Shown in pieces: positions 1 through 64,000 of a stretch of 64,000 nucleotides of DNA. Made by a program: the position numbers and the translations under genes. The DNA is from Metellina segmentata (lineage: Eukaryota; Arthropoda; Arachnida; Araneae; Tetragnathidae). Below the pieces are notes generated by a model. That model searched no databases and had not been told where the DNA came from. It was given only the letters and a program-made list of their open reading frames with translations. The stretch's first letter is position 1. The number at the start of each line of letters is the position of its first letter. The stretch covers positions 77,481,100-77,545,099 of the forward strand of contig OX375872.1 of assembly GCA_947359465.1 (NCBI GenBank), in the 5' to 3' direction.

Positions 1-156
1 AAACGTCCACACTACGACAACATGAGAACATTTGAGATCATGACAGGTTTAACGTGCACCAAGCTCCACGTACATGATATAATCTTTGGTTGGATCGAAT
101 TTCTAACTCGCAATCTCCTCCAGTTGCTAATCAACTACTGTATCAACTGGGCTCCT
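1..156 (-). repeat. SINE family 2, truncated copy
   Basis: The tRNA-like head lies at the right end on the minus strand, with a B-box-like GTTCGAAT-type motif and the characteristic 'ttggttgga' linker; it matches other family 2 copies in this window (5544-5860, 17085-17400, 57660-57950). The copy runs off the left edge. Confidence 0.7.
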
Positions 157-1546
157 AAATATGATAAATATGCAGAATGCTTTTCGTAATATTTTAAAAT
201 AAAATAACAGGATTTTATAAATTAAGAGTTCTTAAAAGAGTTATCAATACACCACTGCAAATATGAATATTTTAATCTTCACTAACACAAACAGCTCACA
301 TATTCGTATCTATATAAACAGCGACAGTGCTTCAAAGGGGAGAAAAAGTAAGAAGCTAATTTCGAGTAACAATAGTGGAATACAATATTGAAATAACAAT
401 AAGCAAATATTTGCTTAGTGTTATTAAAAGCCATAAACATGGTGGCAAATACGCTCATTGTAAGGTGATTTTTGTATTTGATCAAACGAGATGCGTAGAT
501 TAAAGTATTCTCTTACTTAAAAATTTAAACAAAGGTTATCAAATTTTAAATAAAGCAACTAAGTGAAACTTTTAAAATGTAATACGGTCTCTAGTTAGAC
601 ATTTTGTATAACATTCAAATTTCTAACTTCTTTTTTTTTCTCGAAATGAAATTTTAAGGTGTTAGACTCTCGACCGGAAGGTTTCTGGTTCGAATCCGGG
701 TTAGTGCATGGATGTTTGTAATAAAACAACTTGACGGCCGGATCATAGATAGAAAAGGGAAATAAGTAAGACTACTCTTCCAGATTGTGAGTAAAACAAG
801 TGTATTGCCTATCACATAGCTTTTCATTAAGTCAATAAAAACCAAATATTCAAATTTAAAAACAAGCGAATTCTAAGAAAAAGATGTCGAGTAAAGATAA
901 TAACTTTAAAATGGCTTCTTAACGTATACTCACTGTTTATACTCAATACAAACATTGTGTTTTTTGTTTAGTTTAATTTTGCCCAAGATGCATCAATGGC
1001 TTATAAATGTTCACAAATATCAATTGTATCCACCCTATACACAGTACAATTTCATAATTAAAATTACCATTACCATTACCTAGTTTGAAATAAAGTTGAT
1101 AGAACTTCTATTTTTTCGTATTAAATATTATCTCTACACACATTTAACGTTACAATAATCCTTAAGAATGCAAGCTAAATATCCCGTGAAAGGACTTCGA
1201 AAGTTTCTGTATTTACCAACAACTATTGAAATCATTGTGTCGTGATTTATTACAGAAACTTCATCGCTAATACCTCACGTGATAACGTTTGAGTTTTCCG
1301 GGCTAAAAATGTTTACGGCCGTTAAGTGTAAATAAATTGAATCATACATGCAATCTCTTTCTCTCTCTTCCCTTCTTTTTGTTGTAAAAAGCGATAGCAG
1401 AGCGAAAATGTCCCAGTTTTTACAGTATATAATGATTGAAGTTGCACTTAAATCGCAATTCAACCAGCTTTGCGAAGATGGTTACCCTCTCGGTGAGTTA
1501 ACAACATTATTTCCCTCTTTGTGGAGTTTAACTTATTCTTGTTTAA
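157..1546. other. AT-rich stretch without a confirmed gene
   Basis: Mostly AT-rich unique sequence. A short SINE family 1 head fragment lies at about 654-715. At 1348-1493 an open frame ends in a good donor (ctcg|gtgagt) just downstream of a TATATAA at about 1424-1430, so a short first exon is possible, but the frame has no recognisable domain and no convincing signal peptide. Confidence 0.4.
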
Positions 1547-2646
1547 GTTGATCCAACTGAAGTTTTTCTGTAAACGTTTTGTAATACCTTCCCTAAAATT
1601 GTCTCTCTCTTTTCTATGATTTAAAATTATAACAAAAATTATTATTTCTTCGCATTTTATGTAATCAAAACTTTTACATCTTCAGTTATAATTTAGTGAT
1701 TTTGCTTAAAGTTACCAATTTTTTCTTTGTTAATATCTTTTTCTTGCCCTAACTCTCTTCAGACTAAAATTGTTAGTCACTAAGAATGCACATTTCTCAA
1801 TAACAGAAGTACCTGGTAGTTAGAAAGTTGACCCAATTGAAGTTTTTCTGTAAAAGTTTTGTAATACCTTCCTTAAAATTATTCTTTTTTTTTATGATTT
1901 AAAATTACAACTAAAATTATTATTTTTTTCGCATTTCATGTAATTAAAACTTTTACATTTTCAGTTATAATTTAGTGATTTTGTTTAAAAATTACCAATT
2001 TTTTCTTTGTTAATATCTTTTCCTTGCCTTCAGACTAAAATTGTTAGTCACTTAGAATGCACATTTCTCAATAACCGAAGTACCTGGTAGTTAGAAAGTT
2101 GACCCAACTGAAGTTTTTCTGTAAAAGTTTTGTAATACCTTTTTTCCCTAAAATTGTCTCTCTTTTCTATGATTTAAAATTACAACTAAAATTATTATTT
2201 TTTTCGCATTTCATGTAATTAAAACTTTTACATTTTCAGTTATAATTTAGTGATTTTGTTTAAAAATTACCAATTTTTTCTTTGTTAATATCTTTTCCTT
2301 GCCTTCAGACTAAAATTGTTAGTCACTTAGAATGCACATTTTTCAATAACCGAAGTACCTGGTAGTTAGAAAGTTGACCCAACTGAAGTTTTTCTGTAAA
2401 AGTTTTGTAATACCTTCCCTAAAATTGTCTCTCTTTTCTATGATTTAAAATTACAACTAAAATTATTATTTTTTTCGCATTTCATGTAATTAAAACTTTT
2501 ACATTTTCAGTTATAATTTAGTGATTTTGTTTACAAATTACCAATTTTTTCTTTGTTAATATCTTTTCCTTGCCTTCAGACTAAAATTGTTAGTCACTTA
2601 GAATGCACATTTCTCAATAACCGAAGTACCTGGTAGTTGGAAAGTT
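1547..2646. repeat. Tandem array, four copies of a ~275-bp unit
   Basis: Units begin near 1547, 1827, 2098 and 2373 with 'gttgacccaactgaag' and end with 'ccgaagtacctggtagtt'. Unit lengths are about 280, 271, 275 and 273 bp. Copies 2-4 are much more alike than copy 1, which has extra insertions. The unit is AT-rich and has no open frame. Confidence 0.9.
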
Positions 2647-4769
2647 TGTTCTGGAACACTCGATTTAGGATGAGATCATTTATGTTATGATACCTAATAT
2701 GTTTTGATAATTGAACCTCAGATTAAATTGTAAGTTTTCCGTGTATTGAAGACCACTTTGGCAGTCACTGCTTCGATTCGCCCACGTTTGAATTTGTCAC
2801 GTCGTTCTGAATTCGTCCACGTTTATTTCAGAATAATCAAAATGTTTGACCAGTTACTTCTTAAGAAAATAATAAGTTTATTGAAGAATAACCAACAATT
2901 TCATTAATTTTTTCTGTAGATTTTTCAATTCCGGGGCACTTATATTTTTAAAATTTGAATTAACTACAACTTTCATCTGTTCACACTTTGATTGAATTCA
3001 GCCTTGGATTCAAAGATTATTTCAACGCACATGAAAGTTGTATTTTATTACATTTAGAAAACCTTGGCATATTATATAGCGGTGTTAAAATTCAGCTATG
3101 GATAGGAGTATATTATAACATTCCGTCGTAGTTAAAATTCCAGATATGGATGAGGAGTATACTGTCTGAGAAAGCCATCGCAAGAAAAACTTAGTATTCT
3201 TAGTAACCTATAGTTCTACCTACTAGCTATTCATATATCTTATAAGCCTAATTTCGATGTTATTGAAATAAAATTTAATACGATTGATAAGGAATAAGAA
3301 TGAGTTAATGTGCAGTGAAATGTTGCAATTACAGTTTCTAAAAATCAATATTTTGCTTTTAAAATATTGTGCTGGTTATAGAGTTGATTGATCTTCAATA
3401 GTCAGAAATTGTTTTGTCTAAATAAAAGTAACAATTAAACATTCCTTGCAGAAAACTGTACTAAATATATGAGGACAGAGGTATCCAAATCCCTGGTCAC
3501 TTCAAGTAGTTATAAAAATGTGTGGGTGGGAATAGCACGAAAAGAAGATTCTAGAGAACCCGGTTTCCATATCATATTTCAGCAATTTAATTACAATTTA
3601 CGTAAATTCAGAAAAATTAATCTTACATTTTTTACTGAAGTGCTGAAAGTAAATCGCTAAAAAGTGATAACTATATATATATAATTTTACGATTACATTG
3701 AATCTTTGAGAAGCTGCTTTTTTAGATTAAATTCCTTATAATTTGTTATTGAAAACCGGTATTAAAATAAGGCGTCACTATAAAGGGGATTTAGGTTCTT
3801 CGTTAATATTAACTCATTACGTATACTGACAAACAAATGTTTTTACTTTACAGCTGTTTAAATAGTGACAATTCGTTTTTATCTCAAAAAGTAAAAATTA
3901 TAGATATTTTGTATAGTGTAATGTATCTTTTAAACAAATTGCAGTGCGACAATGCACTGCTCATAATTATGAAAAAAAAAATTTTAAAGCTCCCAAAAAT
4001 GTCAGTTAATGAGTTTCTGCTCTAAGCCAACGATATAATGGCTGATCAAGAATATCGAAGATTTTTACCGAGAAGTCTTTAGATAACTCTTTAAAATACA
4101 GTGCTATCATGTAAACGTGTTTTTAGACTTACAACGTGTGAGGTTTTATACTTAGTCTGAATTTTGTATGAATGCTTTGGCAGTTTAACATTCAGAAGAG
4201 AGGTTTACATGCACGCTAATTCCAATTTAGACTACAACAGAATTTTACTGCATGTATATGGAGCCATTAGATCCGATTTCAAGGTGTATATTATACATTC
4301 TTAAAGCAATAGCTATAAAAAACTAAAAAAGTAACCATCGACTGGAAAGCGCACAAGACAATTTAGCTTGGGTATAAAAGCAATTTTACCATTAAAAGTA
4401 CATTGGTTGCATGAAACGTGAATTGTATACGGGAGGATATTCCTATATTTTATTTCTCTTCTAATATATGATGGTTTAAATTTTATGCTCTTGTTATGTA
4501 GATACGACTTGATCTAGCATTAGTTTAACTATTGCAGAAGTGTGTATACAAACGTCATAGCAATACCTACACAACATAAGTGGGCGTATGTAGTTTTACG
4601 CGCATGACAAGTTATTTTTTATTTCTACATCCCAAGTATAGTAGAGTTATCTAGCAAAATATATCAAATTAGATAGCATATCTAGATTCTTTAGGTTTTA
4701 TAGATAAGGTATTCATGATTAAAATAACTGATGTATGCATGCAGGATTTTGAGTTACCTGAGCAGAACT
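2647..4769. other. AT-rich intergenic stretch
   Basis: No confirmed gene. It holds the possible CUB-like exon at 3452-3601 and, at about 3945-4035, a ~90-bp segment that recurs at about 36270-36370 ('tgtcagttaatgag' and 'tctgctctaag' shared). Confidence 0.4.
3452..3601 (+). CDS. Possible internal exon with CUB-like end
   Basis: A good acceptor (ttccttgcag at 3442-3451) is followed by an open frame which, read with two phase bases first, gives a segment containing NVWVGIARKEDSREPGF followed by HIIFQQF. The GF-x(3)-F-x(2)-F ending and the preceding hydrophobic strand resemble the last strands of CUB domains (known family pattern). A weak donor (ttac|gtaaat) follows at 3601. No flanking exons were found with certainty; the open frame at 1348 ends in the compatible phase 1 but lacks recognisable content. 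It could be a gene fragment or chance. Confidence 0.22.
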
Positions 4770-4985
4770 TTAACTTTCCTGGTGATTGTCTCGACGAGGT
4801 ATCTCGTTCATTAGCAAAACAGACTAGATCGTGATGGACGAGATATCTTGTCATTAGAAGAAAACTGACAGGATTTTGATCTCGTGGTGATCTAAAAAGT
4901 GGCAATATCTTGATGACGAGATATCTGGCCATTCGCAAAATTGGTCCGATCTTGATGAACATGGAGGAACTACATGGAGGATTAA
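4770..4985. mobile_element. Palindromic TTAA-type MITE, copy A
   Basis: Bounded by TTAA on both sides (4770-4773 and 4982-4985). The left arm carries CCTGGTGATTGTCTCGACGAG and the interior repeats GACGAGATATCT-type palindromes three times. It matches the copies at 11338, 27408, 31998, 51497 and 59990. TTAA targets with CCCT/AGGG ends are the hallmark of piggyBac-type elements, so this is inferred to be a non-autonomous piggyBac relative. The 107-codon open frame across it is not a gene. Confidence 0.75.
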
Positions 4986-5543
4986 AGTGCATCTATTTTA
5001 TTTATAAAATTTGCTTTATACTCTGTTGAATACAGATTCATAACAAAATCTACTGTTATAGGAGAATTTTCAAGAAACACAAAGTACCAGTTTACGGATA
5101 ACCAAACCCAATATTCTTCTATTGAACGTTATTTTGGATTGAAATTGATCTATGTGTGTTGGTGGGCATTAAAAATGGCGAGTAATTTAATTTAACAAAA
5201 TGCTGGTGACACATGGGTAATTAGTATTTTACTTTCACAAACATATTTGATTCATTCGCCCTCTCGGTCTTAAGATAACGATAAATTGAGGTACGTTAAC
5301 GAATATATTAATGGCTGCGTTGAAAAGGTAAGTGGTATATCTTTTCTTGCTTAAGTATTTTAGCTATAGCCTCTAAAGTGCGTTGATGGACAACTGATGC
5401 TTCCTCTTTCGAAGCATTAGAAAAAATGTCTTTAAACTGAGAACAAGGCAAGTACTTTTGCATTTATCGAATTCTAAGAAACTTTAAATGAAAATTTGTG
5501 TAAATTGCGTTTGAAAAATAGTATACGTTTCATTCATATTTAA

Positions 5544-5860
5544 GGGCCGTGGTAGCCCGATTGAATGAGTAACGGATTAGCAACCGGATGGTTGTGAGTT
5601 CGAAACTTGACTCAACCAAAGACCATCGTGTTTACGGGGGCTGCTATGCGTTAAATCTGTCGTACAAACAAATGTTCCACATTGGTATGGTGTGGACGTT
5701 TCGACAGTGGGTTGCCATTTGAAGTGTTGACCTCGTCATCTGACCGTGGTTCAAAATTATGTGTTGTTGCCCTCATATCTCTTCGTTGGGGATTGTTACC
5801 GGACCATCGCCAATAGCCCGTTGTATTGCTCTCCAGAACGACGTTAATTAAATGCCATTA
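5544..5860 (+). repeat. SINE family 2, near full length
   Basis: The tRNA-like head starts at 'gggccgtggtagcccgattg', has an internal GAGTTCGAA box, then the shared body (cgtcatctgaccgtggttc) and the tail 'cgacgttaatt'. Several changes from other copies indicate age. Confidence 0.8.
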
Positions 5861-6234
5861 CTATTCATATTTAAAGACGCTATTTCTTATGTTTCGAATT
5901 TTTGCGATGACTTTATTTTACCGGCATACTGATTTTGATCTGAAAAGCTTTGTAGCTCCATTCTATTATATATTTTAGGCATGTAAAATGATGTCATATT
6001 TATATCCCCACAATTATTTTGTGTTTCAAAAATTTAAGTTGTAATGTAGAAAGTTGTGTAGTCTACAGATTTTACTTACACCTTATTTTATCACTTCAGA
6101 CCTCTATTGCACTACTCGTCATCTGATGGACAAGAGTTCGGAGACGGGTGTAGAATAAAGATTTTACTTACATATTTACTTATTCAACTGTAAACTGTTA
6201 ACATTTTCTAAAACTCTGTTTCTCTACCTTATGT

Positions 6235-6689
6235 TGTTGTTGTTGTTGTTTCTAATGCCTACACTGGCAGATCAGAGGAGTGCCAGGCCCGTCGAAGACG
6301 GCAAGAGGCGAGGGGGTGCGCCTTCCATGTTATTGAGCCCCATTGGGAGGAGGTCCGACTTCGCTCGGCATACATGACACATCCGTTTTACAGGAAGGTC
6401 CCTTTCATACATCCATTCACTCACACATATCGTAATTTAGATACCAATCAGAGGCCGACAACCCTCTGATCAGATACCCCCAGAGGTATTGATTTGGTAT
6501 GGGAACATGGGGGACTTTGTGACCACGACCTATTTAACGTGCCCCAGTCACCATTAGTGAACACGACGGTCTTTAGCCAGGTCGAAGCGCCGATCTCACA
6601 ATCGTCAGAATTGCAGGCTCCGCCGAGGACAGAACCCACAACCCTTCTGATGCGAGCCCGACGCTCTACTGACTGAGCTACCGCGGCTC
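6235..6689 (-). repeat. tRNA-derived SINE, distinct family, with target duplication
   Basis: On the minus strand the element starts with a tRNA-like head (gtagctcagtcagtagagcg, then an anticodon-arm-like segment and GTGGGTTC) and ends in a (CAA)n tail, seen on the plus strand as (GTT)n at 6234-6250. It is flanked by an 11-bp direct repeat ctaccttatgt at 6224-6234 and 6690-6700, the target-site duplication. It is unrelated in body to the other SINE families here. Opposing open frames across it are not genes. Confidence 0.85.
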
Positions 6690-7291
6690 CTACCTTATGT
6701 AAAGAAGTTTTACCCGCGACTCATCAAGTAAAAATTTGCTTTTAAGTTTAATTATAAACTCTTCAAGTGTTATTGGGTTAATTGAAACTAATTCTAAATA
6801 ACACTCACATTCTCATAATGTTTTTAAATATAAACATGGTATTTCTTGTTTCTTGTAGAATAATATAGATTTAATAAATATTGCCATTTTGAGTACTTAC
6901 TAATATGTGGTTAGACAAAATATTACTTATATACTATATCTATACAACAGCCCATAATAACATAGTTCAGTTTCCTCAAAATGAAAGACATTACTAAAAA
7001 TGGGGTATTGAGTGTGCTAGGTAAATTTATATCGTTTTTCGGTTAATTGTACATATAGAAACATTCTGAATAATAATTGTTTAAGAGTATTAACCTGTAA
7101 AGTCATAAGTGTGTGCATTAAATTAAAAAATTTTGAACTGAAATTTAATTTATTCACATCGATCTAATCATAGCAGCTTGTGATAGTTACTTGGTTGCTA
7201 GTCATATTTCTGCATATTTATTTAATCGATTCTTACCATCCATTTAAAGTATCATCCATTTAAAGTTCTCTTCCATGTTTTTTAGATTACG

Positions 7292-7373
7292 ATGTATGAA
7301 TCAAGACGAGTACTTATGACTATGCTTATGTACATTTTTCTCCTCAATGCTATTGCAGGAGAAAGATGTAGAG
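7292..7373 (+). CDS. Signal-peptide exon of the Pro-X-X repeat protein
   Basis: ATG at 7292 opens 27 codons with a hydrophobic core (VLMTMLMYIFLLNAIA), a classical secretion signal, followed by GERCR and a donor G|GTAAAT at 7373/7374. The exon ends in phase 1, and the large downstream exon starts with two bases after either of two nearby acceptors, so the frames join exactly. A possible acceptor (ttttttag at 7277-7284) just before the ATG suggests a further 5'UTR exon. The only cysteine of the whole protein seems to lie here. I chose this start because it supplies the signal the large exon lacks. Confidence 0.72.
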
Positions 7374-7718
7374 GTAAATATTTTATCTGTACTATACCTT
7401 TATATCTTTTCTCTATTACGTAGATTTTAGGTTATAAATCACGCAGTTTTAAAAAATTGTGATTCTATTGCAATCTTAAATTTTATTTGGAATTTTATAC
7501 TTCAAAACTAGTGATAAAATTCAATAATGTCATCATTGAATTGACTGTGAATTAAGACACTCGATAACGCGAATAGTAAGGCATAGGATAATATACAGAA
7601 AACATAAAATGTGTTTACAAAGTTAAATGCATGTAATTTTGATTATGAAAAACGTACACAATTTTGATTTCGAATAAATTATGTTGCCAAATCATTAATT
7701 TTCACTTTCCAAGAGGTT

Positions 7719-8270
7719 GTTTCAACGAGAAATCTCGTCCATTATCTGGTCACTTTTCTTTAGGACAAGATATCTCGTCCAAACAGCCGACCAACCGGTA
7801 TAGTGGTAAAGGAGTTGGCCTCTAGATCGGAAGGTTCCTGGTTCCAATCCGGGTCAGGGCATGGATGTTTGTAAGCGTATGGTGTAGAGGCGGCTGGTGC
7901 ATCTTAAATCTGTTGTAGCCAAAAGTCCTCACGTTGGGTTGGTGTGGAAGTTTGGAGAGTGGGGTGCCAGCTCTGATGTTGTCTTGTCATCTGACAGGGG
8001 TTCAAAATTACATGGCGATACACCGAATGGCTTAGGTTGGGACGGTGGCAACTAGTTAAATCTTGTCGAGACAAAATTGCTTTATTACTCGAAGGGGAAT
8101 GAAGTTCCAAGTTGGAAAAAAATTGCCCCTTGCCAAGAATTGATGACAGTTTGGAACAGGTTCTCGCACCAGAGCTGGCTACTACAAAGCCGTACTATAC
8201 TTTCGACGTAAAGATAAATCACCAGGAGGGTCACTTCATGACAAGTTCCCATTAACCAGGCACTCAAATA
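7719..8270. mobile_element. Longer relative of the palindromic MITE, interrupted by a SINE
   Basis: 7719-7788 carries the MITE arm (tcaacgagaaatctcgtcc, gatatctcgtcc). A SINE family 1 copy interrupts it, and after about 8060 the sequence resumes as 'cttgtcgagacaaaattgc' and continues for ~200 bp that also follow the MITE arm at 31025-31220. The shared ~200-bp part may once have been coding but is frameshifted here. The whole lies in the intron of the Pro-X-X gene. Confidence 0.55.
7789..8030 (+). repeat. SINE family 1
   Basis: The tRNA-like head reads gccgaccaaccggtatagtg with A-box 'tagtgg' and a B-box-like 'ggttccaatcc' (one change from GGTTCGAATCC); then comes the family 1 linker (gcatggatgtttgtaagcg) and the body shared with family 2. 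It is truncated before the usual tail and sits inside the MITE relative at 7719-8270. Confidence 0.8.
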
Positions 8271-8805
8271 GTACAATTTTAAGAACAAAGCATTTTATAT
8301 TTTTGAGGAAATTGAAAACTAGTGTCTGATATGAAACAAATTAACATGCAAAGTGTTACTACTGTTTTATGACTGACAGTTCTTAAAATTTAGGGAAACG
8401 AGTAAAGAGGACTTTTAAAAAGCTAAGAAAAACAGAAGAAAGGTCATCGTATTACGACAACGGTATTATTCATTAATCTTACAAAGCAGTCTTACCATAT
8501 GTAAATTAAGGCTATACAAAACCTATCGCATACACGCTACAGTAAAAGTACGATTGCCCCTATCCGGCTGAGCCGTGAGCGAATACACAGATTTAGAGGC
8601 TGGCATATATAATTAGTGGTTTAATAAAGACATCAAATTTCTAAACTGTGTCAAAAGAAAATTTTATAGAGTGATGCTTTTATATTTTCAATTAAAATTA
8701 ACTACCTCAAAAAATAAATTATAAACAATTAAATGTTGCCTTGTATATTATGAGTTATAAAAAAGCTTGAATATCATTTCTTATCTAATATATTTTACCA
8801 AGTAG

Positions 8806-11303
8806 GTAGAAATTCTACCATACCTCTCCAGCTTCCATCAGTGGATGGATGGACACCACCCTCTAACCTGCCGAATATGGAAGTTGTGCCTACAATATCA
8901 AGCGTTCCAGGAATGAATGGAGTTCCCACACTGCCAAGCGTACCAGACGGTCCAACATTACCGAATATGCCCGAAGTTCCTACTTTACCGAATATGCCCG
9001 ATAGACCGACGGTTCCAAGTATGCCTGTAGCTCCGACATTGCCTAATATGCCGGATGCGCCAACTATACCCAATATGCCTGAGGTTCCCACACTACCGAA
9101 CGCACCAGATGGACCTACTGTTCCTAGCATACCACAAATACCTAGGCATCGTCATTTACTTGGAATATATGAGAGAGAATCTCGTCAACTTCCGTCATTG
9201 GATGGATGGACACCGCCCTCTAACTTACCGAATGTGGAAGTTATGCCTACAATCCCAAGCGTTTCTGGAATTAATGGAGTTCCCACAGTTCCTAGTGCAC
9301 CAAATGGCCCAACACTACCGAACATGCCCCAAATTCCTACTTTACCGAATATGCCCGATGGACCGACAGTTCCCAGCATGCCAGTAGCTCCAACATTGCC
9401 TAATATGCCTCCAGCCCCAACTCTGCCGAATATGCCAGATGCACCCACTTTACCTGGTGCACCAAATATTCCAGAGGGAGCTACTGTTCCTAGCAATCCT
9501 AATATACCAGACATAAATGAAATTCCTGATATGTCGCGAATATCCAAAAGGTTACATTCTCGCTTAAGTTCTATTGAATCTCGCCAGCTTCCACCAGTGC
9601 CAACATTGCCTAATATGCCAGTCGTCCCAACACTACCGAATATGCCCGATGGACCGACAGTTCCCAGTATGCCAGTAGCACCAACATTGCCTAATATGCC
9701 GCCAGCTCCGACTCTACCTAACATGCCAGATGGGCCAACTTTACCTAATATGCCAGTAGCACCAACATTGCCTAGTATGCCAGACGCCCCAACACTACCA
9801 AATATGCCCGATGGTCCGACAGTTCCCAATATGCCAGTTGCACCAACATTGCCTAATATGCCGCCAGCTCCGACTCTTCCTAGCATGCCAGAAGGACCAA
9901 CTTTACCTAATATGCCAGTAGCACCAACATTGCCTAGTATGCCAGACGCCCCAACACTACCGAATATGCCCGATGGCCCGACAGTTCCCAATATGCCAGT
10001 AGCACCAACATTGCCTAATATGCCGCCAGCTCCGACTCTTCCTAGTATGCCAGATGGACCAACTTTACCTAATATGCCGGATGCACCAACTTTACCAAAT
10101 ATGCCAGAGGGACCCACATTACCAAGTATACCGAATGCTCCAACTCTGCCAAACATGCCAGTAGCACCTACTTTACCGAATATGCCAGATGGACCAACTG
10201 CTCCTAACGTGCCAAATATGCCTGGTGCTCGTGCAGAGAACGACTCCCCCTTTATTTCAGAAAAACATGCTTTACTGCACAATCGTTATTCAGTAAGAAT
10301 GGAAGAAGTTCCTATTAACTTTAAAGAATCACCAATTCCAAGTCATCAACATTTATTTAGAATTAACAGGCACGTATCTCGCCAGTTTCCATCAGTGGAT
10401 GGATGGACACCACCCTCGAACTTGCCAAATATGGAAGTTGTGCCTACAATTCCGAGCGTTTCAGGAATTAATGGAGTTCCCACAGTTCCTAGTGCACCAA
10501 ACGGCCCAACACTACCAAATATGCCCGATATTCCTACTTTACCGAATATGCCCGATGGACCGACTCTTCCTAGCATGCCAGAAGGACCAACTTTACCTAA
10601 TATGCCAGTAGCACCAACATTGCCTAGTATGCCAGACGCCCCAACACTACCGAATATGCCCGATGGCCCGACAGTTCCCAATATGCCAGTAGCACCAACA
10701 TTGCCTAATATGCCACCAGCTCCTACTCTTCCTAACATGCCAGAAGGACCAACTTTACCTAATATGCCGGATTCACCAACTCTTCCGAACATGCCTAGGC
10801 ATCGTTATTTACTTGGAATAGATTTAAGAGAACCTCGTCAGTTTCCAAATGGATGGACACCCCCTTCGAATGTGCCAAATGTAGATGTACAACCTACAGT
10901 ACCGAATTTTCCTGGAATGAATGATATGCCCACAATGCCAAATTTACCTCCAGGGCCTACTTTACCGAACTTACCAGAAGGACCTACATTACCAAATATG
11001 CCAGAAGTACCAACTCTCCCAACTGTGCCCAACAGATCTGCACTAATCCCAGAATCAATCAAGAGAAACCTTCGAAATATCCAAAATCTTTTTGCACCAA
11101 GTGTTCCGAAAAATTTTGGCATTCATCGTAGAGCATTAAAAGACTTTTCTCGCTTGAACCCTACGTTTCCGGCTGTTCCAGGTCTACCAAATCAACCAGA
11201 CCTTCCTAACTTCCCTGATAAACCTAAAAACACTACTAATAATATGACTGAATCTGAAATCCCTGGAGTTTTCATTCCCGCTTATTCTGTTACTTTAGTT
11301 TAG
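8806..11303 (+). CDS. Secreted Pro-X-X triplet-repeat protein (main exon)
   Basis: Joined to the signal exon at 7292-7373, this gives an 859-residue protein with no recognised family. Almost all of it is a strict Pro-X-X triplet array organised in 27-bp nonapeptides (PTLPNMPDG, PTVPSMPVA, PTLPNMPPA): proline at every third residue for stretches of over 100 residues, apparently no cysteine, Met or Leu at regular positions. Basic spacers start new modules at Gln155, Gln288, Gln554 and Gln706 (RESRQLPS, IESRQLPP, HVSRQFPS, REPRQFPN); three of these are followed by a conserved block with GWTPPSN. The last ~90 residues (from about 770) are non-repetitive, with an NNMT sequon. By inference the repeats form polyproline-II rods of an extracellular structural, glue or silk-associated protein. 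The acceptor is ccaagtag at 8798-8805, or 3 bp earlier. Function unknown. Confidence 0.8.
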
Positions 11304-11337
11304 AATGAAACACACCTGTTCATTATATTTAAGTCTA

Positions 11338-11610
11338 TTAACCCTTCTGGTGGTTGTCTCGACGAGGTATTTTGACGTTAACAAAACTGACCAGATTTTC
11401 ATGGACGAGAAAGAAGAAATTAGTACAAGAAAACTGACTAAATCTTGATCTTGTCAGCATTAAAAATTCGGTAATAATTTGATGGACGAGATATCTTGTT
11501 AATAGCAAAACTTGACTGATCTTTATGGAACGAGAGATATCTGGTCATTGGTAAAATTGGGTAGATCTTGATGTACGTAGATATCTCGTCGAGACCATTT
11601 CGAGGTTTAA
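11338..11610. mobile_element. Palindromic TTAA-type MITE, copy B (in 3' region of the Pro-X-X gene)
   Basis: TTAACCC starts at 11338 and the right end is AGG-TTTAA at 11607-11610. The arms read TGGTGGTTGTCTCGACGAGG and gatatctcgtcgag. It lies between the stop codon at 11303 and the polyadenylation signal at 11768, so it is probably transcribed as part of the 3'UTR. Confidence 0.8.
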
Positions 11611-11767
11611 AATTGTTTTATATTCAAATTCCTTATTGTATTAAATTCAAAATGATAATTTTTGAACTTGTCTCACAGAGAAATTATATTTATTGATATA
11701 TGCGTACACCTTTTGTTTGTGAAAGTTTATTGCTGTGGTAGAAAAGTATTTATTTATTGCTTAGAGA

Positions 11768-11773
11768 AATAAA
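11768..11773 (+). terminator. Candidate polyadenylation signal of the Pro-X-X gene
   Basis: AATAAA 465 bp after the stop codon, followed within 60 bp by T-rich sequence. This is the first such hexamer after the stop that I see on this strand. Confidence 0.45.
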
Positions 11774-11789
11774 GTTATTTATTGTATAG

Positions 11790-12469
11790 AAGAATTTTTT
11801 TCATAATAGAAATATTCATATTTTCTGTAGAAAAGAAAATACAAAAAGAATAAAAATATAAACTATCATTGATATAAATATAACCTTTGTCTCAGAAAGT
11901 ATAAACTCCAAGTCTAAACTAATAAATTTTAATAAAAACAAATATCTAAGAGGGCTTGAAATGTACAAATTTTTAATTTTTTAAGTCAGAGGAAGGGCAA
12001 AAAGAGTAAAGTACCCTTTTTTAATGTATAAACTCTGAATCAAGCTAAAACGCATCAGAAGATTTTATGGGAATAGACCTGTAATGGGCTTGACGTTCAG
12101 ATTAATTATCCAGCCATGAAATATATATAGCTTAGGGTCGACAGTTTAGATATGGAAAGAAAGAAATTATAAATGAATTTAGGGGACTACTCTAAAAAAC
12201 TCGAAAAATCTACCAGAATATCATTTTTATTGCTTCACAATATTTTCCAATTCCTTACCTTTAAAAGGATACCAAGATCTTGTAAATATTCGAAATATTT
12301 TTCTAGCTACAAGAGTTGTACGTTAAGTACTGTCAATATATACAAACATGTTTCCAATGGATGCCTACTTCATGGTGTTGAATTTTTGATGACCAACTGT
12401 GTAGTTAAGGAAAAATATTGCTATATATTAAATAATGTCTAAGTATGTACTTTAATTAACATTGCACTG
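11790..12469. other. AT-rich intergenic stretch
   Basis: An 89-codon open frame at 12173-12442 has no recognisable features. Nothing else is supported. Confidence 0.3.
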
Positions 12470-12750
12470 CATAGACGCAACAGGTTACTGGCGACGATCC
12501 GGAATCAAACACTAATTAAAATACCCGAAAACACCATCACGCAATTTCGAGCCACAGTCAGATGACGAGATCACACCTGAGCTGGCACCTAACTCTTCCA
12601 CACCACTCCAACGTGAAGACATTAGAGGCCATGATATATTTAACATGCACCAGACCCCTTTGTACACTACGGTCTTTGGTTGGATTCGAACTCGCAACCC
12701 TACGGCTGCTAATCCTTTACTCTTCAAAATCGGGCTATTGCGGCCCTCTT
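12470..12750 (-). repeat. SINE family 2
   Basis: Body (gatgacgagatcacacctgag) followed by linker and tRNA-like head (ttggttggattcgaactcgc ... cttcaaaatcgggctattgc) on the minus strand; the tail end is degraded. Confidence 0.75.
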
Positions 12751-13860
12751 AATAAATTATTACAATTTGTATGATAGAATATCTGTGATTATGAGTGAAA
12801 TTTCCAACAATCATCTGTCACATGGAAATTTCCATTGCAATTTTTTAAAATTGATTCTAGATTGATCTTATTCATTCGAATTATTTCAATCGAATAATTT
12901 AATGATCGTTAATTTATTAATTTCTTTTGCCTATTCGTTTTACATTACAAATACAACAAGAAAATAAAGAATATATTCCTTTTAACGTAATTGATTGTGC
13001 ATTAAAACCCTTCAGCGGGATGTCGAGCTCACTTAGTTCAATTAAAAAATTAAATAAAAATACGTTGATTGATACATGTTTGCATTCATTCAGAATTTTA
13101 GTTCCCTCTATAAATTGCGTAGCAATTAATCGCCGATAACTTTTTAAACAATTTAGCGAAATCTAAATGTAATTTGTGGCGCATTTAAAGTATTCAGTGT
13201 ATTATCTTTAAATAAAGTCATTTTTCTGTAGAATTACTTTGTTTAAAAGGTGAACACACATATTAAGTAATCAACACGAAAAAATGATAGTTAATAACTT
13301 GAGATTAATTTATTTTAACAATAAGATAATGTTCTCTTTTCTATTTTTACTATATTCGAATAATTCACATTTAAAAATTAAAGGTATTAAATTTTCAAAA
13401 ACGTTTTAGACCCCATAATCAAGAGATATAAAAACTTACAATCGCACACTAACAAATTTTGTAATTTCGCATGCTTTTATACCATTTTTTACAAAAAAGT
13501 CTGTTCTGTAATACATCTATCATCTATCAAACACCTAACGCATAATTTATATTATAGAACACGACTAAGAAATTCAGACCTGATTTTTGGTCAACCTAAT
13601 GACAAACTGATGGATATTTTACGAACGATATTTCACTTCTGCAACTTACTGTTCTGGTTTTCTCTATCCACATTTTAGACTGCGCTTATTTAAAACAGTA
13701 GAAAATTTATTATTCGAAGTAATGGAGACCGAAGCCACTTAGCATGACCAAGATACTAGGATAATTGGAAAGCAGTAACATAAAACAGCCCATATACGAA
13801 ACATAGAACAAATTTACCGTTCTCCGTGTTACAATTACTGCTACTGAAATATTAAAAAAG
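12751..13860. other. AT-rich stretch without a gene
   Basis: No confirmed gene. 13020-13250 is loosely similar in order of short blocks to 16785-16990 (cacttagttcaatta, aaataaagtcattttt), suggesting an old duplication. Confidence 0.3.
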
Positions 13861-13913
13861 CTAGCTCCAGGTGGTTTCAACGAGATAACTCGTCCATCAA
13901 GACTTAACCAATA

Positions 13914-15321
13914 TACACTTATAGCCATACAAATTTGCGCACAAAGAAAAAGTCGTCAAAATGAAACGAAATTTTACACATGTAAGTACTACTTTGATAT
14001 AAGTAAGTGATTAGAAAATCAGGAGGAAGGATCATTTTTATAGTAGAAAAAAGTACAAATGAACGGAAGTTTAAGAACTCTGTTGGACCCCCTCTAGCTC
14101 GAATGCACGATGCGATACGAGCGAGCATTGAGGTATACAAATTCTATATGATGTCCTGAGACATCTCGTTCCACAGTTGCTGTAAACGCGCCTCTAGTTC
14201 GACCAAACTCGTAGGGTATCCAACTTGTCGTCCCAAATTATCTCAGATATGCTCGATTGGTGACAAATCTGAGGATCGAGCAGGCCAGGGAAGAGTGATA
14301 ATGTGACGGAGGTAGTCTTGTGACATCCTTGCTGTGTGTGGCCGAGCATTGTCTTGTTGAAAAATGGCTTCTGGGAGCCTTGCCATGAGTGACATCACAT
14401 GTGGCTGAAAGATGTCATGGACGCACCACTGAGCTGTCATTGTGCCATGGATCAATATTAGGGGTGACCGTGTATCGTAAGCAATGGCACCCCATACCAT
14501 CACACCTGCTGTGGGAGCGGTGTGTCGCTGTAAAGCTAAGGCAGGATTGAGGCGTTCACCACGGGGCCACCACATACGAACACGACTGTCATCACTGCTC
14601 AAATTAAATCTAGATTCGTTGCTGAAGACGAACCGGTTCCATTCCGTTTCAGTCCAATCAAGTTGGGAGCGACACCACTCCAAACGAAGGAGTCGGTGGG
14701 TGGGTGTCATTGGGAGCACACGTAATGGGCGCCGCGATACCAGATGTCCTTCAGCCAGGCGCCTTGAAATGGTTCGGGAAGACACAGGGGCCCGTAGCGA
14801 AGGTGTTGCCTGTGTCTGGATAGCGGCCAATGAGGCAGTTGGCTCTACGCGTGCGTTTTGTATGATGTGACGGTCTTCTCGACGACTAGTCAGTCGAGGG
14901 CGTCCTGAGCCTGGTCGCAATGTAAATGACGCCACTTGTCAAAACACCTCCTCAAAGTAAAATCAGAACGGCCCACTTAACGAGCCACTCGCCGAGCTGA
15001 CCACCCAGCTTCCCTCAACCCGATGATTCTTCCCCTCTCGAACTCTGACAGATGCTTATATTGTCTTCGATGGCGGCGTAACGGCATGTCTATCTCAGCG
15101 TTTCCTTTGCACAAGATTAAGTACACTCAAACAAACTCTGCTTACCTGTTTTATACTCCAAGGAGAACGAAGTTCAAAGCCCTCTAGTGCCATTACGCAA
15201 TGTGCAATCATGCTGCATTTCTAATCATTTGCATATCTCGCCGACATGTACCTTCATGCGAAGTTTCGTTACGATCCCACAATTATTTCTTGTTGCGCAA
15301 ATTTTTATGGCAATGAGTGTA
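13914..15321 (-). mobile_element. Tc1-like element 1 (inactive)
   Basis: About 31-bp inverted ends: left TACACTTATAGCCATACAAA, right (reverse) TACACTCATTGCCATAAAAA, both running into TTTGCGCA. Each is flanked by TA, the Tc1/mariner target. Length ~1.4 kb is normal for the family. It carries one broken transposase on the minus strand. Confidence 0.88.
14063..15087 (-). pseudogene. Tc1-like transposase remnant (element 1)
   Basis: ATG at 15087 opens MPLRRHRRQYKHLSEFERGR, the usual N-terminal helix-turn-helix region, with an in-frame stop about 35 codons in and a frameshift near 14950. The catalytic part is readable from 14935: VFSNESRFNL (first Asp replaced by Asn), FQQDNARPHTA (second Asp) and LSPIEHI (Glu). 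Stops follow IEH (TGA where Trp is usual) and again near 14152, before the C-terminal CIRARGGP. DDE recombinase of the DD34E type by family knowledge. Clearly dead. Confidence 0.88.
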
Positions 15322-15332
15322 TACACTCTATA

Positions 15333-16699
15333 ACAAAAAAATCGACGCATCAAGAAGGAGTGTCCAAAAGAAACAAAAATTGGTGGATAGGAAAATTATG
15401 TACAGAATAGAAAATGATTAAAATTTCAGAACAATTGAATGATTTATTTCAGAGTTACTGTAACGAGCTCAATAAGGTGTTGACCCGCCTCTAGCCTGGA
15501 TGCAAGGTGCCACAAGGCGTGGCATAGACCGATAAAGCTCCCGGATGGTCTCCTGCGGTATTTCTTGCCAAATTTGCTCCAATTGTCGGACTACGTCGTC
15601 AACATTCCCTACCGGATGCAGTCGCCTTCCCTTCATATCCCAGACATGCTCGATGGGAGAGAGATCTGGTGATCTGGCTGGCCAAGGAAGTGTTTGACAA
15701 GCTTGAAGACAGTTCATAGCAACACGTGCCGTATGTGGTCTGGCATTGTCTTGCTGAAAAATAAGCCCAGGGTACTGCGAAAGGAACGGTAGCAAAACAG
15801 GTCTCAGAATGTCGTCAACGTACCGCTGTGCAGTAAGTGTAAATCTAATGACGACCAAAGGGGTCTGGCTATCAAGGGAAATGGCACCCCAGACCATAAC
15901 TCCTTGTTGAGGGCCCGTGTGGCGTGCCATAGTGAAAGCAGGGTCTCCAGACACGTCTTCGATGATCGTCAGGACACAGTTGGAACCGGGATTCGTCGCT
16001 AAAGACTATACGTCCCCAGTCAGCATCATTCCAGCCTGATCGAGCCAAGCGCACCACTGTAATCTGGCTCGACAGTGTGCAGGCGTGAGTGGTAGGTGGC
16101 GTAACGGTCGGTACGAGCGTTGTTTTCGCTCTCTCAGCCGTCTGTGAATGATCATGGTGGACACTCGTGTGTGGGTCGCACGACTGATGGTTGATAGCGA
16201 TGAATCAGGCGCTGTGACAGCTGATCTGACAGTCACTATGTTCTCGCGATCTGTTGTGGCCTTACGTCGACCGCTACCATCATGACGCTGAAATCTGCCA
16301 TGGTCCACCCACTCTTGCCAGCATCTTCTAATCGCCGCATCGCTTCGATTCACATGACGAGCGATTCTCCGATTTGCTCAACCTGCCTCTTTCAATCCAA
16401 TGATACGACCTCTTTCAAACTCTGAAAGTTGCTCGTAATGAGCTCGAATCCTGCTGCGAGGCATTTTTTTAGTTGTTGAAAGGTATCCTAAATAACAATG
16501 CAGCAGAAAATTTTAACAACAGTTCAAGAACAATTCCTTATATACATCTGCTGGATGCCCAGTTCCGATGCGCTGGAGATCGCACTATTCATTCATTGGA
16601 CACCAAATTTTAATCCTTTGCATATATGGTCAAAACATTTTTGCATACGAAATTTCAAAGCAATCGGACGATTCCTTCGTGGTGCGTCGATTTTTTTGT
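15333..16699 (-). mobile_element. Tc1-like element 2 (inactive)
   Basis: Inverted ends ACAAAAAAATCGACGCA on both sides (left 15333, right ending 16699), continuing imperfectly for ~30 bp, flanked by TA dinucleotides. It begins only 11 bp after Tc1-like element 1 and has the same orientation but different ends and a clearly different transposase. Confidence 0.88.
15469..16464 (-). pseudogene. Tc1-like transposase remnant (element 2)
   Basis: ATG at 16464 starts MPRSRIRAHYEQLSEFERGR; a TGA interrupts after KEAG. The frame continues through RRKATTDRENIVT and shifts near 16010-16050 and again near 15950. All three catalytic motifs survive: VFSDESRFQL, FQQDNARPHTA, SPDLSPIEHVWD, giving DD34E spacing. 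The C-terminus ends CIQARGGSTPY. It has fewer lesions than its neighbour, so is probably younger. It moves DNA by cut-and-paste in the family; this copy cannot. Confidence 0.9.
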
Positions 16700-16780
16700 T
16701 ATTTCAGCATGACGAGATCAATATCAGGTCAATTTTCTGATGACGAGATATGTCGTCGAGACAACCACCAGGATGGTTAA

Positions 16781-17084
16781 GAATCTAGTTCACTTAGTTC
16801 AGTTAGAAATTGAATAAAAAAGCATCCAATTCAGAGCAACTAGAGTTGGAGCTTTTACATTTAAACTTTAGAATTCAATTTCGTATATTAATAACTTGTT
16901 AACAATACCTTGTCAAATTCTAAATAAATGTCATTTTTCTCGTGCATTTAAAAAGTAATCAGTACATTCTCTTAAAATGAAGACGTTTATCGGATTTTAC
17001 TAGGATTTGTGTCACAGTACCATATTTATTGTGCTTATTTTACAATAAATCTGGAGGTGAGTTATGTACCTCTTAAAATCTAGA
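16781..17084. other. Short AT-rich stretch
   Basis: No gene or clear repeat beyond weak similarity to 13020-13250. Confidence 0.3.
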
Positions 17085-17400
17085 AAAGCCGCTGTAGCCC
17101 GGTTGGAAGAGTAACGTATAAGCTACCGAAGGGGGGGGGGGGCGATGTTGCGAGTTCGAATCCAACCAAAGACCGTCGTCCGCAAAGGTGGTGCTCGTTA
17201 TATCTGTTGTGGCCTCAAATGTCCTCACGTTGGCGTAGTGATGACTTTTGGAGAGTGGGAGGTGCCTACTCAGGTGGGACGTCGTCTGACCGAGGTTCAA
17301 AATTACGTAGGGTTGTCCTCGAATCTTTCTCTTCGAGTTTAATCCAGTCCAATAGTACGTTATATTGCTCCAGTGTGACGTGAATTAAAACATCTAGCTA
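17085..17400 (+). repeat. SINE family 2, near full length
   Basis: Head 'gtagcccggttggaagagta', a run of 12 G at about 17131-17142 interrupting the anticodon-arm region, B-box-like GAGTTCGAATCC, shared body, and tail 'gtgacgtgaattaaaa'. Confidence 0.82.
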
Positions 17401-17514
17401 CCCAGTCTCTGGAGACACTAGAGTACACTAGTGCTCGAGGCTTTATTTATAAGTAACTCAGCATCCAATTGGGATCAGATAACCCCGACACTCTGTTAAT
17501 CGTAGCTCGGATAA

Positions 17515-17539
17515 TCAAGATTCTACTGTAGTTTATATC
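17515..17539. repeat. Pogo-type terminal repeat fragment
   Basis: 'cggataatcaagattctactg' followed by TA matches the terminal repeat of the complete pogo-like MITE at 37247-37488. The other end is not identifiable. Confidence 0.45.
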
Positions 17540-17689
17540 CATGTGGATAAATCTTGTTCTTCTGAAGCTTAATAAGCATATACTCACTGAAAGATATCAG
17601 CAAATATTTATAAATAAATTAACTCCCGATAACTTAAGAAACTCAACATTTCAACTCATGGATCTTAGTTATGGTATTTTTAATTATCG

Positions 17690-17800
17690 TCTCACTGGAG
17701 CGACATAGCGGGTCATTGGCGACGGTCCAAGAACAATCCCGAAGGGTAAGATCCGAGAACAACGCCACGTAATTTTGAACCACGGCCAGATGACAACATG
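17690..17800 (-). repeat. SINE body fragment
   Basis: Matches the shared SINE body (gaacaatcccgaagggtaag, ttttgaaccacggccagatg) and is cut off where LINE-like sequence starts. Confidence 0.6.
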
Positions 17801-17854
17801 GATCTTAGGTTACAAAAAGGATGAAAAGAGAAACCAAGAAAAAAAATACCCGTT

Positions 17855-18432
17855 AGTGGGAGTTCTTCATTCCGGCATAAGCTACTATACCGATGGCTCT
17901 AAAACGGAGAAAAAAGTGTGCATTCTGCTCTATTCAAGAAGGACGCATAACACAACAATGGTCCACGAGAACGCAGGACAATAATTCCGTTTTACAGGCG
18001 GAGCTTTATGGAATACTTTCAGCCATAAAAGCAGCAGGAAACCACTAGCTGGCTACTTGATGCATGGCAGAATGAATGGGACGAAGGAGAAGCAGGCAGG
18101 ACGGTGCACGATGTGCTACCAAAAGTTTCGCTAAAATTATCAAGTTGAACCAGGGAAGAGACACTTTTCTTCACAGAGCACAGCCCATTCCCATCCTACC
18201 TAACGAGCTTTAAGAAAATCAAGTCCGAAAACTGCTCCTGTGGTGAAATTGGCACACCTCTACATTACATCACAGTTTGCCCCCTTACAGCTTCATGGCA
18301 TATGAGAACACCTGCCGACCACCTTAAAATTGCATAGCTCAGGAACATTGCATGCAACAAGGGCTCGAAGGTTAAAATTATTAACACGGTGAGATTCATT
18401 GAAAATCATCAGGACTTGATTATCCTAAGAGA
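17855..18432 (+). pseudogene. LINE 3' fragment: RNase H and Cys-motif tail
   Basis: In one frame ISYYTDGSKTE (RNase H first Asp region) at ~17878-17910; in another VLQAELYGILSAIKAA (RNase H Glu region) at ~17985-18035; then CSCGEIGTPLHYITVC near 18230-18280, the cysteine/histidine tail found after RNase H in many I/Jockey-type LINEs. Several stops and shifts. A (TA)n run begins right after 18432, consistent with a 3' end tailed by a microsatellite. Confidence 0.7.

Positions 18433-18435
<3 letters not shown>

Positions 18436-18513
<78 letters not shown>
18436..18513. repeat. (TA)n microsatellite
   Basis: About 39 uninterrupted AT dinucleotides directly downstream of the LINE fragment. Confidence 0.97.
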
Positions 18514-18515
<2 letters not shown>

Positions 18516-18645
18516 ACTTATTTAAACTGGTACAGTGTCTCCCGACACTAGGCATGGGAGTGTGTGTTGGTGTTAGTTAGTTAGTTCTATATCTTAAGGT
18601 TTCTAAACATTGGTTGGGGTTTTATGGCGCAAGGTCCGGTATCAG

Positions 18646-18972
18646 GTATGGTAATTTTAGTTAACGTCGAACAAGAGCAACACAACGGGCTATTGACGAC
18701 CGTCCGGGATCAATCCCTTAAGGGAAAGATCCGAGGACAACACCTCGTAATTTTGAACCACGGTCAGATGACGAAGCAACACCTGAGCTGGCACAACACT
18801 CTCCAAACTTCCACACCTACCCAACGTGAGGACTTTCGGCCACGACAGATTTAAGGTGCACCAGCCGCCTTTACACCATACGCTTACAAACATCCATGCC
18901 AGGACCCGGATTCGAACCAGGAACCATCCTATCTATAGGCTAACACCTAAGCACTATACCTGTTGGTCGTCT
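18646..18972 (-). repeat. SINE family 1, full length
   Basis: Runs from the tail (ggtaattttagttaacgtcg) through the shared body to the tRNA-like head with GGATTCGAACC and 'actatacctgttggtcg'. One of the best-preserved copies; open frames across it are SINE reading frames, not genes. Confidence 0.88.
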
Positions 18973-19349
18973 GTCCCGTATAAGATAGTCTGCGCCTAAA
19001 GCGAGACGAAATGAAAATCGATATGTGTACGGGAAAATTTCAATAACAAAAATTTATTAAAAGCGATACAAAAGAACAACATATGGAAGAAAAAATTAAA
19101 TCGAATCAGAGATACTCTCACTGCCAAAAATTAAGCACGAAAGGTAAAATGCGAAAACAAAAAAGACAAGTACAGCTTTGATTGACACGAAATTCTGCAA
19201 GAAAGTAGCAAATAGGTTTATGCATGAAACAAAAAAAAGAATTAAGTACAAAGATAAAAACAATATTGAATTTTCATAAATTATTTGATGGAGTCATTAA
19301 CAAAATGTTTAAATCCAAAACAAATAAGCAAAGCCGACATTAATAGGGT

Positions 19350-19470
19350 ATGCGACCACCCCTCATCCTCGTACAAAGTTTACAGCGTATGACTATGCTT
19401 TCCATGAGATGATCAACCACCCCAGAGTCAAGTAATCACCATTCCTCCGGTAAAGCAGTAACCCTGTAAA
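19350..19470 (-). pseudogene. C-terminal end of Tc1-like transposase (element 3)
   Basis: On the minus strand VVDHLMESIVIRCKLCTRMR followed by GGRIPY and a stop, the typical C-terminus of this Tc1 group. The preceding catalytic region is absent. Confidence 0.6.
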
Positions 19471-19471
19471 G

Positions 19472-21186
19472 CCGCGTCCACACCGGAGAAGCAGAGCAAA
19501 CCATGTATGATTGATTAACCACGGAGACAGGTTTGATTGGCAGCTCGTTCAGTGTAGACGGTGAACGAACATTTTGAGCACGAGCAAAATGATCCGCTTC
19601 TAGTCGGTACATCAAAGGAAAGCAAGTGCTCGTGCTCGCTCTATTTGGACGGCGTTTTTTCGTTCCCTTGCTCGACGTACAATCAATCACCGGGGTCATC
19701 GTTAAGAAACGGGTCGGGGATCGGAACATAGAAATATTTATATTTTTTCGGATTGTAAAGTGATACTCTATTATTTAAGTAGTCTATTTGTAAGCATTGT
19801 GTGTTTTGCTATACATAGTTGACGATTAAAACTTAGTTGTGAAAATGTAATCTGCCCATATTAGTGTCAAAATTGATGTGTCCATCCATGTGTATTTAGA
19901 TGGTCTATATTAGTGGTCTTGGGGGAACTTTGCACGTCAAATCTCTGCTATTATAAAATGAAGTGTCCGACCTCCACTGCGCAATGTCCGGACGAATCTA
20001 TTGCACTTACAATAATGAAATTTGGCACACGGGTAGTCCGAAGTTTTTGCAATTTTTGTGTCCAGTCTGAATTTTAAAATTCAATCTAAAACATTTAAAA
20101 AATAATTTATTGGAATTTAATTATTATTGTCTTTTTTGGAATAAAAGGCATAAAAAGTTAGCAGATTCTAAATGTATTTTTTCCGCTTCCGATTTCATTT
20201 TGCGGAGAAAGATTTGTCAGCAGACTAAAGTTTTAACTTTAGTTATGTAGTTCTTTTTTATTATCTCCTTGATCGTAAAAGATAGAGTACAATTTTCAAC
20301 GGATATGAAATCTGCGGAAAATTTCACATTAGATCTATACCTAAAAATATGATTTTCGATAAATGAATAATTTTAAATTGAAACTTATATTTTTTCAACA
20401 CGAACGCCACTTTCTGTGAAGAATGACTTTCGTTTGATTCGAGATATCACAGATTTCATTTCCTACGCTCAAACCATTTCACAGCGAAGAAAAGCAAAAC
20501 AAATAAAAAAAACATATTGACTGGCATTGTTAAGTACTTTTTTGTAAAATCGGGATCGTTAAAGACATGAAAATTTCAACAGATTTGAAATCTGAATAAA
20601 ATCTAAACCCCTAAATCTCGACCTTCCATTTGATTTTCTTTTAATAAATAATTTTTCAATTAAATATTTATATTTTCGCAAGAGATTCTGACGTCACGCC
20701 GATTGGATCTCTTCGCAATTCGAATTTGGCAATGACGAGGTCATTACGGCGTTGCCCGAGGTGTTTGTTTGCGAAGCAAATCATAGTTCATAATATTCAT
20801 AATTTAGTTTGCGAAGCAAATCAAATTAGAATTTGCTGGGAATCCATTCCAATAGGCTACGAATTTCCATTTGGTTTGTGAGGCAAACCAATGCCATGAT
20901 TGCTGTTATCCAATAGGCTTCGCAAACCAAATGGGAATTCTTAGCAATCACCACGCAGTGGCTAGTTTAAGATAAATAAGAGGTGGATATTTAAAATGTA
21001 TTTAAACTTTTTTGTAATTAAAGAAAATTTAAAATTGTTGCACTGCAATATTAATACGTTTTACCGAAAAATGCCGAATTGAAAGAGACATTCAATATGT
21101 TGGAACATATGAGTGAAATATTCAGTAAGATATTTTTATTTTGTAGGGAAATAATCTGCTAATATCAATTTTGCAAGTACGTATGG

Positions 21187-21259
<73 letters not shown>

Positions 21260-21790
21260 CATATATATATATTAATAAAGTGGTTGCCGCAGCCGCCGTC
21301 GCAGGATTGAAAACACGGTTTGTTCAAAATTGTACAGGGTTAACGATGAAGTGGATTATTTTCCGAGGCGGCTATTAGTTTAGGGTTTATTAAGTGTCCC
21401 AGTAGGAAAAGCGTAATTTCTACCGCGTGTGAGCAAAAGACGTATACATTTTCAGTCTTATGGCTCCTGAGAATATTTTCCATCACCAATGTCGCCTTTT
21501 TTTGGGAACTTTTCTTCCTATTTCTCTTTAATAAATCTTTAATGATAATATACGCTGCACTCGCGATTATGCGCCGACTTCGTAAAGAACGAGACCTTAA
21601 AACAATTTGCTTCAAACAATAAGTTTGCAGTTTAACTTCAACACACAACCAACCAGATTGATCGCGAGCACATGGAACATTTTGTGTCCGAGCTGTCAAA
21701 CCAGAAAAACCAGAGAGATTGATTCACCAAACCTGTCTCCGGGGTTAATCAATCATCCATGTTTTGCTCTGCTTCTCCGGTGTGGACGGC
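19472..21790. mobile_element. Inverted-repeat element of unknown superfamily
   Basis: About 60-bp terminal inverted repeats: 19474-19537 begins cgtccacaccggagaagcag and its reverse complement is at 21724-21788; both contain ATGATTGATTAACC and GGAGACAGGTTTG. The interior (2.3 kb) is AT-rich without a transposase that I recognise, and holds several TTTGC-GAA-GCAAA hairpins (20770-20940) and a long (TA)n run. The end sequence is loosely like PIF/Harbinger ends, but no 3-bp target duplication is clear. Confidence 0.6.
21186..21273. repeat. (TA)n microsatellite with ACAT interruptions
   Basis: About 85 bp of AT dinucleotides broken by two 'tacat' units. The open frame across it is meaningless Tyr/Ile. 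Confidence 0.97.
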
Positions 21791-22199
21791 ACAGCCGAGG
21801 GCATCCCAGGGTTTCAAAATGGTATCGCGTGTGCCTTGTTTGGACGGATAGTGGAACACAAACTCGTGGTACCCGGGCATACAGTCCATTCAAGTGTAGC
21901 CTTCGGCGCACAGTAGTGGCAGATATCGTCTTACCAATGAACGTTGTAACCATAGATGTCACACGGGTGGAGGTCGCTCTTCGTTTCCGCTTCGCTACAA
22001 TAGCAATATATCGATCTTCATCGGGGTTCGTAACCCTTGGGCGGTCAGTCACAGGTCTTTGGACTACTATTTGGCTTGCGTGGAATTGTTTCCACAATCG
22101 TGAAATGACGGAATGATGAACGCCGAAGAAAAGAGCAACATCAGGGATTGATTGCCCTGTTTCAAGGCGTCCCACACAACGCCAGCGCTCACTATCTGC
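21790..22199 (-). pseudogene. N-terminal half of Tc1-like transposase (element 3)
   Basis: Reads SERWRCVGRLETGQSIPDVA then LFFGVHHSVISRLWKQF: the paired helix-turn-helix DNA-binding domain of Tc1 transposases, followed by RRATSTRVTSMV and LYARVPRVCVPLS. It stops at ~21790 where the inverted-repeat element begins. No usable start Met at the expected place. Inactive. Confidence 0.85.
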
Positions 22200-22764
22200 A
22201 TCTTATGGAAGCCATAGTAACACGTCTGTTTTGAAAACTAATCGCACGAAAGTTCTAAACACTTTTTACAGCACTTACATGCAAATCCTCTAACCCTTCA
22301 CAATGCTGACTTCTTATACGACTGCATATTTTTTGCATATTTCTAGACACGAAACCGTGATTGGCTGTTACATAACACGTTTGCATACTTCCATCTACCT
22401 CTGCAGCAAATTACAGCTTCTCAAATTCACATTGGCTTCTGGAAATTAACAGTTTCCTCTACGTGCTTAACTTTTGGTAGTGTGTGTATATTATGGCACA
22501 TAAGATCAAAATTTGCTGGCATTAATATAAAAAGTTGCATAAAACCTTCAATGATATGAATTGTTGATTTAAATATGCTGAGGGAGTGACAGTGAGTAAG
22601 CGAATGATAAAAATTATGAAACGGGATTTAAAAAGACAATGTCATTTAAAAATTAGAAGATATTGGAGTGTGCGGATTTTCTCTTCTTAAATAATTTAAC
22701 TCTACAATGTGTCCATTACTATAGATATGCGTGATTATAAAAAGTTGGATAGTCAATTATAATA

Positions 22765-23185
22765 CAGTACAAAGTCCAAAATCCAGAATCCTCCGAACCT
22801 GGGCCATTCCGGATTTCGGACTTTACCGGATTTTGGATTATTTGCATTTTGTCAAAAAAAACTTAATCGAACCTCCCCGAACGAATTTTGCGTTTGCAAT
22901 AGTAAAATAAAAATAATTAAAAAAAAAGGGGGAAAAAAACTCTTTAATTCAATGCAAGAAATTTTACTTGCAAATCTTCTAATTTTTATGTGTGGTATTT
23001 ACTCTAAACATATCCGTTATTTTGTGATGTTTCATAAATTCGGTACAGGTTTACCTTCTTGTCCTTTAAAAATTATCGGAAAAATGGAAAAAAAAAATGT
23101 GAAAAAAAAACCCCGCCGGTTAGCAAAACGTCCGGATTTTGGACAATTCCGGATTTCGGACGTCCGGTTTTGGGACTTAGTACTG
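22765..23185. mobile_element. Pogo/Tigger-like MITE
   Basis: Ends CAGTACAAAGTCCAAAATCC and (reverse) CAGTACTAAGTCCCAAAACC, flanked by TA. Sub-terminal CCGGATTTCGGAC blocks occur on both sides. 421 bp with no coding capacity. TA target and CAGTA ends suggest the Tc1/mariner-pogo superfamily (inference). Confidence 0.75.
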
Positions 23186-23483
23186 TATGATGAATCGTAA
23201 GCCAAACTACACACGTGTCACACACAGGGACATCCTCACCTAAAAAATAAATATGTGTGTGAATCGAACATTAGATCTCCAGATTTGAAAAATTCTACTT
23301 AAAGATTTTAATCTTGAATTTAGTATTTTTAATTTTTTTTATTGCAAATACGAACTTATGTCATTTGCATTCTCAGTTTTTGAATTTTTGGAGCGAAGAT
23401 AATCACTTCTCTTTTGTTGTCGTCCATAGTAAGTAAGAATACTTTATAAAGCACAAGTACGTAGATAAAAGTTTCATACAAAC

Positions 23484-23503
23484 TTTATTATTAGCAATTT
23501 ATT
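23484..23503 (-). terminator. Polyadenylation signals of the channel gene
   Basis: Two AATAAA hexamers on the minus strand (23498-23503 and 23484-23489) lie about 17 and 31 bp after the channel gene's stop codon at 23520-23522. Confidence 0.55.
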
Positions 23504-23519
23504 TTTGATATAATTTTAA

Positions 23520-23699
23520 CTATGTACCATATGTAACTCCATAAATAATGCAGAATATAGTAAATGTAACAGGAAATAAGAATCTAGAAATTAAATCAAT
23601 TATATGTGCAGTCGGCTTTTCGTATAACTTCCACTTTGTCTGCTTCCAAGCTGTCTTGTGAGACTTCCTTCTACCGCTGACAGCTGAATTTGTATCTCC
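23520..23699 (-). CDS. Channel exon 6: end of TM3-TM4 loop, TM4, stop
   Basis: Acceptor ctctcattttag, then a basic loop segment (GRRKSHK, KWKLYEKP) and TM4 reading HIIDLISRFLFPVTFTIFC, with the family's ID-x2-SR-x2-FP pattern, ending in TAG at 23520-23522. Phase 0, matching exon 5. Confidence 0.85.
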   Translation of the reverse strand, partial: GDTNSAVSGRRKSHKTAWKQTKWKLYEKPTAHIIDLISRFLFPVTFTIFCIIYGVTYGT

Positions 23700-26600
23700 C
23701 TAAAATGAGAGGAAAGTCAGAGTTACCTATCTAGGTATTATTCACATTCGCGGGTGGAAACATTTCCGTTGAAATGCAACCCATTGAAGGCATTTCATTT
23801 TTCTCAGATTTAACTCCGTTTTGAACTGAAGGAAGGTAGATGGTTGAATTTACGTCGCACTGGAGCAACGAAACGGACCATTGACGACTGTCCCGAAGGT
23901 AAAGATCCAAGGACACCTCGTAATTTGATATCACGGTCAGATGACGAGGTTAATACCCGAACTGGCGCCCCACTCACCAAACTTTCACACACCATGCCAA
24001 TGTGAAATCAATGTGTGCAGATTCTCAAGAATTAAGCCAGATAAGGATCTGAAAGTCCAAGCCCCCACGTCCAGAAGAGTGGGCATTTATCCCAATACAA
24101 ATTACGTTGTGATATTCTTTAAAAAAATAATTAAATTAGCGGTTGTCTTAAATAAATCTGATGAAATTATCTGATTTTTACGTGTAGTAATAACTCTTCA
24201 AAAATAACAAGAGGCAAACCGAGTCTCAGGAGATTTGCCCACTGCGCTAGCAACCTGCTAGCTGTACGCAGTGCAGGTACAATTCCTGTAACTTACCTTA
24301 GGGGAGTATTTCTCTCTTCTATACCAGAAACTCGGTCCAAAGACAGTCTTGTACACTCGGACTGGCGTTAAATCTTACTTGGCCTCAAATGTGCTCGCTT
24401 GAAGTGGTAATCCTCCTTCTTCACAATTCTAACGTTGAAGATATTTCTGTACGAATCGTCACCACCTATGCGTAGCAAGTGCCAAAGTATCAAGTGCCTT
24501 TTGAGCTTGTAATAGATGCTACATATCTCTCACGACGATGAGTAGAACCTTTTTCTATGCATTGTCTCCAAATACGCATATTTGTCTTCGCGTTCCAACG
24601 AGAGTAGTGATATCACGATACTATAAACCGCCTTCTCTCAACATTTGTCTGCATGCGCTTCATACAGTTTGCATACTCAGCTGAAATTGTACAAATTGGA
24701 TTTTCCGTAATTGCAACACTTTCTTGATGTTGAATTTTCAATGAACTGCACTGTATATATGAAGCAACTTAAGAGCCATACTTGTCCATTCTCATTAATA
24801 TACTCAAGTTGGCGCCATGTGTACACGCTTATTTACAATAGTTTTCACTATGTTTTGGATAACAATATTACGTATTCAATAAAATAATATTCAAAACTTT
24901 TAAATTCCCTGTTTGCTTTTGTTTAAATTGTTTGAGCTATGGGCTCATCATCATAACGTATTTTTTCTAATATAGATGACAGCACTAATCACTCCAATGA
25001 TATCACGCGATTTTTCAATTTCCGTACGATGTCCTTATTTTTCCCAAGTTTCTATATCGCTACAAAGTAGAAATGAATGGAAGTGTTATTTCACAACAAG
25101 AGTGTTAATAGTTATATTCAAATTTTCGATAATAGTCAGTATTTACTGCAAATATTAAGTCTTTATTTCAGTTAAGAACTAACGAACAGTTAGAGACTAA
25201 ATTTATCTATGATTATTAACTCTTAGAAATTGGCACTAATGGTTGATTTTAGAAGTGTTGTAAACTGTTTATATAAATTAACCATTAAAATACTTTAAAA
25301 AATTAGTACCTTAAACTTTTTTATGTTTATCAAATACTTTTTCAAAAATTCCAAACTTTATTTAAAATTTAATTGGATTTAAATGCTTTTCTTTTTCCCA
25401 AACAGCAGTTTTCGGTTCCTGTTAATATTTTCGATAACAGTTGCAAACTTACTTTGCAATAACACTGCTATTTTAGCTTGTATCGCAATAACATCCAATC
25501 TTTACTTCATTCTTCCCAGCTGTTAGGGAATCTGAAACTCGGTGCTTTAAATCAGCTGTAAAAATTTCTCATTTCTCATTACTTAGATTCATCTTTACAT
25601 TTTTTTTACGAATTCGCGCGCGCTTTCGGTGAGATGCAATTTGTGTCCCAAGCATTTAAGAATATTCTTTCTATGGGAAATTGAAAGTGATAAATGAATG
25701 AGTAAAAAAATACATTTTTGATTACGTGTAAAATAAATTTTTACAAAGTGATAGGTCTTCAATTTTTTAAAAAGACTTTAAGTGTCCTTTATATCAGTGC
25801 TCCCCAACCTTTTTATCGCCGCGGACCGGATCAACGTTTGATAATTTTAACGCGACCCTCTGAGGGGGGGGTGATTGTTTATATTTTAAATTGTTTTGAT
25901 TTAATAATTTTAATTTAATTGTATTTAAACATGCCTTCAAAAAAATACAGTTACACCAAAAAATGAATATAAAGTGATTTAACATTTTAAATCACTAGAA
26001 CGCCAAATCAACGAGAACCCTGAGCTTGTTTCTTTGCAACGAGACGGTTTCATCTGGGGGTAGTAGGATACAATGACACCCGAAGTGTGTTTCGTATGTC
26101 CAGTTTATTCCGTTGTTTGGGTTGCTGTCACTGCAGAAAACCCCGATTCACACAAATAGGTTGTCGGAAATGGCAAATAAGGATTTAAGTGCTGTGGTGG
26201 CAATCTCAGGGTATTCCGACATGACTTTATTCAGAACACCGGCAGAGTTATTGTCTCGACGTAGTTTTAAGGCCGCCTTCATTTGCAATCTCCAACAGTT
26301 GATCTTCTTCTTGCACAGACATGCTAGATTCGCATGATTTGTTGACAAATGGGTCGCGGATCCATTCCTTACTATTAGTTCGTGGGGTTTTTTGTGCTTG
26401 GAAAGTAGCGCTCGAACTCTTTTAAAAGCAAAGACAGGTGATCATGCACCAACTGGAAGAATTAATGTTTAGGCTCAGTCTCGCCTAAAATCCGCACTAA
26501 TGTCTAAAACATGTCCAAAATGCCTCTGTTCACACGCCGTCCCCAGAACTTCAGTTTGGCTTTAAATGCAGCTACTTTGTCTGCCAACATCAAAACAGTT

Positions 26601-29600
26601 GTCACATTTGTCAAAATTGGAAAATAGAGACTTACAGAATTCAGAAATCATAATTGAAGCTCTAGTAACAGAACAAATTTCAAGTTCTGATTTACCGCCT
26701 CCTAATTTGAGTGGACATTTCATAGATAAGAACCGCACAAACAGGAGATAAATACACCACAGTAAATAAAATGGAAATAATTTAATGTTCCTTGGGCGGC
26801 CCGGTATCATTTGATCCACGGACCGGTACCGGTCCGCGGCCCGGGGGTTGGGGACCACTGCTTTATATGATTAAGAATGCAATCTATTTAGTTCTGCGTT
26901 TAAGAGCATTTTGTCCATGAGAAATTTGAGAATAGGAGTAAAAATAACGTACAGTAAAATATATTTCTACAAGGTGAAGGGTTTTCACTCATGAAGTTAA
27001 TCTAAAATACTGTTTAACAGTGTCATTTAAAAGGTTAAGAATACCATTTATTAAAAATATTTTGAAACTGGTAATTTGAAAATGAAAACTAAAGTAGTAA
27101 AACACCAAAATTTTTATCACCAAATGCATTTTTGCAATGTATTAATCTTCATCCATAAATTTTTTAAAACCTTTTTAGTAGTGTCCATTGAAGGATTAAG
27201 AATGCATTCCATCTATATATGAGCTTAAGACAATTTTTTCCCATGGGTAATTTGAAAATGACAAGTTAAAGAGTAAAAAGTATCTACATTTTTTTTGTAC
27301 TTGCAAAATACTTTTCTACAAGGTGATAAATCTTCACCCTTAAAATTACAAAAATTAGTTATGTATTTTAAAGGGTTAAGAATGCATTCTATTAAGTTCC
27401 GCTTTTATTAACCCTCCTGGTGGTTGTCATGGCGAAATATATTGTCATTAGAAAACCATTAGTAGATCTTGATGGACGAGATTCTCATCATTAGTAGAAA
27501 ACTGACCAGATATTGATGATCGAGATATATCATCATTAGATGAAAAAACTGAGCGGATCTTGATCTTGTCATCATTAAAAAATCGACAGTAATTAGTCGT
27601 AGTACAGATCTTAATAACGAGATATCTCGTCATTAGCAAAATTGGTCAGATCTTGATGGACGAGGTATCTTGTCGAAACCACTTGGAGGGTGAAGAGCGT
27701 TTTTTCTATGGATTCTTTTAAAATGTATTCAAGATTCCTTCACACTCACCCGCACAGACGACCCCTGCTCGCTCTGTTTCTGCATTTGCTTGACCAGACT
27801 AATGACGATCGCATACTCAAGCAAGCTGAAGAACACGAATGCTATGCACGAAGACAGCCATATGTTCAGCGCAACGATGTACGAGACATTAGGCATCTGG
27901 GATTGATACTGCTTCGTGATGATGGTCAGTAAAGACGTCACCCCCATAGTGATCCTGGCAGGGACTGCTTCCGGAGGAATCCAGAAAGTGAGCATGGACA
28001 TAAGGACTATGAGGACGGTGGGGATGTAAGTGTTGATAATGAAGTAACCGCTTCTTCGTGTCAAAATGAAGTACACTTGAACGCAACTGAAAAACTCTGT
28101 GAAAGAAGAAATGTCAATACAACAGCATCCATATCTACAGTGTGTGCCAAAAGTCACGAAGTGGTTTCAATGTTTTTAGTAACTTTTTGTTTAAAGTTTA
28201 CAATATCGTAGAATTTTATGCAGTATCTACAAGATACAAATTTACACTAGTTGTGAAAAATCAAACATTTTAAATGGTGTTCATTTTCTGCTTCGCGCAA
28301 TTGGGCCCTCTCGAAGTCGGTTTTCACGACACTTCCTCAGTGTTTCAGGTTCCAGTGCCCCGATTTCAACCCGAATATAGTTATTCAGCTGTTGGAGTGT
28401 CTGAGGATTGATAACATAAACTTTGTCTTCGAGGTAACTCCATAGGAAGATATCGAGTTGGTTGTTCTGGCGCGGAACCATATTTGGTCAAACTGCGCCA
28501 AGCACGAGACAACGTCAAGTTAAAAATGTCGTGAAAGGGGAAGAAAGAGCCATTGAGGAACAGATTAGTGGATAAAGCAAACAAGATAGCTTGAGTATAA
28601 GACAGTATATAAACCCCATGGGAATAGAAAAGATCACTATAGTACCTCGGGTTCGTGAAGCCCGTGAACACTTAATGGAGATGCCCCTCCCCCGGAAGGC
28701 CGTAGAACTCGTGAGTTGTCAGATCTGGAGAATGCGCAAACAGGGCGTGAGCTGCCTATACGTGGAAGGTCGCTTACCGAACCCAGTTCCTTAAAACGAC
28801 CAATCAAACGTCTGATCATTTGATTCGCTTGGAAAATCTTTCACGACATAATGTCGACGATTTGCTCATTGGGTCAGAATTATTGATTCTCGAGTTTGAT
28901 AGTTGTTAAATGTCACAATATGTATTCGCTGTTTGGTCGTGAATTTTTCCACGGATAATCTCAAAGGTCTTTATAAAATACCCGTAGAAAAAGGTAGTAG
29001 GTCTGAAGTTTTAGTAACTTTTAATGATTCTTTTAAATCATTAAAAGTTACTAAAACTTCAGACCTTTCGTGACTTTCGGCACAACATGCTTATAATATC
29101 ATCGGAATTAAAGCTTTTACCTCCATACAAGTGAGTATCACATCTGGAAATGGTCATATTACCCAATTCGAATTGAGGCAGATTCATTAGACGACTGAGG
29201 CGTATCGATTCTGGATGCCTCCAGTTTAACTCAAGGTCTGTTGAAGGATTCATCACTTAAAACATACGAATAACAAATGTTAGACTCCGTTCGCACCTTT
29301 CAGTTCATAACATGTGTGATTTGCAGAAATGCATAAAGACAAAAGGTGTTGGATGTTAGACAGAACACAAAATGCAAAAATATTGTCAAACCCTCTATTT
29401 GTCGCGGGTCCTTTTTTAACAAATGGGATCGCGGTGCATTGTGGCAGGATGATGCGCTACAGACAATGACACAGCCAAAATACAATTAAAATAACATTCC
29501 ATTAAACATATGAATTACACTATTTGCTTCATTTTAGCACGGATTTGTGTTCCTTGCTTGTGGGCCCTGTATAAAGAGAATTAGAGGCTCACGGATCAAT

Positions 29601-32600
29601 TCAAAACGACCGGCGACGGCGCGCCAAAAATACCTTCCTTCGATTCGAGTGTTTGAAACCTTCTCTTGTCCCTGCAGTTTGAGGGACAATTAATTAGCGA
29701 CGAGGCCATTGAACACCCCTTAACAGTATTTCGACGGGAAAGATATCTGCAAAAGATATGTTAGAATTTTCGACCAGTGGTCGGGGTGGTTATGGTGGAA
29801 GGGCCACATTTAGCCAAGTTGCACCTATAGGTGTGAAAGATAAGTAGACTGAGCATTGGTACTGAAAGAAGCTTCAGAAAGTTTGACCAACATATCGACT
29901 AGTAGTCACGTGACTGCTCTGTGAAAAATAAACTCTGTTGGCCGATTTGGCATCTTATGACAGGGTATGCGTGCGAATGTTCATTTTATGGAGCGGCGAC
30001 AAAAATGGTGGAGTCGCAAACTCTACTACTATGTCACGGGGACCAATCTGATGATGAATTGATGGGAGCTTTCTCCCGTCCCATGGACCAATCAGGTGAT
30101 GAATATTCGTTTCCACTTTGCTAAGGAACGAGTCAGAGTCACGTTACGACTGGTTTTGGTCACATGATCATGGGTACATGAAAAGGTTACCATTACTCAC
30201 TCTACTGATATAATTTCTTTATGGTTGCACTAAACAACGTCAAATAAACGGATATACACACAGGGAAAGCTTTGCTGGCACAGAAGAGAAAATACACAGA
30301 GAGAGAAATCGAACTTGAGCCGCCCATGACGTGCAGGCTACTTGCGCATTGGTCAAACACCCGAAACCAAGGCGTCCGTCTGGTGCTCAGTGGAAAACCT
30401 ACTGGCGGTTGCTACCTGTTGACTACTGACCGTTATGGATAAGTCATAATCTGTGAGGCACTCAACGTTTTCTTTCCAACTTACACACATATTTTTTACT
30501 CCTTTGTAAATACGTATACATTTAGGACACACTAAAATGTATTTAACTATAAAAATATTCATTTTTATTACTATTCTTTTCATTGCGTAACGATGAAAAA
30601 CATTGTAAAAAAAGAGATCATGCAACTGTTAGGACCAGCGCGACTAAAAGAGGATTAATCACAAATTAGGTTAAGTATAAACTTACGAGCAATGATCGAT
30701 ACTCCACAAAATTGACTGTCGTGCGGGTATTTGGTCATATCCATGTCGCAACTTAGTTCCAGAGTCACTCTAAGGATTTTAAATAGTTATTTGAACTTGT
30801 ACATCATTGCACGGTATATAAAACTGTCATTAATAGACCTACTGTTGCACATAATTCTTGTTAAAACAAATACTATGATAGGATCGCTGTGTAATAAAAC
30901 TGAATTACTGTTTATTTTGCATAAAAGTATTTATAAATGACTCAAGTACACTATCTTAACCCTCTAGCGTTTCGGCGAGATATATCATCCAAGATCTGGT
31001 CAATTTTGCTAATGACGAGATGTTTTGTCGAGACAATTCTGCCTTAATCGAAAGGGTAGTGAAAATCCAAATGAGAAAAACAAATTGTCCCTTACCCAGA
31101 ACTGGTGACAGTTTAGAAGAGGTTTTTGCACCAGATGCTGGTCACTACAAGGTAGTTTTCGACGCTAAGTTAATCACAAGGAGGGATAATATGTAGATTA
31201 CCTGTAACAGGCATGGAATCACGGAAATAAACTATAGTAAACGTTGGTACGGATGACAATCGTTAACTAACTGTAATCCATCAGTTATATTTGTTTTTAA
31301 CAAGTAACGCAATCATGCAAAGCTATATAGTACATATTTGCAATAAAGAAAATATCAAATATAAATTCACAGGCTTGCATTCCTAAAAGGCGTGGTAAAA
31401 CAAATTTATCGGAAATAGTCACATCGTTCATGAATAATTGAGAATGCTGACTTTTGCTTATCTTAAAATGCATCACTTATTGTCAAATTAAAAGTAACTA
31501 GTTGTCTTGACGATGTATCTCGTTATTAACAAAAACCATTAACAAATCTCGATGGACCAGATAACTCGTCATTTGCAAAATTGGTCAGATCTTGATGAAC
31601 GAGATATCTCATCGAAACCACTTGAAGGGTTAAAGCGTGGTAGGGTGCAACAAAAGAAATATTTCCTTTTAAAGAATGTGTGTCTGTAATTGTTGCGCGT
31701 AAAAGTGTAAGAGTGCTACCCTTGGCGGTTTGTATATCATTCTTTTATTAACCTCGTTATTCGCAACGCGCATTTTATCAGTATTTAATCCAGGGATATA
31801 TGACATGTATCTAACGTTGGAGTTGACAATGAAAACTGAAGAGGTGCTCAAGACTTTACAGTATACGCTTTCCTAATAGGCGATGAATGTCAAATATTTG
31901 AGCACTTGCATCCTCATCTACATGAAACAGACACATTTAACCCTCAATACGATGGGTTGGTTCAAACCTAGGCAGGCTATGTGCAACAGTTGAATTCTTA
32001 ACCCTCCGTTTTCTTCGATATATCTCGTCTGACCAATTTTGTTAATTCTTGATGCTATATCTCGTCATCAACATACTGTCGATTTTTTTTCTTCGACGAG
32101 ATCAAGATCTGGTTAGTTTTCTTCTAATGACGAGATATCGCGTCTATCAAAATATGGTCAGTTTTGAGAACAACGATATACCTCGTCGAGACAACCACCA
32201 GTAGTTAATGCAATTCCACAATGGAATTCTGTAGATTTGATATCGTTATCATTTCTTTATCTTTTCACGTTCATCACATATGCTAAGCTTCATTCCGATC
32301 GATCACTAAATTCGGAGTGTGTCGATTATTTTGGCACAGGGTGTACAGTGAATATACTTATGAAATTAGAACAAAACACTGCGCCCATTGCAGTACAAAA
32401 CACGTTGCACTTGTACTGGACTCATGTATGATTCGAGACATATCATCAAAGGAGGTCGTGTAGGAGATTCTGGTTACTAAGGCAGAGTATACAGTGAAAA
32501 ATACTTATGAATTTAAAACTTTGAATATTGCGCACATTACAGAAAAAACCCCGTTACACTTATACTGGACCCATGTAGGCTTCGGGCCATGACATCAAAA

Positions 32601-33673
32601 GAGGCCCTAAGGGATCCTGGTCTTATAGTAGTCATATTTGTTGATTATTACTATTGAAAGGGACTTTAAAATGATTATATCAAATACATACAAAACGAAA
32701 GTCTTTCAGATTTTTAAACAGATTGGGGATATTAGACAGAATGTAGGGGGGGGGGTTTCATGCAACTATCTAATAATAATATTTGATTATTATTTCATTA
32801 ATGAACATTGTTTTATTAACAAACGTACCAAAGCTGTTAAGCATTGGTAAATTTGTTTTGAACTTTATTAGTTTGAGTTACGTACGTTTACAAACATATT
32901 AGTAGTACGTTTACAAGCGTTTTAGTAGTACGTTTGAAACTTTTTATTAGTTCAGATGTAACTAATAACGTGACTATTAATTTAAAAATCCTAAAATAGA
33001 AATGGCACAAACAGTCTCAACTAAAATTAAATACCATGTGCGATTTTTGATGCTTGCGAAGGTCCTTCAGTGGTCTGAGAACAGAGTGGTCCTAGTTAAG
33101 ATACAGATCATATAAAACCAAATAAAGGAGACAAAAAGTATGTTCTAGTTCGGCACATAGGAAGGACCATCCATTTTACTCTACCGAAATGTGCACACAC
33201 TTAAATTACGTGCATTCATAGTTAAGAAAAGAAGTGTCACTCGAATGAATACCTTCCAGAGAAGCAAATTGTCCTGTTTCGCATGAACCAGTAGAATACG
33301 GTTGGTATGACCCACTGCTGCAGCTTCGTGTCCAGTGCGTTTTTAAACCAAAGTTTGGGGGTCCAGATTTCCGTCGCCCAAGAATCATCGAGGACTATTT
33401 TGGCGCGGTCCTCAGGTAATCTCGAAGGAAAAACTAACCTATTGTCCGTCCATCGCAGATGCAGAAAACAGTCCATTTTAAAATTCTGCAAAGGAAAGAA
33501 ATCTATTACACGAACCTACATAAATTTAATTGAACTAACAGAATATATTTCAATAAATGTTTTATTTTACCTGAATAGTGGAGACTATATTTACTTACCA
33601 TACAGTGGCTTAAAATTGGAAATACTATAAGAAGTGCAAGTAAAACCACTTTTACTGCATATTCAGTGACCAT
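23520..33673 (-). CDS. Cys-loop ligand-gated chloride channel subunit (six exons, 344 residues)
   Basis: Exons 33673-33599, 33485-33253, 30769-30687, 29237-29121, 28096-27750 and 23699-23520 join with matching phases (0,2,1,1,0) into 345 codons including stop. Family landmarks: signal peptide (1-24), WTDNRL, WTPKLWFKN, the Cys-loop C110-x13-C124 (CDMDMTKYPHDSQFC), the second disulphide C163-x10-C174 found in glycine, glutamate and histamine chloride channels, TM1 (~187-209), TM2 with PAR at 215-217 (anion-selective), TM3 (~240-267), a short cytoplasmic loop and TM4 (~317-340). It would form a pentameric anion channel in the plasma membrane; the ligand cannot be told. Oddity: no helix 1/strand 1 region (about 50 residues) between signal peptide and NFKMDCFL. 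Introns are full of transposons. The signal exon is the least certain part. Confidence 0.85.
23840..24012 (-). repeat. SINE body fragment
   Basis: Shared body in reverse (acgtcgcactggagcaacg, cacggtcagatgacgagg); the head is missing. It lies in the last intron of the channel gene. Confidence 0.65.
24013..25649. other. Intron sequence of the channel gene, mostly unique
   Basis: AT-rich, no exon-like frame found. 24190-24300 resembles the head of SINE family 3 (cactgcgctagcaacctgc) and 24330-24425 a family 2 linker (ttggcctcaaatgtgctcgc). Confidence 0.4.
25795..26860 (-). mobile_element. hAT element, internally deleted, with 8-bp target duplication
   Basis: Ends CAGTGCTCCCCAACC and GGTTGGGGACCACTG, each followed inward by CGCGGACCGG-type sequence; flanked by the 8-bp direct repeat CTTTATAT (25787-25794 and 26861-26868), exactly the hAT rule. 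At 1,066 bp it retains only scraps of transposase. Confidence 0.93.
26148..26348 (-). pseudogene. hAT transposase fragment (C-terminal dimerisation region)
   Basis: Contains YPEIATTALKSLFAISDNLF, which fits the conserved 'YP-x-L-x3-A-x2-LL' block preceding the C-terminal hAT dimerisation domain. No start, no catalytic residues. The neighbouring open frame 26562-26858 runs into the terminal repeat and is only partly coding in origin. Confidence 0.55.
27408..27694. mobile_element. Palindromic TTAA-type MITE, copy D
   Basis: Left end TTAACCCTCCTGGTGGTTGT at 27408; right end CACTTGGAGGG then TGAA (27691-27694, one change from TTAA). Carries the palindrome ACGAGATATCTCGT near 27617. It sits ~55 bp inside intron 5, next to the donor of channel exon 5. 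Confidence 0.88.
27750..28096 (-). CDS. Channel exon 5: TM1-TM3
   Basis: Acceptor tttcacag; starts with two bases completing Glu170, then FFSCVQVYFILTRRSGYF, TM1, the TM2 stretch PPEAVPARITMGVTSLL and TM3 ending SLLEYAIVISL. Donor CGG|GTGAGT at 27750/27749, phase 0. The open frame beyond 28096 and below 27750 is intron. Confidence 0.93.
28281..28481 (-). pseudogene. C-terminal fragment of mariner-type transposase
   Basis: FLWSYLEDKVYVINPQTLQ and IGALEPETLRKCRENRL match the conserved 'FLWGYLK-KVY' and 'I-x4-L' end of IS630/mariner transposases. The catalytic domain is deleted. Confidence 0.65.
28490..28740 (-). repeat. SINE family 3, diverged
   Basis: Shares 'tttggtcaaactgcgccaag', 'acgagacaacgtcaag' and 'cgtgaagcccgtgaacactt' with the copy at 52890-53320. 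It interrupts the mariner remnant. Confidence 0.55.
28999..29066. repeat. Perfect 31-bp inverted repeat with 6-nt loop
   Basis: 28999-29029 (aggtctgaagttttagtaac...) is the exact reverse complement of 29036-29066. It belongs to the right terminal repeat of the mariner remnant, duplicated head to head, ~55 bp from the donor of channel exon 4. Confidence 0.95.
29121..29237 (-). CDS. Channel exon 4: loop C region of the ligand-binding domain
   Basis: Acceptor ttcaacag; completes His131, then LELNWRHPESIRLSRLMNLP and QFELGNMTISRCDTHLYG. LPQF-x-L is the family signature before loop C, and Cys163 is the first cysteine of the second disulphide. NMT is a sequon. Donor G|GTAAAA, phase 1. Confidence 0.88.
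29825..30223. mobile_element. hAT-type MITE (short member of the 45661-48631 family)
   Basis: Flanked by GTTGCACC / GTTGCACT (29818-29825, 30224-30231), an 8-bp target duplication with one change. It splits a family 3 SINE whose left and right parts flank it. The ends share AGTAGACTGAGCAT, CATGATCATGTGACCAAAA and GTCACGTGA with the larger element at 45661-48631. Confidence 0.75.
30224..30350 (-). repeat. SINE family 3, right part (left part 29786-29817)
   Basis: 'acaacgtcaaataaacggat', 'ctggcacagaagagaaaata' and a degraded tRNA-like head. Interrupted by the hAT MITE. Confidence 0.6.
30687..30769 (-). CDS. Channel exon 3: the Cys-loop
   Basis: An 83-bp exon between acceptor atccttag and donor GCTC|GTAAGT encoding VTLELSCDMDMTKYPHDSQF then CGVSIIA. 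The 13 residues between the two cysteines are diagnostic for the family; PHD is the chloride-channel variant. The small size explains why it lacks a long open frame. Phase 2 in, phase 1 out, matching both neighbours. Confidence 0.92.
30956..31220. mobile_element. Longer relative of the palindromic MITE (second copy)
   Basis: TTAACCCTCTAG at 30956, two palindrome blocks, then 'tgtcgagacaattctgcctt' followed by ~180 bp shared with 8060-8270. In this copy a frame reads RKTNCPLPRTGDSLEEVFAP and DAGHYKVVFDAKLITRRDN from about 31073; whether it was ever coding is unknown. Intron 2 of the channel gene. Confidence 0.5.
31497..31633. mobile_element. Palindromic TTAA-type MITE, copy E (partial)
   Basis: Right end CACTTGAAGGG-TTAA at 31630-31633 is intact; the left end is worn. 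Contains gaacgagatatctcatcgaa. Confidence 0.7.
31998..32208. mobile_element. Palindromic TTAA-type MITE, copy F
   Basis: TTAACCCTCCG at 31998; right end accaccagtag-TTAA at 32205-32208. Internal gacgagatatcgcgtc. Inverted relative to copies D and E. Confidence 0.8.
32320..32630. repeat. Two-copy tandem duplication (~150-bp unit)
   Basis: 32335-32480 and 32485-32630 share 'gtacagtgaa-ata-ctta', 'cacttgtactggactcatgt' (one or two changes) and 'catcaaa-gaggcc'. No gene; the frame upstream (from a TTG at 32237) looks hydrophobic but has no ATG. Confidence 0.7.
33253..33485 (-). CDS. Channel exon 2: ligand-binding domain core
   Basis: Acceptor tttgcag, then NFKMDCFLHLRWTDNRL (fits the family's W-x-D-x-RL), DDSWATEIWTPKLWFKNA (fits IW-x-PD-x-FF-x-N) and VFYWFMRNRTICFSG. 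NRT is a sequon. Donor GGAAG|GTATTC. Phase 0 in, phase 2 out. Confidence 0.88.
33599..33673 (-). CDS. Channel exon 1: signal peptide
   Basis: ATG at 33673 opens MVTEYAVKVVLLALLIVFPI, a strong signal-peptide core, then LSHCM and a donor ATG|GTAAGT. The following intron is only 113 bp, and phase 0 matches exon 2. It directly precedes exon 2, leaving no room for the usual N-terminal helix of the family. Confidence 0.65.
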
Positions 33674-33760
33674 AATTAAAAGAGGTGTTTAGAACCTGAT
33701 AGTAAATCGATTGGACCAAACCCAATCAAAGTTGATGTAAATACCATTAAGATCAGGGTG

Positions 33761-33815
33761 GGTCGTGTTTTATGGCGCATGGGTCATATTCGGCCATGCG
33801 CCATAAAACACGACC
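33761..33815. repeat. Perfect 22-bp inverted repeat within SINE family 3 sequence
   Basis: ggtcgtgttttatggcgcat gg at 33761-33782 is exactly reverse-complemented at 33794-33815, with an 11-nt loop. Derived from a head-to-head pair of family 3 SINE ends; a SINE fragment continues to ~33910. Confidence 0.93.
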
Positions 33816-34105
33816 AATGCAAGACAACACCAAGTAATGGATACACACACAAGGAAAGATTTATTGATATAGAAGACAGAAATACACCAGGGTAAGATAT
33901 ACAGCAAATCAAACCTTCAGATCGTGGAGGTTTGGCATCACTTACAGATGAGTTTAATGTTATTCTTGCTTGTGTTTCTAAAACTGAATACTCTGAACAG
34001 TATATTCTAGTGAAAAACGCAGTATATATCCTTTATATATAATTTGTCTAACGTGCAGGGTTATTTGGTCTTTCACAAAGTGGTTAAATTATTCACGTAT
34101 TCTTG

Positions 34106-35224
34106 GTACAGCCGTCAAAAATTAAAGACTCAACCTATCGAAATTGCACAATTTACATCGCAGAACAAAACGGAAGGTAGCAAGTGATAGGGATTAATAG
34201 TTTCTACAAATATCAATACTTAAAATTTGTCTAAGGGGCCGTCTTCATATTAAATTAAGTGCTTGCTCCAATAATTTCAATACGAAACGCCATCTTTTAT
34301 CACAAATTTGGATTCTACACACAATTACAGGCGGAAATAAAAAAAAGTTCATCAATTTTATTGGATTTTCACCCGATTTGTAAGTGTTTGAAAATTAGGT
34401 ATCCTAATTTTAAATTGGTGTTTGTTTCACGTTTTTTGTTATATTTGCTACTAGCATAAATTTTTTTTGGAAATTTTTTTTTTTATTCTTTTCTACCCAA
34501 AAACACAATCTATAAACATTTTAATTATCAAATTAAATTCACTATTTTTTATCAATTATGAAATTAATATTCATAAAAATTATGAATAGAAACACGGGCA
34601 AATTTTGACACCATGTGTTTCAACTGTTACTGAAACATCGGAATTCCAAATTCTCCAGCTCATTACGTGCATAATTAGTAGCGCAGGCTTTAAGGCAGCA
34701 GGCTTTTTGCAAAATTCGATGGTTATTATCGTTAGTGGGGATTGTTCACAAAGAGAAAACAGAAATTTTTGTCAACAGATCCTGGGATTCAGTCAGAATG
34801 GATTCTGACTTTGTCACCATCTTAATGGACTCCATACCAAGGCGCCTGCAACAGGTCATTGACTGCGACGGCCACTACACGTATTTATTAGTATTTATAA
34901 TGTAATTGAATTCTGAACATTTATACGCTCCCTCAATGTTTTTTTGGATTTTCTCGGTCAATTTTACGTCGTTTTACATTTTTTTTTTCATCAAATACGC
35001 CTGAAATGTTTTGTAGAATCCAAATTTGTGATAAAAGATGGGGGTTTGTTTTGAAATTATTGGAGCAAGCACCCAATTTAATATGAAGACGGCCCTCTAG
35101 ACAAGTTTTAAGTATTGATATTTGTAGAAAACATTAATCCCTATCGATTGCTACCATCCGTTTTACTCTGTGATGTAAATTGTGCAATTGCGATTGGGTG
35201 AGTCGTTTTTTTTACAGCTGTACA
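34106..35224. mobile_element. Foldback element with ~230-bp inverted arms
   Basis: 34106-34345 (acagccgtcaaaaattaaag ... gcacaatttacatcg ... catcttttatcacaaatttg) is repeated in inverted orientation at 34995-35224. The ~650-bp interior has no transposase. Superfamily not determinable. Confidence 0.8.
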
Positions 35225-37246
35225 CCACGCTTTTTGCCTGGCCTCACATTTAAATGTCACAGGGGGTGAGATCAGAGGAAGGGACCAAAATCTACTACAG
35301 TCTAGCAACTACTCTGAATGCAACTTTTGGAAGTGGCATCTGGTTAAAGATTGGTAGTATGAACTAATTGGTTAAAGATTGGTATGTGATATTACATTAA
35401 AAATGTCCTTAACACTACATTTACCGACCTTTTGCAACTATCTATTTTTACCGAAACCGGCTAAATGACACATTTCCATTTGGATGCAAGTAGCAGTGGA
35501 ATTAGCACTTGAAATAAACAAATATGTATAACTAACTTAATAATTATAAACAAAATGACAAATTCAATAATATGAAATAAATTATTTTGACTCAATCGGA
35601 TTTTTAATTGATAGCTTACTTAGATTTTGAAGAAAAAATTGGAAAGCATGAATGGTTTTAGAGTTGATAAGATCTAGTTATGATCAGTTTCTTCTATTGA
35701 CGAATATCTCGTCAGTTTTGCAAATGACGAGAGACCTCATAGAAACAACCAAAGTGGGGTTAAGGCCCTTAAAATTGAATACGAAAAATTAGGAATTTTA
35801 AGCTTTCTAAGGCCCTTGAATATAGGACTTGGCATCCGCAACATTGTTGTATTTTGGAGAAACCTCTTAATTTTGGTTACTTATTTGTAATATTGTAACA
35901 TTTACCTTTTCAACTCGAGAATAGACAGTCCATTGGAGGAGGCAAGAGATTCGACCTCTTAAAGTTGAGCTCTCTCATGACAACATATAAAACCAGCAAG
36001 TTGTAAGTGGCAAAAGGACTCAAGCGATTGTGGTTACGTATACATTTTAAGGCATCTTTTAAAACCAATTTGATTTGAATTCTTGAAGGAATAAACTGTA
36101 ATGACATGGATGTCATAAAGCTTTTCTAATATTGTCGACTTAGAGCAGAAACTCATAAACTGACTGAAAAAACGATTTTATAGTACCGTCGTTAAGGATT
36201 AATTAATAGTTGTTTAGATCAGAAATAAGAACAGAGAATGTACTTTGATTGTGGTATTGTAATGTGACAATGCATTTCTCATCACCATGAAAGTGAGTAT
36301 TTAGTGTCAAAATATGCATTTTCAAAAGAATGTCAGTTAATGAGCTTCTGCTCTAAGGCGACGATATGTAAGAAATAATGAGAAAATAGTTTCAAGATAA
36401 TTAAAAGTCACTAATTTTGTGTTTAAAGCAATAAAGAAAGAGATTAAAACTAAAATATCATTTATCACTGGTTAAACTACATGAATTTCATATGCCAACA
36501 TTTTTGTTTTTCTTTTACTTTTTCTTTTAAACGAATGAAAGGAATTGGCTTAAAAAGTACAAAGCGTATGAATATGAAACATTCGTGAATGATAACAAAC
36601 TGTACAAAATTATCTAAATTGCATAGTTAGGGTCATTAGTAAAGGCTCAATACACGACTCACCATTTCAGCTTCGTTGACTGATCGTAATTGCAACACAT
36701 ATAGGCTAACTGAAACATTTACTGGAGAACTGATTTCACCTGCAGAAAGAGTTAAAGAACATTTAATAGATAAATATTAAAAGCTCTTATCAAAATTAGG
36801 TGATATATCCCTGCAGCTAAAATCATGCAAAAAAAATTCCATTTCTTAGACCTGAAATTTTCAACTTGTACCTGATAGGTTAATAGTAAGGATATAGAAA
36901 ACGTACGGGAGCATCTTTGTGAATTTTATGAAGAGCAAAACCAATGCCCTACATAAGAATTGACAAGGAATATATTTTAAAGACAACTGAATATTGTTTA
37001 ATCAAGTGGATAGTGATTATGCTCGGTTCCTCGTATATCCATCCTGGCCTGCGGGTCAGCTTAACAAGCTACAATTATCAAGGGCCACATGTAAAAGTGT
37101 TTTAAAAACAAAATCAAACCAAACTAATTTTTCACTCATATTACACTGGCCACCATCGATCAATCAACAAGAGATATGTCAAAGAACATAACCATCGGAC
37201 CTAGAAATACTCCTGTATCAATTATGACGCGGTACTTTTGCAATTA
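35225..37246. other. AT-rich stretch without a gene
   Basis: Contains a worn right half of the palindromic MITE (35675-35763, ending GTGGGG-TTAA), and at 36270-36370 the dispersed ~90-bp repeat shared with 3945-4035. No supported gene. Confidence 0.4.
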
Positions 37247-37488
37247 TAGCAAAACCTTGATTATCCGAACTCCGAGTAACCGAGTGTTCGTGTTATCCAA
37301 ACCGAATTCGACAACGATTTTCTTTGTTTTATAAAGCTTTCAGTGACAGAAGTAGTACCATGTTATCTAGCAATTTTTTTCTGTGGTTTATATGGACAAC
37401 TTTGTGTTACTAGGCTCGTATTATCCGAGTAGCTGGTATTCCTTGGTGGCCTCTATCTATATTACCTCAGACAATCAAGGTTCTACTG
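37247..37488. mobile_element. Pogo-like MITE
   Basis: Ends TAGCAAAACCTTGATTATCC and (reverse) CAGTAGAACCTTGATTGTCT, flanked by TA. 242 bp; the interior 'gtgttatccaaaccgaattc' and 'cgtattatccgagtagctgg' are further inverted blocks. Confidence 0.78.
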
Positions 37489-40344
37489 TATTTATTCGAA
37501 ACATTATTTATAATCCACGCCTTCCAAAAAATATAACTATTATTCTTTATTGATAAATATGCGTATTTCGTGCTTTTATCAAGATAGTTGTACAAAGCAT
37601 AAGCTTAACAATAAAAACAATAGTTTTAATTCACGCACTTTGGTTTTTGTATATTTTAAGATCTATCGTGATGATTTGAGTGACTTGTGTTTCTAATCAC
37701 AGTTTTCTTGAATTTATTCTTTACAATTTACTTTACTCTTTCATTTTGTCATGGCTTTAAATGCGGGTCAGAAAAATATGACGTGCAGTCCCATACAGCC
37801 CGTGAGCCTCGGGGTCAAAAGCTCCGTCGAATAGGTGCCTAAATTTTGTAAAATTTTCAAGCAAAATCGGGTTGGTTGTTTGGTGGTATTATAACAAAAG
37901 GGGCCATATTTGGCAAAGTTACGCCCAGTTAAAAAAAAATAGGGAGATTTGTTTTATAGTTAAATCTTTGTTTGGGGTGGTTTATCTAACCTTATTTTCG
38001 TTTACTTTCAATTGAATTCAATGTCACCACAGAATATAAACAATAAAATTGAGCTTAGACGCTTTTATTTCTCTCACTTTAGTCGCCAGTAGTTACACTA
38101 ATCGTCCATAGATGGCGACGTAAGAGTTTAAGTATAAACAGTGCCTTTGTGAATGCCGAGGAAAACCTTTGTTTCTCGATAAGCCAGTCGTCTACACATA
38201 AAAGTGGTACTCCTCTGGGCAGTACTATGGAATCAAAGCCCCAAAATAGGAGATAGGGTGGGTCGCAGGTACATGCTACCAGGGCTTTGGGGAAGTGTGA
38301 AAAGTCAAATGTATTGCAATGGATATTTGAGTTGCATTTAGTGTTGCAACTTGAATGCATAGCTCCATTGCATCTCCTGTAAAAGTAGTCAAGACTAAAA
38401 TACTTAGGCTTGAAAAGAACATCCTGCTTTCAGGCGAAGTTCTCAGACCCGAGCAATGCGAACGCAAAGAAAATACGTGGGTCACCCAGCCGGCATCGTC
38501 GACAAACAAATACTAGTACGAATTTACCGAACTGAAGAACTCCTACAAGAATTGGGACTAATCGAAGTCAACATCGAGGACTCCAAAACAACCTACGAGT
38601 TGGAGAAACCTTTTTACCACCCCACTTACTTCAGATAGAACGGGTCGATTACCGGATAAGAGAAGTGTATTCCATTTCACAGTAGTTAGGATATATATAG
38701 ATATTTCATGGTGTCCCGCTTCCTCAACCTGGTACAAGGGCTTCGCAAATATAAAAACAACAATGACATGCTGTAACATGCATGAAACTCTGAACTGTAA
38801 TTTCTGAACTGTCCAAACCTTTAGTGAGCACAAATTGATCGTATTGATTAGGTCACGTAAAACGAAACGGGAAGTAAAATTATCTCATATCTGTCATTTT
38901 AATGAAAAATTATGCCTTTAAACATTAGGTTCTTCAAACTCAAACTTATTTAAAATTTAAAAAATTCTTTTATTCGAGAACCAAGATAGCGATTGAGCAA
39001 TTTTTCTCATCACGCAAACCACGTTTCATTTTTTCACGTTTTCTCATCACCGTTAGAATAATCAACAACAAACTTTATGGTAATTTACACCGTGAACCAT
39101 TTATTTTCGTTGGGAAGTAAAAAACAACAATTTTGTTGCTCTGGTATTTTAGCCAATTATTCGGAATGTTTATGTTGAACACTTTTCAGTACTATATGAG
39201 TCGATATCGACTTTTATCGAGTAGAAGCATCTCCACTGGTCATTAACTGCTCAACCATGGAATTAATGATTCGCGTTTTTAATCATTTCACAATGCTTTC
39301 ATTTCTGCGTATATTTTATGTTACAAATTATATGGTCACACCGCGATATCTCGGCAAATAATTGTCCAATCTATACCAGAATCAATGCAAATATTTCTTT
39401 GGAGGCAGAAAACATTTTTTTAGCGTTAATCGAGAATTTGTGATTGTAAGCAAAACATATTTAGAGATGCTGAAAATATTGCAGATGCTGATATAACCAA
39501 TTATTTCAGGTTAGGTTCAAACCTTTTCATCAGTGGGAGTTGCACAAAATACGTTTGTTCGTCACTGTTAAATATCGTACAGTTCCGTTAAACAAGGTCC
39601 CTTTTTGTCTACAAGTGTTATTTTTCTACTATAGCACGTCGACAAGTAATGCGGAACACCTCAACTTCGCACAATTTTAAAATGTTATACATTGCATGCA
39701 AATAATCTTACAAGTTTCTTGCATGTTATATCTTACAAATAATGGAATATATTATAGAATTTCTATAATATATGAAGCATATTCTCAACAGCAGATGAGT
39801 TTCAAATTGAGAATTAGTTAACTGGTATTATGCACCCCAACTGTTAATTACTGGATAAAATAGTATCTCTCCATGGAAAATTATTTCAAGACACCATGCA
39901 GATAGTTTCTTTAGGACACACACATTTATAAATATGTATATTAAACTGTATGATTAAATTATAACGTATTATGAAGTTTAGTATTCTTACTGTTTTACTA
40001 CTGTATTTACGTTCAAACAGCAATTCAGGAGACAAAGTATGAAAAATACATGCTAGATGTTTGAAAAGATTTCAAAGGGAAATTGATCAACATCGGTAAA
40101 TAAGACACTGAAATATACACATATATACATTGATAAGCCACACGAAACCTACATCGTACAACACTGTAGAGGCAAAGCAGGTTCTTTGGGTTTTAAGGCG
40201 TGATGGCCAAAGTGTGACAAATAACATCAAGCAAAGTTGTTTGAATGTCATGTTGGTTTTTGTTGGGTGCAAGGGCCAGAGATATGACCAAGATGGACCA
40301 ACAATTTTTTTGCCGTCAAGTAAATCGTGATAGTTGGTAATTGG
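37489..40344. other. Stretch with unexplained open frames at 38079-38640
   Basis: Mostly AT-rich. 38079-38640 is less AT-rich and open on both strands: plus-strand 38456-38638 reads GIVDKQILVRIYRTEELLQE; minus-strand 38360-38079 reads PYLLFWGFDSIVLPRGVPLL and LLRRHLWTI. I recognise neither; a decayed transposable element is the likeliest origin. A family 3 SINE scrap is at ~37872-37930. Confidence 0.35.
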
Positions 40345-40430
40345 TTGGTTTTTATAGCGCAAGGGCTATAGTTAACCAAGCTGTGCCAAACACAAATCAG
40401 ACAACGCCAATCAAGTAAATGGACACATAC

Positions 40431-41211
40431 GAGGTCTGACAGGAAAGTAATACGACTAGCCGAATACACATCAGCAGTAGGCAACTGCATCGCCAATTTT
40501 TGGTTGTCACCCGAGACGTGTGTGTGTATTCGACCTTCAGTGCAAGTTTGAAATAGATGCGATCAGAACAGGCTGTACAGCAGCCCATTCCGTAAGTGCT
40601 TGCAGTGGAGACTTGTCACGAAAATGGAAAGGCTAAAGAACTGAGGACAGTATGTTTGTATCTTAATCAGATTTTAAACAATGAAAACTTCCTCAACATT
40701 GTCGTCAAGGGCGATGAATCATGACTATTCGAGTAGTACCCCGAAACGAAGCGGGAAATGAGTCAGTTTCCCCGTCCCAAGCAGTGTGCGTCCTGAATTT
40801 GCAGATCATTGGATGCTCCACCATGACAATGCCCCTTGTCAGATGGCAATCTTAGTCAACGAATACTTCACGAAGAGCATTGCAGTGGTTCCGCAGCCTC
40901 CCTACTCTCCAGATTAATTTGAGTCCGTGTAATTTCTTCTGGCTTCCAATTATTAATCGTTTTCAATCCGATTAAGATCCAAATATACCGTCTTTCGGTT
41001 CTCTTTTGGTCGTTCCATTTTCGTGATGAGTCACCACTGCAAGCATTTACGAAATAGACTACTGTACAGCACGTTCTGATCGCATTGATTTCAAACTTGT
41101 ACTGAAGGTCAAATACATACACATGTCTCCGGTGACAAGCAAAAGTTGGCGATACAGTCGCTTACTGTTGATGTAATCGGCTAGTCTTATTACTTTCCTG
41201 ACAGACCTTGT
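40431..41211 (+). mobile_element. Mariner-derived foldback element
   Basis: Arms of about 260-280 bp: 40431-40690 (aggtctgacaggaaagtaat ...) recurs inverted at 40935-41211, including catgtctccggtgac-type and 'gatcagaac-gctgtacag' blocks. Between them is a dead mariner transposase piece. Left of it is a family 3 SINE end (40345-40430). Confidence 0.82.
40710..40935 (+). pseudogene. Mariner transposase fragment
   Basis: Reads GDES (40710 region), then LHHDNAPCQMAILVNEYF and VVPQPPYSPD followed by a stop: the second and third catalytic motifs (HHDNAP, YSPDL) of DD34D mariners. Frameshifted, with most of the DNA-binding half missing or inverted. Confidence 0.75.
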
Positions 41212-41957
41212 ACAAGGTACAGAAACAAGCTCATGGTAGTTACAGGAATGAAACCTGTTCAGCCTACGCTTGCAAGGTGCTAGCGTAGTTTTGAAAACCC
41301 AGAGCCTCTCAATTTATCATGGATATGATTCAAGTTTTTGGTTATACAAATTTATTGAAAAGGGATGTGGCAACAAAAACATACTACATCCTTTCCAATG
41401 TGTAAAATAGCTCCAATGTCTTAGCTCAGAGGGTTTGCCCATTGCGCCAGCAGACTGTGAGCAGCGCAGATTTTACAACACAACGTGATATTGGCGACGG
41501 TCCGGAATCAATCCTAAAGTGAAAGATCGGAGGTCCACACCCCGTTATTTTGAACTATGGTCAGGTGGCGATAATTCGATAGTAAAACATTGGTTGGCTC
41601 AGCTAGGCCAAAGCCGGGACCCTTGCACCATTAAAACTAACCAACCACCAAATGGGTAAGAGTTTGATATGATTAGAAGTAAATGTAAAAACATTAAAGG
41701 TATTTTTGTGTTTTCTTTTGTTACAAAATAACAATGCATTTTTGATGCAAAGTAAAGTTTTTGTGTTCTTGTAACAAGTTAAATAGGTATATTTCATTAG
41801 ATTCAATTTTCAAATATAAGTATGACTTTTTCTATTATAAAACTTGCTTTTTTAATGACAAATTCCTATCTTCACATGCGTCTTAATTTCCTTAGTTATG
41901 TCCTCAATACAAATTTGGACCTTTAAGACCAAAATAATTTTATTTTCATTTTTCTTT
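41212..41957. other. SINE scraps and AT-rich sequence
   Basis: 41410-41580 combines a family 3-like head (gctcagagggtttgcccatt) with a reversed shared SINE body (ttggcgacggtccggaatca); the rest is unremarkable. Confidence 0.45.
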
Positions 41958-42379
41958 AGGAGAAAGTGACCTAATATGAGAGACTTGCCCAATATGAGGT
42001 TCTGATGTATCTTTACCGTACGGTGTCATCATCCACTGGAAGTGTCATGAATAGGGCAACTTTTTTGTTGCAGTAAAAATGGGAAAAGTTGCATTTATCA
42101 TTCCCTAAAGTTGCATTTATGGAAATAAAGTTGCATTTATTTTTGATACACTAAATTATAATAAATTATTCGTAAAAAATGAAAAAATTCAAAATATATT
42201 GACAGTTTTAGTCGTGTATGATAGTATTATAATACATTCTTAAATACAGAATAACGTTGAATGGCCGATCCTTGGCCAGTAATTTCTTTAACATTGAAAA
42301 ACTGCTCCAGCCGCATTCATATAATGTGCTGTATTGGATAGCAGAAGCGCCAAATCCTTTCGCTCAACATTCAGAGATT

Positions 42380-42652
42380 TTAAAACGTCATATCTACAAG
42401 GCGAACAACATATTTATGATCGATACTCCCCTCGCAAACTCTGCAGTCGATTACACAAGTTTCCTCTGCATTATCAAGAGTTCCAACCAATGTGTTAAAT
42501 GTACTTCTTGCCATTTCACTTCCGTCTGTTAGGACGAACAGCTTCTTTCCATGAACTTCTTGTTCGATCCGCAATAGTTCGGCGTTCGCAAGATCAGACG
42601 CCCCTGATCGAAGAGTTGGTTCAGAGGGCAAAAAATTAAATAGTAATTTCAT
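42380..42652 (-). pseudogene. hAT-like transposase fragment
   Basis: Reads KKLFVLTDGSEMARSTFNTL and CVIDCRVCEGSIDHKYVVRL, resembling the catalytic-domain start of hAT-type proteins ('VFDETTD-x-R...N-L-G-L'). Catalytic Asp equivalent is at LTDGS. Short and isolated. Confidence 0.5.
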
Positions 42653-42692
42653 ATTAATTAATTTTAAGCTAATTTTTAAAAAGTTGCAGGTG

Positions 42693-43074
42693 GTTGCATT
42701 TATGCAAAAAGTTGCATTTATGTTTCGGTTATAACTCGCTTACAATACACCCCATGTAGGAGGAATTTTGGTTTTAGTACTTTACATGCATCGTAGAACG
42801 TGTGAAAAAAAGTTGCATTTATGCAAAAAGTTGCATTTATGTTGCGGTTATAACTCGCTTACAATACACCCCATGTAGGAGGAATTTTGGTTTTAGTACT
42901 TTACATGCATCGTAGAACGTGTGAAAAAAAGTTGCATTTATGCAAAAAGTTGCATTTATGTTGCGGTTATAACTCGCTTACAATACACCCCATGTAGGAG
43001 GAATTTTGGTTTTAGTACTTTACATGCATCGTAGAACGTGTGAAAAAAAGTTGCATTTGTTGCAAAAAGTTGCC
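42693..43074. repeat. 119-bp tandem repeat, three near-identical copies
   Basis: Copies start at 42693, 42812 and 42931 with GTTGCATTTATGCAAAAAG; a partial fourth ends at 43074. Each ends tagaacgtgtgaaaaaaa. The GTTGCATTTATG motif also occurs singly at 42092-42142. Copies 2 and 3 look identical, so the duplication is recent. Confidence 0.95.
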
Positions 43075-43557
43075 CTAGTCATGAACTATTAGCTAAAGAG
43101 ACAAGTCATTGTAGACATAACATTATCCATTGCATGCCAACCCATACTTCAGAAACAACATATAGTGGCACATCACTTTTAAGCGTGTAGAAGACTTCTT
43201 TTGACTAGTCTTTAGACGTATACGGCAAGTTGTGAAGTTAATTGAAAAGTTTTTATATAAGTTTTTTATATTAAATAGATTTTTTGCCACGATTCTATTT
43301 CTTTGTCATTGTAAGTGCACAATATCCTACTAAGAAAGATTGGTGTCTCATATTGGGCAACCTTTTCCCAAAGTAGTTGATTCGAAATGTTTTATAAAAT
43401 TGATTTTTGCTGATATTTGCTGTTTTTTGCCAAAACATCTACTAACACTTCGAAACAGCTTTAGTGACAGAGTTGAAAATCAAAATGATGCTTACTAAAT
43501 TTTTCATTAGTCACCAACGCAATTAAAAAAATATCATATTGAGTCACTTTCCTCTAT

Positions 43558-44474
43558 CTTAAATTTTCCCATTTAATATTTTGAATTTTCATTCTGATGA
43601 AGAAGTAGATAGCTGCTTTGTAGCAGGTACTTCGTTAGGGAATGTCATTTCATTTCCTTGATAGAAAGCTAATTTTATTTTGTAAATTGCAACTACTTGA
43701 GTTAAGTTGAATATTTCCTGTACCTTTCAATTTTTTATTTAATTTCTTTATCCAAAAGATATAAAGCTTTTTGTAAGATCGAAATAGCTTCTAAGTATAA
43801 CTGATACTGAATGAATCATATTAACTTAATTGAGTCACTGAGACAGTGCTGATTTCTTGACTTATGGGATGTAATTAATTTTCACTGCACCATGGCCAAA
43901 TCTAAAAATTGCTTTATGCAACTGATATAGATTTTCATAAAAATAGGGAAAAAAATGAAAATTGACTGTTTTGATAGTAAAGGTGACCAACATAATTCGG
44001 GCACTATGACGATAAGCCATACTTTTTAGGATAGTTTTACTTTCAAGTTTCAAAAATTCCAAAATTATAATAGATTATCTACTATTCAATACTGTTGTGT
44101 TAAACTCCTAAGTAATAATCATCATTCAAACAATCGGAAAATATTCTGATCCCATTGAATATTTTTATTTTTAAATTTTTCATTGCGAAACATTTCTGTG
44201 GCTTATACCAATGTGCTCGCAGCTTTTTAAATGTAAACAGAGTGGATGAGTTGTACTTTACCTTGCAATACTTTGGGTGGCAGAAGCTTATCATAATCAC
44301 TAGGCTTTATCTCAGCGAGAGTAATTGTATTCTCAGGATAAGCTCTAGAAACATCGTATATAAATGAATCGTCACATTGAATGTTAAAATGCTAATAGTT
44401 TAATATACAAAATGAAATCAAGGAACAAAGTGAAATATATCAGCTTAAATCAACAAATATTGATGACAGGTATG
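43558..44474. other. AT-rich stretch without a gene
   Basis: No frame, repeat or signal I can support. Confidence 0.3.
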
Positions 44475-44890
44475 TATTTAATTAACGTTGTACTGGAGCA
44501 ATACAACAGATCTACAAGGGTACGATCCGAGGACATCATGCAATTTTGAACCACGTGCAGATAACGAGGACACCTGATCTGGTACCCCACCTCTCCAAAC
44601 TTTCACACCAATCCAACGTGAGGACATTTGCGGCCGCGGTGGTTTTAACGTAACCCCTTGTACACGAGTCTGGTTGGATTCGAATTCGCAACCCTTCTGT
44701 TTCTAATCCGTTTCTCTTCCAAACTGTCTACCTCGACCCTCTTATGAGCTCAAGTGTTGCTTCGTCATTTGACCGTGGTTCAAAATTACGAGGTGTTGTC
44801 CTCGAATCTTTCCCTTATGGGATTGATCCCGGGCCGTCGTAAATAGCCCGTTGTGTTGCTCTAGTACGACGTTAACTAATAATTACCAAT
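44475..44890. repeat. Head-to-head SINE pair (family 2 minus, shared body plus)
   Basis: 44475-44740 is a family 2 copy on the minus strand; 44755-44890 is a SINE tail half on the plus strand (gttgcttcgtcatttgaccg ... gtacgacgttaactaa). Confidence 0.75.
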
Positions 44891-45627
44891 TACCGACCCA
44901 CTTATCAAATATGGAAAACAAAACTTATTTTGTTTACTAATGAGACAAATAGAAAAATCCTCAACACATAGTACGAGTGTAATCTCTCAATGATTAGTTA
45001 GTTGTAAAGTTATATCTTCATTTCATGACTATCTACATCACACTTTTTATAGCACTCAAAAGTGCAAAAACAGCACTTTTGGGTCAATAAAATTTTTGAT
45101 TAGAGAAGTTAGAGATAAAGGCACCTACCACTGTTTACACAACATCACAGATATAGGGTTCCAAATCTCTACCAGCAGGTAAACTTGCAGGGCAGAGATC
45201 AGGACCAGTATAAGGTAGGTGACCAGAGGTGGTAGCGGTTTCCTTTCAAACCCTTCAGGTTTACCTGAAAGGCATCTGCCACTGGTTGCACACAATCACA
45301 CACGTAGCATTGCAAATCGCCATATAATCAGGTTGACTTGAAAGGCACCTACCACTAGCTAAACAAGATCACATATGTAATGTTGCAAATCTCCATGAAC
45401 GGTCTGCTATGCCCAAAATTCAGTTTTCTCACGCCATGAAAAGCGATTCGGGTGTGTGATTCCTCGTCGGGACCTCTGCCAAATATCTTCTGGGTTGTTT
45501 CCGTATTAACTAGCTATCCAAGGTGAAGGGACTGCCCAAAGTTGAGATATAGAAGTGCGATTAATGGAGGTCTACCTAACTCATGTTTTCAAATCAACGT
45601 TTACACCCATATTATCATACGTGCATC
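44891..45627. other. Unique stretch with a diverged internal repeat
   Basis: 45115-45380 holds three imperfect repeats of 'aaaggcacctaccactg-ttacaca' and 'atgttgcaaatctcca'. No gene. Confidence 0.4.
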
Positions 45628-45942
45628 TTAATCACTACACTAGCCCGGCTGGAGGAGACCATAGAGGAGATATAATAGTAGAGTGAGCTATGGCAACCTT
45701 TTTATGTCCGCATGATCATGTGACCAAAATCAGTAGTCACGTGATCCTTCTCTCTTCGCGCATATTGTTTGCGCATTCCTTCTTCCCTAGCAAGTAGCAA
45801 ATGCATTGAATACTCAAGTTAAAATTTGTCTACGGTGCCGCGTACATGGATATAATTCCAAATTTATTAAAGGTGGAAAAATTACATTTCACAGGTGAGC
45901 GAAAAACGTTTCTTTCACATTTGTATTTTTCAATACTTTCTA

Positions 45943-46380
45943 CAGGGTGTCCTAAAACTTCCCGCACCTCCCAACTTTAAAAAAAAATATATTACCTGTT
46001 TTTTTTTTAATTAGTGAATTTTATCGTCTACTTATATTTTTATCGAGGCTTTAATTTTTATCGTTTGATTTTCTTCGCACTCAAGTTATGCGATAATAAA
46101 GTTCCACGTCATTTTATTCTTCATTGCAAAATGAATTTATCACACATTCAGAGAATTTCGCTGTTTGAGGCTTATTCATCGACGCCATCTTAAATTTGGC
46201 GTATTTCATTGAAAAGTCGCCAAGTACAATCAACGATAACCAAATGTAAGTTCATATTTTTTCCTACGTTATGTTAAAAAGTGCTTTTCACCATTAGCAT
46301 AAAAATAATTGTTTTAAAGTTTGTTGATTTTCTGTAACAAATTCACGAATCGTCAGTACAGGAACTTTTAGGACACCCTG
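45943..46380. mobile_element. TA-flanked MITE with CAGGGTGTCC ends
   Basis: Left CAGGGTGTCCTAAAACTTCC, right (reverse) CAGGGTGTCCTAAAAGTTCC, both flanked by TA. 438 bp, non-coding, nested in the 3-kb hAT-like element. Confidence 0.88.
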
Positions 46381-47604
46381 TAGTATGATAAAAATGGATA
46401 TTCTAACTTTGGAATTAATAAATACAACCTGCGGACATTTCCCATTCCATGAAAAGATTTCATACATTTGCAATCAGTATGTATCTAAAATAACGTTTAA
46501 AACAAAATAACGAGTGGAATGTGTTTCTAATTGTAAATTGAAATTTATACTGTCTTAAAATATTAAAAATAGTTAAGCGAAATGTAAAAACTTGTGCAAA
46601 ATCGTTCTCTGTCTTGGCGATTATGTTTTGGAAACAAAGGTACTATATTCTTTCGTGTCTCACGATAAAAATGTTATGAATTTGGTAACATCAATTTAAG
46701 TACATCACAAAATTATTTTTCTTGCTGAGAAAAATTGTTTTGTATCCACCCATCTGTGCAAACTGTAATTACATAAGAATAATATTTAAAATAAAAGATA
46801 ACGTTTGAAACTTTTAATTATATATTAAATAAAATCAATTTCTTAAAAATAGGATTAAAGCATTTTCTAAGCCGTATTGTAATTGTGAATTTGTATTTAT
46901 GATTTTTTGGAACTATAAGTAAAACAGTTTATATTTACTTGTAATAAGAACTTGTAAAGATGTGCACCTGCTGAAAATTCATTTATTCAGTTCTTGTGTA
47001 TTTAAAATTTTTATTTTGTTCCATTTATTAGTTTTCCCAAAGATGAAGAAAGAAGAAAATCGTTTTAATTAATTAATCGAAGAATTTTGTTTCTGTCTTT
47101 AGTTCATTTAAAATGTGATGAATGTGACAATAAATTTCATTCGTTTACTGTTTCTTATTCATCTTTTTTATTTATTAAATATTGATTTCACACACAAGCA
47201 ATAAAAATTCAATATAAAAATCTTTACCAAACTTTTGTACATGCTTAAAAGCATAAAAATTGTCAAGAGTTATTGACATCATCACTTCAAATTCATATAT
47301 GGACACACAGTTGCAACTTAATTAGTTTTTGAACCAGAAATCTAAAATTGCAAAATAGCTAACATCAAGTGTATAGTTTAAAATAATTTCCTTCAATTTT
47401 AAAGATTTTGTGTATAACTTTTCTTGTTAATATTTTTCTGCGTAATATCTTGAATAAATTTGTGTTTATGGAAACGTAAGCAATTAAGAATCCATAATAT
47501 CAATAAAAGATTTAGTGGTAACCCAAACGTTATTTGAACAGGGAATCTTCTTATCTATTTTCAGTATTTTTATTTTATGCATCAGTAAAATATTTATTCA
47601 TGCA

Positions 47605-48460
47605 GTCATTTCCAAACTGGGCATTTATTTTTCAATTTATTCCAACTCGTGCTAACCTTATTACATTGAAATAAGTTTAAATTATTTTCTAAAATGAAAT
47701 CTTTTGAGATAATTTCTTCACACCTAATACAGTTTTTGAAGAAATATATATAAAATATTGTATTAATTAAAGAAAGTCGAGTTTAGAACAACTATCTTAT
47801 ACCAAATTTTAATCTGAACTCATGACGTGAGAGCAATCTATTGACTACATTTTATTTATCTCAAGCGTACTGCTTTGTTTGTAAATGTGCTGGTTAACCT
47901 TAATCCCAATGAGAACTTCAGTTAATTATAAAAAAGCTCAAATAACTAAAAACATTAGAAAGTAATATGAATTAAAAAAATATTCAGCAATGTAATAGTA
48001 AACATTAATTTGTATTGCCCAACAATGGTAAAATGTAACTCAAATTCAAGGAGCATTCAGTATTATGCATATTCAATATTATGCACATCAAATTAAAGTT
48101 ATTTCCAAACATGGGTATTTATTTTTCAATTAAATCCAACTCATGCTAACCTCAATAAGTTTTTCCAAAAGTTTGAAATATTTTCTGAAATTAAATCAGA
48201 TAATTTCTCTACAACGAATACAGTTGATGAACTATAAATAAAATATGGTATTAATCTATTGACTACCGTTTATTTATCTTAAGTGTACTGGTTAACCTTA
48301 ATCCCAATGAGAACTTAATACCATAATAAAACTAAAAACATTAAAAAGTGATACGAATTCAAAAAATATTCAGAAGTGAAAAAGTAAATTAATTTGCATT
48401 GCCCAAAAATGTTAAAATGTAACTCAAATTCCAGAAATACTCAGTATTATGCTCATCGAA
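47605..48460. repeat. Diverged tandem duplication (~490 and ~360 bp)
   Basis: 47609-48101 and 48102-48460 share 'atttatttttcaatt', 'ggttaaccttaatcccaatg' and 'taaaatgtaactcaaattc' in the same order. The second copy is shortened. Confidence 0.75.
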
Positions 48461-48631
48461 TCGTTAACTTTTTATGAGAAAATGTCGCCAAGAGAGGCGC
48501 TAAATGGCCAAATCAAGCAACCAAGCTGAATTTTCGTAAAACAGTCACGTGACTACTGACAACATGTTGCGGACGCTTTGCGAAGCTCTTCTCAATAGCG
48601 ATGCTCAGTCTACTTATATTAGAAGTCTATG

Positions 48632-48870
48632 GAGGAGACTAGCAAACGGAGGGTTGCGAGTTCGAATCCAACCAAAGATTATCGTGTACAAAGGGGGCTG
48701 GTGTTCTACGGTTGTGTGTTGTGGAGGTTTGGAGAGCCTGCTCAGGTGTTGACTCGCCATCTGACAGTGGTTCATAATTACGTGGTGTTGTCCTAGGATC
48801 TTTCCGCTTTCTGGGGATGATCTCGAAACTTCCCCAATAGCCCGTTGTGTTGCTTTAGTGCGACGCTAAT
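48632..48870 (+). repeat. SINE family 2, right part
   Basis: Starts inside the head (ggagactagcaaacggaggg), with GAGTTCGAATCC and shared body. Its left part is at 45628-45660. Confidence 0.78.
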
Positions 48871-48899
48871 TAAATATCTACATACCAAGCCAGCGTGAG

Positions 48900-49395
48900 G
48901 TAATGGTAATGGTAATTTTAGTTAACGTCGTACTAGAGCAACACAACGGGATATTGACGACGGTCCGAAATCAGTCCCTTAAGGGTAATGGTAATGGTAA
49001 TTTTAGTTAACGTCGTACTACAGAAACACAACGGGCTATTGACGACGGTCCGGAATCAGTCCCTTAAGGGAAAGATTCGAGGACAATACCTCGTAATTTT
49101 GAACCACGGTCAGATGACGAAGCAACACCTGAGCTCAGTCCCTTAAGGGAAAGATCCGAGGACAAAACCTCGTAATTTTGAACCACGGTCAGATGACGAA
49201 GCAACACCTGAGCTGGCACCCCACTCTCCAAACTTCCACGCCAACCCAACGTGAGGACTTTCGGTCACGACAGATCTAAGGTGCACCAGCCGCCTCTACA
49301 CCATACGTTTACAAACATCCATGCCCGGACCCGAACCAGGAACCTTCCGATATAAAGGCTAACACCTTAACCACTATACCAGTTGGTCGGCTACT
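48900..49395 (-). repeat. SINE family 1 with repeated tail and body
   Basis: The tail block (ggtaatggtaattttagtta) occurs twice, at 48901 and 48987, and the body block beginning cagtcccttaagggaaaga occurs twice, at ~49057 and ~49136. The head with 'actataccagttggtcgg' closes the copy at 49393. Confidence 0.82.
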
Positions 49396-49439
49396 GAGTC
49401 TAGGATCAACACCTAGGGAAAGATCCGCATAGTTTTGAG

Positions 49440-49745
49440 TGGCCGCGGTGGCCCTGTTGGAACAGTATCGGATTAGCAACTGGAGGGTTGCGAGTTCAAA
49501 TCCACCAAACACCGTCGTGTACAAAGGGGGCTGATGCACGTTAAATCTGTCGTTACCTCAAATGTCCTCATCGTTGGCATGATGTGGAAGTTTAGAGAGT
49601 GGGATGCCAGCTCACAGATCTTGCCTAGTGTTCTGAACGTGGCCAAAAATTACGTGGTGTTGTCCTTGATTCTTACCCTTGAGGATTGATCCCGGACCGT
49701 CGTCAATAGCCCTATGTGTTGCTCCAGTATGGCGTTAATTAAATA
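49440..49745 (+). repeat. SINE family 2
   Basis: Head 'ggccgcggtggccctgttgg', GAGTTCAAATCC, linker and body, ending 'tatggcgttaatt'. Confidence 0.82.
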
Positions 49746-50934
49746 TCTACCTGCTGAGTAGTTTTGAACAATGGTCAGATGGACGAGATCGCACTTGAGC
49801 ACATCCTTATTCTCGAAATTTCCACAACACGCTACAAGTGCTGTTTGCCCCATCAAAAAGTTTCCTTTTCTCACTGTGATCTTACGTTGTTGTAAATTTT
49901 GTTTACCGTAAACCCATCGTAGAGTCGGTATCTCATGATGGAGTTGACCCTCGAATCTTTCCTTTTGGGCAGAAAACCGGTCCGTCGCCTCGGATCATTC
50001 CTTTCGGGGGTTGATTCAGGACCGTCAACAGTAGCCCGTTGTGTTGCTCTAGTACAACGTTAATTAACATTTGTATTTCATAAATGGGTTCTCGCGAATT
50101 TGTGGATTGATCCCGGACTATTGTCAATAGCCCGTTTTATTGTCAATACTTGTTGCTCTGGTACTATCGTTAATTAACCGTACCTTGCGTCACCTCTCGG
50201 ATCGTTGTGTTGCTCTAGTACGACGTTAATTAGAAGTTACCAAAATATATTATTACCTTATCTCGCGAATTAGAAAAATTATTTACTTAAATACTTTCTA
50301 GTAAATTTTACCATAGATTTGTATGTACATTAACAGAAAATAATTTTGTCGAATCTGACGGTGAAAACACTTTTGGTAAAAATGATTGGCAATTTTTAAT
50401 TAACGTCGTACTAGAGCTATACATCGGGCTATTGACGGCTGTCCGGGATCAATCCCCTAAGGGAAAGATCCTAGGACATCACGTAATTTTGAATCACGAT
50501 TATGATGATCAGGTAAAAATGAAATTACGTACAAATTTTTTAACCTTGTCACGACATGTTCGTTTTAATCTAATAAACTTGAAAATATCAAGGTTTGGTA
50601 GGTATGTAGGTATTTTAATTAACGTCTGACCGGAACACAAAGGGCTATTGACGACAATCCTATATCTATCCTCTAAAGGAAATATACGATTACACCACGT
50701 AAAGTAAGTACCTAAAAAAATAATATATTTAATGTAATTAAAACGCATCTATATATGGGTGACACAATACGGTATTTCGTGTTAAACCCATATTTCAGGT
50801 AGGTATTTTAATTTACGTCGTACTGGAGCAACACAACCCAATTTCAGAAGAAAAAGAAATTGAAAAACCTTTTTGGTATAATCCACTAATATGTTATTCA
50901 GAAATAACACTGCATTCCTAACAATTTTCGTTAA
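49746..50934. repeat. Cluster of SINE body fragments
   Basis: Plus-strand tail pieces at ~49930-50070, 50100-50175 and 50190-50230; minus-strand pieces at 50385-50500, 50615-50705 and 50795-50835. All match the shared body or tail; no head. No gene. Confidence 0.6.
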
Positions 50935-51237
50935 GGTGTTATCCTCTAGATAGGAAGGTTCTTGGTTCGAATCCGGGTCCGGGCATGGATGTTTGTAAAC
51001 GTATGGTGTAGAGGCGGCTGGTGCACCTTAAATCTGTCGTGGCCGAAAGTCCTCACGTTGGGTTGGCGTGGAAGTTTGGAGTGGGGTGCCAGCTCAGGTG
51101 TTGCTTCGTCATCTGACCGTGGTTCAAAATTACGAGGTGTTGTCCTCGAATCTTTCCCTTAAGGGACTGATTCCGGACCGTCGTCAATAGCCCGTTGTGT
51201 TGCTCTAGTACGACGTTAACTAAAAATTACCAATTAC
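50935..51237 (+). repeat. SINE family 1
   Basis: Head from 'aaggtgttatcctctagata', GGTTCGAATCCGGGTCCGGG, linker, body, and tail gtacgacgttaactaaaaat. Confidence 0.85.
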
Positions 51238-51496
51238 CTAACAATTTTCATTAAAAAGTTTAGACATTCAAATGGCAATTAAAAGGCTCTGGGCAACAGT
51301 GATACCACAAATTTTTCAGGCAATAATTTTTTTTTCTCAAGTTTTAAATAATTCTAAAATTATGTTATTCATTATTCAAGTGGTCGTTACCTAAACTTTG
51401 AAGTATCAAGTACCCATAAAAACAATCAACCTTTTTTATCCTAGTGATTATTTGATTTCATTCTGCGGCTTATTACCGTCTCCCGAAGCCCTTCAA

Positions 51497-51696
51497 TTAA
51501 CCCTGAAAGTGGTTTCAACGACATATCTCGTCCATGTAGGTCTAACCAAATTTGCAAATATTCGAGATATCTCGTCAAGATATCTAGTTCACTATCGTCA
51601 GTTTTTTCTAATGACGACACATGTCATCCATCAAGTTTTGATCATTTTTTGGAATGACGAAATATCTCATCGAGACAATAACCATGAGTGTTTTAA
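51497..51696. mobile_element. Palindromic TTAA-type MITE, copy G
   Basis: TTAACCCTGAAAGTGGTTTC at 51497, cgagatatctcgtcaagata inside, right end worn at TTAA 51693-51696. Confidence 0.75.
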
Positions 51697-52829
51697 ATGT
51701 CATAACATTTGTATGGTATAAAATGAGTTTTAAATAATTTTAGACCAGTCAACAATTAAATATTTAATCGATTGAGTTTATTCAAAGGGTAGGTCAATAG
51801 AAAATATATTTCGGATGCTTCATGAAAATTAATTTGCAAATGCAAAAATGTTAATACAAATATTAATTTTTAAAAAGCATGAAGGTAAATAAAAATATCA
51901 ATTTTTAAAAAGTATTAAGGTAAATAAAAATTAACTATAGCAAACAGGTTATTTTCTGTGACTTATCACCGTTTTCAGATTCCCTTCAATATTAAATGTT
52001 GCATTCAACAAATTCAACAAATTGAGATAAAATGACTAAATAACATTTTTTAGACAACAGAACGCAATTAAATTTTTAAATAATTCAGACTTTTCGAAGG
52101 GTAGGTCAATAGAAACTTATTTCGGATTCTTCATGAAAATTTATAGTCAAAAAGTTCATCCAAATATGAAGATTTTAAAATTTTAAAGGTACAGGAAAAC
52201 ACATTATTTTTAAAAATTCGTCATTTCCTCAGTCTTAATATCTTGTAAAATACCTTTCAATCCAAAGAGCTGTAACTAATAGTTGAAGAGAAAACTTCAT
52301 GATGGGAAACTGCGTGCACTTTCAGCGGAAGTTCATGTTAAACAGCGCTAACCCTTTTAGACAACGCCAGGCTTCGATAAAGATCGTTAAGGCTCAAAGA
52401 ACAGACTCGGGAAGGTTTTTGCTTACACGGCAATCGCATCGATTAGCAGCACGAGAAATCACTATTCGTGCAAAGCGCTCCTAGTTATACTTTACCAACC
52501 ACCTGTCATCAATGAAAACCATTTACTCTTAAAGTAAATAAACTGATGCGTGACTATTAGTGGCATGATTTTTGGCATGTGAAACTAAACTAATACATCG
52601 GTCAAGTGGACTTTAAATGGAAAGTTATACAAAAATTGAAGCATCCTATTTGGTTATATGTTGCTATGTATTTATGGTTTAATCTTTTAACTACTGCTAG
52701 ATACAACAAGCGCGATTCTTATAATTTGCAAGGCAAAACTGCTGTAACGACCGTAGTGTAAATTATTTCTTGGCACGATCCTTATAACTTTCCAATGTAT
52801 AACTGATGCACTCGCTGCTGTCTAAATTC
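51697..52829. other. AT-rich stretch with a local duplication
   Basis: 51741-51840 and 52051-52150 share 'gggtaggtcaatagaaa' and 'tttcggat-cttcatgaaaa' (310-bp spacing). No supported gene. Confidence 0.4.
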
Positions 52830-53320
52830 TTTGTTGGCATGATCATGACTCTACCGGCCGTAGTGGAAAAGTTAAGGGCCATATTTAGCCAAGCTGCGCC
52901 CAAACAGATGTCAAATAATGGCTGGTTTTGGGTGTTATGGCACCAGGGCCATATTTGGCCAATCTACGCGAAACATAAGACCTACGTCAGGTAAAATACG
53001 TTGAAAAAGGAGAAGAGGAATTGGGGAATAGAGTAATGGGATAAAAGCAGGAAAAGATCGCTTAGGTATCCTGGGAGCGTAACACCCATGCTAACTAGAG
53101 TAAACCGCATGGAAAAGAGAACCTCGCTTTGTGAAGCCCGTACACACTTAACGGATGTGACTCTGAGTGCAAACAGTAATGTACATACGTATCTAAGTTT
53201 TTACTGACACAGAAGAGAAATACTCCATGGTAAGTTATAGGACCTGCACATCATACATCTCGCAGGTTGCTAGCGCACAAGGCAAACTTACTAAGTCACG
53301 GCAGCGGCTTGAGACATTCA
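52830..53320 (-). repeat. SINE family 3, long copy
   Basis: Left part repeats 'gggccatatttggccaa'-type sequence twice (52877, 52949); the middle has 'tgtgaagcccgtacacactt'; the right end is a tRNA-like head on the minus strand (tgctagcgcacaaggc). tRNA-derived by the head structure (inference). Confidence 0.65.
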
Positions 53321-53377
53321 GAATTGAGATTTAAGTGTTGTAGGATAAACACAAAAGCACAATAAAAATTAAAAATA

Positions 53378-53383
53378 TTTATT
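53378..53383 (-). terminator. Candidate polyadenylation signal of the WAP-domain gene
   Basis: AATAAA on the minus strand 358 bp after the stop codon at 53741-53743. Confidence 0.35.
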
Positions 53384-53740
53384 GACAAATTAAAAATGTC
53401 ACCAAAAATGGAAACTGAATACTGCCTTTAAAAGACGCATGAAAAAACGCAAATTGACAGCGTAACGGCTTCACGCATTGCTTCGGCAGAAGGCAAAACA
53501 TCACGCAACCTTTGGTTTCTTGAATAAAGGCAAAACATTGAATCATAATCAACAATTTTAGAATGCAATTTGGATTAACAATTTAGAAAATTTTGTAGGT
53601 ATGAAAATCATCAGACCACAAGGTTTGAAAAGTGGAATTAACAACCAGTTAAGTTCGCTAAAATGCAATAAAAGATTAACGGCTAAAAACATCGCGCTGT
53701 AATAGTTTCTTGAAACATGTGTTGAAATGCTTTATGCAAT

Positions 53741-54948
53741 TTAAACCTCAATGCAGGTCTTAGAACATCTAATCCTACAGCATATTCGCGATCCAAGACA
53801 ATGGCTATTCACTGCACACGCATCTTGAGATAGAAACCAGAACAAACATATTCCAGGTGGAGGGCACTTGTGTACAGCATTGGTAGAGTTGTTCGAGTCC
53901 ACTTCAGTAAGAGCAACTTCAGTAAAGTCAGTTTCATTAGTTAGGCTTGACATATTAGAAATCGACGTTTCGTTGATTTTTTCCATGGGTTCAGTGAAAT
54001 TAGTTAATTCCAAGGATTCAGTGACATTTTCAAGTTTAGTATCTAGGGTTTCATTTCCAAATTCAGCAAAGTCTGTTTCATTTGTTACGGTTGACAGATT
54101 TGAAATCAATGTGCCGTTCATGTCCCCCGTGTGTTCAGTGACGTTAGTTAATTCTAGGGGTTCATCGACATTTTCAAGTTCAGTCGAGTTAAGAAAATTA
54201 GGAGTTTCGTTTTTGATTTCCACGAGTTCAGTGATGTTCGTGGTGCTGTTTTTGTCTTCAAACATTTCAAACTCTTTAACACTTTCAGAGCCATTTAAGT
54301 TAACATCAGATGAATTAAAAAGTTCTTGCACGACCGTTATTTGACCAGAATTTGAACCATCACCGTCTTCTGGAGTAGGCATCACTACATCCAGAAAAGA
54401 ATGAAATTCGTTTTCTTCAATGATATGATCAGTTAGGGAGTCCGTAAAATTAAAAACCTCCATTGCCTTAGCCGCATTTTTTGCAACTTCAGAATTTCTG
54501 AAGAACTCAAATCCAAGATTTGAAAATATTCCTTCACTTGCGTTCACATCAGATAGGTTTTCCACTTCTCCCAAAATTCCAGACTCAACGTTGTCAATGT
54601 CAATGTTTGAACCCAAACTTCCGTTTATTTCTTCAACACCATCACTTATATCCCCCGAAAAATTCATATCGTGGTTGCTTTCAGCTTCATTTCGAGGTAG
54701 TGATGAGGAGGCATTTGAATCGCTTCCATTAAGTCGGACTTTGAACTCCTCGACCCTAGATTCAGTTTCATTAAGTCCTTTAGTTTGGTTAGACACTTCT
54801 CCAAATGAACTCTCGTCTCCAATAATGCCGTTGTCAGCAATGTCATCCGATGCGACTTCGCTTACTATGCTGCTAGGAAATTCAACGTTTGTAAAAGCGG
54901 ATTTTGTTTCGTTGGACACGCGGGCGAGTGTCGAGTTATTGCTCCCAT
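53741..54948 (-). CDS. Sequon-rich secreted protein with C-terminal WAP-like domain, exon 2
   Basis: Starts at acceptor tttttttcag, two bases completing Asp148, then GSNNSTLARVSNETK. Exon 1 is at 61801-62242; together 549 residues. About 360 residues are acidic and rich in Asn, Ser, Thr and Glu, with some 25-30 N-x-S/T sequons, so heavily N-glycosylated if secreted. A ~45-residue unit recurs (LELTNVTEHTGDMNGTLISN versus LELTNFTEPMEKINETSISN, each followed by ...TNETDF). The last 42 residues hold eight cysteines (KCPPPGIC, DAC, SHC, ICC, RC, KTC), the four-disulphide WAP layout. WAP domains are often protease inhibitors or antimicrobial; the role here is unknown, and mucin-like or gland-secreted matrix is an inference. 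Confidence 0.85.
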
Positions 54949-56494
54949 CTGAAAAAAAAGTAGGGAAAATTAGTTTTTGTTCACATGATCTAGATTACCT
55001 AAATATATAAAACAGAGTTGGCGTGCGTCTGTCTGTCCTCGATACACATCTAGACCGTTTTACCAATCCATATAAAATTGAGTACACGTATTCTTCAGAA
55101 CCCTGCGGGTAACGTAAGCTGATACTAATCCCCCGTTCTATTAATCTTGGGTTTGCAGAGGGGACTTAAGCCAATTCGACATCACCATATGAATAACAGT
55201 GACTATCCGAACTATCAGTCAACCAATTCCCATAAAATATAATACACTCATCCTTTAGAATACTGTGGGAAACATAGGCTGGATATAAATCCCGTTCTAT
55301 TTGTCCTGAATTTGCAGAGGGACTAAAACCAATTTGAAATCTACATAGGAATAGTATTGAGTAATATTACGATGAATTATAAACAATTAAAACCCGAGCA
55401 ACGCCGCGTAATTCAGCTAACACATGATTTTTTATTTGATTATATAACGCCAATTAATTAACGTCTTGTAATCAAAGGTCAGCAGAATATTATTGACCTT
55501 CGATTATGGTTAACTAAACTACCATGTCAATCGAAAAGGTTTACAAGTTTGATCTTTTTGAGTGTATAATTATTTCACGCTCTTTATACAACTATCTAGT
55601 TGGTTAGTTCTTATAGCACACAAGATCTAGATCTGGCCAAGAAAATTATTTACAAGTACCTAATTCTAGTACTCGTCGGTTTACGGTGCGCCAGTCGTTA
55701 ACCGCCAAATGTGGCAACTTGTTTAATTTTACGTGATGACTAATCTTGCTTACAAACGGTGACGGGAAATTTAACTAGACAAGAAGGATAGGAATGGCAA
55801 TCTTAACGATGTATGCACCTTCATGAAATAATGGCCATTTTATTAAAATGGAGGTAAATAAACGTTTATAGATGCCGACGTTTACTCCCTTTCAACTGTT
55901 TGCATATGGAATCCGTAGCAATAGTTATATTTATGATCAACTCGCATGTGTTCGTATCCGGCATATTCTAATTAATCTGATTTCCAACAGTCAGTAAATT
56001 ATACTTCCTTCATCCACGTTTTCTTGCAACTCCAATCCAAAGTTTTCCATAATGGTCCGACAATGCCATTGAAAGAGTTTTTTCGATTCAGGGCAAATCT
56101 CGGCCGAATACCCACTGCGGTGGAAGAACAACGAATTTTCAAAAGTTACCACATTTGGAAGCTTTGGCGCATAATTACAACTGGCAACCGTTAACCGAAA
56201 AGTACCCTAATTACTAATGCTAGAATTTTTTAACAGCTTGAAAAGGTAGACCTCCAAGTTTAGTCTTTCCGAGTTGGCGATAGTTGCAAGCTTTTTATGC
56301 AAATAACTATATGGTTAGTTTTTATGGCGATAGGACCAGATCTGGCCAATTTGAGCAAAGCAAAGTTTTCAAGTATCCAATTCTTAATATAACAATGTGA
56401 CCATTCAACCAACTGTTTATAAATAGAGCTGTTTCAAGGCGCTGAAGCATCAAATTATTCTATACGAAATATTGAAACTTAACTCTGAATACCA

Positions 56495-56735
56495 AAAACT
56501 GATTGATTGGGTTTTATGACGCAAGGGTCCTATTTGGTCAAGCTGCGCCAAATGTCATGTAAATGGGCATACACACAAGGAAAGGTTAGGTATTTTAATT
56601 AATCTCGAACTGGCACAAAAGGAAAGATTCACTGGCACAGAAAAAATATACTCAAGGTGGAATCGATCCTATGCCACTTGAATGCTGCTTTAGCAGTCAG
56701 CAAACTCATTGAACCACGACTAAACATGGGGATAT
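56495..56735 (-). repeat. SINE family 3
   Basis: gattgggttttatgacgcaa, ggtcaagctgcgccaaatg, and a degraded tRNA-like head (tttagcagtcagcaaactca). Confidence 0.65.
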
Positions 56736-56784
56736 TACTTTCTTGACTAGCACGGTAGTATAAATTTCAATGTTTTTGAAGTAG

Positions 56785-57065
56785 GTAGTTAATTAACGTC
56801 ACACTGGACTAACACAGGTTCGGGACGGTTCGGGATCAATCTCCAAGGGAAAAATTAGAAGACAACACGTTATTTTGAAGCACTCAGTAGACGAGGTAAC
56901 ACCCGATCTGGCACACCACTCTCGAACCTTCCACTGCCAATACGAGGACATTTGAGACCACGAAAGACGTAACGTTCACCAGCCTCCTTTATACACGATG
57001 GTCTTTGGTTGGAATCAAACTCACAACCCTCTGGTTAGTAATCCGTTACTCTTCCAACTACCGAT
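56785..57065 (-). repeat. SINE family 2
   Basis: Tail, shared body, linker (ttggttggaatcaaactcac) and head ending cttccaactaccgat. Confidence 0.75.
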
Positions 57066-57659
57066 AAGAACAAATGAAACTCATCAAAAGATACTAGTCT
57101 CGTTCATTACAGAAAATGTTTTGTATTGAGAATTAGGAAAATTTGGTAATCTTTTCCTAATTTAAACTAAGCAGTCAGAATGTCTGTCAATACATTACAA
57201 ATACTTTCGGATCTCAGAATTTTATCCTTAAAAGTCACGACAGCATTTTACACCCCAAAAAAACGTCCCCTTTTCTTTAACGGTACGTGAACTATTTGCG
57301 TCGTTGTTTCGACACGCAAATATCTTATACCTCACGACATCCAGAGAGTTCTTTTCTGCATGATTTGCAATTTTCTATTCAAGAAAAATTAAGTTATATG
57401 AAGGAAAAAATAGCAAAAATGCGTGGCTACTGAACAAGGGCGAGACCTTCAACTTTTTAAACATGGTAAAGCTTTCAGAAGTATTGGAAACTAGGATTTA
57501 GTCTCGCACTTATTCAAAGTATGTGGGAAAATTAGAAGAAACAAATGTTGAGCTGTCTACAACTATAGCATAGCAAGAGAAAGGATATATAGTAAAAAAA
57601 GTACTGAAAATTTCCACTTTAACGACCTGTAATCAAATGCCATTACAGGCATTTCAGTG

Positions 57660-57950
57660 GTAGGAAGGTATTCTAATTAACGTTGCACTAGATTGCTATT
57701 GGTAACGGTTCAAACTCTAAGGGAAAGACCCGAGGAAAACACCAAGTAATTAAGAACCACAGTCAGATGACGAGGCAACACCTGAGCAGACACCCTACTC
57801 TCGAAACTTCCATACCACGCCAACTTGAGGACACGACAGATTAACTTGCACCAGCCCATGTTGTACATAACATTCCTTTATTGAATTCGAACTCTCAACC
57901 CACCGGTTGCTAATCCGTTACTCTTCCAATCGGGCCAAAGCAGCCCTGTC
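57660..57950 (-). repeat. SINE family 2
   Basis: Tail 'ttaattaacgttgcactaga', body, linker 'attgaattcgaactctcaac', and head 'cttccaatcgggccaaagca'. Confidence 0.8.
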
Positions 57951-57967
57951 ATTTCAGTTGAAAAAAT

Positions 57968-58185
57968 CAATTGGTTGGTTGGTTTCATGACTCAAGTGCC
58001 CTATTTGACCATGCTGTGCCAGAGACAAGTCAGTATCATGTAATAGGCTGATACGAACAATGAAAGTTTTACTGACACAGAAGATAGAAATACACCCGAC
58101 ATGAATCGAACTTGCGCCTCCTACGGCTCGAAGGTTGCTAGCGCAGTGGGTGTATACCCACTGAGCCACGACAGCCCCCCAAAAA
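57968..58185 (-). repeat. SINE family 3, compact copy
   Basis: ggttggtttcatgactcaag on the left, and a well-preserved tRNA-like head on the right (minus strand: gctgtcgtggctcagtgggt, then GGTTGCTAGCGC in plus orientation and a GTTCGATTC box). Confidence 0.78.
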
Positions 58186-58214
58186 GTTTAATGAAACTAA
58201 GGTTGTGATTTTTT

Positions 58215-58540
58215 TTAAGTTAACGTCGTATTAGAGCAACACAACGAGCTATTGACGACAGTCCGGAATCAATCCCCTAAGGGACAGATTCTAGGTCAAC
58301 ACGCAATTTTGAACCACGGTCAGATGACGAGGTAACACTCGAGCTGGCACCCCACTCTCCAAACTTCCACACGAACCCGACATAAGGACTTTTGGCCACT
58401 ACAGATTTAAGGTGCATCAGCTACCTCTACACAATACGCTTACAAGCATTCATGCACCGACCCGGATTCGAACCAGATCCAGGAACCTTCCGATCTAAAG
58501 GCTAACATCTTAACCACCAGACCAGTTGGTCGGCGAAACA
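58215..58540 (-). repeat. SINE family 1, full length
   Basis: Tail, body, linker (cgcttacaagcattcatgca), GGATTCGAACC with a 9-bp internal repeat (agatccagg), and head 'ccagaccagttggtcggc'. Confidence 0.85.
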
Positions 58541-59989
58541 GTAAGATAAGAAGTTTCGAGAAAAGTGACAAATCAAACAAGTTAATTTTGCTAGTTGGTT
58601 GGGTTAATGTTTTATGGCGCTAGGGCCATCTATATTTGGCCGAATTGTGTTTAAGAACGCCAATTTAAATTTTGCATTAGAGCGAAAAGATTGAAAATCT
58701 TTGAGCATGTTTTTGGTTAAATTCTAGTATACGATGTTAACACGAAGTCTGAGCATTGTAAATTATGCAAACCATTAGCGATGTGCTATAATTCCGGTAG
58801 CTGGTAACGAAAATATTTATATTTTCGATAAATGGCAGGACTTAACTTGTTTTAAAATTAATAAATTCAATTTAAAAACTTGCAAAAAAAAACCAGTTAA
58901 CATCAATCCTAACAGTCTACAACTTCATTTATTGTTAATGATAATTAACAATGGAATAACCAATATCGCAAATTAGCGAAAAATAACACGTAACTTATTT
59001 TACCAAAAGTTTCATCTCTACTTACCATTACCATTGCTTTGGCATTAAAAAAAATCGAAATCATGCCGTTAAATATGATTTTACCCAAATTCTTACTTGT
59101 ATACGAGGGATTTACGTTGCGTCTTGCTTATAGTTGAGATAAATGCATTTTAGGTACAAACTATTTGGAGGCCACATTCTCCAGACAAACATACAAGTTT
59201 TCATATGTCCCGGATCCCAAGAAGGAATCTTTCTATCAAGCCAACGTGCAGAGAGGCAAAATCGTGCTTATCCAAATTATGAAATGCTTTCAACTAAATA
59301 CCCAAGAACAAATTTTTATGTTGGAGTTAACACCGAGTCCATTTTCAGTTCTAATACAATTTAAACTCCAAAACTGATCGATAGTTTAACTAGAACATAA
59401 ATTTCCGAAGCATCAATTTTTCTTCCATCTGCGGTCATTTGCATACCTGAAATCCTTTAACGTTGCAGTTGCTTTTTTATCAATGTTTCTTTATTGCCTC
59501 TCGCGTTCTCAGATTTGAAACTTCTTGGAAGCAATTTGAAAAGGTTTGAAAACACTAAAACCAAAATCTCGACCTTCAAGTTATCTAAATTTGGAATTCC
59601 GAAGAATTTCCGGGACTTAAGGCTTTATCGACCTGGAATCCCTAGATAGCTGGAAACTCCAAATTTTAGGGGCAACTTCTTTAACTGTATACTGTACTTA
59701 ACCAAGCTTTGGAAATCCCCAGCGATGGAGACCTAAGAAATTTAAAACTCAAATTAATTTTTGAAACATAAAAAGAATCATTAAGTTTAACTGAGCAGAT
59801 AATCAATTGAAATTGACGTTATTAGAATAAAAAAAATAGCACATAAAAAGATTTTCACAGTTATATTCGAAAAAGGCGAAGTTTCGATATTCATGGTAAA
59901 CATTTTTTCTTAAACTAATATTTTCATTATTCTTAGAATCTTGTGTAATCTATATAAATCAAAAAAGTAAATATGAAATTTAAACCTCC

Positions 59990-60192
59990 TGGTGAATATC
60001 TCTTCATAAGTAAAATGACCAAATCTGGGTAGACGAGATATCTTGTCATTGGAAGAAAACTGATCATGTCTTTATCAACAGTTTAACAACAGTATCAACA
60101 GAAACATCAGCAAAATCTTGAGATATCTCGTCATTAGTAAAATTGGTCAGATTTTGATGGAGGTGGTATCTCGTCGAAACCCCTGGACTTAA
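59990..60192. mobile_element. Palindromic TTAA-type MITE, copy H
   Basis: TTAAACCTCCTGGTGAATAT at 59990; right end GTCGAAACCCCTGGAC-TTAA at 60189-60192; internal agacgagatatcttgtcatt and gagatatctcgtcattag. Confidence 0.78.
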
Positions 60193-60369
60193 CACTGTAT
60201 TCAAAATGATATCGGTAGAAAAAAGCCTTGGTGCACATGGGTGTCGTTCTTTTTTTTCAAACCTAAAATTAGTAGCTTGTTAAACCTATTTTTACATCTC
60301 GGTCAAACTTAATTGATTTAACCCAATTTTCAAAAAATATTCATCCAATTCTGGCAAGTAAACTTGTAT

Positions 60370-60610
60370 TTTAATTATTAACGTCGTACAGGAGCAACAC
60401 AATGGGCTATTGGCCATTGTGTTGTACCAAAGGGAAATTCCAATACTAAAGGGAAAGGATCCGAGTGCAACACCACGTAATTTTGAACCACGGTCAGATG
60501 AGGTAACACCTGAGCTTGCACCCTACTCTCCAACACGATGATCTTTGGGTGGATTCGAAATGGCAACTCTCCGGTAGCTAATGCGTTGCTTTTCCAACCG
60601 GGCTACAGAA
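60370..60610 (-). repeat. SINE family 2, with deletions
   Basis: Tail 'attaacgtcgtacaggagca', body shortened, linker 'gatctttgggtggattcgaa', head 'cttttccaaccgggctac'. Confidence 0.72.
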
Positions 60611-60654
60611 GCTTCACTTGAGCTGGAACCACTCTCCAAATTAAGTTCTCACGT

Positions 60655-61165
60655 TAAGTAGGTATTTTAATTAACGTCGTAATGAAGCAACACAACGGGC
60701 TAGTGACGGTACAGGAATCAATCCCAAATGGAAAGATACGAGGACAATTAATTTGGAACCACGGTCAAATGACAACACCTGATCTGGCACACCCCACTCT
60801 AAACTTCTCACGAAAACCTTCTCAAGAGCAACATGACGAAATTATATTTAAGTAGCATGCTAACTTCCGGAATGAAAGCAAATAATCACACCCACAACAT
60901 TAGCGTCCTTTACATAAATCTTTACAGAAATATATTCATACAAATAGGCTAAAAAGCGTCATTAAGTACTTGTTAGAACTACATAAACAGCTAAATTATT
61001 TCCAATTGAACTGACGAGTAGCATAAAATACTTCAACTTAACTTACAAGAATTTAAAATTACTGTCCGGCAGGTATTTAACGTCGCACTGTGGAACACGA
61101 TAGGTTTTTGAAGACAGTCCGGAATCAATCCCTAGGACAACACCACACATTTTTTTAAAAACCAG
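60655..61165 (-). repeat. Two SINE tail/body fragments
   Basis: 60660-60800 (ttaattaacgtcgtaatgaa ... ggcacaccccactctaaact) and 61070-61160 (ggtatttaacgtcgcactgt). Heads missing; the sequence between is unremarkable. Confidence 0.55.
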
Positions 61166-61800
61166 AGTAGGATGACCCTAGATGCAGAATTATATTCAGT
61201 GTTCTGCAACACAACTCAAAGCAATTGCAATTGCAATTGCTCTCCAGGTATTTTGTCCGAATTTTGAAAACTGCAGTGAAGTCAAAAACGTAAAACACAA
61301 TTATCGGCTAAATATATGTATTACATATTTATAGTAAAATATCAAAATTAACTAACTAACTTTATTTAAAATCAAGGCATACTTTTAGAATTTACAATTC
61401 TGTCGATAACTTTATAAATAACACATTTATGTCAATGACAAAATATTTAACTTTTAAAGTGTTTGTAATAATTTGGTCGGTATAGGGAGTTTTCTCCGTA
61501 GCTAGAAAAGAGAAAAGATGTGGCAAGGAGCGCGCTTTGCACTGCAGAAAATCGTAACTTACAATTTAAAAAAATCGGCCAAAATTAAGATAAAATTATG
61601 GAATAATTGTTCTGCAAAGACTTTGTTCTACGACGTACGTCGCAGTTTAAGTACTTTCTGCTCCCGAGCAGATAACGATGTCACACCCTAGCTGGAAATA
61701 CACAGGAATAACTATCAGGAAAGCATTTTTCAGGTGTCTTAAACGTTGCCTCTTCCAATGGTAAACTAATACAACACAAAGTGACCGATAGCATACTTAC

Positions 61801-62242
61801 CTAACTTTACTCCGTTCATGTTACCCTTCTCTAGTTGATCGAAATCTGCAGATAGTTGATTGCTTATATCTGATTCTTTGGACGCATTTCCAGGAAAATT
61901 AAGAGATTCGGGAGGTGGAGTTGCTGTAATCGATGAATTTCTAGAGTCGAGTACGGAAGAGTTTATCGTGGCATTTAAATTTGACAAACCACTTGAATTA
62001 AATGAAGACAATTTGAGCGAATTTAATTCATCTGCCTTTCCCAGCGTAGCATTCTCGTGCATTTTCTGGTGGGAACTTGGAACGGCAATTTCCACCTCCG
62101 CCAGTTCCTCAGCTATACGAAAAATGTCATTTTGTTTGAAGTTTCTAGTGACAACACCCGCACAGCATTCTCCTATACAGAAACATATTAGCAAAACATT
62201 TAACTGCCTTGCCATATCTTGCGATAAAAACATGCCGACCAT
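61801..62242 (-). CDS. WAP-domain gene, exon 1 (signal peptide and start of stalk)
   Basis: Two in-frame starts: 62242 (MVGMFLSQD...) and 62215 (MARQLNVLLICFCIGECCAG). The second alone is a textbook signal peptide and may be the real start; a TAA lies just upstream of the first. After the signal come a polar stretch (RNFKQNDIFRIAEELAEVE) and an Asn/Ser-rich part with six sequons (NATL, NSSG, NATI, NSSV, NSSI, NASK). Donor TTAG|GTAAGT at 61801/61800, phase 1, fitting exon 2. A TATACATAAA on the minus strand near 62326-62336 could be a TATA box. Confidence 0.82.
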
Positions 62243-62424
62243 GATGACTTACGCTTACTTTAGAACAAGGGTAATCTTAAGACTCGTGTGAGCTTGTAAT
62301 TCGACTATACTTGACTTGTCCCAAGGTTTATGTATATCTTCACTTCTGATCTTAAAATATATCTGGTAAAGTTAAAGTTGATGTGACATCATAATCTTTT
62401 GGGTAGATGGGTAATTTAATTTAA

Positions 62425-63050
62425 TTTTAATTTTAGTTAACGTCGTACTAGAGCAACACAACGGGCTATTGACGACGGTCCGGGATCAGTCCCGTAAGGG
62501 AAAGATCCGAGGACAACACTTCGTAATTTTGAACCACGGTCAGATGACGAAGCAACACCTGAGCTGGCACCCCACTCTCCAAACTTCCACACCAACCCAA
62601 GGAAAGATCAGAAAACCACACCACGTAATTTAGAACCACGATCATCTTTTGGGAAGGATGGTATGGTTGATATTATTAATTAACGTCGCATTGGAGTAAC
62701 ACAACGGGGTATTAGAGACGGTCTGAGATCAAAACCCGAATGGAAAGATCCTAGAGCAACACCACGCAATTTTTAATCACGGTCAGATAACGAAGTCACA
62801 CCTGAGCTGATACCCTACTCTCCAAACTCTCACACCACGCTAACGTGATCTTTTGGATGAGGTAGTTGAATGTACGTCACACTGGAGAAGCACGAACAGC
62901 TATTGGCGGCGGTCTGGGATCAATCCCAGAGGGAAAGATCCCAGGACAACACCTCGGAATTTTGAACCAGGTTCAGATGAATGAGGGGGATTGATCCCGA
63001 ACCGTCGTCAATAGCCCGTTGTGATGCTCCAGTACGACGTTAATAAAAAA
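62425..63050. repeat. Group of truncated SINE copies
   Basis: Minus-strand family 1 body 62430-62610, minus-strand body 62670-62850, minus-strand body 62880-62975 joined to a plus-strand tail 62985-63045. None has an intact head. Confidence 0.7.
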
Positions 63051-63129
63051 AACCTATTATCTACCTAGATTGTAATCACAATTTAACAAGAGGTCGTAGT
63101 ATCCCAATGAGTTTACCCACATGATAGCG

Positions 63130-63470
63130 CCGACCAACCGGTATAGTGGTTAAGGTGTTAGCCTCTGGATCGGAAGGTTCCTGGTTCGAATCCGGGTCCG
63201 GGCATGGATGTTTGTAAGCGTATGGTGTAGAGGCGGCTGGTGCACCTTAAATCTGTCGTAGACGAAAGTCCTCACGTTGGGTTGGCGTGGAAGTTTGGAG
63301 AGTGGGGTGCCAGCTCAGGTGTTGCCTCGTCATCTGACCGTGGTTCAAAATTACGAGGTGTTGTCCTCGGATCTTTCCCTTAAGGGACTGATCCCGGACC
63401 GTCGTCAATAGCCCGTTGTGTTGCTCTAGTACGACGTTAACTAAAATTACCATTACCATTACCCACATGA
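63130..63470 (+). repeat. SINE family 1, best full-length copy
   Basis: Head gccgaccaaccggtatagtg at 63130, A-box 'tagtggttaagg', B-box GGTTCGAATCC, linker gcatggatgtttgtaagcgt, body, tail gtacgacgttaactaaaatt and a short (ATTACC)n 3' tail at 63445-63463. It can serve as the reference copy for this window. Confidence 0.92.
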
Positions 63471-63614
63471 TAGCAAACTATAACTTCTATCACACTGGCG
63501 TGGTGTGGAAGTATGGTGAGTGGCGTGCCATCTCAGGTGCGATATCGTTATCTGACTGTAGTTCAAAATTACGTGGTGCCGTTCTCGGTAATTAGTAATT
63601 TTTAAGATTGGTAA

Positions 63615-63893
63615 TTGGTAATTGGTAATTTTTTAGTTAACGTCGTACTAGAGCAACACAACGGGCTATTGACGACGGTCCGGGATCAGTCCCATAAGGG
63701 AAAGATTCGAGGACAACACCTCGTAATTTTGAACCACGGTCAGATGACGAAGCAACACCTGAGCTCTCAATCCACTCTCCAAACTTCCACACCAACTCAA
63801 CGTGAGGACTTTCGGCCACGACAGATTTAAGGTTCACCAGCCGCTTCTACACCATACGCTTACAAAGATCCATGCCCTGACCCGGATTTCAAT
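63615..63893 (-). repeat. SINE family 1, truncated at head
   Basis: Preceded by (GGTAATT)n, then tail, body and linker; it stops within GACCCGGATT before the A-box. Confidence 0.82.
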
Positions 63894-64000
63894 TTCTTAT
63901 GTTTATAATTTTTTATATAAACATAAAAATATTGAAAATTGACAGAGGAGTAGGGTTTATAAAATGTGCGTATATTGGCTTAAAAACGTATTCAAATCGT

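Follow-up and report, generated by a model that had tools for sequence, protein, structure and literature searches.

Gamma-zein is a plant storage protein built on a hexapeptide with PPP blocks and not known to carry cleavage modules, collagen has polyproline-II geometry, and spider silk glands make long repetitive secreted proteins; polyproline-II geometry itself and the formation of pyroglutamate from glutamine are general background. The proline-rich N-terminal repeat of maize gamma-zein, (VHLPPP)8, is described as amphipathic and self-assembling, and the SAP peptide taken from gamma-zein as a self-aggregating polyproline-II helix (PMC6150340). Complex precursors of spider venom are described as carrying quadruplet motif sites or, in a minority of cases, dibasic ones (PMC6832493). 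Here we analyzed a 64,000-nucleotide window of the spider Metellina segmentata (contig OX375872.1, positions 77,481,100 to 77,545,099) and a Pro-X-X gene within it (gene A), together with a neighbor of the same kind (gene B). Their products share features with each of these systems, i.e. a strict three-residue period, amphipathic repeats, and motif sites between successive modules.

Structure of gene A

Gene A occupies positions 7292-11303 (+) of the window and comprises two predicted exons coding for 859 amino acids, followed by a TAG stop codon. The first-pass annotation had proposed a signal-peptide exon joined in phase to the repeat; its coordinates and frame held, giving 859 residues with exon 2 starting at 8806, while the splice itself, like that of gene B, is a prediction from sequence. 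The features of the gene are as follows:

7292..7373 (+): exon 1, with the start codon and signal peptide (MYESRRVLMTMLMYIFLLNAIAG...); splice predicted from the sequence and the plan of gene B
7374..8805 (+): predicted phase-1 intron of 1432 bases
8806..11303 (+): exon 2, coding for the entire Pro-X-X protein up to the stop codon
11768..11773 (+): AATAAA, a possible polyadenylation signal 465 bases past the stop, read directly

Exon 1 measures 82 nt, or 27 codons and one extra base (phase 1), and its donor, GAG|GTAAAT, matches seven of nine consensus positions. It was the best of 14 candidates in 4000-8790 (8 of the 14 are listed), and when the window was divided into 26 stretches of equal size, a candidate as good as this occurred in 3 of them, one of which may be gene A's own. 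The acceptor would lie at 8805, or at 8802 with the frame unchanged, exon 2 then starting from 8803. Exon 1 is the weakest part of the gene model, and is supported by the matching exon plan predicted for gene B. This putative signal exon suggests that the product of gene A is probably secreted, in line with the original proposal. The precursor contains a single cysteine, which is located in exon 1, and exon 2 has none. Gene A behaves like coding sequence in that the two other forward frames contain 53 and 22 stops. The antisense strand too has open frames here, of 366 and 152 codons, and openness by itself is therefore weak proof.

Proline at every third residue

Proline accounts for 221 of the 859 residues (25.7%), and 168 of the 220 proline-to-proline intervals are exactly three. 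Strict Pro-X-X runs of at least five triplets cover 522 of the 859 residues, and the longest one comprises 71 consecutive triplets, compared with 11 at most when these residues were shuffled 10,000 times. Glycine makes up 4.7% of the protein, and it is proline, not glycine, that occupies every third place over the runs. We counted 56 PTxPxxPxx units, with leucine or valine at site 3 in 52 and methionine at site 6 in 43 of them. Both the long proline-every-third-residue stretches and the 27-bp nonapeptide units with regular methionine, as first reported, were thus confirmed. The runs in gene A are:

8925..9149 (+): Pro-X-X run of 25 triplets
9282..9479 (+): Pro-X-X run of 22 triplets
9591..10229 (+): Pro-X-X run of 71 triplets, the longest
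10479..10802 (+): Pro-X-X run of 36 triplets
10929..11036 (+): Pro-X-X run of 12 triplets
11160..11231 (+): last Pro-X-X run, 8 triplets, followed by a non-repetitive C-terminal tail

The triplet is mostly Pro-polar-hydrophobic in both proteins. Residue 3 is more hydrophobic than residue 2 in 159 of 174 triplets of gene A and 171 of 182 of gene B, the mean hydropathies of residues 2 and 3 being -1.75 and +2.23 in the former and -2.01 and +3.06 in the latter. The difference between them amounts to 13.2 (gene A) and 15.9 (gene B) shuffle standard deviations, with the repeats not being independent. Counted as distinct triplets, the polar-hydrophobic order prevails by 33 to 4 in gene A, which is significant, and by 7 to 4 in gene B (11 kinds in all), which is not significant alone (p 0.55). 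The pattern predicts a three-faced amphipathic polyproline-II rod, and the helix with proline on one face suggested by the first-pass annotation is plausible. An AlphaFold2 model of 216 gene A residues including the longest run, built without an alignment, had a mean pLDDT of 55 and no secondary structure, a result that fits either an extended rod or plain disorder. The Pro-polar-hydrophobic pattern is also found in unrelated proteins with matching composition, and hence does not prove kinship.

Modules and putative cleavage sites

The first-pass description needs revision here. The protein of gene A consists of modules, whose heads are conserved and whose basic spacers resemble cleavage sites, rather than of one continuous fibre sequence, and a second Pro-X-X gene, gene B, lies next to it. 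The corresponding features of gene A are:

8808..8930 (+): module head 1 (RNSTIPLQLPSVDGWTPPSNLPN...)
9171..9287 (+): end of a spacer plus head 2, with a predicted cut between 9185 and 9186 (RESR|Q)
9570..9605 (+): end of a spacer, with a predicted cut between 9584 and 9585 (IESR|Q), opening a module without a DGWTPP head
10362..10484 (+): end of a spacer plus head 3, with a predicted cut between 10382 and 10383 (HVSR|Q)
10821..10934 (+): end of a spacer plus head 4, with a predicted cut between 10838 and 10839 (REPR|Q)

Across the four heads, 18 of 41 columns are invariant. The sites of gene A follow residues 154, 287, 553, and 705 and are thus 133, 266, and 152 residues apart, those of gene B, the first three of which follow residues 27, 105, and 186, being more regular. 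Every Arg-Gln step lies at a module border, 4 of 4 in gene A and 9 of 9 in gene B (13 of 13 together), against means of 0.38 and 1.15 steps expected by shuffling; the modules were delimited with these steps in view, and the shuffles test the number of steps, not their use. Twelve of the 13 sites conform to the spider processing quadruplet motif (Arg at -1, Glu at -2 to -4), the exception being HVSR of gene A. Arginine at -4 is present at only 3 of the 13, and Lys-Arg at all nine sites of gene B. Only 6 of the 38 lysine and arginine residues of gene A, and 2 of 45 in gene B, fall inside Pro-X-X runs. Gene A has 11 glutamines and 8 lysines, and gene B 75 glutamines together with Lys-rich spacers.

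The neighboring gene B

Gene B lies 28 kb from gene A in the opposite orientation (head to head), at C12:77456490-77460033, and a Cys-loop receptor gene is found beside this place. Its open frame codes for 709 amino acids in two predicted exons, including a putative signal exon, separated by a phase-1 intron of 1414 bases, the predicted splice joining 77459973 to 77458558. The nine modules measure 71-81 residues each, eight of them end in EKR, and EKR precedes glutamine at all nine sites, though the spacer before it varies. No DNA similarity between the two genes was detected in the exons, and pairwise comparisons of the upstream, intron, and downstream stretches reached E 0.01 at best, none of them convincing. 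The strongest hit between the two loci (E 1e-18, over 128 bases) links window positions 5739-5862, upstream of gene A, with a stretch beyond exon 2 of gene B, and could be a dispersed repeat. Common ancestry has therefore to be argued from where the genes lie, from their exon plan, and from the pattern of their proteins, while an alignment of the two proteins cannot prove it because they are of low complexity. The two proteins meet the same triplet rule with different residues, one being nearly uniform and the other varied, and this contrast constitutes a natural experiment on which faces matter.

Selection on the repeats

Selection at the protein level was found in both genes. In 35 nonapeptides of gene A, obtained by cutting two runs by register alone with no residue required, differences per unit pair at codon positions 1, 2, and 3 were 1.35, 1.69, and 4.70, with pS of 0.644 versus pN of 0.166. 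The 56 PTxPxxPxx units gave 1.85, 1.83, and 5.22, figures that are biased because the pattern used to pick the units fixes four residues. For three module heads of gene A, pS was 0.19-0.35 versus pN of 0.05-0.08. The module starts of gene B are under strong purifying selection, with pS of 0.311 versus pN of 0.004 over the first 36 residues of all nine modules.

Searches for related sequences

Exon 2 of gene A was compared with 5.77 billion proteins, 8000 candidates being scored, of which 20 matched at E<=0.001; the eight that we examined were judged to match by proline periodicity and were rejected as homologues. With the PTxPxxPxx units removed from the query, 1053 candidates were retrieved, none at E<=10. 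The gene B query gave 25 matches at E<=0.01 of 8000 scored, and the four examined were dismissed for the same proline periodicity. The GWTPP head occurred in 0 of 45 compared database proteins and Arg-Gln-[LFI]-Pro in one of them (P0022). In total, the three protein searches revealed no credible homologue, an absence that is provisional since the candidates were limited by length. Neither exon-2 protein had a match in Pfam, spidroin domains included, and five PDB matches of gene A, collagen-like chains among them, were rejected as reflecting composition only. The view that the protein is unlike known repeat families accordingly stands as far as Pfam and these protein searches are concerned, and a literature search with repeat words modelled on both proteins returned no relevant paper.

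Searches of the genome for Pro-X-X repeats indicated 26 and 75 places among the best 54 of 398 and the best 63 of 361 candidates, respectively; as the best candidates alone were scored, a distant third family member could be missed. We read ten loci of the 26-place list, three more (one of which was gene B), and the loci on C2. Outside the two genes, those of the first two sets looked like minisatellites or other repeats and not like relatives, and two of the ten had no proline-rich frame. The loci within a giant frame on C2 are on the + strand, and a Pro-X-X repeat on C13 adjoins a Spidroin_N match. When the module head was used as the query, all six candidates were scored and gave four places, all within gene A.

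Proposed function and alternative explanations

With confidence that is about evenly balanced, we propose that genes A and B are a divergent spider gene pair coding for secreted precursors that are cut into glutamine-starting Pro-X-X rods and form an extracellular matrix, coat, or glue additive. The signal peptide would be removed first, and a trypsin-like or furin-like enzyme would then cut after the arginine at every module border, i.e. after RESR, IESR, HVSR, and REPR before Gln-Leu/Phe-Pro in gene A, and after REKR or V/I/K-EKR before Gln-Ile-Pro in gene B. The chains thus freed would have about 70-270 residues, and their N-terminal glutamine could cyclise to pyroglutamate. Each of them might adopt a left-handed polyproline-II rod with three residues per turn, with proline on one face, Thr, Asn, Asp, Glu, Gln, and Gly on a second, polar one, and Leu, Ile, Met, Val, and Ala on a third, hydrophobic one, the last of which would form a stripe allowing rods to associate side by side or to coat surfaces. 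The fibre, adhesive, or silk-associated role initially suggested is speculative.

It is conceivable, though somewhat unlikely in our opinion, that the protein acts uncut, as an intact silk, egg-case, cuticle, or glue component in which the Arg-Gln borders serve as flexible basic linkers. Silk-gland products are typically long and repetitive, and the genome holds 31 Spidroin_N (PF16763) matches elsewhere; moreover, the modules of gene A vary in length, and its conserved heads would suit linker domains. However, neither exon-2 protein has a Pfam match, spidroin domains included, all 13 Arg-Gln steps sit at module borders, 12 of them with the quadruplet motif, and gene B keeps EKR at every site despite its variable spacer. 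Modules arranged in tandem and carrying quadruplet or dibasic sites are also the layout described for complex precursors of the spider venom gland (PMC6832493), which would suit a precursor of many copies of a bioactive peptide, be it a proline-rich antimicrobial, venom, or seminal one. We consider this quite improbable, since the pieces are long, contain few lysines or arginines, unlike cationic antimicrobial or cytolytic peptides, and have neither a cysteine frame nor a Pfam match.

The glutamines and Lys-rich spacers of gene B bring to mind proxin of horseshoe crabs, a chelicerate transglutaminase substrate reported to be linked to coagulin (PMC2573874), and thereby proline-rich clotting chains cross-linked at wounds. 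We consider this very improbable, as gene A has only 11 glutamines and 8 lysines, proxin being compared by description only. Still more doubtful, and strongly disfavoured, is that the triplet simply reflects a tandem repeat of 27 bases, i.e. a minisatellite that happens to be open and not a selected protein. Two arrays of the genome, C3:99784711-99786039 and C9:54060945-54061589, are also open with proline at every third place, and so are the antisense frames of gene A, but both arrays are nearly uniform and devoid of spacers. The stops in the other forward frames of gene A, the concentration of its changes at silent sites, and the pN of gene B likewise speak against this explanation.

If the precursor model is true, spiders use an amphipathic polyproline-II triplet to produce a material or a coat, and a simple genetic rule, which protein materials could imitate, yields a rod with three chemically distinct faces. 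Long structural chains may then also be processed at quadruplet motifs, as precursors in spider venom are. A further and tentative step, which we hold to be unlikely, would be to see here a novel class of structural biopolymer in animals, in which pyroglutamate-capped Pro-polar-hydrophobic polyproline-II rods released from tandem precursors assemble via an uninterrupted hydrophobic stripe; this would add a third design to collagen Gly-X-Y and the beta-sheet and glycine repeats of spidroins.

Comparison with known systems

Spidroins, like the products of genes A and B, are repetitive secreted spider proteins, but the exon-2 proteins of the latter match neither Spidroin_N nor any other Pfam domain, and the two genes are predicted to combine a tiny signal exon with one further exon and follow another repeat logic. 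Bacterial Pro-X-X proteins (e.g. P0001-P0004, with the CAP-domain family PF00188) contain Pro-polar-hydrophobic runs of up to 38 triplets, attached, unlike those of the spider proteins, to globular domains; they were rejected as kin, matching in composition and lacking GWTPP. Spider venom precursors likewise place several products in a row on each secreted chain, with Arg at -1 and Glu at -2 to -4 as described (PMC6832493), but these products are short and cationic or cysteine-rich, whereas genes A and B would give long rods that are poor in basic residues and, for exon 2 of gene A, free of cysteine. Collagen shares the strict three-residue period, and polyproline-II geometry is predicted here as well. 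In collagen the triplet is Gly-X-Y, whereas here it is Pro-polar-hydrophobic with proline holding every third place, and the comparison drawn by the first-pass annotation is less apt because residues 2 and 3 are mostly polar and hydrophobic, as opposed to the inward small residue of collagen; an amphipathic helix is the more fitting description. By description only, the nearest physical analogue is gamma-zein with its amphipathic proline-rich repeat, and the hydropathy of both spider proteins shows a repeat of period three in which one face is polar and another hydrophobic. From gamma-zein they differ in carrying one proline per triplet and putative cleavage modules.

Two Pro-X-X genes arranged head to head

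The window occupies C12:77481100-77545099 in a 1.665-Gb genome of 173 contigs. The Pro-X-X gene of the window (gene A) encodes an 859-residue protein with a proline share of 25.7%. A genome search with its exon-2 protein revealed a 712-codon open frame on the opposite strand of the same contig, which we refer to as gene B; it is oriented head to head with gene A, and the starts of the two are separated by 28.4 kb. Their parts are as follows (plain coordinates are window positions):

7292-7373, plus strand: predicted gene A exon 1, start and hydrophobic signal peptide, ending in phase 1
8806-11303, plus strand: gene A exon 2, remainder of the protein
C12:77456493-77458628, opposite strand: gene B open frame
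C12:77459973-77460033, upstream of that frame: putative gene B signal exon

Strict Pro-X-X runs, i.e., unbroken series of triplets with proline first, comprise 25, 22, 71, 36, 12, and 8 triplets in gene A (522 residues in total), and 10,000 shuffles produced no run longer than 11, which bears out the first-pass annotation of proline at every third residue through long stretches. The absence of cysteine, also claimed there, holds for exon 2, while the single cysteine of the protein is located in exon 1. The exon-1 model is the weakest part of the predicted gene; its donor ranked best among the 14 candidates found, yet when the window was divided into 26 stretches of the same size, three of them, possibly including gene A's own, contained an equally good candidate.

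With the putative signal exon, gene B would contain a phase-1 intron of 1414 bases and encode 709 residues: a signal peptide, KDESREKR, and nine modules of 71 to 81 residues, each with QIPGLPQ at its start. EKR closes eight of the nine, and the last continues to the stop codon. Since comparison of the two genes at the DNA level revealed no similarity between exons and none that was convincing between introns and flanks, we infer their kinship from their location, the matching exon layout, and the pattern of the proteins.

Coding potential and selection

The other forward frames of gene A exon 2 contain 53 and 22 stops, although the antisense strand also has open frames, with lengths of 366 and 152 codons. 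When the runs at residues 293-502 and 586-693 were divided into 35 nonapeptides by register, these gave pS 0.644 and pN 0.166, with 1.35, 1.69, and 4.70 differences per pair at codon positions 1, 2, and 3, respectively. For 56 units picked by a pattern that itself fixes four of nine residues, the values were 0.681 and 0.208, and for three module heads (the conserved GWTPP-containing start of the gene A module) they were 0.19-0.35 and 0.05-0.08. In gene B, residues 1-36 are identical across the nine modules except for one residue in one module; pooled, they gave pS 0.311 versus pN 0.004, and the protein is therefore under strong purifying selection.

The triplet rule

Proline is followed mostly by a polar and then mostly by a hydrophobic residue in both proteins, the third residue being more hydrophobic than the second in 159 of 174 triplets of gene A (most commonly PTL, PNM, PDG, PTV, and PVA) and 171 of 182 of gene B (PQI, PGM, and PEL). 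As repeats are not independent, distinct triplets were also counted: 33 for versus 4 against the rule in gene A (p 1e-6), 7 versus 4 in gene B (p 0.55), and 37 versus 8 jointly. A polyproline-II helix has three residues per turn, and this geometry would assign a face of its own to each of the three residue classes (proline, polar, and hydrophobic). AlphaFold2 modeling of 216 residues including the longest gene A run gave a mean pLDDT of 55, without secondary structure, a result compatible with a rod and with disorder alike. Unrelated composition-matched proteins obeyed the rule to a varying degree (31 of 45 had enough triplets to measure; the 45 were picked by likeness to the queries and are not an independent survey), which shows that the rule by itself is no proof of kinship.

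Family searches

Pfam gave no match for the exon-2 protein of either gene, and three queries against a set of 5.77 billion proteins gave either matches that we judged to be composition only or none (matched sequences were inspected in part, and all 45 retrieved were scanned for head and border motifs). The gene A module head occurred four times in the genome, always within gene A, and words derived from the repeats retrieved no relevant paper in the literature searched. Based on these results, genes A and B may provisionally be regarded as an undescribed family, in agreement with the earlier view that the repeat is unlike known families.

Other features of the window and genome

The window also contains the following minus-strand features:

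27732-28166 and 33240-33515: exons of a Cys-loop neurotransmitter-gated channel (Neur_chan_memb, E 8e-25; Neur_chan_LBD, E 4e-6), a useful anchor for the orthologous place in other spiders
53741-54994 and 61766-62248: possible exons of an Asn-X-Ser/Thr-rich secreted protein, the latter with a signal-like start; a WAP-like C terminus slightly below the Pfam cut-off and a 144-base internal repeat were seen, and assignment to one gene is a guess
14243-14938, 15469-16005, and 21753-22202: Tc1/mariner-type transposase fragments (Pfam HTH_Tnp_Tc3_2 and/or DDE_3)

The Spidroin_N family had 31 matches in this genome versus none in 14 control genomes, which marks the genome as that of a spider. Pro-X-X search matches at C2:58396672-58480662 (minus strand) fell in a single open frame with a reported length of 28,605 codons, stop-free in 15 of 16 loci examined, with repeat units such as TTTPGIPGQRTSPGVPGFSFPGQ; Spidroin_N matches lie on the same strand at C2:58492966-58493301 and C2:58353320-58353670. 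The frame probably encodes a giant spidroin, which we take to be of the aggregate type. C8:33893522-34394795 is a tandem spidroin array, with seven full-length Spidroin_N matches of nearly equal score within 0.5 Mb and open frames of 2376-3496 codons. Contigs C2 to C11 descend from 138 to 114 Mb, and C12 and C13 measure 158.5 and 79.1 Mb (seen for C2, C3, C6, and C8-C13); the latter two are candidates for the pair of X chromosomes of the spider, in which case genes A and B would be X-located. The 32-kb contig C103 carries two mitochondrial cox1 copies 23,485 bases apart, which differ from cox1 of the 17.8-kb contig C173, are presumably insect-like, and are frame-shifted once in the copy examined; it perhaps derives from prey or another contaminant. 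A long minisatellite at C3:99784711-99786039 is open in two frames of each strand, and one of these four reads PSLPHT/PSLPHS with proline at every third residue; the array is a useful negative control for gene A.

Processing and possible function

All 13 Arg-Gln steps (four in gene A, nine in gene B) lie at module borders; shuffled sequences average 0.38 and 1.15 steps, respectively. In 12 of the 13, Glu is among the three residues preceding Arg, an arrangement described as the spider processing quadruplet motif (PMC6832493); the sole exception is HVSR in gene A. All nine gene B sites are also Lys-Arg, and Arg is found at -4 in three of the 13. Basic residues are scarce inside the runs (6 of 38 in gene A and 2 of 45 in gene B), the bulk being in the spacers between them. 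These observations point to putative cleavage at the Arg-Gln borders and pyroglutamate formation. In the most likely scenario, both products are secreted precursors whose cleavage yields long chains beginning with Gln, and these chains would form amphipathic polyproline-II rods associating via their hydrophobic stripe.

The chief rivals are a structural protein that stays uncut, against which the border sites count, and a precursor of bioactive peptides, which would use the same sites. The length, the uncharged to acidic character, and the repetitiveness of the chains favor a structural or coating role; the proteins may be used in a silk coat, in glue, in cuticle, in a clot, or in seminal or venom fluid. 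The nearest physical analogue of these spider proteins is the gamma-zein repeat and the peptide derived from it, the latter being described as polyproline-II and self-aggregating (PMC6150340).
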